Below, in pieces: positions 1-64,000 of a stretch of 64,000 nucleotides of DNA; position 1 is the stretch's first letter; every line of letters begins with the position of its first letter. Made by a program: the position numbers and the translations under genes. The stretch spans positions 45,533,941 to 45,597,940 of the forward strand of contig OW203763.1 of the NCBI GenBank assembly GCA_934045905.1. Direction: 5' to 3'. The notes below the pieces were generated by a model. It did no database searches. It worked only from the letters and a program-made list of their open reading frames with translations, and was not told where the DNA came from. This DNA is from Leuctra nigra (taxonomy: Eukaryota; Arthropoda; Insecta; Plecoptera; Leuctridae).

Positions 1-2
1 TC

Positions 3-326
3 ATTGTTCGATTCGTAAACAGAAAGAAGAGAGACGAAATTATAAACAAAAAGAAGGTAGCAGCTACAATTAAGAGTCAAGATATTGTACAAGTGGGTCA
101 GTCCCGCATATACATCAACGAGAATTTGGCTCCTTTCTTCCGCGAACTCCTCTGGTCGGTCAAGACTAGGGCAAAGGAAACCGGCTACAAGTTCGTTTGG
201 TGGAGCCACGGAAAGGTCTTGGTGCGCAAGGACGAAAATTCCCGTAAAGTATTTAGAATTACTTCTTACCAGGATATTGACCTTTTGGTTTCTGATAGGC
301 AGGCTGAGTCAGATTTAGCGGGTTAA
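3..326 (+). CDS. LINE ORF1, C-terminal part (FP-like domain)
   Basis: The frame is open from the window edge to TAA at 324-326. Around residues encoded at 93-240 it reads RIYINENL...YKFVWW...GKVLVRKDE, the pattern of the C-terminal domain shared by many LINE ORF1 proteins and baculovirus FP-type proteins. In LINEs this protein is thought to bind RNA in the RNP. The true start is upstream of the window. Confidence 0.75.
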   Translation: MVRFVNRKKRDEIINKKKVAATIKSQDIVQVGQSRIYINENLAPFFRELLWSVKTRAKETGYKFVWWSHGKVLVRKDENSRKVFRITSYQDIDLLVSDRQAESDLAG

Positions 327-342
327 TACTTGCTTCCAGTTT

Positions 343-3309
343 ATGCAAAACATAGAATTTGTGTTTACAGAAGAAGTCGAGAGGGAAGTAATATCAGATA
401 TTGACAGTTGGTTTTCTAAAGTAGAGGAATTTTTCACTTGTTTACATGTGAACATCAGATCAATAAATAAAAATTGGGACCAATTAAATGGTATATTATG
501 TAAGCAAATAGGGGTTGTGGATGTCATTGCGATAACCGAAATCGCAATAACTGCAACCACACCTATTTCTCTCTTTAGCATTGAAGGTTATGATAGATTT
601 CATTATACTCGTGTAAATAGGGGTGGAGGAGGAATATTGTTATTTGTAAAATCTGTATGGCATTTTGTTGTAAATGATGATGAATTTCAGTATTTTGAAG
701 GAGTAGGAGGAATCTTTTCTCTGGCAAATGGAAATGTTATTACCTTGTTGGCAATTTATAGGCCACCTAATTTAAATAGAGGTGGTTTCGTGGAGGAATT
801 GGAAATGTACATTGGAAATTATTCCAAAGTAAATAATGTTGTAATATTAGGAGATATGAATTTAAATCTGTTCGATTCAGATGATTGCAATGTTCGTTCA
901 TATTTATCGCTAATGGCTGCAAATGGTTATATTAATTGTATTAATGATGCAACACGCGAGGAATGTAGAGGTGTTGTTTTTACGAGTACTTGCATTGATC
1001 ACATTTTTATTAAGTCTAGTTGCCATGATATTAAGTCGGCTGTGTACACTACCAAGATATCTGATCATTATATAATTATTGCCGGAATCATGTTTCATGG
1101 CTCATCTCAGAAATTTCAACATCAAATTCCAGTAAAAAAATGCATTAATGAAGTTAAATTAACACGTTTGTTGAGAGAGTGTGATTGGCTTGAGCCTATG
1201 ACATATGATACATGCACTGACGTTTTTGACAACCTAACTGCCAAGTTTGATTATTGTTATGATGAATCTTATTACCTAAATTACCAGCTGGGGAAACGTA
1301 AGAAAAAGTCTTGGTTGACGGCTGATATTATTAAATCCTGTAAAGAAAGAGACCGTCTATTTAAGAAATGGAAGAATTGTAACGGTGTATTGAAATTTTA
1401 CTATGGCGTCGAGTACAAAAAATTCAGAAATAAAATAAATAATGCTATTCGTAATGCCAAAAAAATTTATTATACAGGTGTCTTTGAGAAGTCTAGAGGA
1501 AGTATTAAGGACACATGGCAATCTATTAATGATGTACTTGGTAAAAAGAAAAAGGATACTGTAGATCAGGTTTTAAGTAAATATTTAGGGAAACAATTCA
1601 ATGATAAGCAGATTGCAGATAGATTTTTGCACTGTTTCATCAGTGAGGTAGAATCTTTGAAACATGTTTGCAACATTCATACTTTAAGTTACAATTATGA
1701 TGTAGTTCAGCTTCAGTCTTTATACATGCCTCCAGTGTGTGCCACCCGCATAAATTATATTATAAATTCATTAAACTCTAACAAACAACCGGGTTTTGAC
1801 AGGATACGAATAACTGATTTGAAAAATATAGCGGAAAAAGTAAGCCCAGTTATTGCTAAAATTATTAATACTTCAATTTCAGAAGGTGTTGTTATATCTA
1901 AATTAAAAATGTCAATAATTCGACCTGTTTACAAAAAAGGTGACCACCTCGAGTTCAATAATTACCGACCAATTGCTTTGCTCCCTACTATTGAGAAAAT
2001 TATGGAGCGGTGTGTTGCAAAAATATTAACTGATTATTTATCAAAGTTTAAAATCATCAATTCACATCAGTTTGGTTTTCAAAAAGGTAGAAGCACCACT
2101 GATCTGCTTACTCTTTTCGCTGATTACATAAATTCTAAATTAAATGAGAATATGCACGTTCTGGCTCTTTTTATAGACTTTTCAAAGGCATTTGATACGT
2201 TAAACCATACAAAATTGTTAACATCTCTTGAAAATGCTGGTATTCGGGGTCCCCTCTTATGTTGGTTTCACAATTATTTAACGGATAGGCAAATTATAGT
2301 TAAAGTTGGTGAAACTGTGAGTATAGCTGGGGTATGTAATTCTGGTGTACCTCAAGGGTCAATATTGGGTCCAATTCTTTATCTCTTATATGTGAATAAC
2401 ATGCCTAGTTATATTCAAAATTGTAAAATTTATATGTACGCAGATGACACTGTTCTAGTATCTGCTCATAAAAATTTAGAACAGGCTCAGATAATTCTTC
2501 AGTCTGATTTCAATACATTGTTGATGTGGACTCATGATAATGATTTGTTAGTAAATAGTACAAAAACTAAGTTAATTCACATTTGTTCACCTTCAATTGC
2601 AAGTAGGTTAGACCCTGTAACATTATTGTGTCATAGTTTTAATTGTTTACATACATTAGATTTTGCTTTGTGTACTTGTACTGATCTGATTGAGGAGGTT
2701 GATACTTGTTTATATTTAGGTATAACAATTGATAAATACTTTTCCTGGAGACCTCATATAAATAGCTTAGCTTCCAAATTACGTTCTTGCTCGTTTCAAT
2801 TGTTTCATGTAAAATCTTTTTTACCTGTTAGAATTTTAAAATTAATATATTCTGCTTTAGTGGAATCTGTAATTTCTTACGGTTTACTTGCTTGGGGCAG
2901 CACATCCAATGTTCACCTTCAAGTCATTCGATCTATACAGGATAGAATGATCAAGAATTTGACCCCTGATGCCGTTAAGCTCAAATGTAACAATAACACT
3001 CTCTTAATGTACGATCATCTTAACTTCCTTCCAATATCTGATTTGTATAAATATAAATTCATAATCAAATATTTTTATTCGAACGAACTTAAAATTATCT
3101 ACAATCATTCCAGGGCCACTAGATCAATGGTGAATCCAGTTTCTTTAATACTCCCCCGATTTACTAATAAGTATGGAAAGCGATGTTTAAATTACTCTGT
3201 CCCTTTTATTTTCAATCAGTTGCCTCAAGAAATTAAGTCTTTAGATAATTATAGTAGTATTAAGAAAGAAGTGAAATCTTGGTTGTATGAATACTCTGAT
3301 GATGTATAA
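343..3309 (+). CDS. LINE ORF2: endonuclease-reverse transcriptase
   Basis: 988 residues. The N-terminal 250 residues are an apurinic-type endonuclease (LHVNIRS, a GDMN motif, SDHY near its end). Then comes the RT with FIDFSKAFD, SGVPQGSILGP and YADDTVL catalytic motifs, and a conserved C-terminal region (YGLLAWG). No RNase H domain. ATG 343 is the first start after the ORF1 stop. Encodes the enzyme for target-primed reverse transcription. Confidence 0.9.
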   Translation: MQNIEFVFTEEVEREVISDIDSWFSKVEEFFTCLHVNIRSINKNWDQLNGILCKQIGVVDVIAITEIAITATTPISLFSIEGYDRFHYTRVNRGGGGILLFVKSVWHFVVNDDEFQYFEGVGGIFSLANGNVITLLAIYRPPNLNRGGFVEELEMYIGNYSKVNNVVILGDMNLNLFDSDDCNVRSYLSLMAANGYINCINDATREECRGVVFTSTCIDHIFIKSSCHDIKSAVYTTKISDHYIIIAGIMFHGSSQKFQHQIPVKKCINEVKLTRLLRECDWLEPMTYDTCTDVFDNLTAKFDYCYDESYYLNYQLGKRKKKSWLTADIIKSCKERDRLFKKWKNCNGVLKFYYGVEYKKFRNKINNAIRNAKKIYYTGVFEKSRGSIKDTWQSINDVLGKKKKDTVDQVLSKYLGKQFNDKQIADRFLHCFISEVESLKHVCNIHTLSYNYDVVQLQSLYMPPVCATRINYIINSLNSNKQPGFDRIRITDLKNIAEKVSPVIAKIINTSISEGVVISKLKMSIIRPVYKKGDHLEFNNYRPIALLPTIEKIMERCVAKILTDYLSKFKIINSHQFGFQKGRSTTDLLTLFADYINSKLNENMHVLALFIDFSKAFDTLNHTKLLTSLENAGIRGPLLCWFHNYLTDRQIIVKVGETVSIAGVCNSGVPQGSILGPILYLLYVNNMPSYIQNCKIYMYADDTVLVSAHKNLEQAQIILQSDFNTLLMWTHDNDLLVNSTKTKLIHICSPSIASRLDPVTLLCHSFNCLHTLDFALCTCTDLIEEVDTCLYLGITIDKYFSWRPHINSLASKLRSCSFQLFHVKSFLPVRILKLIYSALVESVISYGLLAWGSTSNVHLQVIRSIQDRMIKNLTPDAVKLKCNNNTLLMYDHLNFLPISDLYKYKFIIKYFYSNELKIIYNHSRATRSMVNPVSLILPRFTNKYGKRCLNYSVPFIFNQLPQEIKSLDNYSSIKKEVKSWLYEYSDDV

Positions 3310-3415
3310 AATATTATTTTTTTCTTCTTTGTTAATCAGTTTATTATGTATTTTTCTCTCTTTTCTTGTATATTGTTTAAACATTTTTGTATCCACTAAT
3401 TTTCTTTAAATTAAT

Positions 3416-3443
3416 CCACAGAAAAGCCGTTTTGGCTTTGTGG
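3416..3443 (+). other. 3' stem-loop of the LINE
   Basis: CCACA(GAA)AAGCC pairs with GGCTTTGTGG around a short T-rich loop, just before the A-rich tail. Such hairpins near the 3' end can be RT recognition sites; the role here is inferred. Confidence 0.5.
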
Positions 3444-3512
3444 AAAACGGAATGTATGTATTTTTGTGTGTTTACAATAATAAATAAATAAAAAAAAATA
3501 AAAAAATAAATA

Positions 3513-6213
3513 GGATGATAAGGTTGCCAAGGACTATGAAGACATGTTAGCAGCAAATGGACTAGAAAGACGTATAAATGCTTATACTAGAGAGGAATAT
3601 TTAACAGATCGAGTCGTGCGTTCTTGTATAGATCACATCTTTATGAGAGCTAACAATAATGTAAAAATTACAACTGGGGTGATTACCAATAAAATATCTG
3701 ATCATTACATAATTATGGCAACCTTGAAGTTCTCTGACATAGTATCGGTCGATGATCCTGTGTTAATTAATGCTACATCAAATAAATATAAAAGAATCGA
3801 TGAAAAGTTATTACTTGAAGAATTAAAGCATTATGATTGGGAAAAATTAGAACACAAGAATAATGATTGCCCAATAGAATTGTATAAATCAATTGTACGA
3901 ATTTTTCATGATTCTTACAACAAGTCAACTGTGGAGGTTAAAGCAAAGAAGCGTAGATTACGAAGTAAGGAATGGATTACTTATGAGTTAATTGAAAAGT
4001 CAAGAGAGAGAGATGCTCTTTTTAGGGTGTGGAAAAGTTGTGACATTAACTCTCATTTAAAGCGTAATTACAGGGTGCAGTTCAACAGTTTTAGAAATAA
4101 GCTTATTAAAGAAATAAAAAGGCCAAAGAAACCTATTATAAAACTAATTTTAATAATTTAAAAGGTGATTTCAAGGGAACTTGGAACGAAATAAACAAAA
4201 TTATTAATAAAAAAGAAAAGGCAAATATTGACGAGGTAATAAGTAAATATTTGGGTAAAAATAAAACTCTCAGTGAGACTGTCAACTCATTTGTGCAATC
4301 TTTTGTAAATGGTATTGATCATATTAAACATAAATGTAATAGGAAGTTATGCGTTGATGGTAACTCTGGTCAAGACGAGGGGATAAATTGTTCCATGTAA
4401 AAGCTAAAAGTGAGGATATTTATAAAATTATAGTGCAAATTAATGAACAGAAGGCAGCAGGAATCGACAGGATAAGAATGAAAGACATTTATTTATTAGC
4501 AAAAAAACTTAGTCCAATAATTGCAACATTAATTAATCTTACCATTTCGAAAGGTATTATACCAGAAGATTTGAAAGTGTCAGTTGTACGCCCAGTTTAA
4601 AAGTCAGGAGATCATTCCGAGTATGGAACTTACCGCCCCATAGCTATATTACCCTCAATTGAAAAAATAATGGAACGATATATTGCGAATAATTTAGTTG
4701 CATTTTTAGATCAGCACAACATCATTCAAGGCATTCAGTATGGATTTCGAGTGGGAAAAAGTACGACAGAACTGCTTGAATATTTCTCAAATTTCGTAAA
4801 TGAAAAATTAAATGATAATAAAGATATAGTTGCCCTTTTCATTGATTTCAGTAAAGCATTTGATACCCTAGAATACGATAAATTAATAGCGGCTTTGGAA
4901 ATTTCAGGAATTAGGGGGCCAATTTTAAACTGGTTTATGAATTATTTGTTAAATAGAAAGTTATTAGTAAAGGTAAGCCATTGTGAAAGCAAAATTTTAA
5001 AATTTTATTGCATTGCACAAGGTTCAATATTAGGACCTACATTATACCTCTTATATGTAAATAATATGTGCAATAATTTAGTAAATTGTCAAGTATACCT
5101 ATATGCAGATGACACCGTAATGATCACAGAACACAAATATCTAGAGGAAGCAGAAGAATTAATGCAAGAAAATTTTAACAGAATTATTAGGTGGACACAT
5201 GATAATGGATTAGTAATAAATTATAAGAAGACAAATGTAATGCATATACGTACTTGTAAAAAACCCACTCGAGGTCTCGATATTGTTTTCCATGATTGTG
5301 AGTGTTTAGAAAATAAATCTGTAGTTGGAAATATACATGGACTTGTAATTATAAATTAGAAACGGTAAATGAAATTAAATATCTGGGAGTTATGATAGAC
5401 AAAAATTTTAAATTTAAAGCACAGGTTAAAGCGGTCAGAAATAAGTTAAGAGTGTGTGTATTTAAATTTTATACGTTGAAACAATATTTGCCTTTCCATA
5501 CTTTGCGGATAGTCTACTTGGCTCTTGTTGAAAGTGTTATGAGGTATGGTATCTTGACATGGGGACATGCATCAGATTATTTAATAAATAATATTTCAAG
5601 ATTACAAACAAGAATTTTAAAGAATCTATTGCCGGAGCATTTAAAAAATGAAATAATAAAAAAACAATAGTATATACTCATTCTGTGGAGTGTTCACATT
5701 TCAGCAATTATATGATTACCACCTAATATTAAAACATTATTTCGATACAGAAAATAAAATCACCAAAATTCACAAATACAATATTCGGAAGGTCCAGTAT
5801 GTAGTTCCTCGATATAATAACAATTAAACCTATGACCTATATACCTATGACTTTCAATAATTTGCCAGAGACCTTCCACAATTTCGATAAAATTAGTCAT
5901 GTTAAATTAAGCCTAAAATTGTTTTATATAACCTGAGACATATGATCTCTCTTTTGTATTTCAATATGTTTTCTTATTTTTTTGCAGGATATTTTGTGTA
6001 TTGTTTATCTTGATTCCTTTTCTTTTCAGCATAAGTTTAAGTTTAGTTTAGTTTTAGTTTTATTATGAGTTTGATGATTTGATGTATATTATGTTTTATG
6101 TGTATTGTGTATTGTGTAGTACTCCGGCTGATAAGCTTAATTTATTTTGTAGCTTAGCAGGGCAAAGAACATAATATTTGTATATGTTTAATCTCAAATA
6201 AATAAAAAAAAAA
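3513..6213 (+). pseudogene. Degenerate 5'-truncated sister LINE copy
   Basis: Open pieces at 3544-4161, 4388-4600, 4670-5359 and 5392-5670 match the order of the preceding ORF2: end of endonuclease (SDHYIIMA), linker, RT (FIDFSKAFD, YADDTV), C-terminal region. Broken by frameshifts near 4130-4380 and 5350 and by an in-frame TAA at 4598-4600. The sequence differs enough from the first copy to be a separate subfamily. The 3' UTR (to 6197) ends with a stem-loop (AAGCT...AGCTT near 6131-6160) and an A-rich tail. Confidence 0.85.
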
Positions 6214-6214
6214 A

Positions 6215-6341
6215 TGTGTGTTACAAGTTGTGTAAATAAACTAAAAAAATAAGTGATATCCCCATAAAAAACACTCCGTGTAAAAATACCAGCCAAGTCT
6301 CTTCAACTATAAAAAAAATAGAAGAAATCTAAAAATTCAGC
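6215..6341 (+). mobile_element. Family B palindromic MITE, left half only
   Basis: Begins with the usual flank (ACAAGTTGTGTAAATAAAC), then the family B end (ATCCCCATAAAAAACAC, GCCAAGTCTCTTC) and stops at 6341 inside the left arm, where a minisatellite starts. Confidence 0.65.
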
Positions 6342-6740
6342 ACTGCCCAGGTAGCACAAAATCATAGCCCATTGATGGCCCACTACCGGCTAAAAGTCAT
6401 GGCCCATCAGTGGCAGCCACTAGTGGTTCACCTTGTGAATTTGACAGTGCTGCCATGAGTTTGCCATGAGTCGTGGCTAGACGGGGGGAAACTAGTCAAG
6501 GGCCACTAGTGGCTAGCCGGGAGTTTTCCTTGAGTGAGAATTGACTCTGAACCAGTGATCTGGCTGGCCGGCAGTGGGTCATGAGTGGCAAACATCTGGC
6601 TGGCCGGCAGTGGGCCATGAGTGGCTGGCCGGGAGTTTTCCACGAGTGGCAAACAACTGGCTGGCCGGCAATGGACCATGAGTGGCAAACAACTGGCTTG
6701 CCGGCAATGGCCCTCGAGTGGGCATTGTTTTTCAGGTAAA
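6342..6740. repeat. GC-rich minisatellite of GGCTGGCCGGCAGTGG-like units
   Basis: Irregular units of about 30-50 bp built on CTGGCTGGCCGGCA(A/G)TGG and CATGAGTGGCAAACA. The GC content is clearly above its surroundings. Open frames across it on the minus strand are repeat peptides, not a gene. Confidence 0.75.
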
Positions 6741-6782
6741 ATGACGGTTGCAAACTGCGATGGAATTTGACAATACAAAAAG

Positions 6783-7731
6783 ATCTAGTGGAGCGGTCGC
6801 TCCACCCAGCCAAGTCGTACTTTACACTCACACTCACTCAACATAACGTAAATGCCTATATAAACCAAGGAGCAGACCAAACACTTTTACTGTAAGCAAC
6901 AACATAGCATTTTCGGCCTACTGGATCTCAAAATTGAAAATTCTCACATTGTTGCGAAATATCTTAATTTCGAGCTATGGCCAACCCCACTCCATATACT
7001 AAATTTGAGAACAATAGGTTATAACATTTGCGTGCTAGAGGGCCGTGAAAACAGTGAAATTACACTACTTTCTGATTCTGATTCTGATGATATCATGAAA
7101 CACCGCAATCACCGCCACAGCCTAAACGGCTTAGCCGATCGATCTGAAATTTTTACCACATGTGCACTTTTGGCGTCTGAGGTGCCTTTTTATATAAACA
7201 ACCGGATGCCGCCATTTTGAAACCGGAAGTGACGTCATATCTCGAAAATGGCTGGACCGATTGGAATGAAACTAGCCCCAATCGATTTAGACAGTCCTCT
7301 TTATGAAATATCAATAGGGAAACTAAATTTTTCTAATTACTGAAACCGGAAATGACGTCATAGTTATGCGAAATCTGCCTAAATTCACTTCCCCTTTTTA
7401 TAAAAACCTATAAATATCTATTCAGAAGGCTTATAATGATACTTAACATTTATAGAAATAAATTCTAGGTGGCAGTAATTTCAGCCGCCATTTTGAAATC
7501 CAGAAGTGATGCCATATCTCGAAAACGGCTTGACCGATTGGAACGATGCTTTTGCAATTCTTCATAGAATATCACTTTAAGCTTATATTTAAAAACAAAC
7601 AAAAATTTTCTTAGTACCTAACTAATTCGTAAATGGCGTATTTTTTTAAAGGAATAATGAGTAATTCTCATTGTTGCTCCGATATGAAATAGGTAAATAA
7701 GTTGTGTAAATAAACTAAAAAAACTAATGAT
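6783..7731 (+). mobile_element. Composite repeat family A, copy 1
   Basis: Starts ATCTAG followed by a perfect hairpin GTGGAGCG-GT-CGCTCCAC (6788-6805). A GAT-rich microsatellite is at 7071-7093. A motif pair (CGCCATTTTGAAACCGG then GTGACGTCATATCTCGAAAA) occurs near 7204 and again near 7485. It ends at a complete family B palindrome (7732-8126). Homologous copies: 42905 and 43894; fragments near 12140 and 58022. No protein-coding capacity. Confidence 0.75.
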
Positions 7732-8126
7732 ATCCCCTTAAAAAACACGCCGTGTAAAAATACCAGCCAAGTCTCTTCACCTATAAAAAATAGAAGAAAT
7801 CTAAAAATTCAGCACTGAAAAGTAGTGATATCAAAAAATGGGTCAAGTCAAAATGTAATTTTAAAAACCAAAATATACTTGGCGCATCGTTTTCTAGGGC
7901 ATTATAGGTATATTATATAATTTATTTACATTTGACTTTTGGCATATACTTCTATACTATTTATTTACACGATGCGCCAAGTATATTTTGATTTTAAAAT
8001 TACATTTTGACTTGGCCCATTTTTTGATATCACTACTTTTCAGTGCTGAATTTTTAGATTTCTTCTATTTTTTATAGGTGAAGAGACTTGGCTGGTATTT
8101 TTACACGGCGTGTTTTTTAAGGGGAT
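7732..8126. mobile_element. Family B palindromic MITE, complete copy
   Basis: 395 bp almost wholly made of two inverted arms of about 165-180 bp. Ends ATCCCCTTAAAAAACACGCC / GGCGTGTTTTTTAAGGGGAT. The arms contain CAGCCAAGTCTCTTC and, near the centre, ACTTGGCGCATCGT. The AT-rich loop is about 60 bp. I found no convincing target duplication. Confidence 0.85.
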
Positions 8127-8369
8127 TATTAATTACTACAGTTTAATTAACATCCGTATGCATTTTTAGACCACATATCTGTTGAGAAATTGTAGCGCTA
8201 CAATTATAGCCATAAGTTGCATTTTAAAATATTTTCTATAAATGTTCCAAAGGAAAATAGCACGGAATGTAATCATTCAAATATCAGTCTGTACATCTCT
8301 TACTATCAAAATAATGTAAAATACAAGTGATACAATAACAATAAATACTTATATACAATTAACATACGA

Positions 8370-8880
8370 GATATACCCGCTTTTGAATTACACTCATTAC
8401 ACAAAATATGAAAAATAAATATTTTGGATACCCCTGAAGGTTCAATTTCATTACAAATTTTTTGCATCCTTATCCCATTATGTGCATTACAATAATATTG
8501 CAAAAACTTTTGTAAATATAATTCGAGTCCCCCGGTCCCCCGCTTTCGAATTATACTCCAGCCACAAAATACGAAAAATATACTATTTTGGATACCCCTG
8601 AAAGTTCAATTTCACGAAATATTTTTTATATCCTTGTCCTATCATGTATATTACAATAATATTGCAATAAAAAATAATTTTACGACATTTACTGATTTTT
8701 TCAACAGATAAATCTTTTTGTGTTTTGGACACCCCTGAAGGATTAATTTGAAATAATCCTGTAGGACTTGAAAAAACAATAAAAAATAGCAATAATTTTA
8801 CAATTAGTGTGCTATGGAAATAATATAATATGATTTTGTAGTATAAATAAAAATTTCAAAAATTTGACTTTAGACACCCC
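8370..8880. repeat. Degenerate tandem repeat (GGATACCCCTGAAGG units)
   Basis: GGA(T/C)ACCCCTGAA(A/G)G recurs near 8423, 8589, 8727 and 8873 with similar AT-rich flanks, spaced 138-166 bp. Diverged; no gene. Confidence 0.6.
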
Positions 8881-9700
8881 TGGGCCCTCATTCACGTACA
8901 TGGGGTAAGCCATGATAGCGAGTGGTAAGGCGTGGTAGACCGGGTGGCAGTGGTATCGGTATTCACGAAGAAGTTATCATGTCTTTCCCCGGGGTAGAGT
9001 CTACCCCTACCTCGAGGCAGGGGTAAGCCGTGGTAACCAAGTTTGAAGTTGGTGGTAACTTATTGGCGGCCATTTTTAACTTGACATGTCAGTCAAAACA
9101 ACTGTTTGAAGTAATTCCTTTGCGTCGTCATCTGATCAGCTGTGTTGTGTGTTTATTGTATCTAATTTGTCTTTTACTTACGTTTTCTATGTAAGTTCAT
9201 GTTTATTTAGTCATTCCACACAATATCAGATAGTATTATTGGTTCTAGTAAGTCAATCCATGGACCATAACCTCCAAAACATTTTCTTAAACACTAGATA
9301 TAAGTAATAAACTTCATATTTGTATGTTGCAGAGTTAAGTTAGCACTGAATTCACCGTAGAAAACTATTGTTGCACCAGATTTTATTGAACTAACACATT
9401 TCGTTCCGTATTTGTATAGTTTATCGTTTGGAATTGAACTGTCACTATTTTTAATAAAGACAAATGCATGCGCGCAGAAAATGATATTTGAATCTGATTG
9501 GTGGAATAATCCACTGCCTACTTAAAATGTACGTTCTATTTACACTATTCAAATTTCAAGTAGGCAGTGACCTACCACCAACATACCACTGCTTCGTGAA
9601 TACGAATGTGTCATTCGCTACCCCGAGGTGGTAAGCAAGTGGTAGGCTACCCCGGGGTAGGCAAGGATAAGGACAATGTACGTGAATGAGGGCCCAGGGG
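8877..9700. mobile_element. TIR element without coding capacity (PIF/Harbinger-like ends?)
   Basis: A 25-bp terminal inverted repeat, CCCCTGGGCCCTCATTCACG plus TACAT, at both ends. Subterminal GTGGTAAG/CTACCCCGG motifs recur in both orientations (8905-9060 and 9570-9665). About 820 bp, no ORF. GGGCC-type ends recall PIF/Harbinger elements, but I could not define a target duplication, so the superfamily is open. Confidence 0.7.
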
Positions 9701-9822
9701 GCCAAACTAGAAGAGATCTCGCCGAGATCCATCGCTCAGTCGAAAGAGCAAATTTTTTACTATCAAACTGCCAAAGGAAAAATTAGTATCACATTTTGAA
9801 CTATTTTTGTCACAAGAGCCCT

Positions 9823-10102
9823 GACAGTCAAAACTTAATTTTAAAAACCAAAATATACTTGGCGCATCGTTTTTAAGGGCATTATAGGTATATATAATTA
9901 GGTGCATTTGATTTTCGGCATATTCTTTACTGTTTATATACACGATGTGCCAAGTATATTTTGGTTTTTAATTTAAGTTTTGACTTGGCCCATTTTTTGA
10001 TTTCACTACTTTTCAGTGCTGAATTTTTAGATTTCTTCTATTTTTTTTATAGTTGAAGAGACTTGGCTGGTATTTTTACACGGAGTGTTTTTTATGGGGT
10101 TC
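9823..10102. mobile_element. Family B palindromic MITE, left end missing
   Basis: Part of the left arm, the GGCGCATCGT centre and the complete right arm ending GTGTTTTTTATGGGG. Abuts the 3' end of a minus-strand LINE fragment. Confidence 0.75.
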
Positions 10103-11410
10103 ATATAGACCTGAAGACATCCTTTTTGCAATACTATCAATATGAGAATTCCCGTTTAAATTTTGGTCGATAATTGTGCCTAGAAAGGGGAAATTACTTA
10201 CTTGTTCAAGTTGGGATCAATTCAGCAGTACGTTTACATCATTTCGTGGATTATGGCCCAGATTGTACACCATATATTTTGTTTTACTTTCATTTACTAT
10301 GAGATTATTTTGCTTGAACCATTGTATTACTCTATTTGCCTGAATGAAAGTATTTATTTCTAAAGTTGCCCTGTCCTTATGGGAGATCCATTACTCCATT
10401 AAAGTACACGTTAAAAATCAGGGGTCCTAGCACAGAACCTTGCGGGACGCCACACACAATAGTGTCGTTTTTTGATCTAGAGATCATGTCTGGCCCCTTG
10501 TCATCCTGCCCTCTTAGTTCTACAAATTGTTCCCTATTCTGTAAATATGAAGTCAACCAGTCAATCGCATTGTCATGCCATACATATATAACTTCTTAAG
10601 CAGTACACAGTGACTTTTGCAGTCAAAGGGCTTTCGAGAGATCCATAAAAACCGTACCTACCAAGTTTCTCTTGTCTAACTCTTTTACTACCCAGTCGAC
10701 ATGGCTTGCGATTGCTGTGTTAGTTGATCTCTCAGCTCTAAATCCATGCTGTTCTCTTGCAATTAGGCGGCGAGACTCGAGAAATAACTCGACAAATGCC
10801 TTTTCAAATACTTTTGATATTGCCGGTAGGATGAACACGGGTATATAGTTACCAACTACCTTTCGACAGCCCTTCTTGTAAATGGGGATTACCTTTGCTG
10901 TTTTTGGCGACTGGGGAAATTTATACCGGCCATACGAATAGTTAACTAGGTACGTGAGAGGCCAGCTTATAGCCGATGCGCGTTCTTTTTAGGTAGGAAA
11001 GGAGAAATATTGTCATACCCTGTTGATTTCTTATTCTTCATTTTTCTAATAATTGAAATGATCTCCTCTCGTGTTGCGTTATATCGCAGCATTTGGTCGT
11101 CAATGTGGTTTGGCATAACCTTTTTTTTCTCATTCTCTGACCTCTGCTCCTTATTTACGAAACTTTGTGCTTCATTTATAAAGTAGCTATTAAATACTTC
11201 AGCGACTTGTGTCAGCTCCCTGTACACAATACCATCTTTCTAATACAATATTTTCATTATTCTTCCCACACCCTTTTAGCTTCCTCTTTCATTATTTATC
11301 ACTTTCCAAACTGTTTTCGATCTATTTTCCGATTTTTTAATGGAGTCTCGTATTTCATTCGCTTTTGCCTTCCTAATTACTATTACTCTTTTGTAATTTC
11401 TTAATCTAAG
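10103..11410 (-). pseudogene. Degenerate LINE fragment (linker plus reverse transcriptase)
   Basis: Minus-strand pieces in order: an endonuclease-RT linker (about 11410-11230), early RT (10967-11227, KKSTGYDNIS), RT fingers (10623-10838, EQHGFRAERST...FMDLSKAL), the catalytic region seen as a minus-strand frame (10360-10620), and an IDQNLN...HIDSIAK segment near 10125-10190. Several frameshifts and stops; dead copy. Confidence 0.8.
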
Positions 11411-12130
11411 TCTTGCAGTTAACTTTGATATCGGCAGAAAGTATTTTTAGAGTTTCTCTAGACTTTCGAATATCACTTGTAATTGAGCAAGTGTAGAGAA
11501 AGCCTCTCCATTCAGCACTTTTGGACCCTTTCTCCTTTTTGTTACTTTCTGTGTGTGTTTGTTTGTTTGTTTGGTTCCATACCACAAGACACATTGTTTC
11601 TCCGATCGAAATTTTTTTGTAGACGTACTAAATCTGACCTGATTGTGTATAATTCATGAGTGCTGCCGTCTGAATGGTTGAATAATGAGAATGGCCTGTA
11701 TGTCGCACCGTTTGACCTATCGAATCGGCAATTTTCACATTTTATGAGGCCGTCGTATTTTCCTCAATTATGGTTAATAATTTGAAATTTCGTGGAAATG
11801 CGTTGTCTATGGGTACAATTAAAATAAATTTATTCTAATTGCCTGAGAAATGAAAATAGTCAGATGAAGTTCACATTGCATGGCTATTAAAACTATTTTC
11901 TTTATGTATTTTCTTTATGTACCCAGAGCGGAGCTCTAGTTGAATATTCTCAGTTAAAAATTCAATAAAAACATGTTCTCTTTTGATGTTCCTTTTAGTT
12001 TAGATTGAACCTTTGGGCATATAAAGTTCCAATTTCCCACAAAAGTAAAAAAAAAGTCCCCATGTGTTCTCATGCAAAAACATCGTAAAAATTTTAACCG
12101 CAAGTGAATTTCTTCATTGTTTAAACTTAA
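11411..12130. other. Unassigned AT-rich interval
   Basis: Short A/T runs and a (TTTG)n stretch near 11555; no convincing ORF or element end. Confidence 0.4.
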
Positions 12131-12425
12131 ATAAATCATTTTGAGAGTGTCGCCATTTTTAAACAGGAAGTGACGTCATGTATTCAAAGCGAAATTTTCC
12201 AATCAGTACGTAACTAGCGCCATACGATTCAGACGGTCATCTATATGAAAAATCAAGAGATAAACTAAAATTACCTACCTGATGCCCAAAACCGGAAATT
12301 AACTTTTTTACGGAATACTTTCATAATCTGCATAGTAGCAGTAATTTCCCTTATCTACTTAAAGTCAATGAGGAATCGAGGTAGAACACCCAAAAAGTTG
12401 TGAAATATTAAACAAAAACAAAAAC
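12131..12425 (+). mobile_element. Family A fragment
   Basis: Contains GTCGCCATTTTTAAACAGGAAGTGACGTCAT and CAGACGGTCATCTAT..GAAA stretches aligned with the inner part of family A copies; head and tail missing. Confidence 0.55.
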
Positions 12426-12768
12426 TTGTCAAATTACTGCCATGCACATACTCGCCTTACAGGATTGAGATCTAAAAGGAGGGGCCAATTAATTATTAAA
12501 ACAATTTCGTACTCAAAATTCGTGAAATCATGTCGCCAAGCTACTTCCGCCAAGCACAACAGTAAAAACCTACCCTTGTGCCCAAATTTGCCATTAAATT
12601 ACCAAAAAATTACAAATTAACATTACAACAAATAAAAATTTAATCCTTCTAAGAAGACTTTGAAAAAGATCGTAATACTTCTTACAAAATGTAATGAATT
12701 CAACATTCTTTATTTATTTAACAACATTAATTTAAAAACAAATAAACAAATAAATTAAGTTAAAATAA

Positions 12769-12917
12769 ATCCAAAACAATAAAAAATAAAGCTTGGCGCA
12801 TTTGGTTAACAACGGATAATTAAGAAGATGGTGAAGAAGGAGCTCGAAGAAAGAAGAAGCCAACACGGTTGGTGCAAATTTTACGCGCCAAGCTTTATTT
12901 TTTTATTGATTTGGATT
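12769..12917. mobile_element. Small inverted-repeat element
   Basis: AATCCAAAACAATAAAAAAT followed by AAAGCTTGGCGC at the left is mirrored by GCGCCAAGCTTTATT...TTGATTTGGATT at the right; about 80 bp of unique loop. It truncates the RT of the gypsy fragment that follows. Confidence 0.6.
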
Positions 12918-14988
12918 CATCAATTAGCTTTTTACCAGCTCTTTCTGTGCATGTGGTACTCTATAAGCTCTTTTGTACACAGGTTTAGCTGTACCTGTCT
13001 CGATGGAATGTGTAATCACCGAGGTACAGCCAAGTTTATTAGCTCCTTCTCGATACATCAATCCTGGATATTTCAGGATTACTTCGAAAAGCAAATCCCT
13101 CTCACGTTTAGGTAAATGTTCTAGTTTTTTGCCGATTTCTTCCTTCACTTTACTACTCAAAGTTTCGCGCTGTACTTCCTGGCCAAGGAAACAACGTTTA
13201 CTGGATTCTGTAATATTCTCTGTGCAGCCTTCTTTTACATCGACTATGTTAAACCTATTTGGCAAAGTGAACATTTCTCAGCTCACATTCACTACTTTCG
13301 TCAAACACGTCTGCTTGATTACTTTAGTAAGATTTAGATTTTTTTTTTATTTGCTTTCATATACACTCTTACATAATATACATGTGTTAACATATACGAG
13401 TTTTTGAAAGTCGTCAAATATAGTAGGGCAGGTGAGCAAAGTATATACACATTATACACTGAAATCAAAGTATTCCTTTTTACTTTGATTTAGTAAAAAT
13501 CAAAGGGTGCCTTTGACCCGAGAGGGTGCCTCTCGGGCACCCTGTGCTCCGTGCATTTGCAAATCTCTTGGCCCCAACAAAACCTCTTTGCCTTCCCATT
13601 TTGGTTCTGTTCCCGCTGATGCACTCAATCTGACCTTGATCAGCTTCTCGCTTCGTGGAGGTAGTTCGATCGCTTCAACGCTGTAGGCTGATAGTATCTC
13701 CTGTGCACTAGGTTCCTCTGTCAGCTGAATAGTTCTGTTCGTCGGTGTAACCGGCGTAGGGGTCATGACTTCCCTGTCGACTACAACCTTCGAAATTCTA
13801 GGACTATTTTTCGCGTCTATGCATAACTCTGCTGTTCCCCACGAGCATATCAGTTTACCCTTTGGCAAATCAATAACTGCTTTCCACTGATTGAGCAGAT
13901 CTAATCCTACCACAGCAATATATTCTGTCGGTAAATTACTGGTTAGGAACTCGCCGAAAGCATCACGTGATCCCACTTGCAACTGAACGGTTTGTTTACC
14001 AAAAATTGTGAACTCGTTCCCTGTAATACCATGTACTCGAATATTACATGACCTCAGCTTGGCTTGCGATACACCTTGCGCAACCAAGGATACTTGTGCT
14101 CCTGTGTCAATGACAACATGACCTTCATTTCCCTCATCACGCCACGCACCGTGACTTCATCTATCATTCCACGACTAGCAAAGGGCACTAACCTCCAACT
14201 AGTGTCGTCATCAGTCGAAACTGATGCATCTACCCTTGAATTTTGGGTGTAACGTCGTCGCTTGCGTTTCGCCCGGTCTCTTTTGGGTTAGCATTAGAGC
14301 TCAAATTTACTCTGCAAAATTTTGCAATATGTCCTTGTTTCCTGCATCGATAACATTCTATACTAGGCGTCTGTTGTTTTTGTTGAGATTTGCTGCAAGA
14401 TCTGGCCATGTGGCGTATGCCTCCGCATTGGAAACATTTGACTTTTTTTTGCTCGAAATATTCGCTTATTATCCTCCTCCTTTTTAGGGTGTTTGTCCAA
14501 ATTTTCAATTGCTGTTGCCACAGCTATGGCCTCTGCCAATGTTTCCGGGAATTTCAACCTCGTTTGGTCGCCAATTTTTCCCGACAACCCTCTGACAAAC
14601 GCATCTAAAGCCCTTCTGTCGCCTTCTTCTCTAAAAGCTATGTTAACTGCATCGTTATCGGTTAGCTTTATCGTCTTACTCACCAACTTCCTTACTCTAT
14701 CTCCGCATTCCTGAGGTAATTCATCCTTCTTCTGTTTAACCTGGGCTAGTTCTTAGTAATAATATACTTTTGGTAGGTCATCGCTAAATCTGTGTTTCAA
14801 AATTTCTTTGAATTCTTTGAAAGTAATCTCGGTCCCTAGTCTTAATTCAGACTCTGCAAACCTTCTAGCTGTCCCAATCAACTTCACTACTTGAATCTTT
14901 TCTTTATCGAACCAACTACTTATCTCGCCTGCGCCTTCTACGCTGGCTAAAAAATCGTGAACCTGAATTTTTCTTTTCCCCGTTAAAG
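12914..14988 (-). pseudogene. Broken Ty3/gypsy fragment: gag, protease, start of RT
   Basis: Read on the minus strand: capsid-like gag (about 14980-14510, DFLASVEGAGEISSWF), two CCHC zinc knuckles (14230-14508, CFQCGGIRHMARSC and CYRCRKQGHIAKFC), an aspartic protease with VIDTGAQVSLV (about 14130-14080) and GLDLLNQW, then the N-terminus of RT (12924-13274). At least three frame breaks, including one just upstream of the protease, and about 170 bp of unrelated sequence at 13325-13495. The 5' end is cut by a LINE tail at about 14988 and the 3' end by the inverted-repeat element. Confidence 0.85.
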
Positions 14989-17322
14989 TAGTAGTATGTA
15001 GGAGTATAGTATTTATTAGCATTCTTGCTATTTTACATAGTATACGTTTCATATTTCAATAACTTTCACATAGTACACATTTCACATTATACTAAGTCAA
15101 ATATTTACACAGTATTAAACACATAATAAAATTTAAGTTTGACACTAAAAATAAATTACACACAGCGAAATAACTGATTAGTAACATTAAAATTCTGGTT
15201 TCTACTACTAACAATTTTCCAACTGACAGTCATCTGTAAAATAAAACTAAAATACATATTTTCCTCTCATACTTTAAAGTCCACCAAGCTCATCCCAAAA
15301 CAATACTCTCTCTTGTGGCCCAGGTACAAGATTTCCCTCCTTGATGAGGCTACAACATTTTCTGCGGAAAATGTGTGGATCTGTAATATTTCTTATTGCC
15401 AAAGGAATTCTATTGTAAATTTTTATACCTTTATTGAAAACCGAATTTTCATGGAATTTAGAAGTAACTCTTGTTAAAGAAACATTTCTTCCTCCTCTGG
15501 TGTTGTGCTCGTGACCCTCCTCAATCCTCGAAACTTTACAAGATAGATAATTTGGTCCTATGCCATGAACTATTTTATGCATGAGCACCAGCGTATTTAG
15601 GACTATTCTTTGTTTTACAGTTTGAAAAGCCAGAGCTTCACACATTTTAGCGATCGATGAGTATTTGTTTACCCATAGAATGCTTCTCATCGCGATATTC
15701 GGTAATTTTTGCAATTTTTGTATTTCATTTTTATTTAATAAGAAAAGAACTGAACTGCAATAATCTATATGCGGAGCTACTATAGATTTGTAAATTAAAA
15801 TCTTTGAATTAAAAGATAGACAAGCATTTATTCTTCTAAATAAACCAACTTTCCGTGCTAACTTAGAATGTGCTCGAAAACTTCGAGCCTTCGAGTTAGA
15901 AAACTTAAATTTTGATCCAAAATCACACCAAGATACTTAAAGTTTTGTACAACTTCAACGCTTTCAGATTCTAACACTAGATCCAAGCCCTGGATTTGGT
16001 TATGATGTTCCCTTCTTTTGGCTTTAGAGCAGAATATCATTGCCTTCGTCTTTGACACATTAACTTTCATTTTATTTTTTCTTAACCAACCTTCCAACAG
16101 AGACAAATCTTCCTTCAATTGGAGAACAACCTCTTATTGTGTTTTTGACAATGAATGTATGTTCAACTGTATGTGTTTTATGTATTTATGTATATTTTAA
16201 TAGCAGAACTGCTAAAATAAATGAATCTATCTATCTATCTTCCCAAACGCTCCCACTACAAACTAACAGGGCATCGTCTGCATACAAGAAAATTTTACAA
16301 TATTTAAGTGCACTACCTATATCATTAATATATAATATGAAAAACAACGGACCCAGAACTGAACCTTGGGGTACACCGAAATCATTCCTTGTTTTTGACG
16401 AAAAAGTACTCGCTGTACTCGCAGTACTCGCGAAAGTATTTTACTCGCTGGTATCTCATGTCTAGGTACGATTTAATCCACTCCAAGACTATTCCTTTAA
16501 AGCCAAATCTTTCAAGTTTCATAGTGAGTATGCTTCGGTCAATAGTTTCGAAGGCTCTTTTCAAGTCTATGAATACAGACAGGGAGAATAGATTGGAAGC
16601 ATGATTAGATTTAATGAAATAGACAAGCTGGTCCTTTACTATAAACTCCAGGATTTTCTCCACTACTGATAACATATTTATGGGTCTGTAATTTTCTCCA
16701 TCTATGGGTTTCATAGTTTTCGGAACAGGAACAATTATTACCCTTTTCAAAATATCTGGAACTAATCCATCTCTGAGCGATTTATTGATACAATTTGTTA
16801 GATATTTTCTAGTAGTGGGTAAAGATAGCTTCAGTATTTTGTCCGTGATTCCATCTTCTCCCGGAGAGGATGATTTCAAATGTTTAACTTTCTTGACAAT
16901 CATCTCCATACTAACTTGTTTGAAATTATTCATTTCATTATTATTTTCCGCAGTTACCGCATCATGATGATAATAATCACCAGTATTATCTACAATACTA
17001 CTTGCGATTTCTGCTACACTATCAATGAAATATGAATTAAAAATCTCTGCTATTTTATCATTTCCCCGTACTCTTCCCCGTACTTTCGCGACAATGTTCA
17101 GGACAGGAAAATTTGTCCTGTGATCGAAGTCTTTAAAACTAAATGCAGATGTGTCGACTTTCTTCTCTACATTTTCAGACAGGTCTTTAACCGCTGACGC
17201 AATTCCCTATTTTCACGTTCCTGTTCCACGTTTTGTTCCGACACAAGGGACAATTTTTTCGCCAAATCGTTGATCACTACCGCAACTTCGACCTCCTTGC
17301 CCATATATGATATCTTCGACAT
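14989..17322 (-). pseudogene. Degenerate LINE, 3' portion, minus strand
   Basis: Minus-strand order: a short coiled-coil-like N-terminal ORF (17167-17322, MSKISYMGKEVEVAV...), linker (16934-17160), RT fingers and palm (16382-16933, SSPGEDGI, FIDLKRAFE), the YADDALLV region (16260-16380), thumb (15858-16118), C-terminal domain (15274-15714, NTRGGRNV) and an AT-rich 3' UTR ending in a TAGCAAGAATGCTAATAAATA hairpin. Several frame breaks, a nested insertion at 16134-16251 and a likely deletion between the ORF1-like start and the RT linker. Confidence 0.8.
16134..16251 (+). mobile_element. Nested LINE 3' tail
   Basis: About 115 bp interrupting the minus-strand RT. It carries a TAGCAGAACTGCTA hairpin, AAATAAATGA and a (ATCT)n end, as in CR1/RTE-type 3' tails, in the opposite orientation. 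Confidence 0.55.
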
Positions 17323-18127
17323 TTTATTCAATATTCTACTCCACACTCCATAACCTTATCACAACAGTTCAAGTCCAAGTCCGAAATTATTGGCATTATT
17401 GCAGCCGTACACCGCTGTCACCATTTTTTATAGAATCATTTTGAATAACCTTTTAAAACCTTCGTTGTGACTGAGCTGTGATGATGAGAGCAGGAGGAGC
17501 AGGTATTAAAACATAATGTACTTCATAAATCGTATATTAAATAAGAGGACAGATACATAATAATCAATGTTGGAATAATGAGTAATGTTTCAAATGCGTA
17601 CCTTGCCCATGGCTCGGAGGTTCGTCCACCTAGGATCAGCTCTCTCGTAAAAGTGAACGAGACTCTCACAGGGATGTAACCAGGAAAACCACATTCCGGC
17701 GGCTCCCTCTACCACTCGTCAGTAATAATGCGTGCGCAATCACTACCCAAAGCAATACCTATGTTACAATTCAATGGGTTTGATGGGGGGTTTGGGGGGA
17801 GGACCCCCCCAATATAATGAGGGTGCGAGGCAAACAGTTCAGGAAAATTTTGAATTTCATGAACAAATTTGGTGCCTTTTTATTCGATTTGTACACAATT
17901 TTAAGACAATTTTTACTTCCATGAAAAAAGTGGGTGGACTGAATTCCTCTTACAAAAAATGACTTTTAATGACCAAATGACTATAAATCATGAAAAAACT
18001 GACTTTTAATCACCTGGCTAAAAAAAATGTTTTAGTGAAAATAGTGACTAGTTGGGAGCCCTGCCATTGCTGAAAATAGGAATTGTAGGTCATAGAACAA
18101 ATACATTCTGAAGTGACGATATAGGAT
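17323..18127. other. Unassigned interval
   Basis: A G-run/C-run stretch at 17784-17810, otherwise unremarkable. A 76-residue plus-strand ORF (17732-17962) has no recognisable motif and is probably chance. Confidence 0.4.
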
Positions 18128-18542
18128 AGATAGATATTATGATTTGTGGCGCTCAACAGCGAGGTTATCAGCGCCAATCAAGTCAATACGGTACATATAG
18201 TACAGTATAGTACTAAACCGTCAAATAAGAATTCCCATTATAGTGAGTCGGATACCTTAAGACAACGGGGTGTTGTAATAAAATATGTCGCTCAAAGAAG
18301 TCAGGAATAAAAAAGTGGAGTCATATTATATTAAGATCAACTAGGTGTTACGCTAGCGTGAGTCTAATCATGTAGACGTAGCGAGTCAAGTGTAGATAAA
18401 ATAATTACTGAATTGCAGTAAGAACTGAAGTCATATTGAGCCAGGTGCCGTGTTTATAAATACTGGCCCTGGCTCGTCTAAAACTATAGCTAGTTAATAT
18501 CGTATATGATTAAAAACTCTTACAGCTTGGTGCTGTGCGTGG

Positions 18543-21500
18543 TCAGATAAAATCTATTGTCCCTGTGTCCTTCAGGAAACTGATCAGCCTGTCTATAGAT
18601 TTCTCATCGTCTCCGAGCACCTCGCTGAGATCACTCGAGAGACGATGTCGACGGCGTGCTCGGCGGTGTTCTTCACAGTCCATCAGCATGTGATGGACTG
18701 TTAGAGGAACATCACAGGTGTTACACTGTGGATGTTCCTCTCGATTCATTAGATGGCTGTGGGTAAGTCGAGTATGTCCAATCCGGAGCCGAGCAACGAC
18801 GACCTCCTCTCGTCGGGAGCGTCGAGTCGATGTCTGCCATGCAATGGGGTTTTCTTTGATGACACGAAGCTTGTTGGCAGTTGTGTTTTCCCATTCACAC
18901 TGCCACTCTTGTGTCAACTTGGCTCTGAATAGAGTCTTGAGGTCAGACGCAGGGACTACAGAGTAATCTGTGTGATTCTTAATTGTTGCGTCTTTTGCCG
19001 CAAGGTCCGCTCTATCATTTCCTCTTATTCCTGCATGTCCAGGAACCCAGCAAAAAATCACTTCGATTCCTCTAGTTTCCAGATCGGCTAGGAGGCTATG
19101 AACATGTTGAATCATGAGCTCCTTTGGATAGAGCCTCTGGATTGCCTCCATGGAACTCAGAGAGTCTGTAAATAAGACGAAGCGTTTCCGGTGATCTTTT
19201 TTGATGACTTTCAGGGCCTGCAGGATGGCGTACAGTTCAGCTGTATATACGCTGCAGTGATGGTCAAGCTTGAATGAGACTTGGATGTCACGTAGACAGT
19301 ATGCACATCCCACTGCATTGTTGAGCTTTGACCCGTCTGTATACACTGGAGTATGTCCAGGAAGGCTTGCGCGAAGTTGGCGGAATAGCTGCTGGTACAC
19401 TGTAGAAGCTGTGGTAGCTTTGGGATGCAGTGTCAGGTCCGTAATGCAGATAGGGCGAGGCACCAGCCAAGGAGCTCGCTGACTGACTTCTATCCTCTGC
19501 AAGGTTGGAAGTCTCAAATCGACTTGCTGCCGATGTTCCAACCAACGGATTCCAAGGGGTCTGGTAGAGTTTGGTCTCGCCATGTACGTAGCTTCGTATG
19601 CGGGGCGGAATACCACGCCATACGTTGGGTGATCAGCTTGCGTCTCGAGCTTAGAGATGTAGCAACTCATGAGGTACTTCCTCCTGAGGTCGAGTGGGGG
19701 CTCTCCGGCCTCACAGTACAAACTGACAATGGGACTTGTCCGGAATGCACCGATTGCCAGGCGGATACCCGCGTTATGCACAGGATCTAAGGTGCGAATG
19801 TGTGAGGGTCTGGCGGATGCGAATATGAAGCTGCCATAGTCTAGTCGAGACCGGATGAGTGCTCGGTAGAGCCGAAGCATCACAGTCCGGTCCGCGCCCC
19901 AAGATGTGCCGGTTAGAATCCTCAAGATGTTTGTTGTGTTCATACATCTTGTCTTGAGGTATTTCAGATGGTGTTGCCACGTGAGCTTACGGTCGAAGTT
20001 CAATCCCAGGAACTTGACCGAGTCAACGCATGGGATATTTGCTCCGTCCAATGTAAGAGTTGGCTCAGGATGTAATCCTCGCAGTCTGTGAAAGTTAATG
20101 CAGTTGGTTTTGCTCGTCGAAAATTTAAAACCATTTTCGTCTGCCCATCGACCCAGGCGATTGACAGTTAGTTGTATTTGTCTTTCAGCTGTGCGTAACT
20201 TTGCAGACTTGATGAATATAGCGATATCATCGACGAACAATGAGTATCGCACTGGACTGCAAATACAAGAAGTGACCCCGTTAATGGCGATCAGGAAGAG
20301 CGTGCAGCTCAGTACTGACCCCTGAGGGACTCCATTTTCAAAAGTGTGCAAGGAGGATTCAGTGCCCGCGACTCGAACACGAAACCTCCGATTTGTCAAG
20401 AAGTTTAAAATGAACGTGGGCAGATGTCCTCGAAATCCCCACTGGTGCAGTGTTCTCAGGATTCCATAACGCCACGTCGTGTCATATGCCTTTTCTAGGT
20501 CAAAGAAGACAGCTAAGAGCTGTTGTCGAGATAGGAATGAATCCTGGATACTAGCCTCTGCAATCAAACCCTTACTTTCCAGCATCCATGTCAGTCTTCG
20601 ATTTACCATTCGCTCTAATATCTTGCAGAAGCAACTTGTCAGTGATATTGGGCGGTAGCTGGAAGGGAGCAGTCGATCCTTGCCAGGTTTCCGTATTGCT
20701 ATGAGCGTCGCTTCCCTCCATGTGTCGGGAAACTCGTCGCTTGTCCAAATATTGTTAAAAACTCTTAGTACATGCTGTAGTGCGTCAGGTGATAAATTTC
20801 TTAACATTTTGTTATGTATTAGATCTGGTCCAGGGGCGCTGTCTCGCGACTCCTGGATCGCAGACTCAAGTTCCCAGGAACTGAATGGCTGGTTGTAGTC
20901 TTCAGTATTAGATTCCTTGAATACCAAAGGCTTGCCTTCTTCTCGGTTCTTGATTACCTTAAAGGAGTCCGAGTAGTGGCGAGAGCTCGACACTTCGGAG
21001 AAGTGAGAAGCCAGGCCTTCGGCTATGTCGACGTGACTGGAACTCAGGAGTCCACCTACCATGAGGGCTTGGATGCCAGAGTTGGCAAATTTGCCCGATA
21101 TTTTTCGTATTTTGTTCCAAACTGTCGCTGATGGGGTACGATGGTTGATCGTCGAGACGAATCTGTTCCAAGATTCTTTCTTGGCTTGTTTGATTGTATA
21201 TTTTGCTTTTGCTCGCAGCTGGCGGAATGCTTGAAGGTTCGTTTGCGTAGGGTAACGCCTAAATATCGCAAGCGCTCTGCGTCGCTTACGGATAGCCACA
21301 CGGCATTCGTCCGTCCACCAAGGAACCGGGACTCGACGAGGGTTCCCAGAAGTTCGCGGAATGGATTGTAAAGCGGCAGAGATTACCTTGTCTGTGAGTA
21401 TCTCCACTTGGACGTTTACATCATCAACAGTGTCGGTAAACACAGCGAGTTGTCGAAAGCGGGCCCAGTCTGCTTTGGCCAGGATCCACTTCTTACTCGC

Positions 21501-22166
21501 GGGTTGGACTTGCGGCTCCTCCAGCGGTCTTATGAGAATAGGAAAGTGGTCACTGCCACAGAGGTCAGAATGCACACTCCAATCATACATAAGAGCTATG
21601 GATGGACTGCATATGGTCATGTCAATCGCGGAAAAAGAGCCGTTGGCGGCGGAGAAATGAGTCTGGTCGCCGTTGTTCATGACCACGAGGTTGAGGTCTG
21701 TGACGACTTTCTGTATCAGGTTCCCTCGGTAGTCATCGCGGTCTCCGCCCCACAGCACGTTGTGCGCATTCAGATCTCCGGTGATCATGAATGGAGGTGG
21801 GAGTTGAGCGATGAGCTGAGTCAAGTCTCGTACCGTGACGATGTCTGATGGTGATAAATATAGACTGCAGACTGTGAGCAGACAAGGGCTGTGAACCCTG
21901 ACGGCTACGGTCTGCAGAGTCGAGTTGATGGTGATTTCTTCCGCGTAGGAGTCGTTATGTATCGCTAATGCAACACCCCCGCTTGCCCTTGCGAGGAATG
22001 GTTTGTCTTTGCGGAATAAGTAGTAGTCCTTGATAGGGATATTGTCAGATGGTTTAAAACTAGTTTCTTGGAAACTAATACAGTCTGGACGTAAAGATGA
22101 CGTAAGTTGTCTGATCTCTTCTGCGTGCGCTCTTACGCCATTGCAGTTCCACTGTATTGTAAACAT
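18543..22166 (-). CDS. I-like LINE ORF2: endonuclease, RT, RNase H
   Basis: 1207 residues. The endonuclease fills residues 1-220 (QWNCNG, TGDLNAHN, GSDHFPI). RT covers about 430-720 with FFDLEKAYD, NGVPQGSVLS and an FVDD catalytic box. RNase H is about 905-1030 (VYTDGSK, FTDS, HAGIRGNDRAD). A CNTC...HH...C motif is near the end. Odd: at about 20555 the sequence goes directly from LESKGLI to AEASIQDSF, leaving out the QxGFRxxRST block present in RTs of this group. The deletion is in frame, so the ORF stays open, but the RT fingers should be damaged. Confidence 0.9.
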   Translation of the reverse strand: MFTIQWNCNGVRAHAEEIRQLTSSLRPDCISFQETSFKPSDNIPIKDYYLFRKDKPFLARASGGVALAIHNDSYAEEITINSTLQTVAVRVHSPCLLTVCSLYLSPSDIVTVRDLTQLIAQLPPPFMITGDLNAHNVLWGGDRDDYRGNLIQKVVTDLNLVVMNNGDQTHFSAANGSFSAIDMTICSPSIALMYDWSVHSDLCGSDHFPILIRPLEEPQVQPASKKWILAKADWARFRQLAVFTDTVDDVNVQVEILTDKVISAALQSIPRTSGNPRRVPVPWWTDECRVAIRKRRRALAIFRRYPTQTNLQAFRQLRAKAKYTIKQAKKESWNRFVSTINHRTPSATVWNKIRKISGKFANSGIQALMVGGLLSSSHVDIAEGLASHFSEVSSSRHYSDSFKVIKNREEGKPLVFKESNTEDYNQPFSSWELESAIQESRDSAPGPDLIHNKMLRNLSPDALQHVLRVFNNIWTSDEFPDTWREATLIAIRKPGKDRLLPSSYRPISLTSCFCKILERMVNRRLTWMLESKGLIAEASIQDSFLSRQQLLAVFFDLEKAYDTTWRYGILRTLHQWGFRGHLPTFILNFLTNRRFRVRVAGTESSLHTFENGVPQGSVLSCTLFLIAINGVTSCICSPVRYSLFVDDIAIFIKSAKLRTAERQIQLTVNRLGRWADENGFKFSTSKTNCINFHRLRGLHPEPTLTLDGANIPCVDSVKFLGLNFDRKLTWQHHLKYLKTRCMNTTNILRILTGTSWGADRTVMLRLYRALIRSRLDYGSFIFASARPSHIRTLDPVHNAGIRLAIGAFRTSPIVSLYCEAGEPPLDLRRKYLMSCYISKLETQADHPTYGVVFRPAYEATYMARPNSTRPLGIRWLEHRQQVDLRLPTLQRIEVSQRAPWLVPRPICITDLTLHPKATTASTVYQQLFRQLRASLPGHTPVYTDGSKLNNAVGCAYCLRDIQVSFKLDHHCSVYTAELYAILQALKVIKKDHRKRFVLFTDSLSSMEAIQRLYPKELMIQHVHSLLADLETRGIEVIFCWVPGHAGIRGNDRADLAAKDATIKNHTDYSVVPASDLKTLFRAKLTQEWQCEWENTTANKLRVIKENPIAWQTSTRRSRREEVVVARLRIGHTRLTHSHLMNREEHPQCNTCDVPLTVHHMLMDCEEHRRARRRHRLSSDLSEVLGDDEKSIDRLISFLKDTGTIDFI

Positions 22167-22171
22167 GCTTG

Positions 22172-23638
22172 TTAGCTGGTGGGTTTCCTAAGGAAGTCCT
22201 TAAGAAGATGGACAGTTGAATGCTTTGCTGACGGTATTTCCAGGGGCTCAACTTCCACTTCGTCGCTATCTGGTAGCGGGCTGTCGCGAGCTCTGCCTGG
22301 TGATAAGGAAGCAGTTCGCTTCTTACCTTTCTTTTGGTTTTTTGACCTCTGTTGCCTATGATCTTTAGTAAAATCGGTTACAGGTTTAGAGGGCGCGTTT
22401 AAGTTGTGAGGTTTGGTTTGGTGTTTTTCTGTTGGATTACTGCCGGATGATGTTGGTTGGTTAGAAGCGGTCTTGGTTGCGGTCGTTTTTTTTAAATGCT
22501 GGGCTGGAAGAGAGGCCGTTGGATTTGGCGCTATTGCTCCGGTTCTCAGCTGCGACACGAGGTCCTGGATGAGAATTGCCTGTTCGTGCAGTTGCTTCTG
22601 TAACATCTCCTGTGTCTTCAGGAGTGACTCTACCATTGCTCGGAGATCTGATTTTTCGCTATCATCAGCATCCTTGCGTTGTTCTAATTGAGCCGCAGAA
22701 GGCTGGCTGTTGGAAGCCATTGATGCGTAGGAAGCAGTGAGCTTTCTCGCCGGGTTCATATTATTGAACCGCTTGCGAGCTTCTCTATATTGCACTTTTT
22801 GCAGTGTCATGATCTCGTTTACCTTTTTCTCCTCTGACCATTTGGGGCATGAACGAGAGGAGGCCGGGTGAGGGCCTTTACAATTTACACAAACGGTTTC
22901 GGCAGCACATCCTTCGCCCTCGTGTGCGTTCTTCCCGCAATTGGGACAAATTGGTTTTCCTTTACAGTTTTTCTTGGTATGCCCGTACCGCTGGCATGTG
23001 AAACAGCGCATTGGGTTAGAGACATACGGACGCACTTTAAGTTTATGGAAGCCGGCGATGATAGTTGATGGTAAGTCTGGAGAAGAGAAGGTTAGTATTA
23101 GTGATGTGGTCGCTTCATTAGTATTGTTAACGCGCCTAGTGATTCGATAGACGTCGATAACGTTCTGAGATTTAAGTTCGTTTTTAATTTCATCTATGTC
23201 ACAAGTTATGAGGTCGTAGCAAGATACTACGCCTTTTGACGTGTTTAAGTATTGATGTGGAGTCACTTTTATCGGGAAGAGGTTTACAAATGAGGTACAG
23301 TTTAAGATCTTCTCTGACTGTGTAGCGTTAGCAGTTTCAACTAGGAGCGTTCCATTTCCCAATTTTTCTATGTTCTTTGTTCCGGTTGCAATGTTATCTA
23401 TGGCTTTAGCTATTGAGAATGGTGATACAGTTAAGAACGATTTACCTTTCTCATCTCTTTCTATAACTAGGAATCTCGAGAAAGCCGGGGGAATCTCGAA
23501 AAAATCCTCAATTCTCAGGTGTTGATTCATTAGAGGTCGAGGCCTCTTTGATCGTTTCGCGTTCATATAAGGGGGGGAGTTGACAAATTGGGTATCCATA
23601 CAGCTTTTGGGGACAACCTTGCATACCCCTTCCTCCAA
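22172..23638 (-). CDS. I-like LINE ORF1 (gag-like, three CCHC knuckles)
   Basis: 488 residues. Residues 50-210 resemble the RNA-binding fold of such gag proteins. Zinc knuckles are at Cys212-Cys225, Cys231-Cys244 and Cys250-Cys264, the last two with variant spacing. A heptad-rich helix (about 315-370, LEQRKDADDSEKSDL...) may form a coiled coil; the C-terminus is basic and Ser/Pro-rich. It stops 5 bp before the ORF2 ATG, so ORF2 is probably expressed by reinitiation. Expected to package element RNA. Confidence 0.9.
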   Translation of the reverse strand: MEEGVCKVVPKSCMDTQFVNSPPYMNAKRSKRPRPLMNQHLRIEDFFEIPPAFSRFLVIERDEKGKSFLTVSPFSIAKAIDNIATGTKNIEKLGNGTLLVETANATQSEKILNCTSFVNLFPIKVTPHQYLNTSKGVVSCYDLITCDIDEIKNELKSQNVIDVYRITRRVNNTNEATTSLILTFSSPDLPSTIIAGFHKLKVRPYVSNPMRCFTCQRYGHTKKNCKGKPICPNCGKNAHEGEGCAAETVCVNCKGPHPASSRSCPKWSEEKKVNEIMTLQKVQYREARKRFNNMNPARKLTASYASMASNSQPSAAQLEQRKDADDSEKSDLRAMVESLLKTQEMLQKQLHEQAILIQDLVSQLRTGAIAPNPTASLPAQHLKKTTATKTASNQPTSSGSNPTEKHQTKPHNLNAPSKPVTDFTKDHRQQRSKNQKKGKKRTASLSPGRARDSPLPDSDEVEVEPLEIPSAKHSTVHLLKDFLRKPTS

Positions 23639-23985
23639 AGGGTGTGTTCAACCAGGCCTAGGGGTCCTACCGCCACGTGACTCGTGACGGACCTATTAAC
23701 AAAAATGACCCAACAGCCACACAGCGCTAGACATGACAACGGACCTGCATGGCTGCTGGGCCGTTAGTGAAGACTGGCTTTAAGAACGATAGCAAGGAAA
23801 GTGCTAATTTTACGTCCGGAACGCTCATGAACGCAACCGATCCTTTCCCTGCACGGTCCAGCCTGATATTGTCATACAAGCCTTCCCGCACAGGTATTGC
23901 GACCGGCGCAATTCAATCACGAGCCCGGTACAACTTAATCCAATAATTTACCAGAGTGTCCGGATCGCAGGGTCGTCAACGTTAC

Positions 23986-24098
23986 TCATTGCACAGACAA
24001 AAAATGGCATGTAAAAGATAAAAGATAAAAGAAAACGAAGAGGAAAATGATGATGAGAATGTGATGAATATACACGAATTTAAGCTGTGCAATGAGTG
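23986..24098. repeat. 12-bp inverted repeat in the I-like LINE 5' UTR
   Basis: CTCATTGCACAG (23986-23997) is matched by CTGTGCAATGAG about 90 bp on; could form a stem in the 5' UTR RNA. Confidence 0.5.
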
Positions 24099-24345
24099 GA
24101 CTGATCTTAGTTGGGACCAACCCGTATGATGTGGGCCGGCCCCTTAAGCCTCACCACCGCGTCAAGGTGTCAGTCCATCGGTGAGGTAAAGGAGCTTTCT
24201 ATTTGTTGTTGTATCTAATATGAATCGTCCTTGGTCTTTTATGCTAAAAAGAACCAACAGAAGTGAAATGTGTATAAGAAAAATGTGATTGAACCTTGTG
24301 AATCCGAAATCATCAGCTCAAGTTCAAATAGAACTATGTATTTTT

Positions 24346-25521
24346 TAGTGATGTGAGTCGGTAAATTTACGGTCAGGTAAATTTACCGGTCAGGTAAATT
24401 TACCGTAAATTTACCAAATAAATTTTACCATGGTAAAATTTTCAAAATTATCATCATTATATTCTATGGAATCAGCCAAGTGCATAGGTCAAGAAAACAG
24501 TGAAATTTACACTTTAAATGAGAAGTGGAGGGATCTAGTGAATATCATTAAAATGTTGCATTATACAATGTAGCTATTGCACACATTCTCCGATGTGAAA
24601 CCAAGGACATAGTAGGGAAATACTTTCAGGGATATCAAGCAGACCTCACAGTAAAGTGAAATGTTACCTAGGTATACCAAAGTGAAATGTTGACCAATGT
24701 CGATTTTGTAGGTAGAATTAATAAATATGCAGAAAATGTTCATTTTATTTCATGAATACTAACTTAATTTTATCTATTATTTTATTTCATTTTCTGTAGG
24801 TAGAGTACTTGTTAAATTGTACTTGATTTCCCTAGAAGTGTTTCTTCATATATTTTCTTTGGTTTCATAGCAGAGAAGTGTGCAAATATTCAAAGTATAA
24901 ACAAAAATGCAAATTTTTTAATGATTTGTTTTAAATGAAGGTATTATTTAAATTGCAACTTGGAAATGACTGTAAGAGACCTGGGGAAGTTAAGGGGACG
25001 CAAATGGTTCTTCAAAGTGTATTGTTGGATATGTCTACACCCATATAATTTATGTGGAAACAAAACTTGCAGATAATATTATAGCTTATGACTTGATGTA
25101 GGTACATTGTACATCTTCAAAAGTCAAAACGTTAAATTCAATAAATAAATACTGTTAATTATAATAATAAATAACGTTTTGAGAGTGTAACAGGGGCAGT
25201 AACGTTCTCCATTATGGCATTATTTAATTTATTGAGCTTTAATTATGTGCAAGTATTACATTTTATTAAATTTTAGAGTGTGAAGACCAAACGATGCAAA
25301 AAGAAATCACTTGGAAGAACCACGGCATCCCCTTCATTTCCTGATCACTTAATACACATTTGGCACCCCCAAAACACTTTTAAAACAATTATTTCAAGAG
25401 CCAATAGCACGATTCCTGAATAAGACAAAAATAAAAAAATTTACCGCCTGACGGTAAATTTACGGTAAATTTACCGGTAAATTTACCGAGAAAAAAATTT
25501 AAGGTAAAATCCACATCACTA
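24346..25521. mobile_element. Non-autonomous hAT element with 8-bp target duplication
   Basis: 1176 bp, ends TAGTGATGTG / CACATCACTA, flanked by GTATTTTT on both sides (24338-24345 and 25522-25529). Palindromic GGTAAATTTACC motifs are stacked inside both ends (24370-24415 and 25445-25490). No transposase ORF. The 8-bp duplication and TIR fit hAT. Confidence 0.88.
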
Positions 25522-25529
25522 GTATTTTT

Positions 25530-25927
25530 TTAATAGTTAAATAATTTGCCACAAAAATCTATGAAAAATCTAGTAATATTTGCAATCAAAACCCCAAAAA
25601 TTTCAATTTTACAGATAGATCCTTGTTATTCTAGGGCAACGATGCATTTATTTACATTTGTAAAAGATATTGATCAAATCCATTCTAAACCTGTTCAAGA
25701 AGACGCTCTACTCTACCGTCTACTCCCTCTACTCTACCGTCTTAATGGCGTAGCCGCTAAATAATTTTCTAGTTCAAAAGTGATATGAAATATAATTAGT
25801 ATGTGATGGATTGGAACACATTTAGGTATAATAAATAAACACATGTCTTAAACATTATTATCCCTTGGCTTTCCAAAAACCCGAAAGTTCAATAAAAAGT
25901 TCAAATGTAATTATTTAATGTGTCCCA
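25530..25927. other. Region 3' of the host gene
   Basis: AT-rich with two short CTCTACTCTACCGTCT repeats near 25708-25742; no gene seen. Confidence 0.4.
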
Positions 25928-25933
25928 TTTATT
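25928..25933 (-). promoter_or_regulatory. Polyadenylation signal of the host gene
   Basis: AATAAA on the minus strand, about 56 nt after the stop codon; the first such hexamer downstream. Confidence 0.55.
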
Positions 25934-25988
25934 TTCTTGCTGGTGATCACAATCATCATCTATCTGCTAATAATAGTAAGCTATGGCT

Positions 25989-26141
25989 TCAGAGTTCATC
26001 CAAAATATCGTTGATGTCGCCATTTGAGGTGAGAGTTGGTCGTGGGATGTCCCCGAAGACGACTTTCTTGTAGCTCTTGTTGAGGGCTTGACGGAGCTGA
26101 TCTGCGTGTTCCATGTCCCTTGTCTCACACACCACCTTCAC
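25989..26141 (-). CDS. Host gene exon 9 (C-terminus and stop)
   Basis: 153 nt: [13 protein letters not shown]... to ILDEL and TGA. It finishes the ACT domain and adds a short acidic tail. Acceptor CTTCCTCAG. Confidence 0.93.
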   Translation of the reverse strand: MKVVCETRDMEHADQLRQALNKSYKKVVFGDIPRPTLTSNGDINDILDEL

Positions 26142-29100
26142 CTGAGGAAGAATCAAGCTCGATCACACGCTAAGAATAGTCGACCTTGAAACACAAAGTC
26201 AAGCCATTTATTAAATTGCCATCCGCAGCAATGTATTAAATCAATGATTAGCATTATTAATATCATTACATTTTAATGGAGTTTACTAGCTATATGCTAG
26301 AAAGCTTCAGATCTTGAAGATCTTCACGTACACTCGGCAAAACATAACACGGTATGTAAATACATTTGAATTAGGGTGATACAAGCGCTCGGCCGTTTAG
26401 AAAAATGGGGGAAATTGTTTCATAAGTGGATATATCTTTGATAGGATGTTTACTTAATCAGTTAACATCCAACTCTTAATCAACTCTTGTTCATTTTTTC
26501 TTCCACAAGCAGATTATTATTATTTGTTAGGCGCCGGTTATCAACAAAACCGCTCAAAACTATGAAATTTCCGATACTATTGGAGACCATATACGTGAAC
26601 CAATTGATGTCAAATTTTAATCATGATTTGATAAAAAAAAAATAGCTTATGGTTATCACCTTGGTACATTTTTAACATTAAATTTCATAAGGCACCCATT
26701 GAGACAAGAAAATATAAAAAATGTCACCAAAAATCAACTAAACGTTACTAATTGAATGCTGTGCCGGAAGAACCATGTAACCAACAATTTCATTATTCTT
26801 AGTAATAGGCCTAAAACTATTTCAATGCCATATTATCGCAATTACTTATAGTTTGGAAAATAAATATGGATTTTATTTTGTCGGTTTCATTCAATAAATG
26901 GGTACCTGAACATAAAATGTATTACAAAAACGTATTTATTTGGAAAGGGTAATATTTCAGTACCCTTTCTGTTTGTATACTTTTCCTACGAGTTCATCAA
27001 ATATTTTCGTGGATTATCCATCCACCAGTTTTATTTTCTTGCTACTATTTAAACAAATTATCAGGTTTGGTAACACAATGCAGTCCGCAACGTCGGCTAT
27101 CTAGAATCACATTCATGGTTCTTCCATGGCAGCCAACATTCATGTTGAATTTGTATAATGCCAAGATTTAAAAAATCAACATTTTAAGGTGGCAGTAGAC
27201 ATGTACAGACATGTACATGACCTAGACATGTAGTACATGCTAATTCCACCAAAAAATCGAAAAAAGTGTTGGTTACATGGTTCTTCCGGCCCAGTATTCA
27301 ATTAACGAAGCCAAAAATAAAAAATGTTCAAAATGATGGCACTAAGTTTGTCTTTTATTTAATCAAGATTAAAATTTCACATAATTTCGTCAACCTATTT
27401 TGTATCCAATCGTATCCAAAAAAGTGCCTGTAACACGCGGCAAAATCGCTCGCGCTTAGTGATGTTATGTGTATCTAAATAATACAAAAAATACAATACT
27501 AGTATTAGGTATTGCTCAAGTAGCACACTTTGTAAGTAGTGAATGGACTGAACGCACTCATTTCCTATCACAATTGTCAAAGCGATCACTTTGATGTTTT
27601 TAATTTAAATGAAACGCGTTCTTTATAAATGGGTTCTAGCATCCAGGGTTACGTCATAGGAATGGGAATTTGCTGTAATTCATACCAAAGATGAATAAAA
27701 CCATGTGTATCGTATTTCATGCTGCCCCTTACCGTATGATATAATTACATATTTTTGTTCAAAATTTATTTTTTACCTCATACATAACACATGGGCACGT
27801 GATATTGGACTTCAATTTCTGATAAAACCGCAAGAGGAATTACAAATTATTGAAATTGTCTCAATTTAAAGAGAACACTTTTTAGAAAAACACTGTCGTT
27901 CCAAAATAAAGGGTCACCGGCCAAATAAGAAATACAACTTTATAATGTGAGAAATTTTCCATGAATCAGGCAACGTTGCACTGCAAATATGAATTATTTT
28001 GGCGTAAATGAGTGGAATTTCCTTGACGAAGGAAATCGAAGGAATTACGAAGGGGCTTTTCTAATTTGAATTGTTTCACGAGTAATTTGTATGAATTGCA
28101 GCGAATTCAAAGCACCTGGCTGGAGCCCTGGTTCTGACGTGAATACAAATTCAAGGAGTACAAATAGATTACCTCTACACTGAAGATGTCCGATGTGATC
28201 CAAGCTCGTTCGTGCATGATATCCTTGATCGAGACACCAAGATTTGAGACAAGTCGACACAGTTCCGCGATGCCTCCTGGTCGGTCACTCACGGTGACTG
28301 TGAATCTGAGAAGACGGCCATCCACAGCCAACCCGCGGTCCAGGCAGCGTCCCAAGATGGTGGTGTCAATGTTTCCGCCACACAGCAGCAGGACGACTCT
28401 ACAAGAACAAGGAGAGAAAGACTGAGATGATATCGAATCACGCACACAGACTCGGTTACATTCATTCCAATGTATGCTGAATGAAATATAATAGGCTCAG
28501 TCCAGGAGAAATGAGGACCTTAGGATCAAATCGCAACTCTTGCAAAATAAATCGATTTTGAGATAAAGGTTGCGTTACATACTTAGAAGCAAGCTCCATG
28601 TTTTTTTTAAACATTTTATATTAAAAAACTTGTTTCTTATTCAAATCTTATGCACTCCGGATCAAAAACAATCAAAATGGTACTTTTCTTTTTACTTGAG
28701 CCTAAAAATAACCGGCTCGAAAAACATTCTTGTTTTTCGAGCTTCATTCTTGTTCTTCAGCTAATGATAATCATCTTTTTATGATAGGTAGACAATATTA
28801 TGAACATTATCATTTAAAAAAGTGGTTCAGATTGTTTTATTGTGCACTTATTTTAAATATTGTGTGTAATAAGACTAACCCATTTGATTAACTGTATCAA
28901 AACGCAGCTATTGCGTTTTTGAGAATGTAGGTTTCTGTGGAAAACTTCCATGGAGTCAGGATGATATGAAGGGATGTGCGTTGTGAAAATATCCGACCGA
29001 ACCGGGGTTCGAACCCGGAACCTCTCACCTCTCACTTGCCGGGCGAGAGCTCTACCCTCCGGACGGACGGACATTAGACACAACGCACTGATGAGGGTTA

Positions 29101-32100
29101 GAGATCTCCGAGAAGAATGGAATGAAGGTAGAGAATGCTTACTACGAGCTACGAATTTTCATACCACCGGTGACGATGCTGTCACCATGTCTCACTGCAC
29201 TTGCGTGCGCTAGCCCTGTCGGAAAAACCTACTGAATCCTACTGAACACCTACATAGGTTGATGTAGGAATCAATATGTCTTTGAAGGTCTGGATATGCC
29301 TCAATAGGATCACTGGTTACCTATTGGTTCATATGTTTCTATAGGTATATTCATTAGTAGGTGTGAATAGGAATTTGCAGGTCTATGTAGGTATATGATT
29401 CAGTAGGACTCAATAGGGATATGTTTGAATAGGAAGTAGCAGGTCTATGTAGGCATATGATTCAGTATGATTCAATAGGGATATGTTTGAATAGGAAGTA
29501 GCAGGTCTATGTAGGCATATGATTCAGTATGATTCAATAGGGATATGTTTGAATAGGAAGTAGCAGGTCTATGTAGGCATATGATTCAGTATGATTCAAT
29601 AGGGATATGTTTGAATAGAAAGTAGCAGGTCTATGTAGGCATATGATTCAGTAGGATTCAATAGGGATATGTTTGAATAGGAAGTAGCAGGTCTATGTAG
29701 GCATATGATTCAGTATGATTCAATAGAAATATGTTTGAATAGGAAGTAGCAGGTCTTTGTAGGAATATAATTGAATAGGATTCAATAGGTATAAGTTTGA
29801 ATAGGTATTACCAGGTCCATATAGGAATATGATTGAGTAGGATTCAATAGGGATTATGTTTGAATAGGAATTAGCAGGTATATATATATGTATATGATTG
29901 AGTAGGTTTCAATAAAGATATGTTCGAATAGGAATAACCTGATCCTACGTAGGCATATGATTAAATAGGATTCAATAGGAAAATGATTGTATAAGATTTA
30001 GTAGGTTTAAATAGGTAGAACATTTTTCAATAGGCAAAGTTTTACTTCTTTAAAACTCATCTGCCTCTGTAGCTACATTGGGAGAACGGCCGACTTCCAC
30101 GTGACGGACCTGGGTTCAAATCTCCGAGAATGCACTTCAATTTAATTTCGCACATTGATTACAAATGCCACTTGATCTATAAATATGTGCTCTAAAAGTG
30201 AAAAAGACCAATAATTAAGGTGTAGTAATTAATCAAAATTTTAATATTTTTCATCCCTCTAGAATCCTATTTATTCCTATACCTACAGATTCCTATTCAA
30301 TCCTATTGAAACCTATACCTATCAACTCACCGTTTCCCTATTGGAGTCTACTTATTCCTACAGAGTCCCTGTTGGTCACACCTACCAGATCCTACAGAGC
30401 CCTAACATTACACATACCTACTGGCTCCTATAAAAACCTATATACCTACTGAAACCTATCAAAGCGGACACATACACTATATGAAACCTATGAAGTAAAC
30501 CTATTCAAACCTACTTAAACATATACCTATGAACATTCATAGGAATGAATAGGTTTTTCCGGTAGGGAGGTCCTCTTTTTATTTTTTTTTTCTAATTTTT
30601 TTATTGCATTTTTGACGAAAGTGAAGAGCAGAAAGACAAAGATATAATCATTTATGGCCCTAGTTTAGTTCTTTTAACCTGTTTTTTGTAATTGGAAAAA
30701 ATGTATTCTGATTATTACTATTACAAAAATTAAGAAATAAGTAGGGAAGAGTTTAGTAAGCGCGGACAGCAGGTATCGCCGTACAGGTTGAATTGTAAGT
30801 AGTTGGCACAATGTGGGCACAACATAATCAAGGCAATTTTGTTATGAACAGTAGGGGGGACAAAATAGGGTACGAGAAGTACACGGTTACACAAATTGTA
30901 TTAAGGCATTTAGTAACCGAGACAAAAAAATACCCACCGCTTCCCTTTCATCTCCGGTAAATGTCCAGCAAGAATAGCAGCTAATCCCGCAGCTCCGGCG
31001 CCTTCCACCACACATTTCTCCAGTTCCACCAGCCGCAGGATGGCGATAGCAATCCACTCCTCTTTCACCACAACCTACACACAGATATCCAGTTAGTGCC
31101 TTCGAGATGAACCCACATTGGAAACAGCACAAGGTACCCAATATGCATTTCTGGTCTGAAGGGTGTGACAGAAAACATGATCACTCGAGACCAACAATAC
31201 GGAACAAGGATATGGAACAATATGGATCTCTCTGACCCGCTCCGAAACTCCTGGGACGGAGAGGCCTTGGATACCCTCACGGTAATCCTGCCCATGGAGG
31301 TAACCGCACGGACCAGGAGGTGCGAGATGCAGCGACTGCCGCGACGCGTCTGGCCCACAGGAGGGCAGAGAAGCATTACAACGCCCGAAGACGACCTCAC
31401 ACCTTCAACGTCGGCCAACTCATTGTCATCGCGACGCACACCCAGAGCAACGCAGCGAGGCATCAAACTAACAAGTTCAACGCCAAGTGGGACGGCCCAT
31501 GGCGGGCAGTGCGGGTCATCAGCGAGGTGAATCTCGAGTGCAAACGTGTTCGTGATGGTGAAATCAAAAAGGTTCACGTGTCGCAAAGTCTACTACGGTG
31601 GCAAGTGCGGTACCTGCGTGTTTGTAATATCATTCGATCAGCTTGTTCCTATGGATCTGTTTTGTTGTTGTCTAATATTTACATTTTCCATTAGTCTACT
31701 TTGCGATATGTAATGCTTCTAGCGACCTACTTCATTACTGACTCTTAGTGTTTTGTTATGATATTCATATCTCTTTTGTCTATTTGGTGATATGTTTTGA
31801 TCCATTTAATTGACCCCTTTAATTACTGTCTGCTTGCTTATTATTGATTATTATTATTATGTAGCATTTTGCTTGGTATCGTGTTAATTTTTTTTCTCTA
31901 GTGGGAGGGCAGATGTTACGATTGTAGACACCCTCTTTACCGACCACTACCCCCATCTACCCACCCTCATATATTCAGTTTAGAATAGCAAAATGCAATG
32001 TGTGACTTCCTAAAATTCCATCCATATTTTCAGTTTGGGGTAATAAAAGTTATTACATTATATTTGATGATAAATTAGTTGATGTGCTTCATACTAGTAT

Positions 32101-35100
32101 CATACTACTATCATACTACTTTCATACTACTATCATACTAGGAGTATTGCATTGAAACATTCCAGTTGAAAGTAATGTAATATTATGTTCTTTTACATCT
32201 CTGGCATAATCATGATGAGTTATTGTTATATTAATTCCTTATTATTAAAATGTATTAATTTTCTAACGTTAATAATATGTTAACGTTTATAATACACTTT
32301 TTTCTCATATTATTTTGTGTGTTCTGTCTCAATTTTCTACCATACTTTCAAAATAACTGCCTTGACCTTTCTATTTATTTTATTTATTTAAAGCATCTTG
32401 CAATAACATTTTTATATTTTATGTGGCAAGGAAAACAATTACAAACCATAAATAACTTAAAAATCACAATAACGCTATAATAATTCTAAGAGAACAAAAT
32501 TTCAAAGGAACATAATTAAATATAAACTATAAAACATCAGCATCCATTCCTTATCAATTCCTTAAACCGATCTTCACATTGCAATCTTCCAATACCAGCT
32601 CCAACAACACATTCTTATCCAAACCTTTCCAATATCGGACCGTTCTATAAAGAAAGGAATACCAACCTATATCTGTTTTTGAAAAATATTCCTTTAAAAT
32701 GCCAGTATGGTCCTTCGTCCATCTCTCTCAATATCCACAAACCAATCTCGCAATTCGTTTCATCCACCAATGCCGTGTCGAATTATGAACATATTACCTA
32801 ACCTTGTCAACTCCCCCATATCTTCCAAACTTTCCCATTCCAAAGACTCCAACAAAACTGTAGGTCTATAATTCTTTCCTTTACAACAATTCCATGATCG
32901 TTTCTGAATGTAATAAACCTTTTAATTTTATTTGTTACCTTTCTTGCAGCAATTCTCTGAATTTTATCAATCTTGTAAATGTCATTAATTTTATAAGGGT
33001 CCCATATGCCATACACCAAATTCAAGAATTTTGTGACGAAATATTGAGATACACCAAATACACCAAAACAATAGTTAACCGTATATCATCAAGTATGTTT
33101 ATGTGAAGACTTCCTGACTTTATTGATCTATTGAGTTCTCTGCACTCAATTAAAATACAACAAAATATTTTAAACATGCAGCCTGAGAGATGATATTCAA
33201 GAAAATAGAATGCGCTGATATTTTTACTGAAAACATAAGAAACTTTTGGAAAATCCAAAAGTCAAATGATCAGAAATTTTAAAAATAACTTTCTAACTGT
33301 TCTAGACATGATAACAATTACAAAAACGATGAAGACATTATTTAGTTTCAATTTAAAAGAAAATGAATCAAAATCGGATCAACGGGAGCTGAGATATTGT
33401 AACTGCAGTGGCCAAATTGATCATTGGCCGCCATCTTGAATCTGCAGGGTCGAAACAAATAACTCCTCTTCCAAAAATTTTCAGGAGGGTACAGTTTAGA
33501 TATTTGCAAGAACTGATAATTTAATCCATCAATCCATCATAATCCATTGCTTAGCTACTGCACTATAATATGCGTGTTTTAAAAATTGTTCACTTTTCTG
33601 ATTTACAAATTCACAAATTATTATCATTAGAACTATTTTGATTTAGGTAGACTTTTGAAACGTTACACAAGAATGTATTCTTAATCTAATTACACCAAAG
33701 GTACGTCTGTAGCTCTTCGGATGCGACTACAGCACCCATTTTAATTCGCGTGCACAGTTTTAAGCCTCTCTGTAGAGATGCCACTCTGGGCACTTTAGAG
33801 CATATTTGACCTTGGTACTAATTTTGAAATGTGTTATATATTTTTCTGAACTCTACTTGAAAAAAGCTTTCATTCGATACTATATTCGATGTATTTTCAT
33901 TACTCTGTAATTTAATAATCGCATTCAATTGTTTTTCACTAATTGACCAATCAAAGGCAGCTACCCTATTTTGATTTTGGAAGACTTTTGTTATGTTATA
34001 CAGTTATTTTTTCTGAATCCAACGATATAAAAAACTAGAATGTTTCAAATAGTGGTGGGTCAAACCGTTTCGACTCTGAATTAAGGGGGAGCAATCGATC
34101 GACATATACAAAAAAAAATTATTCTTGAAATTACAAGTTCAAAAAACGTTTTCCTACATTTCAACTATATTTAAGTACAACAGACTCATTTAATGTTCTG
34201 TAGTTTGCAACTCCAGTCCAACAATGAGTTTTCAATTTTATGTTATCAGAGGATGAACAAAACTTTAACATGGGAGGTATAGGAAAATCATTTCGAATTT
34301 GGTATATAACTTTTAAAATAGCACACGTTGGTATTGTTTTCAATTTTTTTCCTGATAGTATGTCCATATGTCTACCATAAAAAAAGTTTTTTGCTCAAAT
34401 CTATCGAGACAAAAAAAAATAGATCTTCATTTTAGCCTAAAAATGACACGATTTTCTTTTTCCGCCATAAGATAACATGGTGGAGACAAATCAATTTATC
34501 TCAGAAACTGGACACGAGATGTGTTTCATTTTTTCATAGATTGTGTATTGCATGATTATCAATAAGTCACCAAAATTTCAAGTAAATCGGAAACATTGAG
34601 GTTATGGTGGTTCTACCTTAAATGTGAACCGTAATAAAACGTAAGTGACTGGAGTATTAGTCCGTGGTTTGTCCGATCCCATGCTTGCGAGTATTTACCA
34701 TCTTGTCGATGAGGGGCTTTGCCGTGGCAAACGCGTTGTATCCCACCATCGGCACCGCCAACCCGTCGGCCAGAGTCGACTCAATCGGCGTATACACAGG
34801 CTTCCCAGCCTTGATAGCCCGGGAGAAGCTGGAGCATCGTTCAGACTCCACTCCCTGGAACAACGCCATCATGGAAAGCGTTAGGCAAAATTGTATTTCA
34901 TTTTCCAACAAGGGAGTTTTTCAATACTCTGCTAAAAGCAATATTTAAGTTTAAAAGGTCATTCAAGGAATGTAATAGGTTATTGCCATAGCAAAATAGT
35001 CCTAATCATCTGTTTAAAATTTTGCAGAGTATTGAAAATCTTGCCCTAAGGTAAGTATGCATCAGTATCTGAGGGTCAAAGGTCGGTAAGGAGTCGCAGA

Positions 35101-38100
35101 GGTTATAAACATTATCATTCGTAAAAAAATGTTCCGATTGTTTCCCTGTTCACTTATTTTGAATAATGTATGTTAAAGATACCAAATAAGTAAATAACAA
35201 AAAGCACTATTTAATCACTATTGCATATGAATGCCCTTATTTGCTTTGATACCCTTCATATTTCAACTTTTTGAACCAGGTAGGTAAAAGTATTACATAA
35301 TATAGTATTTAGAAAATTAGAGCATACATCTTTTTTTACGAAGTACTTTTTACTCAGAACCAGAATTTTCGCGATTATCTCAAAGTATACAAAGGTACAA
35401 AAGTTGCCTTTTTGATCCGAAGTTCCTACTTTGTTCTCTTATTTAATTTGTTTGAAACGAACAGCTGATCTGAGATTTGCATATGCGCAATTACACTTTG
35501 TGCAAAAGTGTTGTTAATGAAAATCCACTCGGGACCTGCTTTATAGAAAGGTAGGTATGGTATCAATCTAACACAAAAGTATAATATGTATGAGTGCGGT
35601 GTGAAATATAATATAATTATAATATCGACTTTTTTGGTTATATTTCAGAACATTGAGTTGAAATGGTAATTTCACAAACAAAAACGAGCCATTAAACGTT
35701 TTAACATTTTCAATAGTTAGCTATATGTATTGATAGATTAATCCACACGGTTTTATCTCAGAATTTTATTCAAATATAATAATATACATATGTGTAGTAT
35801 TGTATTGAAGGTATATTTAACCAGACTTGGAAAGCGCTCAGTAAAACGCGTTGATGAGTGAGTGAGTTGTTGCGAGTGCAACACTTCGAATTACCTACGT
35901 GTAACCATAAAATCAGTGAAAAAAATACGATCAGATCAAATTGGCAATTTGGTCTTCTCGATGCATTATTTCTTCAAGCAGTTTCAAAACGCTTTAAATG
36001 ATCGGAAAGTTCTTAATCGACTTGGCGGAAAAATTGAAAAATATTAGATAATGCCAGTCTTCATGACAAAATTTTAACGTGATTTGACTATTTTGATTTT
36101 AGTCCAAGTAATTTAGGTCAGTGACAATGTGTACAAGATTTACAAAGAAACTAAATTACTGGTAAAATTTACTAGTCTGCATAAAAGGCATAATTTTGTA
36201 ATATTTCTGAGTAGAAATATGATATTTTTATCAAGAAACTGCTAATATATTAAATTATTACCTCGATGACCGATAAAGCTATTATACAATATTATCTAAA
36301 ACGATGTTAGATAACGATGTTGTTATTCCGGTAAAATTTTATGATTCTAAATGTATAAATACATATTTACAGACATAAATGAGCAAGTTGCAAATGTAAT
36401 AGGTATTACAATATGTAATATGTATGTAATATGTATTTGTAATTATGATGTTAGAACGGAATCGGCAGTAGGTATAAATCCCAGAAAAAACAATCCGTGT
36501 AAAAAGGGCAGCCAAGTCTCTTTACTTTAAAAAAATTCAACACTAAAAAGGAGTGATATCAAAAAAGGAGCCAAGTCAATGACATTTCCAAGTATTTAAT
36601 CGTATCTTTGAAATAAAAGTATAAACACCGAGAAATACTTGACAAAATGACTTGGCGCATCGTTTTTTTAAAGACATTTTCTATCCTAAAAAATGGAAAG
36701 AAATTTACAAGTACATTTTATTCTTCCTATCAAAGGCAGTAAGTACCTATGAATCATGCTACTTTTGGTAATGGCTATTTTGTAATTTTGTAAATGGTGA
36801 TAGAAGATAGATTTGTAATATATAAGTAATATAAGAGTGAATGAATTAAATAACAAAAAAGTCGGCTCATATACTACTATAGCACATTTAATGTGTTGAT
36901 AGCAGTAGGGTGGGGGACACGGAAGGAGCCTCCACGAATGATTCAAATATACCGGTGCACTAACGATGAAGAGGCAAGGAAATTTTAAAGGAAATTTTAA
37001 CGGCTTTTTCAAAGCCAGTTTAAGTAACGACTTCAACCAACATTGAAGGATTTTCAGCATTTAAGGAGATTTTATTAGCGGACCTGTGCAAGGAAAACTA
37101 CTGGCATTCTGTTAGTCCAAGAGACTCACAGAGCAACTACTAGCCACAGACCAAAGATCAGGGGAATGAAACTAGTCTTGGAAAGACCACATGAGTTGTA
37201 TGGCAGTGCAATCTTTACGAGATCTGACCTCGATATCCTGTCTTCTGCTTTGACTTGAGTAGAATATATTGAAATTTTTACATTAGAGATTAAATTTGGT
37301 ACATTAACATCAATTAACAAACCCCCTAATGCTGATTTAGCTTTACACCGAACAATTTCCACAACCAGAAATTCAAAATTGTTTCGGGAGATTTTAATTG
37401 ACATAACGTCGCTTGGGGATATGCAGAGACTGATGAGAATGGCGAAGACCTGAAACATTGGGCTGAACAAGAGTTAGCAAGGTTTCAAGTTAATACACGA
37501 CCCAAAGTTACCGTTTTCGTTTAACAGTGGTAGATGGCGACGCGGGTATAATCCAGACAACATCTTCGTGAGTGACGAGATAAAATAATTTGAATTGCTA
37601 GAAAATATTTTGTTGTCTCTGAACAGTTGTATTGAGTTGGGCTCGATTAGGGTATGGAAAGACGCGTCCGGGCGGGATGTGAAATGATTGTGCACTTTGG
37701 TATAAAAGCACCAAATTTTTACCACAACCAGATACTCAACCATTCATTAAAATACCGGGAGCCACCTCAGATTTTGCCCATGAAGCCCGTGGCGGCCATT
37801 TTAAGAAATTGCGCCTATTTTTATGTATTGCGCTAAATTCAACGGGAATATGACATGCGACACCATCTTTCCTACTAAATCGATCATGGGGAACTCGAAT
37901 ATAACATCAGAATTCTCCATTTTCTCACCGCTTACCCGTGGCGGGGATTTTTAACAGTGACGACCATATTTGATATTACCGTCAAATGAAGTGGGCAACA
38001 TGACATGCGACACCATCTTTCACACTAAATCGACCATAGAGAACTCGAAAATCCCATAAAAATACTCGATTTGTTTACTGGTCACCCATGGAGGCCATTT

Positions 38101-41100
38101 TAAGAAATGGCACCCACTTAAAAATGTCACATGAATCTAAAATTGTCATGCGACACAATCTTTCCAACTAATTTGACCATGGAGAATTCGAATATGAAAT
38201 CAAAATACTCAATTTGCTTACTGGTAACCCGTGGCAGCCATTTTAAAAAATGGCACCTCATAAAGAAACACATAAATCTAAATTTGTCATACGACAACAC
38301 GTTGTCGCATGACGCATGACGCTTGTCGCATTGTCGCATGACAAAGTTATATTTATATGTTTCTTTATGAGGTGCCATTGATTAAAATAACTGCCACGGG
38401 TTACCAGTAAGCAAATTGAGTATTTTGATTTCATATTCGAATTCTCCATGGTCAAATTAGTTGGAAAGATTGTGTCGCATGACAATTTTAGATTCATGTG
38501 ACAGTTTTAAGTGGGCGCCATTTCTTAAATGGCCTCCACGGGTGACCAGTAAACAAATAGAGTATTTGCATGTCATTTTCGAGTTCTCCATGGTCGATGT
38601 AGTGGAGACGATGGTGTCGCATGTCATATTCCCGTTGAATTTAGCACAATACATCAAAATAGGCGCATTTTTTTAAAATGGCCGCCACGGGCGTCATGGG
38701 CAAAATCTGAGGTGGCTCCCGGTATTTTAATGAATGGTTGGGTATCTGGTATCTGTGGTAAAAAATTGGTGCTTTTATACCAAAGTGCACAATCGGGCCG
38801 TTTACTTGCACATCCCGCCCGGACTATAATCTATAAAGTATTGTTATGACTCACGATGATCTTGATGTGAGGGAACAGCGTCTTGACAGCGAGAGCAACT
38901 CCAGCAATCAATCCTCCTCCTCCAACAGGGACGATAATAGCATCGATATCGTGAACCTGTTCCACGATCTCCAGCCCCAGTGTGCCCTGGCCAGCCATGA
39001 TGTGAGGGTGGTCATATCTGCAACCAGGACATATAGTCAACTTCCACGATCTCCAGCCCCAGTGTGCCCTGGCCAGCCATGATGTGAGGGTGGTCATATC
39101 TGCAACCAGGACATATAGTCAACTTCCACGATCTCCAGCCCCAGTGTGCCGTGGCCAGCCATGATGTGAGGGTGGTCATATCTGCAACCAGGACATATAG
39201 TCAACTTCCACGATCTCCAGCCCCAGTGTGCCCTGGCCAGCCATGATGTGAGGGTGGTCATATCTGCAACCAGGACATATAGTCAACTTCCACGATCTCC
39301 AGCCCCAGTGTGCCCTGGCCAGCCATGATGTGAGGGTGGTCATATCTGCAACCAGGACATATAGTCAACTTCCACGATCTCCAGCCCCAGTGTGCCCTGG
39401 CCAGCCATGATGTGAGGGTGGTCATATCTGCAACCAGGACATATAGTCAACTTCCACGATCTCCAGCCCCAGTGTGCCCTGGCCAGCCATGATGTGAGGG
39501 TGGTCATATCTGCAACCAGGACATATAGTCAACTTCCACGATCTCCAGCCCCAGTGTGCCGTGGCCAGCCATGATGTGAGGGTGGTCATATCTGCAACCA
39601 GGACATATAGTCAACTTCCACGATCTCCAGCCCCAGTGTGCCCTGGCCAGCCATGATGTGAGGGTGGTCATATCTGCAACCAGGACATATAGTCAACTTC
39701 CACGATCTCCAGCCCCAGTGTGCCCTGGCCAGCCATGATGTGAGGGTGGTCATATCTGCAACCAGGACATATAGTCAACTTCCACGATCTCCAGCCCCAG
39801 TGTGCCCTGGCCAGCCATGATGTGAGGGTGGTCATATCTGCAACCAGGACATATAGTCAACTTCCACGATCTCCAGCCCCAGTGTGCCCTGGCCAGCCAT
39901 GATGTGAGGGTGGTCATATCTGCAACCAGGACATAATATAGTCAACTTCCACGATTTCCAGCCCCAGTGTGCCCTGGCCAGCCATGATGTGAGGGTGGTC
40001 ATATCTGCAACCAGGACATATAGTCAACTTCCACGATCTCCAGCCCCAGTGTGCCGTGGCCAGCCATGATGTGAGGGTGGTCATATCTGGTCATAATAAT
40101 GAATTTGTAATTATTGAGAAAGTGGTTGTTCAGTCGTCATTACTTTGTAATTATCACAGCTTTATTTGGAAGAGAACATTTTCAGTTAAAACGGCTGAGT
40201 ATGAGAGTGACCTTGAAGAGTTTGTGATTGATTTTTTTGATATCTTTTCCTTATGTTATTGTTTTGAAATAATGCTTCGTACCGGTCTTCAGAACTGTTT
40301 ATTGAAAGATATTTAATAGTTTTTTAATGTCTTTAGTATTTTATTATGTCCTACAATCGTTTAGTACCTGAAAATTTATAAAACACTCCAAGGCTTACTA
40401 CTTAGCCAATTTATTCGATTTGTAACAAAACTGTCACAAACAAAAACCTTATCGGTACTTATTCTGTGCCTTCTTTGTTATTATTTCCTTGGGTCCAATT
40501 GAATAAATTAATTAATGCAAGGGCGTATTCAGGTTTAAATTTTGGGAGGTGCTGGACATTATTAATATATTTTGATTAATCACAATGGAATACATGGGGG
40601 TTCGGGGGCACAGCCGCCGAAAAAATTTTCGGGCAAGGTAATTAGTGTTAGTTCAATTTTGAATCGCATGGAGCTACACTGAGCTGTTTTGGGGGCGAAA
40701 CCCCGGAAATGTTTGCATTTTGAACTCATTTACAATCATTTTGATACGTTTTCGACATGATCTGTAATTTTTTATGAGTTTTCTTGCGTTCTGTACGTTT
40801 TTTTTAAGACAAATCCATGACTTCGGGGGGGGGGGGGGGGGTCCTCTTTTGCCTCCCCCCCCCCCCTGGTGTCGCCCTTAAATTAATGGATGAAAAATGA
40901 AAGTGGAATGCAGCCAGTCAAGTTAAGTCACCGTTGGTGCGACGATTGTCCAACATGGCGTAACATTTCGACGAATTCAACACTACACTGTATTCAATTT
41001 ATTTTACGTAAGTATGAGATTTTTTTCTCTAATATCGTAAACATGTTTACCGCTTTGCGTCTCCGTCAACATCACTTACCCATTGATGTAGGTGAGATTG

Positions 41101-44100
41101 CGTTCTTTGCCCATGGACATGGCGATCTGCTTGGCCTCTCCCATGTCCTTGCCTTGCACGATCACGGTGGCGCCGTGCTGACGACAAGCAGCGATCTTCA
41201 TGATGGGGGCGACGATCGGCATGACGACGGTCACTCCGATCTTCAACTTGTGTCCGTGATAGGAGAGCGCCAGAGCGTGGTTGCCGAGGGAGGCCGATAT
41301 CACGCCGATTGCCTTCTGCTCGTCCGGCAACATGAGAAGTGCGTAGCGCGCTCCACGTTCCTTGAAACTGTACACAACATATTACTTGGTAGTCACTAGT
41401 CAACACATAACATAGTAGACTTGGTAGTCATGTACATTACTTGGTAGACTTGGTAGTCATGTACATTACTTGGTAGTCATGTACATTACTTGGTAGACTT
41501 GGTAGTCATGTACATTACTTGGTAGTCATGTACATTACTTGGTAGACTTGGTAGTCATGTACATTACTTGGTAGTCATGTACATTACTTGGTAGACTTGG
41601 TAGTCATGTACATTACTTGGTAGTAATGTACATTACTTGGTAGACTTGGTAGTCATGTACATTACTTGGTAGTCATGTACATTACTTGGTAGACTTGGTA
41701 GTCATGTACATTACTTGGTAGTCATGTACATTACTTGGTAGACTTGGTAGTCATGTGCATTACTTGGTAGACTTGGTAGTCATGTACATTACTTGGTAGA
41801 CTTGGTAGTCATGTCCATTACTTGGTAGACTTGGTAGTCATGTACATTACTTGGTAGACTTGGTAGTCATGTACATTACTTGGTAGACTTGGTAGTCATG
41901 TACATTACTTGGTAGTCATGTACATTACTTGGTAGACTTGGTAGTCATGTACATTACTTGGTAGTCATGTACATTACTTGGTAGACTTGGTAGTCATGTA
42001 CATTACTTGGAAGTCATGTACATTACTTGGTGACTTGGTAGTCATGTGCATTACTTGGTAGACTTGGTAGTCATGTACGAGGGCTGTACCGAAAGCAAAG
42101 GCTACATGTCGGTACCGGGTTTCCTCTCCTTCATTTGCTCTAATACACATCACTAGTGGAGCCTGACCACAGATATAGGTCCTATCTATCTTACTTATCT
42201 ACAGGCTACTCGAGCGACTGACCCCCCATTCACCATGCAAAATTAAGTTTAGCATTGCAAAATTATTTATGAATTGCTTAAATTATATTTTAAAAAAACG
42301 CCCTGCGTGCGTGGCAACAATTGGGTTTGATTCAGTTCGTGCATTTTATAGCCCCAGAATAAATTTTAAATTGTTATATCTAAAAATAAATACGCCCTAT
42401 GGGGCTGAAACTGGGGAGCTTTGCCACCCATACTCTCCTTTCGGGTGTCGCAATACCCCCCCCCCCCCCCCCCCCTTAGTTCCTACGCCCCTGCCTATCT
42501 AGATATGGTTTATGTATGGCCTTTCTATTGAAAGGTTTAATCAATCATACATAATTACAGTTTTTTCTGTGGTTTAACGTCGCACTGTTCTAATTCCGAC
42601 AATATTGTAATTGCCTTCGATGTAATGACTGCAATTCACATATTTTTCTGTCATTTAAAAAAATTACAATGTCCCTCAAATTTCTTAAAATTACTTAGTC
42701 TTAAAATTTCGACATTATTAATATTTTATATACCTATTTAAGAAGTAATTTCCGGGTTTGGTTCTTCTCGTTCAGGGTCCCTCACGGTAATGCATACTTG
42801 ACCACTCTTGATGTACCGAGACATCAACATATTATTGGATTTTAAAATTGGAATTAAATGAGACTGAACTCATTCAAAAGTCATACGAAAATCTCATTTA
42901 ATTTATCTAGTGGAGCGGTCGCTCCACCCAGCCAAGTCGTACCGTACACTCACACGCACTCAACATACCGTAAATGCCTAATAAACTGAGGAGCAGACCA
43001 ACCACTTTTACTGTAAGCAACAACATGGCATTTTCGGCCTACTGGATCATAAAATTGGAAAATCTCACATTGTTGTGAAATATCTTAATTTCGAGCTATG
43101 GCCCACCCCACTCCATATACTAAATTTGGGAACAATATGTTATGCCATTTGCGTGCTAGAGGGCCGTGAAAACAGTGAAATTACACCCCTTTTAAAACCT
43201 ATCTGATGATGATAATGATAATGATATCAGGAAACACCGCTATCACCGCCACAGCCTAAACGGCTTAGCCGATCGATCTGAAATTTTTACCACATGTGCA
43301 CTTTTGGCGTCTGAGGTGCCTTTTTATAAATCAAACCGGTAGTCGCCATTTTGAAACCGGAAGTGACGTCATATCTCGAAAACGGCTAGACCGATCGGAA
43401 TGAAATTAGTGCCAAATGATTCAGACGGTCATCTATGTGGAATATCAATAATTGAAATAGAATTGTACTATTACCGAAACCGGAAATGACGTAATAAAAA
43501 TGAAAAACATACTAATCACCTCTTCATGCAATAAAAAAACATATTCAGAAGGCTTATAATGATACATAACATTTATAGAAACAAATTCTAGGTGTCAGTA
43601 ATTTCAGCCGCCATTTTGAAAACCGGAATGTTGTCATATCTCGAAAACGGATGTACCTATTGGGGCAATACTTGCCCAATTCTACATGGAATATCATTTT
43701 AAGCATTATTTAGCATCAAACGCAAATTTTATTAGTAACAAAATCGGAAATAGCGTATATTTTAGAAAATAGTCATTGATTAAAAAATAAAGAAATAAAT
43801 ACTTTGCGCATCTTGTATAAATAATATAGACGTGTAGGCCAGAAATCAATGTATACCTAATACCACCTCAATCAACCTACCTATATCTATAATATCTAGT
43901 GGAGCGGTCGCTCCACGCCAGCCAAGTCGTACGGCGCGCACACTCTCACACAACATACCGTTCAAACCTAAAGGCTGGAGCAACCCACTTTTACTGTAAG
44001 CATCAAAGTGGCATTTTCGGCCTACTGGATCTCAAAATTGGAAAATCTCACATTGTTGCGAAATATCTTAATTTCGAGCTATGGCCCACCCCACCACATA

Positions 44101-47100
44101 TACCAAATTTGGGAACAATACGTTATGCCTTTTGCAACCTGGAGGACCCTGAAAACCGTGAAATTGTACGGCTTTCTTCAGATGATATTATAATAATAAT
44201 AATAATAATAATAATGATTAATCTTCCAATAAATTCCGCGGTCTCCGCCACAGCCTAAACGGCTGGGCCGATTGACCTAAAACTTTCACCACGTATACAG
44301 CTCGTCTGCCTGAGGATACCTTGCCCTTATAATTTTTTTGTGCCGCCATTTTGAAACCGGAAGTGACGTCATATCTCAAAAACGGCTAAACCGATCGGAA
44401 CGAAATTTGCACCAATCGATTCAGACGGTCGTCTATACGAAATAACAATAGTGAAACTAAAGTTTTCTAATTTCTGAAACCGGAAATGACGTAATCGTTT
44501 TGCGAAATCTGCTTGAATTCACTTCCCCTTTATATAAAAACCTATACATACCTATTCAGAAGGCTTATAATGAAATAATAGTATCTATATACATAATAAT
44601 ACAAAATATGTATTATTTCAGCCGCCATTTTAAAAACCGGAAGTGATGCCATATCTCGAAAACGGCTGGACCTATTGGAACGATGCTTTCGCAATTCTTC
44701 ATGGCATATCACTTTAAGTTTATATTTAGCTCCAAACAATATTTTTCTTAGTAACTAATTCGGAAATGGCGTATTTTTTTAAAGGAATTAGTCATTGTTG
44801 CCCCAATAAGTTTTACAAGTTGTGTAAATAAACTAAAAAAATAAGTGATATCCCCATAAAAAAACACTCCGTGTAAAAAAAACAGTCAAGTCTCTTCAAC
44901 TAAAAAAAAATTATGAAATCTAAAAATTCTGCACTGAAACGTTGTGATATCAAAAAATGAGCCAAGTCAAAACTTTATTTGAAAATTAAAAAATACTTGG
45001 CGCATCGTTTTTTTAGGGCATTGTAGGTATACTGTAAGTATATGTATTTATATCTAGCCTATACTTCTAAGCTATTTATATACACGATGCGCCAAGTATT
45101 TTTTAATTTTCAAATAAAGTTTTGACTTGGCTCATTTTTTGATATCACAACGTTTCAGTGCAGAATTTTTAGATTTCATAATTTTTTTTTAGTTGAAGAG
45201 ACTTGGCTGTTTTTTTTACACTGAGTGTTTTTTATGGGGATACGAATTACAAGGAAAAATGTCGGAAAAGATCAGTGAAACCCTGTACCCTGGTCCCTGA
45301 GTCAGTTCATAGAATAATAAATTACAATAGAATAATATGTTGTGGAAATTACTCCTACCTGCCAGTGTATTGGAGAAAGTCTTTCTTCAGGAATATCTCC
45401 ATCTCCGTTAGCTCGGATAGGTGTGATTTCTGAGAAGAACAATTAAGGTTAATTAAATTACATTAATTTATTAACAATAATAGAATAACTGAAATATTGC
45501 AATATTGAAATACGGTCCCTGCAATATTTAATAAAATACCAACAGACTTAAAAAAATATCAAATTATTAATAATTTAATACAAAATTGGTTGTTACGTTC
45601 TCTGGAGTAGTTACTGTTGTTTTTTTTCTTCTGTGATAAAATTACCATCGCTAATTTGATAAGATATTGTTTTGATGATTTTTCCTCTGTTTATTATTAA
45701 TCATTCTGTGATTTGATTATGATAAATTAATATCATTGTTATGATTTTGTTTCTTATTATGATGAATATTAATGTGTTAATATGTTGTTATAACATTTAT
45801 GTGTAACATTTATTTTATTATATAATTTACTAATTTATGTTTAAGTGATTTTTACTACAGGAAAGTAGGTACTACCTCCTAGGTGATGTTTGGTTAAGCC
45901 AAGGATTTATGTTGTATTTGTATGAGAGGTTTTCTCAATAAATATATTAAAAAACTATTGTTAAGCATTTTTTGTTAATTACGAAAGTCTTAAGAGAGAA
46001 CAATCAATGTTATATTGATGTAGTACCTACGCCCAACAATAGAATAAACGTTATTCGAAAGTAACGGATTGGCTGCTGGTCAGGTTCGTTAGTCAATCCT
46101 TGTCGATGACGAGATAATCGGCTTCTTTCGAATGCCGGATTTTCTTTTGTTTAGTGCACTTGTATCATTAAAACACAGAGTTGTAATTAGGTATTAATAA
46201 TAAAAGATGATATAGTAGAGAGTTACTAAAATATTTCGAAATAAATGCGTGTAGAAGTACCAAGGGCTTATTCAGGGGCAGGGGCTTGGGGCCGCCCCCC
46301 CCCTCCAAAATTAGGGCTTCGTCTCAAAAGCATACGCACAAAACTAAAAAAAATCATAAAAATGAGAGATCATGTCGAAAACAAACCAAAATGCTTGGAA
46401 TTGAGTAAAAATTGAAAATTTCCGGGCCTGAGCCCCGAAAATAGCCCATACCTTCACTGCGACTCAAAATTGAACCAAACTTCCGGCCCCTCCCAAAATT
46501 TCATCCTGAATACGCCCTTGAGAAGTACATTCAATATCAATGACGAATTACATCGACAGCGGAGGGTATAAATGCCAGACACACGCCAACAAACCCAAGG
46601 GCTTTACCTGGATGAAATTCCGTGAGGGGGGGAGGAGAGGGGGATATACTGCTCAAACTGGGGAATTAGTCACCCGAAAAAATCATAAAGGTCATTAAAG
46701 TTCTGGAGTAATTATGAGCGCGAGCGATTTTGCTGCTTTTGTAGACCATCACATCTTTGAATACGATTGGAGACGAAATTGGTTGACGAAATGATTTGAA
46801 ATTTGTATCATGATTAGATCATTAAATTTTTTTCTGAGTTAATTATAGTTATAATTTGCTAACTTTTTGTGAAAAATTATCTGTTTTCTTGACTCGCTGG
46901 ATGCCGTATAAAATTTAATATAAAAAATGTGCCAAGTAACAATCTTAAAGTTCATCCTTGAACAACACACTTGTAAAATTTGAAATCAATTTATTCACGG
47001 GTTTGGTATCCAATCGTGTCGGAAATTTCGTTGTTTCGAGTGGTTTTGTTGAAACCGGCTCCTATTTAACAAAGGCAAGATAGTGGAGTAAAGATGTCTA

Positions 47101-50100
47101 AAATTAGTGCGTTTGCGATAGTATTCGTGAAAATTGGTACCCTTACTAAATCGAGTATGAGGAATCCAAAAATCGATGGCACCAACCTGAGTAATGAATA
47201 CTTTCTGCGTAATTAGCATAATTAGCATAATTAATAAACTTAGATAAAATAATATATAATTTTATAATATGGTATTTATGGGTGTCCATCGAAAGCTCGT
47301 CATGTCTTCAATCCATATAAATCATAAAAATCTAAATTTTTTCATTCACATAATAATTAATCGTATAATTAATTATTTTATAAAAATCGCCATTCAACAA
47401 AAAGCTTAAAATGACCCTCTCAGATTTGTTTTGATCTCATCATATTGCCTTGTGTGAATATGGCGATTTTAATCAGGTGAATTAATTAGTGGATTAATTA
47501 TTATGTTAATGACTATAATTAACTTTTGGCGACTAATATGCATTGTGGACATTACAAGCTTTCTTTAGATACCCATGAAGACCACGTTATATAATTATGT
47601 AATTTTTATGTCGATTTTATTAATTATGCTAATTATGCTAATTACGCAGAAAGTATTAATTATTTAGGTTGGTGCCATCGATTTTTGGATTCCTCATACT
47701 CGAATTAGTAAGGGTACCAATTTTCACGTTTTCCAATTTTCACCAATTTTCACAAACGCACTAATTACTCAATAAATTGCAAAAAATACTTTTTTGTGAA
47801 AAGGCAATTTGGAAGGCAAAATTTTGACTTTTCCCCCCTTAAATGTATATACTACTTAGTCCCTAGCAATAAGTTTCACACAATTTGAAAAAGACGAAGC
47901 TTCTGAGTTAAACGGTGTAAAAGTTAAAACAGTTCAAGTGAAGGAATAGAAATCAAAATTTTGATTATTTGAGGGCCTGGAAATCCAAAAGCACTCAATA
48001 AATGAACAAACCAAAAAATACGTATGTTTTACTTTGGGCTTGTGACCAATCCTACCAAGTTTTATCTAAATCTGAGAGGGTCATTTTAAGCTTTTTGTTG
48101 AATGGCGATTTTTATAAAATAATTAATTATTCGATTAATTATTATGTGAATGAAAAAATTTAACTTTTTATGATTTATATGGATTGTAGACATGACGAGC
48201 TTACGATGGATACCTATAAAGACCATATTATAAAATTATATATTATTTTATCTAAGTTTATTAATTATGCTAATTATGCTAATTACGCAGAAAGTAATAA
48301 TTACTCAGGTTAGTGCCATCGATTTTTGGATTCCTCATACTCGAATTAGTAAGGGTACCAATTTTCACGAATACTATCGCAAACGCACTAATTTGCCATT
48401 ATATAGGACATCTTGACTCCACTAAGAAGCAAAAATAAAAAAGTGCTATTAATATACAATCAGACTGGTGAACATCCTATCAAAGCATCATGTCCACTTA
48501 CGAAACAATTGTATTCTCTTAATTTGCCCCAGCGGCCGAGCGCTTGTATCACCTTAATGTTTAGGTATTTTCCAATGATTTGGGAAATGTAAATTAAAAA
48601 CCTATCAGTAAGTCCGCAAGTAGATACTTTTTGTTTAAAAATTTACTGTAATTATTGAACACATAAATTCTGTTATCAGTGATTATATTTCAAATCTTGA
48701 TATAAATCTCACTTAGTGGATATGTAAAAAGGACGTCACGCAAAAATTGGTTATTTTGGAGTTTTGGAGACCCCCTCTCCATCTGTCACGCTGTGCCATA
48801 CTTTTCGACCCCCCCCCCCCCCCCCCCCCCCCCACCCTCCCTAGAAGGACGACTCAAAACTATCGAATTTGTCTGACTGTGAAATGTATCAATTTTAGCG
48901 AAATTTCAAGTCCCGACATAATAATAACTGAAATTTAACATTAATTAAATTGTCTATATCAAAATGTGACGTGTCCCACTGTCTCCAGCCCCCCCCCCCC
49001 CCCCCCCCTCCCTACCCCTTCCTCCTGAAGCGTGGCGTCCTTTACGCACATCCCCATTCAAATAATAACAAAATAACACACCTGCAACTAATTTTATTCC
49101 ATTAAATAATATTACTTACTTTAGTTCACATTATTATTTTGTTAGATGATGGTCTGATTTCTACCCCCTCTCTTCCCCCCCCCCCCCTAGATACAGAAAT
49201 GGGGGTTGATTTTGATCCATTATTGGCGTCGGAAGATGGGATCCAAAATAGGGAGTCCAAGCTGAAAATATTATATCTGAATCTGATGCAAAGTCCCGGG
49301 AACATGCAGTATAACATGAACTGTTAATGGCTTACCATGCATGGTGTTACTAAAATGCCGGATTTGACGCGAAATGCAGCCGAAGTAATGTCTTCAAACT
49401 GGAGCAATTGCGGGTCCGATGATTTGCAGAACGGATCCAAGAATTCCTCGGCCGCACTCTGTCAAATACAAATAATTTACACAACAGATCCAAGAATTCC
49501 TCGGCCGCACTCTGTCAAATACAAATAATTTACACAACAGATCCAAGAATTCCTCGGCCGCACTCTTGCAGGCACAAATAGGTAATTTGGAATCCAAGGA
49601 TTTAAGACATCTCGGCAGCATTCTGTCAAAACACAGATGATTTACAGAATAATCCAAGAAATCTCGGCCGCACTCTGTCAAAGACAAATAATATACAGAA
49701 CAGCAGCGCGATTGTGTAAGCTTCACTTCCGAGTCCATCGTCCATCTCCTAGATGCTGAGTGTGTAACTCACTTTAGAGATGTAGTCCGTCTAACTCTGG
49801 CTAGAGGTGTAGCTCTCCATCTCTAAAGTGAGTTACACACTCAGTGTCTAGGAGATGGACGATGGACGAGATTAGACGATGCTCGTCTAATTTGGAAGTG
49901 AAGCTTACACAATCGCGTTGCAGATCCAAGAAATCTCGGCTGCATTCTGTCAAAGACAAATAATTTACTGAACGGATCCAAGAAATCTCGGCTGCATTCT
50001 GTCAAAACACAGAGGATTTACAGAATAATCCAAGAAATCTCGGCCGAACTCTGTCAACGACAAATAATTTACAGAACAGATCCAAGAAATCTCGACTGCA

Positions 50101-53100
50101 TTCTGTCAAAACACAGATGATTTACAGAAATCATCTTATTTGATCTCTCACAGATGATGACAGCCGCACTCTGATGAATAACAATTAATTCTGCCAATCA
50201 AACATGTTCAAAGCACTTAGTTACTCTTAGCAGGAACTGGAACCGGAACCAAAATCGGAATTGGAATCCAGATTTTTTTTAGGTAGAACCGGAAGCGGAA
50301 AAATGTGAATGTAAAGGCTGTATAGGTAGGTAAGGTTGGTTGGTAAGGTTGTATTTAACATTATTTGGGTTCCATAACGGTTCCGTAACGGTTCTATAAA
50401 TAATTATTTTAATTCAATTTTTACTTATTGCCCTCGAGGCCGTATCCATAACTTAGGCATTATAGGCAGAGTGACTAGGGCCTACGAAGGTTTTGGGGCC
50501 TACCAAAGGCCCACTTTCATAAAAATAAAAATAAACTTCAATTAAAAATTATTTTTCAATTCAATTTATATCAATTATTCAATGATTTTAAAGTTGTTTC
50601 AAAATTGTGTAAAAATCGCGTAGACTAGAAATGCACCAGATAGAGTCCAGAAATTCAAAATTTTCCCGGGGCTGTGCGCCCTGGACTCACATATAACTGG
50701 TGGATTGGTGAGGATCTCTCGCCCCAGTCCCACAATTGTTTTCTTCAGCAAAAACTTTCCCCTGAAGATCGATGATCGTCTCGCCGCTTATTATTTTAGA
50801 AATTAACTACTGGATAAAGTAAAACATTTCGGACAGGGGCCTACGAAAAAGTAGTGCCTATAGGGCCTACGAAGGTATTAAAACGGCCCTGATTGCCCTC
50901 CTATAATCTCAAAATATAAAATTACAATTATTATTATTGGCAATTGTTACAATAGTTTTTCAAATAAACAATCATGGGGTCGATTATTGTACGACATTTC
51001 TTACCTTAATTATGCAATCTACTGTGCCTGTATAAGTTTCAAAACATCGATTTTTAAAGAAGAAAGTCTGAATTGAAGGAGCTGATTGCAACCCAAATAG
51101 AACCCAAACGGAACTGGAACCGATATTTCAAACAAGAATTGAACCATGGAGCGGACCCGAAATTCAATTGGGTTAACAATAACAATACACACAATAACAA
51201 CAATTCAACAATAACAATAAGTGCTACCTACACATACTTAAATTGATTTGTACCTAATACTTACAAATTTACTTCAAACATAAAAGTAACCCGGAATTGA
51301 AGTTTTAAAAGCCTCCATTGAGTCATCTATCTAATTTTTTTAAATTATGTCGTAGCCGGGAGCCACTTTTAATACATTGAAATGAACTTCCTCTTTCTAC
51401 TTCCTTGACATTTTAATGTCTTTTGCTCTATTGTTTTTACATCAATTCCTAGATCACATTGCAAAACTCTTTTTCCCTCTCCGTTTTGTTTCAGATATCT
51501 AGATTAAGATTTTATAGGTAATAGGTACAATCGAATATGCAAAATGCTATTCAAAATAGTGAAAATTATATTTTTATTTTGTTCTTCAATTAGAAAAGGA
51601 TGAACACGAATTGATGAAAGAAATGAATTATTTGTGTTAATACATACTTCAATTGCATTTAAACTCACTTCGTCCATATTTCTGAGACTCTGCATGCTGG
51701 TTGCTGGTTCAACGATATTTAAATACTCGAACTGATATTATTGCACTTAAACCTTCCTTTTCGTATTTACTACTTTGATCTTTGAACTGTGGCTATCGAC
51801 GAGTGAAGCAGCTGAATGAAGATATTCTTGATCGCGTTACTCACGGCTGATGACAACTACCAGACATTGAAACCAAACCGGTATTCACAGATAATTATTG
51901 AACTAAGAGTCGGCTGCACCCGGACGTAAATTCTTGCGACAAAATTTCACAACTCCCGTCATAGCTTTAGATCTATTCAAATTATTAAAAATGTGAAAAA
52001 CAGTTTGCGTAGCTATTTCGTGAGTCTATATTAGAGATGAGAGCACACACTCACTGATATGATTTATGTGCCTAAACTCGAAGTAAAGGTGAAACATTCC
52101 CATTTTTTAAACTTTTTGGTAGCTTTTGGGCACAAATATTGCACTTACAAATTGGTGGTCTTATGTCTTCGGTCGACTATAACGAAATAGCAACAGACTT
52201 CTTTCTTATATAGGTTAATAATTTATACTGCATGACTGCATCAATGCAATTTAATCAAAAGTGGTTTACCTCTAGTGCAGCCGACCCTAAAGGGTTGTCG
52301 GGAAGGGGGGCGGGGGGGGGGGGGGGGATTTGTAGACAAGAGAGAAGGTCAATGATCTAGACCTACGATCAACAAAAAGCAGCATTAAAAATGAAGTAAT
52401 TATTTCCTATTATTGTCTTTACATTTTTGTTGTTATGGCTATTATTTGTTCACCACTCACGAGTGTTGGTAATATGTTGTTCAGACACGTCTAAAAATGA
52501 CATATAAATATGTTTCATGTGTTTCTCATGTCAAAAATATGTGTTTCGTTTTGCCTGAAAATGCCTTTTTCTAAAAAAAATTATGAATTCACAGTCCTTT
52601 TCTTGCTAATTTAAAGTCTTTTTGTCAAATTTTACACATTATTGGGGAAAATAATATGAAATGTTTGTTGCAAGTTACAGCAATTTTATGAATTGTGGTC
52701 TAGAAAAAATAATTCATAAAATTTCCATCAAAACAATGGATACTTGATAAATTGACACATTCATACAATAATTTAAGTTAATTTTAATATATTTCTCCAA
52801 GTCCAACTCCTAAACCGATAAATCGAATAATAATGTTGACGAATATAACATACCATACAATTTCAGTGGTCCTTTTTAGGGATTTTGAGATCATTTTTCA
52901 ATAGTTTTAAAGCACTATTTTCCTGCCTTTTAAGACGTTTCATAAGTCCTAAACCTTCGAGCATACTATTTATGCTCGAAGTCCTAAACATCCTAACCCT
53001 AGTAATATCAAATGAACGTGCATTTTTGGGCTACTTCTCTTTTCTCTCTTGGTTCTTGGTTCTATTTGTGTATATGACCAATTGAACATGGATGCCGGGA

Positions 53101-55520
53101 GGGGGGGGGGGGGGGGGGGGCAAGGGGGACTGGGGGCCCCTAGATATCAGGAAAAAATTAAGTTTTGTGGTGCTTAATGTAGTACCTACAGCTGCATTTT
53201 GTAAACAAAAAATGATTTCAAAATGTCAAAAAATGCCCTGCTGTACAAGGAGTGGCACGCCCCCCACTCCCCTAAAGTGTCAAATTTAAAAAAGTAGAAC
53301 TTTTCAACAAAATATCTCAAAAAAATCTCAAAATTTGTTTACAAGTGTAACCCCCTCACCCTCCCCCAACACAAAATAAGAGTGACAAGATTGTTGCATT
53401 TTATGGATTATAAGTATACGTATTGTGAAGTTTTTTGTATTATCACCAATTTACCGTCGTACACTTTATTCAATTTTTATCTAATTTCGAGGATTTTAGC
53501 ATCACACTCTTCTGCAACAGACTATTATGTCATATTATTGTCATATATATGTCATACTATTGGGATTCAAATTTACACTAATAATTCCCACTCAGTCGAG
53601 AGGTAAATGAGGGGAAGGTTCCACACGAAGAGGCACGACCGCCTCCTTCCCATCGTTCACCTTTACACATCTTCTCATGTAGGTAGGTATCTTAATATTC
53701 TGGTTGGTACTGATTGGGCCCTAGATGGACAACTTTCGTAATTTGGCCAGTTTGAATAGGACATTGGGAGTACTTCCTATAAACCTATGAAAATTGAAAA
53801 CAGCATTTTCAAAACGAAAAATGTAGTAATTTAAAGAGATTTAGATGATTAAATAGACCAAAATGTGTGTTTAAATAGCTTCAAAATGCACTTAAATCAA
53901 TAGAGAAATTTAAAAAAAAAATGATCCGTGCGGCCCGAAACCGCGTGTTGTTGTGAAGCCCTGCCCCAGCAGACCTGAGGTTATATTATATTATCTTCTA
54001 CTATTTCCTACTAAAAAAATCTATATTCAACTAGATTTAATATAGTAATTGAAAAAAGTGTCGTCAATTAATAGAAAAATTAACACAGAAGTAGGAATAC
54101 CTATTTGTAAGATTATTACGCTATAGGCGATTAAAATATTAAGGGGGGAGGAATCTGAAGTTACGCCACTGCTGCAAAACCCTGTATAATTAATGGTGTT
54201 TTTTAAATAAATAAATAAATAAATAAATAATAATATTACAAATAAAAATATTATTAGCGAGCCCAGTGCACGGTATATTGAGATGAAACAATATTAAATG
54301 TGCTGGGTTGGGAAAAAATATTAATAACAATAATAATAAAACGCAATATTGATGATTGCTTTTATATGATTGAGGAAATGCATCATCCAAAGCAAATAAT
54401 ACGTGCATTATGTCTCATCAGTGTGACACGAGTACGTAAGCGCAAGTATACACTCGACAATTCATACAACAGTATTTGAACGAAACAGATTGGCTGCTGG
54501 TCAGGTTCATTGACAATCAATCCTTGTTATTATCAATGAAATCAGAGCTCACCTACTAGAGGTAGATGACGAGTAAGCATAATATACTTCATCAGATGAT
54601 GCCATCACATTTTTTTCAGACAATTTTTTAAGAAAAGTTTTCTTTCAAATACCGTTTTATGAATTGTCGAGTGTATACCTACTACATAGCCTAGGCAACG
54701 CGATATGTTGTGCGTTGCGTGCCAAACGCAATATGTTGTGCGTTGCGTGCCAAACGCAATATGATTTTGCTTCGCTCTTACCTACATGATGCATTACACT
54801 CACTTCTTAAGTTAAAGTAAATAACAACTCACTTTCCTTTCCATGTGTATTGATACTTCTAATCATGATTTAAGACTATAGCAATCAAAATTTACCGACA
54901 AATGAACCCTTAAAACTCATCTACCTACGTATTTCTCGTTACTTGGATTCAATCACGTCATTTCAAGGTCACTTGAAGTCATATGATAGTTTATGACGTA
55001 GAGCGCAGAAATTCAAACAATTAAAATGACCTAAATCATGCAATATCTAGAGAAATATTTTATATGAGGCTAAGGGGCAATTATTCTGAGTAGTATTCTT
55101 AAAAATTACATAATATCTTGGGTCAATGTCAATCATAAAAATGCCATTAAACGTGAGAAAATAAACAACGTGATGTGAGCGTCAATATGTTCCAACTAAA
55201 GCACTTGGGTTAGAGTTCACATGGAATAAAACATAAAACGATATGAGAATCGAAAACATCAAATAGTTGAAAGTACTTTCTGTTAGTACTTGAATCACAC
55301 TAGATAATTAAACATAACATTTTCTTATTTCGAAGAAATAAGTACCTATAGGTGTACTAATAAATGTGATGGAATTAAATCTGGAATAAAAATCAAAACT
55401 AAAATTGAGACACCTAGAGATCCTATAGATATTGTGTTGAAAACAACAGATACTCACTATTGCGTTGTTTACAACCGGCTTTAGGTTCTTCGTTGGTTCC
55501 TTCTCCTTCTGTACGCTCAT
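25989..55520 (-). CDS. Threonine dehydratase / serine racemase family PLP enzyme with ACT domain (spliced, 9 exons)
   Basis: Coding exons on the minus strand, in transcript order: 55458-55520, 49336-49398, 45359-45429, 41080-41367, 38855-39017, 34699-34854, 30938-31074, 28173-28398, 25989-26141. All introns are GT-AG and every junction keeps frame, giving 439 residues and a TGA stop. Seen: the PLP-lysine motif GSFKERGA (Lys68), SLGNHA (Asn95), the phosphate-binding tetraglycine loop (Gly194-197), the cofactor-nitrogen motif CGGN (Cys320), then a C-terminal ACT-type domain (about 343-425) containing SDRPGG. In this family the enzyme deaminates L-threonine/L-serine to 2-oxoacids plus ammonia; some members racemise serine. 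One ACT domain matches the medium-length threonine ammonia-lyase form, and ACT domains usually bind amino-acid effectors. Likely cytosolic, as no signal peptide is visible. Substrate preference cannot be told from sequence. A short exon between exons 1 and 2 could have been missed. Confidence 0.93.
26360..26475. repeat. Dispersed repeat, copy 1 (intron 8)
   Basis: About 110 bp around GGTGATACAAGCGCTCGGCCG and TTTGATAGGATGTT matches 48460-48575 in inverse orientation, allowing for mismatches. Confidence 0.6.
26751..27302. mobile_element. MITE with TA duplication (Tc1/mariner-like)
   Basis: About 36-bp TIRs (ATTGAATRCTGKGCCGGAAG then AACCATGTAACCAAC) in inverse orientation, each bordered by TA. 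552 bp, no ORF. Lies in intron 8. Confidence 0.7.
27303..28172. other. Rest of intron 8
   Basis: AT-rich, no element ends or exons recognised. Confidence 0.4.
28173..28398 (-). CDS. Host gene exon 8 (CGGN motif, start of ACT domain)
   Basis: 226 nt completing Arg314, then [11 protein letters not shown] and the linker into the ACT domain ([17 protein letters not shown]...), ending at FSVE in phase 0. Acceptor CTTGTAG, donor GTAATC. In homologues the Ser/Cys before GGN contacts the PLP ring nitrogen; here it is Cys. Confidence 0.95.
28790..28870. repeat. Dispersed repeat shared with 35103-35180
   Basis: Both copies share AACATTATCATT and, at a fixed distance, CACTTATTTT plus diverged flanks, in the same orientation. 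It may be the tail of the SINE next to it. Confidence 0.45.
28871..29212 (-). mobile_element. tRNA-derived SINE (intron 7)
   Basis: On the minus strand, a tRNA-like head at about 28991-29072 with an A-box-like GGTAGAGCTCTCGCC and a canonical B box GGTTCGAACC. Sequence extends on both sides of the head. It is unlikely to be a functional tRNA: the acceptor stem does not close and the D arm is poor. Probably transcribed by RNA polymerase III. Confidence 0.7.
29214..30567. mobile_element. Fold-back element with TAGG-rich 62-bp tandem core
   Basis: TIRs CCCT(G/A)(T/C)CGGAAAAACCTA at both ends. The left half contains at least six 62-bp tandem units (caggtctatgtaggcatatg...; first full units from 29440), the right half the reverse-complement motif (CCTATTCAATCCTATTGAAACC). 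About 200 bp of unique sequence (30050-30250) lies between. No ORF. It is inserted exactly at one end of the SINE. Confidence 0.75.
30568..30937. other. Intron 7 remainder
   Basis: No feature recognised apart from T runs at 30583-30603. Confidence 0.4.
30938..31074 (-). CDS. Host gene exon 7
   Basis: 137 nt encoding [12 protein letters not shown]... to EMKGK plus two bases of Arg314; includes the conserved VVEGAGA segment. Acceptor TGTGTAG, donor GTGGGT. A Ty3/gypsy fragment on the opposite strand lies in the intron just upstream of the acceptor. Confidence 0.95.
31150..31640 (+). pseudogene. Ty3/gypsy pol 3' fragment (integrase C-terminus)
   Basis: Plus-strand frame with [17 protein letters not shown]...VGQLI and [16 protein letters not shown], the GPY/F-type end of a gypsy integrase, followed by a frame shift toward the N-terminal side near 31300. 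Antisense to the host gene, in intron 6 next to exon 7. Confidence 0.8.
31901..31913 (+). other. Polypurine tract before LTR
   Basis: GTGGGAGGGCAGA directly precedes TGTTACG at 31914, the layout of a gypsy PPT and 3' LTR start. Confidence 0.6.
31914..32359 (+). repeat. Probable 3' LTR of the gypsy fragment (end undefined)
   Basis: Starts TGTTACGATTG after the PPT. The 3' boundary is not visible. It includes a short CATACTACTAT tandem repeat at 32089-32142, which may be outside the LTR. Confidence 0.45.
32360..33060 (-). pseudogene. LINE 3' fragment, minus strand (intron 6)
   Basis: The minus-strand frame [20 protein letters not shown] (about 33020-32950) matches the C-terminal region of LINE RTs (WDPY...VQRRAAR type). 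Below it are an AT-rich 3' UTR, a GCCAC...TTGCAAGATG segment and an (AAATA)n tail ending near 32365. Confidence 0.65.
33061..34698. other. Rest of intron 6
   Basis: AT-rich. A GGCCGCCATCTTGAATC patch at 33427-33443 recalls the style of family A but is not a clear copy. No ORF. Confidence 0.4.
34699..34854 (-). CDS. Host gene exon 6
   Basis: 156 nt, 52 codons from GVESERC to PLIDKM, phase 0 at both ends. Acceptor GTTCCAG, donor GTAAAT. Contains the [10 protein letters not shown] motif conserved in animal members of the family. A roughly 150-bp inverted-repeat element begins about 50 bp upstream of the acceptor. Confidence 0.95.
34906..35052. mobile_element. Short inverted-repeat element upstream of exon 6
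   Basis: CAA.AAGGGAG.TTTTCAATACTCTGC at the left is mirrored by GCAGAGTATTGAAAATCTTGCCCT at the right; 147 bp with a 70-bp loop. Confidence 0.6.
35103..35180. repeat. Dispersed repeat shared with 28790-28870
   Basis: See the copy in intron 7; same orientation, roughly three quarters identical by eye. Confidence 0.45.
35181..36478. other. Intron 5, unassigned part
   Basis: AT-rich with TATAATA runs (35540-35630, 36330-36450); nothing recognisable. Confidence 0.4.
36479..36690 (+). mobile_element. Family B relative, diverged left arm
   Basis: AATCCGTGTAAAAAGGGCAG and CCAAGTCTCTT, GAGTGATATCAAAAA and CTTGGCGCATCGT occur in family B order, but the right arm is absent. Confidence 0.6.
37130..37640 (+). 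pseudogene. LINE endonuclease fragment
   Basis: Plus-strand pieces [21 protein letters not shown], then in a shifted frame [20 protein letters not shown] and [18 protein letters not shown], typical of the apurinic-type endonuclease of Jockey-like LINEs. Has stops and shifts. In intron 5, antisense to the gene. Confidence 0.7.
37650..38828. mobile_element. Large fold-back element ending next to exon 5 donor
   Basis: Left arm about 37650-38307 and right arm about 38320-38828 are reverse complements; for example the same 30-residue translation ([15 protein letters not shown]...) is found on the plus strand at 38131 and the minus strand at 38497. Outer ends CCGGGCGGGATGTG. Inside each arm a unit of about 165-180 bp (CCATTTTAAGAAATGGC, CATGCGACACCATC) repeats, with about one unit more in the left arm. 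No gene. Confidence 0.85.
38855..39017 (-). CDS. Host gene exon 5 (tetraglycine loop)
   Basis: 163 nt completing the split Gly codon, then [12 protein letters not shown]... to HIKII, including the GGGG phosphate-binding loop. Donor GTGAGT. The first 58 nt plus 24 nt of preceding intron form the unit of an 82-bp array just upstream (39037-40090). A fold-back element ends about 30 bp beyond the donor. Confidence 0.95.
39037..40090. repeat. 82-bp tandem array of the exon 5 acceptor and exon head
   Basis: Units start at 39037, 39119, 39201, 39283, 39365, 39447, 39529, 39611, 39693, 39775, 39857, 39942 and 40024 (the last partial). On the minus strand each unit is 24 nt of intron end (GTTGACTATATGTCCTGG then TTGCAG) plus the first 58 nt of exon 5 (ATATGACCACC...GTGGAA). 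Units are nearly identical: one C/G variant occurs in units 2, 7 and 13, and a 3-bp insertion lies before unit 12. The most distal unit lacks the pyrimidine-rich stretch. The intact exon lies at 38855-39017. Confidence 0.95.
40091..40509. other. Intron 4, unassigned part
   Basis: AT-rich; the plus-strand ORF at 40056-40316 starts in the array and has no known motif. Confidence 0.4.
40518..40880. mobile_element. hAT-like MITE with 8-bp duplication (intron 4)
   Basis: 363 bp starting CAAGGGCGTATTCAGG, ending GGTGTCGCCCTTA, flanked by AATTAATG on both sides (40510-40517, 40881-40888). Contains a G18 tract and a C-tract around 40827-40867. Related to 46261-46520. Confidence 0.85.
41080..41367 (-). 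CDS. Host gene exon 4 (PLP lysine)
   Basis: 288 nt encoding the core of the PLP fold, from the Schiff-base lysine (FKERGA) through SLGNHA and KIGVTVVMP to LTYIN, with the Gly codon split at the end. Acceptor GTGTACAG, donor GTAAGT. A 20/29-bp minisatellite directly precedes the acceptor (41383-42078) and looks derived from the end of the intron. Confidence 0.95.
41383..42078. repeat. Minisatellite upstream of exon 4 acceptor
   Basis: ACTTGGTAGTCATGTACATT (20 bp), often preceded by ACTTGGTAG (9 bp), in a mixed 20/29/49-bp pattern. The end nearest the exon shows the parental sequence ACTTGGTAGTCACTAGTC and the acceptor itself (ATATTACTTGG...), so the array seems to have grown from the intron end. 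Confidence 0.92.
42202..42493. mobile_element. hAT-like MITE with poly-C core
   Basis: Ends CAGGCTACTCG / CTACGCCCCTG, flanked by CTTATCTA and CCTATCTA (7 of 8 match). Contains about 20 consecutive C at 42457-42476. Confidence 0.55.
42905..43893 (+). mobile_element. Composite repeat family A, copy 2
   Basis: Head hairpin at 42910-42927, a GATGATAATGATAATGATA core near 43202, CGCCATTTTGAAACCGG repeats near 43345 and 43612. The B palindrome is reduced to a trace (ACTTTGCGCATCTTG at 43801). Directly followed by copy 3. Confidence 0.75.
43894..44849 (+). mobile_element. Composite repeat family A, copy 3
   Basis: Head hairpin at 43899-43916, an (ATA)n microsatellite at 44181-44217, CGCCATTTTGAAACCGG near 44343 and a second unit near 44625, followed without gap by a complete B palindrome. 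Confidence 0.78.
44850..45241. mobile_element. Family B palindromic MITE, complete copy (intron 3)
   Basis: 392 bp; ends ATCCCCATAAAAAAACACTC / GAGTGTTTTTTATGGGGAT; arms about 165 bp with a 60-bp loop and the ACTTGGCGCATCGT centre motif. Confidence 0.87.
45359..45429 (-). CDS. Host gene exon 3
   Basis: 71 nt encoding [13 protein letters not shown]...QYTG plus two bases of the Ser codon that precedes the PLP lysine. Acceptor TTCTTCTCAG, donor GTAGGA. A family B palindromic MITE (44850-45241) lies 117 bp downstream inside intron 3. Confidence 0.92.
45430..46252. other. Intron 2, part next to exon 3
   Basis: AT-rich. A GAGAGGTTTTCTCAATAAATA stretch at 45924-45944 looks like a small LINE-type 3' hairpin. 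46060-46130 (GGATTGGCTGCTGGTCAGGTT) recurs near 54489. Confidence 0.4.
46261..46520. mobile_element. hAT-like MITE with 8-bp duplication (intron 2)
   Basis: 260 bp with CAAGGGCTTATTCAGG / CCTGAATACGCCCTTG ends, flanked by AGAAGTAC on both sides (46253-46260, 46521-46528). Related to 40518-40880, in inverse orientation. Confidence 0.9.
47095..48405. mobile_element. Fold-back with about 345-bp arms plus a third half copy
   Basis: Outer arms 47095-47440 and 48060-48405 are reverse complements (AAATTAGTGCGTTTGCGATAG at the left end; CTATCGCAAACGCACTAATTT at the right). Between them, 47440-47765 is a diverged third arm in the right-arm orientation. TAATTATGCTAATTATGC and GGTGCCATCGATTTTTGG occur in all three. 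Confidence 0.8.
48460..48575. repeat. Dispersed repeat, copy 2 (intron 2, inverse of 26360-26475)
   Basis: Contains CGGCCGAGCGCTTGTATCACC; inverse orientation to the intron 8 copy. Confidence 0.6.
48576..49335. other. Intron 2, part next to exon 2, with poly-C tracts
   Basis: Three C-runs (48811-48832, 48989-49008, 49177-49188) in otherwise ordinary sequence. They resemble cores of the hAT-like MITEs, but no ends were identified. Confidence 0.45.
49336..49398 (-). CDS. Host gene exon 2
   Basis: 21 codons, [10 protein letters not shown]... to TPCM, the start of the conserved catalytic domain. Phase 0 at both ends; acceptor TGCTCCAG, donor GTAAGC. The tandem repeat at 49427-50165 begins about 27 bp upstream of this acceptor. 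Confidence 0.9.
49427..50165. repeat. 53-bp minisatellite upstream of exon 2 acceptor, split by a MITE
   Basis: Units of AGATCCAAGAA(TTCC)TCGGC, CGCACTCTGTCAAA and ACAAATAATTTACA(CA/GA)ACA, period 53 bp at 49441-49547, more diverged later. Interrupted by a MITE at 49704-49920. Minus-strand ORFs across it are repeat peptides. Confidence 0.9.
49704..49920. mobile_element. MITE with CAG target duplication inside the minisatellite
   Basis: 217 bp, TIR CA(G/A)CGCGATTGTGTAAGC plus TTCACTTCC, flanked by CAG on both sides (49701-49703, 49921-49923). A second, longer inner inverted repeat (CCATCTCCTAGA...TCTAGGAGATGG) makes most of it a hairpin. No ORF. Confidence 0.8.
50435..50891. mobile_element. 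hAT-like MITE with 8-bp duplication (intron 1)
   Basis: 457 bp, ends CGAGGCCGT / ACGGCCCTG, flanked by ATTGCCCT on both sides (50427-50434, 50892-50899). Subterminal GGGCCTACGAAGGT repeats occur near 50480 and 50839-50878. Confidence 0.87.
50900..51668. other. Intron 1, unassigned part
   Basis: AT-rich. GAACCGGAAC-like degenerate repeats near 50229-50300 and 51085-51160; no gene. Confidence 0.4.
51669..51695 (-). CDS. Possible alternative first exon of the host gene
   Basis: An ATG opens a 9-residue frame (MQSLRNMDE) that runs straight into a consensus donor GAA|GTGAGT in phase 0, the same phase as exon 1, so it could splice to exon 2 in place of exon 1. No polypyrimidine tract and AG lies just upstream, which argues against an internal exon. 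It is very short, so chance cannot be excluded. Confidence 0.35.
51696..54445. other. Intron 1, 5' portion
   Basis: G-runs at about 52307-52327 and 53100-53120 and an (AATA)n microsatellite at 54207-54230. No ORF with a known motif; probably eroded MITEs. Confidence 0.4.
54446..54678. mobile_element. Short TIR element in intron 1
   Basis: GTATACACTCGACAATTCAT at the left is mirrored at the right (ATGAATTGTCGAGTGTATAC); 233 bp. TA-rich ends would fit Tc1/mariner. Its interior shares GATTGGCTGCTGGTCAGGTT with 46060-46130. Confidence 0.65.
54700..54770. repeat. 31-bp tandem repeat
   Basis: ATATGTTGTGCGTTGCGTGC then CAAACGCA(AT), two units plus a partial. Confidence 0.7.
55458..55520 (-). CDS. 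Host gene exon 1 (start codon)
   Basis: Codes 21 residues beginning MSVQKEKEP and ending in phase 0 before a GTGAGT donor. The start has an insect-like context (CAAAATG). The peptide is polar and poorly conserved, as expected of the N-terminal extension of this family. An AT-rich TATTTAAATA stretch lies about 120 bp upstream of the ATG and could be a core promoter, but no initiator is convincing. Intron 1 (6.06 kb) follows. Confidence 0.75.
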
Positions 55521-56304
55521 TTTGAATTACTCAATCTCGTCACTGAGAATTCTAATACTGATTTCAGACCGTTTACCTCGACTACCGTCAACCAAGTCTA
55601 GTCGCACAAAAGAGAGCTGGAATTTAGTCCATTCATCTCTTATTTAAATATTATTCGAGCACAATCTATTTAGTGAGTAGATTATGAATGTTACAATAAT
55701 TAATGCTACTATTGAATCCGTCTTAGTAAGTCAATAGCGTGGTTAAGAAATTGACGAGCAAACACTAAACAACCTCGACAAGTTTGTCTCATTGACGTAT
55801 GTCTAACAGAGAATCCAAAGATGTTTTTCATAATTTGTTTGTAGTGAGCAAAGCGATCATAATTATAGAAATTAATATCTTGTTAGTATAGCGCGAATCA
55901 GTTGATTTTATCAACATACATACAGAATGGACTCAGGTTCAACAAAGTGGAGCGTTTGCGACTAGCGAGCATCATCACGGTAATCTTTTGGCCCTTTCTC
56001 TGTGTGTTTGTTTGCTTGATTTGTTGTGATCTCGGTGGACAATATCATGCAAGAAGAGTTGAAATATTACTTTAATAAATATGCTTGCAGTCACGGTGGC
56101 CAATATCTTAAAGAAAGGAATAAAAAATGAATTAAAATGAATGAATGTTTAAAGATTGATTGAGAATCACTTTTCAATATTTGTGTAGCTATAATAAGCA
56201 AAATAGATATGTGATACTGATAACCAAATCCCATCATTTTCATGAGCAGAGATTTTTTTTATACAATTACATAATTTGCTATTAGTTTACCTATACAGTA
56301 GCCT
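55521..56304. promoter_or_regulatory. Presumed 5' flank / promoter of the host gene
   Basis: Directly upstream of the start codon. The only candidate core element is TATTTAAATA near 55641-55650 (minus strand). No other feature recognised. Confidence 0.35.
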
Positions 56305-56308
56305 ACTA

Positions 56309-58021
56309 TACCATAAAAAAACACTAAAAATCCGTGTAAAAATACCAGCCAAGTCTCTTCAACAAAAAAAAATGAAATCTAAAAATTCTGCACTGAAAAG
56401 AAGTGATATCAAAAAATGAGCCAAGTCAAAACTTTATTTGAAAATCAAAAAATACTTGGCGCATCGTGTATATAAGTAGTTGAGAAGTATATGCCAGATA
56501 TAAAATATACATCAAATATACATCTATACCTACATATAATTGAACGAGCGAAGCGAGCGTCTCCTTTTGGCTCTTTTGGCACGGACCTCTGTTTTTTTTG
56601 TTTGTTTTTTTCCGCTATTAACACAGGTTGCACCGTTTCAGCGAACGTTCTGATATTTTGCACACATGTAAAACCAACCTTTTCTGTTTGTAGACCCACA
56701 TTTTTTTGAAATCCATTCATTGGTTAAAATTTAAATAAATATCTCCTGATAGGCTGAAAAATGAAAATGGTCTTCGATAATTCTGATCAAACTCATATTT
56801 TGCATGAGCATTAAGAGGCAAATGGAAGCGAACGGGAATCGCACGGTTCGTCAGAGCGGTTTTTTGAAATTGTGTCTTCCCACTTAAAATTTTTTAAAAA
56901 TCAGATAGTAACGACCCATAACAGCCTAATATACTAAATAATGCCGCACACTGGAGTTCATTATGACCTCTGGTGCGACCTCAAAGTGTTAAATACGATA
57001 TTTTTAATAAAATAATCGATGATAATCGTATTTAACACTTTGAGGTCGCACCAGAGGTCATAATGAACTCCAGTGTGCGGCATTATTTAGTATATTAGCC
57101 TGTTATGGGTCGTTACTATCTGATTTCTGAAAATTATTAAGTGGGAAGACACAATTTCAAAAAAACGCTCTGACGAACCGTACGATTCCCGTTCGCTTCC
57201 GTTTGCCTCTTAAGACCAACATTGTCTCTTATTTTACAAAATTTCATCCCAATCAGTTAAGAACGTATGAACTTATTGACATTTTTAATATCTGTCAGCA
57301 ATAAGGTATCGAAATGAATGTTTTCCAGTGCCAATTGAATTGAATCTGATTTGCTATATTTACCAGGGTGCTTAGATACTATTTTCATGTTTCGATGAAA
57401 AGCATATACTTTTTTATTGATTTAGTGATCATTCAATTAAATTTGGATGTATATGTTTTCTTTGCGTTGTGTACGCATTTCCGGTTCGTAAATTTGCACG
57501 TACCCGCGCTCGCTCATCAACGCGTTACACTGAGCGTTGTCCTAGTAATCAACAGATCGATCTGATATTGTGTACACACACTTATATCATATGAGTGGTC
57601 CCAGGTATATTTTTTGAACATGATCCTGTGATTTTTGAAAATTAACAAGGAATCATTCAATCATAAAGGTGCAATCGATCAACTTAAAACTTTGCATGGT
57701 TATTGGGACCAATATTTCTGGAATTTTTGAAGATTTTCAAACAAGTCTGTGACGAAATTGAAGAATTTTTGGCTTTTAATGACATTTTCAATAGGCAGAA
57801 TTTCGGTTCAAGGTGTTGCGCGTATCCGTGCTCGCTCATCAACGCGGTACACAGAGCGTTTTCCTAGTAAACCTAATGCCCTAAAAAACGATGCGCCAAG
57901 TATTTTTTGATTTTCAAATAAAGTTTTGACTTGGCTCATTTTTTGATATCACTACTTTTACTTTTTTTTTTGTTGAAGAGATTTGGCTGGTATTTTTACA
58001 CGGAGTATTTTTTTATGGGGA
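56309..58021. mobile_element. Expanded family B element with 1.4-kb interior
   Basis: B-type arms at 56309-56470 and 57885-58021 (GCCAAGTCTCTTC, ACTTGGCGCATCGT in inverse orientation). They enclose about 1.4 kb of sequence absent from the 0.4-kb copies. The interior contains a second long palindrome (56830-57215) and direct repeats GCTCGCTCATCAACGCG(T/G)TACAC near 57506 and 57830. No long ORF. Confidence 0.75.
56830..57215. repeat. Nested near-perfect palindrome
   Basis: Arms of about 180 bp (GAAGCGAACGGGAATCG, ACTGGAGTTCATTATGACCT) are reverse complements with few mismatches around a short loop near 57005-57030. Confidence 0.88.
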
Positions 58022-58150
58022 TATCACTCCTTTTTTAGTTTATTTTTAAAACTTGTGACATCATTTCGAATGAACAATTACTAAATCCTTTAAAAAAATC
58101 GCCATTTACAATTTGGTTACTACTAATGAAAATCTGCTTAGGTTAATATC
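58022..58150 (-). mobile_element. Family A tail in inverse orientation
   Basis: Reverse complement of the sequence that precedes family B in copies 1 and 3 (AAATGGCGATTTTTTTAAAGGA, ATAAACTAAAAAA). So here too the B palindrome is joined to an A tail. Confidence 0.65.
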
Positions 58151-58162
58151 TGCTTTAAATGA

Positions 58163-59293
58163 TGCCACGGTTCAACCTTGAACGCGACTATTTTGTCCGG
58201 CCGGCATGAGTCGAAGATGGGCGTGGGCGATGAAGACTGGCGTGCATGAACTCGATGTTTCCGAACAGAAATAGTGAGGGATGAGAGTGAGGAAATAATA
58301 TAATGATCCAAGCAAGAACAAAGCAGTAGTATAGGTTTTAAACCACTCAGGTACACCTGAGGGCAAGTATAATGAAGCAATGATAGCAGGTGACCAAGTC
58401 ATACATAAGAGCTAACAAATAAGTCAGAATATATCAATGCAAGGCAAACATAAGATTAGATTCTATAGTAACAAAAATGCAGCACAGAGAGTGCAATAGT
58501 GAAATACTCGGTGGAGGTCAAATACCTCAATCAAATGGTAGGACTGGCGGACCCAAGGTCAGGCCAAAATAACATGAAATAATTGATGTCTAAGTAACAT
58601 CGAAATAACATGAAATATACAAATAGTAATACAATAGGAATAATAACTAGTAGGTACGTACTTACAAAATCTCTTCAAATAGATGGCTAGAGTCCCTAGC
58701 GCAAATGAACAAATACGTGGTCCCTAGCTTCGTGAATTTAGGTAGGTTGAATATTCCAAAAAGCTAATTTATAAGAGGTTAACATAAACCAGAAGCTAAT
58801 GCGACTCAATCAACCAACAAATTAAGACCGAGTGGAACATGTACGACTAAGCCTGAGAAAATGTGTACGGCATGTCCCCAGACAAAGAGCAAGTAAGAAA
58901 TGTCAAAATAAAGTTTACGCGAACGATATTAACCGCGGCTAAAACCCCCAAACTCGTATCAGCAAAAGAAAAGTCTTATAGTTCCATGGAGAAGCCATGG
59001 AACACAAGTCCACAAAGAGTGTAAGACAAATCTCAACTCCCTTAGAGAATAACTCACGAGACTCCGCGACAGGTCCACTCAGGTCGAAGGTAGTCGGTTG
59101 AAAGGCCACGATCTCTCGTCACAATTCCGCAATTGCTCTCAGTCGGTCAAAACGTGCTTCCGAGAGAGAGAGAAGATCGGCGAGTCCATCAACAGACAGA
59201 GACAGAGCAAAACGGGGCTGCCTGGCTTGTCCGACGGAGTATGCAACGGAGTGACCCTGGTGGGGGTGAACCCGGCAGGTTCAAACCGTTACA
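58163..59293 (-). repeat. 3' LTR
   Basis: 1131 bp, TGTAACGG...GTGGCA on the minus strand (TG...CA). Its start directly follows the polypurine tract. Confidence 0.88.
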
Positions 59294-59308
59294 ATTCCCC
59301 GTCAACCC
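59294..59308 (-). other. Polypurine tract
   Basis: GGGTTGACGGGGAAT on the minus strand immediately before the LTR; primer for plus-strand synthesis. Confidence 0.7.
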
Positions 59309-59349
59309 AACGAAAAAGAAAACTAGTTTTCTTTTTCCGAGAGCTCCGG

Positions 59350-61905
59350 TTACACAGCATAATAACTACGTAAATCTTTGATGTGCCAAGTTCCGAGGTC
59401 GCGTCCGTCTACGTCTTGGAGGCGGTAGATAAGCGGTGACGTCTTCTTGGTGATTTCGAACGGACCCTCATAGCGTGGCGCTAACTTGGCGGCATAATTG
59501 TCAGCGGCGTTGGACAAGTGGAAGTCCCTCTTCAGGACTCTGTCTCCCACTTGAAATTCTACGTGCCGACGTCGGAGGTTGTATCTCGCGGCGTTCTGCT
59601 GATGGGCTCGTCTCAAACGAGCACGGATATCTGCAAAAATAGCGGTTAGTCCTTGCATCTTATCCACATGGTCGGCGACAATTCCCGTCAAATCAGTACG
59701 TTGGTGGTCTACACCACACAAAATTAATTCGCGACCAAAGTTAAGGTAGACTGGAGTGTAGCCCGTTACTTCGCTGACAGCTGTACGCAAAGCACAACCT
59801 ATCTTCGGAACATGCTTGTCCCACAGTTTGTGATTGTCCGTGATGTATGACCTAAGCATACCTAAAACAGTACGATTAGTGCGCTCCGTAGGGTTGGCTT
59901 GCGGATGACGTTTGGCGTTGTAGTGGAGGGTGCAATGATATTCTTGGGCCATCTTCTTGAAAGGGGCTCCTATGAACTCAGGTCCATTGTCACACACTAG
60001 AATCTCAGCCACGCCGTACACTAAAAATACTTCGTCCTCTATCTTCTGCGCCACAAGTTTCGATGTAGCGGACCGCAGAGGAAATAGTAGGCTGTACTTG
60101 GAGAATGTGTCTGTCACTACTAATAGATACTTGTTGCCAGCTGTCGATCTCGGCATAGGTCCCATCAGGTCAGCGGAGATGCGCCTCCAGGGTCCATCGA
60201 CATTACGCTCTTGTCCCATCTGTCCGGCGGGAAGCTTCTGCTCGACCTTGACTCTCTGGCACGTCGGGCATTTTCGGATGTATCGGGAAGTGTCCATGCG
60301 CAGCTGGGGCCAGTAGTATCTGTCGATGATCCGCCGGCAGGTCTTGTAGATTCCTAGGTGTCCTGAAGTCGGGCTGTCATGGCACTCGGCAAACACCGTT
60401 TCGCGGGCTTCTTTTGGCACAACAATCTTCCATTCCGCAGCTGGATCCAAGAGTTTCCTGTCGGCTTTGACATATTTATACAGCACGTTATCCTCTACTC
60501 TCCAGGCGGGATAGCGTTCGGGATAGGTAGCGACTAAATTTAGCATCTTCAAATACCACGGGTCAATGACTGGATTCGGGAAATTCACGAGAGCTAAACT
60601 TTCAATCGGGGCACGAGACAAGAAGTCCGCAACTACATTGTCTTTACCCTTTCGATGGACAATCGAAAAATCAAATTGTTGAAGGCGCAGCGCCCAACGA
60701 GCTAAGCGACCTTGTGGATCCTTAAGATTATGGAGCCACAGAAGACTGGCATGATCGGTGTGGACGGTGAAGGAGTACCCTTCCAAGTAGGGTCGCCACT
60801 TTTCCACGGTCCAAATAACAGCAAGGCACTCCAACTCGGTCGCTGAGAACTTCTTCTCGGCTTGGGTGAGTGTTCTGCTGGCATACGCGATTACTCTTTC
60901 TCCTTCAGGGAAGTTCTGGTACAGCACGGCCCCGAGCCCAACTCCGGACGCATCCGTCTGAACTTGGAAGGGGAGAGTGAAATCAGGACAAGAAAGTATC
61001 GGTGCTTGAATCAGGAGATTCTTGATGTCTGTGAAGGCGTTTTCAGCGGCTTCTGTCCATAGGAACTTCTGGTTCTTCCTCTGCATACAGGTGAGTGGTT
61101 CCAGGCGAGTGGCAAAATCTGGAATGAAGCGGCGATACCACGAAGCTACTCCCACGAACTTTCGGACCTCTCTGACGTTGGTAGGCCTCGGCACGTTAAG
61201 GATGGCCGCGACTTTGTCCGGATTCACTCGAAGACCTCGGACGTCGATTACATAACCTAAGTATCGCAATGAGGATCGACAGAACTCGCATTTTTCAACA
61301 TTCAAAGTGAGGCCGGCTGCCTGCAGTCTCTGGAACACCTGGTCCAAAACATGATAATGCTGTTCAAAGGTTTGGGTGGCCACCACGATATCATCCAGAT
61401 ACACAAACAGGAAGAGCTCCAGGTCATGTCCCAACACCTTGTCGATCAGCCTCTGCCACGTGGCTGGAGAATTGTGGAGTCCGAAGGGCATTTTCTTGAA
61501 CTGGAAAAGGCCGCGACCGGGAACCGTGAATTCGGTCTTGTCTCGGCTGCCTTCTTCAAGGGGAATCTGCCAGAATGCTGACTTGATGTCCAAAGACGAG
61601 AGAAATCTGGCATTCCTCAATTGGTCGAGAATCTGGGAGACATACGGAAGAGGATACGCGTCCTTCTTGCTAAGGGCGTTGACCTGTCTGAAGTCGATAC
61701 ATACTCGGTACCCGCCCTGGGGTTTCTGAACGAGTCGGAGAGGAGAGGACCAACTACTTGTCGATGGTTCAACTACGCCATCGGCTAACATCTTCTCTAA
61801 CTCCTGGTTAATGACTTCTTGTATGACGGGGGACACCCGGTAGTATCTCTGCTTAACTGGTACGGCCTGACCTGTGTCGATGCGGTGTTCGATCATCGTA
61901 GTCAC
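59350..61905 (-). CDS. Gypsy Pol: reverse transcriptase, RNase H, integrase
   Basis: 851 residues with no internal stop. RT has YLDD at 169-172; RNase H has TDASGVGLGA and HTDHASL; integrase has an H-H-C-C zinc motif (CPTC), a DDE core (DTFSKY, CDNGPEF, NPTERTNR) and a GPY/F-like end (RYEGPFEI). The shown start is a non-ATG codon at the edge of an overlap: this frame lies -1 relative to the protease ORF that ends at 61902. Such elements normally have protease and RT in one frame, so a single-base lesion near 61910 or a second frameshift signal must be considered. Confidence 0.92.
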   Translation of the reverse strand: MTTMIEHRIDTGQAVPVKQRYYRVSPVIQEVINQELEKMLADGVVEPSTSSWSSPLRLVQKPQGGYRVCIDFRQVNALSKKDAYPLPYVSQILDQLRNARFLSSLDIKSAFWQIPLEEGSRDKTEFTVPGRGLFQFKKMPFGLHNSPATWQRLIDKVLGHDLELFLFVYLDDIVVATQTFEQHYHVLDQVFQRLQAAGLTLNVEKCEFCRSSLRYLGYVIDVRGLRVNPDKVAAILNVPRPTNVREVRKFVGVASWYRRFIPDFATRLEPLTCMQRKNQKFLWTEAAENAFTDIKNLLIQAPILSCPDFTLPFQVQTDASGVGLGAVLYQNFPEGERVIAYASRTLTQAEKKFSATELECLAVIWTVEKWRPYLEGYSFTVHTDHASLLWLHNLKDPQGRLARWALRLQQFDFSIVHRKGKDNVVADFLSRAPIESLALVNFPNPVIDPWYLKMLNLVATYPERYPAWRVEDNVLYKYVKADRKLLDPAAEWKIVVPKEARETVFAECHDSPTSGHLGIYKTCRRIIDRYYWPQLRMDTSRYIRKCPTCQRVKVEQKLPAGQMGQERNVDGPWRRISADLMGPMPRSTAGNKYLLVVTDTFSKYSLLFPLRSATSKLVAQKIEDEVFLVYGVAEILVCDNGPEFIGAPFKKMAQEYHCTLHYNAKRHPQANPTERTNRTVLGMLRSYITDNHKLWDKHVPKIGCALRTAVSEVTGYTPVYLNFGRELILCGVDHQRTDLTGIVADHVDKMQGLTAIFADIRARLRRAHQQNAARYNLRRRHVEFQVGDRVLKRDFHLSNAADNYAAKLAPRYEGPFEITKKTSPLIYRLQDVDGRDLGTWHIKDLRSYYAV

Positions 61906-62402
61906 TCCAAGCTTGTTCCCATGCGTTGAAGATGTCGAGACGTAAGGTCCTTCAGGCGGCGCTGCTGGTCGGCCGTTAAGTGGTCTTGATCCTGGATGAT
62001 TGGCGTTGACTCGATCGCGTTGCAGATCTCAGGCGAGGTAGCGAATGTCCAGGTTCCAGCAGAAAGGTCGGGCATCAAATGCATCGCCTTCCAGAAGTCC
62101 GTTCCAAGCACTAAAAGAGCCTTCACTTTAGGTACAACTAATATAGGGATTGTACACACACGCCCATATAACTCTAACGGGGTGTCTATCACTCCTTCTA
62201 TTTTACATGTGTTCCCATCAGCCACTGTCAATACTTGACGTTCACGTCGAAGAATGCATAGACCTAGCTCTTGAAGTATCTTCCATCCTTGGGCGCCTAC
62301 AATCGTTCGACTTGAACCAGAGTCCAAAAGTCCCAACAATGGATATCCAAACACTTTTACTTCGAGATGTGGTCGTGCATCTGCATCTGCTTTCAGTAAC
62401 AT
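61902..62402 (-). CDS. Gypsy aspartic protease region of Pol
   Basis: 166 residues from the first ATG; the frame is open further upstream to overlap the end of gag. Active site LLDSGSSRTIVG and the second conserved region LVLGTDFW. Residues after about 125 lead into the RT N-terminal linker and end at a stop where the RT frame takes over. Confidence 0.85.
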   Translation of the reverse strand: MLLKADADARPHLEVKVFGYPLLGLLDSGSSRTIVGAQGWKILQELGLCILRRERQVLTVADGNTCKIEGVIDTPLELYGRVCTIPILVVPKVKALLVLGTDFWKAMHLMPDLSAGTWTFATSPEICNAIESTPIIQDQDHLTADQQRRLKDLTSRHLQRMGTSLE

Positions 62403-62482
62403 ATGGCTAAGAGAAATAGGACTACAGTCATTTTCTGAGAAAGTTGACGTGGCCGCTGATACTCGGGGAGGCGGAGTCGACC

Positions 62483-63613
62483 TTACTTTCGATCCCCGTT
62501 GGCGTTTCCCTGTTTAGCGCAACAAGCGTCACACTGCCCTCTCGAAATCCCTCGACGACCACAACCATAGCAGAAATACGTCAGTTTCAGTTTACAATCC
62601 CGGAACCGGTGTCCGGGAGTGGAACAATTCCAGCAAATGGCAGACACAGCGGTTGTCTCCATGGCGGAGGTCGCAGGCCGTTCCTTCCTTTTGGGACAAA
62701 CATAACCAAGGTCTGGTTCTAACAAATGTCTAGCCGGCGGCGGACGGAATTGCTCGACCTGGGTCTTGCCGAACTCCAGGGCCTTGCACATCGTACGCAG
62801 CTGCTCCACTGTTTTCGGTTTCTGTAAACACAATCGTTCAAGAAAATAGGGATGCACATTCTTCCGTATCGTCGACAATCGATCCGAGTCCGAAACTATC
62901 ACGGATAGTCGTGAAAATAAAGTGTCCATCACGGCAAAGTATGACCCCACACTCTCGTAATCGCCTTGGGTGCGAGCACGAATTTCGTCGTAGAGGCGGT
63001 CGTCATAATCGGCTGGCTGGTACTCTGTCCGTAGGGCTCGAGCCAGTTCGTCCCATGAGGTTAGCGTCGGTCGGGCTGATCGAAACCACAGGCGAGCTTG
63101 ACCTTCAAAGAAGTCAATCGCCTGAATAAATACATCCTCCTTGGTGGCGTTTCTCGCTACCATGACGTCATGCACCTTCTCTATGAAAGAACTAACACTA
63201 GTATCTGTGCCTTCCCCAGAGAACTTAATTCCCCAAGTCATTACTGGCTTCATTTTCCGCGGAACAGGTTTCGGCGGCGTCTGCAGCGGCGTATGCATGG
63301 CGTCGTACTCGTCCACTGCGTCAAGGACAATCTGGAAATCACTCTTTGCTTTCGCCAGAGTACGGGTACATATGTCCTTGGCGGCGATGACGTCGGCAGC
63401 GACATTATTTACCAACGCTAGCCGTCGGGTCAAACCATTTAACTTGATCTCAATCGAACGACCTTGATCTTTGTCCCCATCAAAGAGATTAATTAAATCA
63501 ACCACCAGGTGAAGGCGTTCGCCTAAGGCATTAATCTCCTCCAATGATTCTGCTTCATCCATGATGAATCGGTTGTGAAATGAATGTAGAATAATATGAA
63601 CGATACAGCTCAC
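62483..63613 (-). CDS. Gypsy Gag
   Basis: 376 residues: N-terminal helical part, capsid-like domain (about 150-300, with YESVGSYFAVMDTLF), one good zinc knuckle (CWNCSTPGHRFRDC) and a second, degenerate one (CYGCGRRGISRGQC) where the usual His is Ile. The pol frame is -1 relative to gag at the gag stop (CGAAAGTAA), so Pol is probably made by -1 frameshifting. Confidence 0.88.
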   Translation of the reverse strand: MSCIVHIILHSFHNRFIMDEAESLEEINALGERLHLVVDLINLFDGDKDQGRSIEIKLNGLTRRLALVNNVAADVIAAKDICTRTLAKAKSDFQIVLDAVDEYDAMHTPLQTPPKPVPRKMKPVMTWGIKFSGEGTDTSVSSFIEKVHDVMVARNATKEDVFIQAIDFFEGQARLWFRSARPTLTSWDELARALRTEYQPADYDDRLYDEIRARTQGDYESVGSYFAVMDTLFSRLSVIVSDSDRLSTIRKNVHPYFLERLCLQKPKTVEQLRTMCKALEFGKTQVEQFRPPPARHLLEPDLGYVCPKRKERPATSAMETTAVSAICWNCSTPGHRFRDCKLKLTYFCYGCGRRGISRGQCDACCAKQGNANGDRK

Positions 63614-63763
63614 CCTTGTTCAATGCACGTAGCGGAATGTGAAGGTCACTCGAAGCGTAGCTTGTGAAGGTCGTTGCGCTGCCACGAAATACGGAGTCGA
63701 CTGTCGAATTCCACGGGCGTCGTGATCCACGCGTCAGTCGCCGAATTCCTCGCGACTTCTGGC

Positions 63764-63781
63764 CTCACACGTCGGGCGCCA
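63764..63781 (-). other. Primer-binding site
   Basis: TGGCGCCCGACGTGTGAG on the minus strand, 3 nt after the 5' LTR end. It begins with TGG as expected for pairing with a tRNA 3' CCA end; the tRNA is not identified. Confidence 0.7.
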
Positions 63782-63784
63782 AAT

Positions 63785-64000
63785 TGCCACGGTTCAACCT
63801 TGAACGCGACTATTTTGTCCGGCCGGCATGAGTCGAAGATGGGCGTGGGCGATGAAGACTGGCGTGCATGAACTCGATGTTTCCGAACAGAAATAGTGAG
63901 GGATGAGAGTGAGGAAATAATATAATGATCCAAGCAAGAACAAAGCAGTAGTATAGGTTTTAAACCACTCAGGTACAACTGAGGGCAAGTATAATGAAGC
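63785..64000 (-). repeat. 5' LTR, partial
   Basis: 216 bp in the window match 58163-58378 with one substitution (63977 region, A instead of C). The rest lies outside. Confidence 0.9.

Follow-up and report, generated by a model that had tools for sequence, protein, structure and literature searches.

An insect gene for L-threonine ammonia-lyase offers the splicing machinery many near-identical wrong acceptors, as the tail of an intron and the head of the following exon, exon 5, are repeated in tandem directly upstream of the true splice site. With a probability of roughly three in four, we read this array as a recent minisatellite, or 'mirage', that originated at the 3' splice site of an intact gene and is removed together with the intron, its decoy acceptors being tolerated. 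The array was found in a 64,000-nt stretch of DNA, which was analysed as a whole and is called the window below.

The host gene and the array at exon 5

Judged by its protein matches, the host gene is an insect L-threonine ammonia-lyase. Exons 3 to 8 join as an open frame of 347 residues. Together with exons 2 and 9, which were located by tblastn with seven homologues, the eight exons form an open frame of 438 residues that ends in a stop codon, and their junctions show GT and AG. The 347-residue piece matches the PALP profile with 262 bits, against a cut-off of 35, over profile positions 16-295 of 295; its ACT match, obtained without exon 9, covers profile positions 5-38 of 66 and stays with 21.9 bits below the Pfam cut-off of 27. 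The structure matches of this frame are threonine dehydratases and serine racemases, the best being 2gn0 (1.4e-57). Insect L-threonine ammonia-lyases head the relatives among the 120 matches listed, and for the ten of these that were aligned, the identity over the 347-residue part amounts to 82-88%. In a protein tree of 39 of the 120 listed matches and the query, the query remained unplaced, the nearest sequences by path being those of a cockroach and a stick insect. Within the window no exon 1 was located, and the numbering of the exons, including the name exon 5, is therefore nominal.

Table 1. Positions of the exons and repeat arrays of the L-threonine ammonia-lyase gene within the window.
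Feature	Position	Strand	Basis
Mirage-like array at exon 5, 14 heads of 58 nt and 13 spacers	38960..40089	-	Tandem Repeats Finder (TRF) and unit splitting
13 decoy heads and intervening spacers; the last spacer (39018-39041) carries the real acceptor	39018..40086	-	unit splitting, frame reading
Real exon 5, 163 nt; the repeated head is its first 58 nt (39017-38960)	38855..39017	-	in-frame splicing with neighbouring exons; donor gtgagt
Mirage-like array at exon 2, 9 decoy acceptors with heads, more diverged	49459..50170	-	acceptor pattern, TRF
MITE-like inverted repeat inside the exon 2 array	49698..49926	.	arms 49698-49751/49873-49926 (76% complementary) and 49733-49785/49815-49867 (94%)
29/49-bp intronic array near exon 4	41415..42078	-	TRF
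Exon 2, 123 nt, assumed to begin at the array's last acceptor	49336..49458	-	homology to insect proteins, frame into exon 3
Exon 3	45359..45429	-	joined open frame
Exon 4	41080..41367	-	joined open frame
Exon 6	34699..34854	-	joined open frame
Exon 7	30938..31074	-	joined open frame
Exon 8, with partial ACT match	28173..28398	-	joined open frame, profile search
Exon 9, up to the stop codon	25989..26141	-	tblastn, open frame

For the array at exon 5, Tandem Repeats Finder reported a period of 82 with 13.7 copies, 98% matches and a score of 2205. Units were defined by cutting the minus strand wherever the start of the exon recurs, which gave 14 copies of the 58-nt exon head, 13 decoys and the real one, with first bases at 40086, 40004, 39919 ... 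39099 and 39017. The heads follow each other at 82 nt in 12 of the 13 intervals and at 85 nt in one; correspondingly, the 13 spacers measure 24 nt each, except for one of 27 nt behind decoy 40004, which carries a 3-nt insertion. TTGCAG precedes 13 of the 14 heads (12 decoys and the real one), while the outermost decoy, at 40086, is preceded by GACCAG. The preliminary description, which was made from the letters of the sequence, had spoken of 13 units of 82 bp, each with TTGCAG; this account holds for the most part, and the number of decoy heads was right, but one decoy has another acceptor and one interval another length. The end of the array, previously put at 38967, lies at 38960, inside the exon, and unit splitting bore out that the head, ending in GTGGAA, continues with CAGGTT in the real copy alone.

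The mean pairwise identity among the 13 units of the array is 0.988. Decoys 40086, 39591 and 39181 contain GGCCACGGC in place of GGCCAGGGC, a change from Gln to His, and decoy 40004 has a silent GAA for GAG. Homogenisation with the boundary units left out was also looked at: both outer units deviate, the Gln-to-His variant is found in two inner units as well, and the downstream end has the majority form. A 143-bp repeat of 2.1 copies (38004-38296) adjoins the array, and what by eye seem to be inverted copies of it extend beyond, up to 38660.

Acceptor choice and the fate of the decoys

When the message was read from exon 3 to exon 8 with each of the 14 acceptors, only the last one gave an open frame. 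Each of the 13 decoys brings in a premature stop, located 85 nt past the acceptor in 12 of them and 88 nt past it in one, and the TGA predicted earlier for the next unit is present in every case. With the 58-nt decoy heads treated as pseudo-exons and joined to any later acceptor, none of 91 frames was open, which speaks against a rescue of the frame by pseudo-exon splicing, and skipping exon 5 results in a stop. As all routes tried except the last acceptor are closed, a functional mRNA needs the last acceptor. The earlier view of a metabolic exon that looks functional, is faced with many competing acceptors and depends on the last of them agrees with this result, every upstream choice being nonsense.

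Over 140 nt (-82 to +58) six of the 13 decoys show no difference from the real acceptor and five more deviate from it at one or two positions, so that nothing local marks the real site; decoys 40086 and 39919 are less alike, owing to the outer flank or the 3-nt insertion. The standard decoys share with the real site the 24-nt tail, the motif TTGAC within it, which we take to be branch-like, and a pyrimidine content of 0.60 (0.55 in the outermost decoy). It is the position that sets the real acceptor apart, as it alone has the true donor at a distance of 163 nt. Identical competing acceptors in a natural gene provide a clean test of spliceosome choice, since strength and local context are constant and mainly position varies. 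The Gln residue that is changed in three of the 13 decoys is invariant in all 11 aligned sequences, and these decoys therefore look unconstrained as protein. A masking of the decoys by an RNA fold found no support, as both a single unit (z +1.42) and a 446-nt block (z +3.23) are less stable than their shuffles. Rfam gave no matches at gathering thresholds and ARAGORN no tRNA genes in the window.

Exon definition is said to take over at intron lengths of 200-250 nt, and the splice sites that are nearest to each other across the exon are reported to have the advantage in this mode (PMC9225289). The introns flanking exon 5 measure 2,062 nt (upstream, holding the array) and 4,000 nt, well above this range, which makes a choice of the acceptor across the exon plausible. 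The last acceptor, being the nearest to the true donor, would then be chosen, and the array would leave with the 2,062-nt intron. For human 3' sites the same source gives an overall upstream preference, which is reduced under exon definition, and it refers to classical experiments with two competing 3' sites, of which the upstream one was used (PMC9225289). In view of this upstream preference some leakage to the decoys is to be expected and appears likely. The decoys may nevertheless be tolerated: any use of a decoy would give a premature stop, and the transcript would probably be lost to nonsense-mediated decay. The array is probably harmless to the enzyme.

A different view of the same features is that the decoys are used substantially and act as a dose control, where more copies would cause more nonsense-mediated decay and the copy number would set the enzyme output. 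The tail, branch-like motif and pyrimidine content shared with the real site, the premature stop from every decoy and the presence of two arrays within one gene would fit such a role, as would a minisatellite described as enriched in introns close to alternative exons in those C. elegans genes in which several splicing decisions are made (PMC4039745). However, the array has no special RNA fold, the near-identity of the units leaves any constraint on them unreadable, and the lancelet mirages treated below are reported or suggested to be silent (PMC3087553, PMC3902484). We consider a dose control unlikely. That the array is an assembly artefact, being shorter or single-copy in the animal, is highly improbable: near-identical 82-nt units do make a copy number hard to assemble, but the distinct unit variants (three with Gln-to-His, one with GAA, one 3-nt insertion) speak against it, as do the diverged units and the insertion inside the array at exon 2. 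Just as improbable is a silent or dying copy with an intact paralogue expressed instead, for although the window yielded no exon 1 and two arrays burden the gene, the 438-residue frame is open over all eight exons and its 347-residue part is as similar to the ten aligned insect homologues as stated above (82-88%).

Origin of the array and comparison with known systems

For the preferred reading, a minisatellite grown from the splice site, we propose that the intron tail and exon head were first duplicated as a short stretch. The upstream copy would thereby have become intronic and free to drift, and the 82-nt unit would subsequently have multiplied through slippage or unequal exchange. Once CAG is skipped, the first 11 nt of the spacer match the exon beyond the head at nine of 11 positions. 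Shuffled sequences were as good at any of seven offsets in 18 of 20,000 cases; for the anchored alignment this number was 1,913 of 20,000, which is not unusual. The match hints weakly that the first duplication extended ~70 nt into the exon, drifted, and was multiplied only afterwards.

Tandem repeats spanning intron-exon boundaries were named 'mirages' in lancelet genes, including those of the globins BflGb6 and BflGb9 and Adh3 (PMC3087553). Repeats span the boundary at two exons of the present gene, with 14 acceptors at exon 5 and 10 at exon 2, and by the anatomical definition both arrays are best read as mirages. The preliminary description had called the array unusual, but it is not new as a kind, since such repeats are described in several lancelet genes (PMC3087553, PMC3902484). 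In BflGb6 the 3' end of the intron and the 5' part of the exon are repeated in a minisatellite-like manner with AG signals in many units (PMC3087553), as is the case at exon 5. In contrast to the BflGb6 units of 150-160 bp, of which two haplotypes have six and three with 81-100% identity (PMC3087553), the exon 5 array has 14 heads in 82-nt units with a mean identity of 0.988 and is located in an unrelated gene of an insect. Mirage units could act as cryptic splice sites, and RT-PCR of the globins and the Adh3 data suggest regular splicing (PMC3087553). The present case differs from the globin and Adh3 mirages in that two boundary-spanning arrays occur within one insect gene. For the tandem repeats over the splice sites of lancelet PGBD5 the authors suggest that splicing stays accurate, and they state that the mirages of Adh and troponin C gave no aberrant mRNAs (PMC3902484). 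The PGBD5 repeats are imperfect, the 108-bp one being a triplication, whereas the exon 5 array is long and nearly perfect. Among the literature matches listed, an arthropod minisatellite spanning a splice junction was not found, which is no proof of absence; a boundary-spanning minisatellite is known in kind and apparently new in this host. The two arrays indicate that such minisatellites occur beyond lancelets, which bears on a possible origin of new introns and splice variants.

In humans, tandem repeats located at exon-intron boundaries may give rise to new introns (PMC2812944), and Drosophila introns were gained via simple tandem duplication (PMC2891723). In the Rogers model, as told in PMC4974935, the duplication of AGGT provides a new intron with its donor and its acceptor, and the encoded peptide stays the same. 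The exon 5 array resembles a case in potato, where a duplication transferred the branch site, tract and acceptor from an existing intron to a different position, and the Drosophila introns share with it the tandem duplication at splice motifs and the insect host (PMC2891723). In both of these, a new intron was gained, whereas at exon 5 none of the 91 combinations keeps the frame. This array does not match intron gain by AGGT duplication, as the unit junction, GAA/gttgac, agrees with the donor consensus at only three of nine positions and the frames are closed.

A second array at exon 2 and other repeats

The head of exon 2 and the preceding intron tail are also repeated, an array that the preliminary description does not mention. 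Nine of the 10 acceptors detected there by a pattern search are decoys, one of them ending in CTGCAAG and one in TCATCAG, and none of the nine is open in the frame leading on into exon 3. The seven full units measure 52-58 nt and have a mean identity of 0.790; TRF gave two rows within this region (49422-49703 and 49921-50129). Because of the diverged units and the MITE-like insertion inside, we take this array to be the older one. That a single gene has two arrays, which differ in their divergence, hints that acceptors could repeatedly seed minisatellites in this insect lineage, in which case many genes would contain rows of decoy acceptors, and the number of copies would tune or endanger expression; such a generalisation is unlikely.

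At exon 4 the AG and the exon lie outside the repeat, as the TRF end of the array is 48 nt upstream of the acceptor and a similarity of ~78% reaches to ~14 nt from it. With six arrays hand-picked from 35 TRF rows, three of eight acceptors are no more than 50 nt away from an array, which eight random points equalled or bettered in 11.6% of 20,000 trials, and at least two of eight random points fell inside an array in 28.2% of 20,000 trials. A targeting of arrays to acceptors, judged from position alone, is thus not beyond chance in this array-rich gene and was rejected. The intron that separates exons 7 and 8 carries a 62-bp minisatellite of 10.1 copies (29364-29993), whose distance to the closest splice site is ~1 kb. 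Elsewhere in the window, the translations of long open frames at 319-3309, 18543-23647 and 59350-63619 resemble proteins of retrotransposons by eye, in their motifs.
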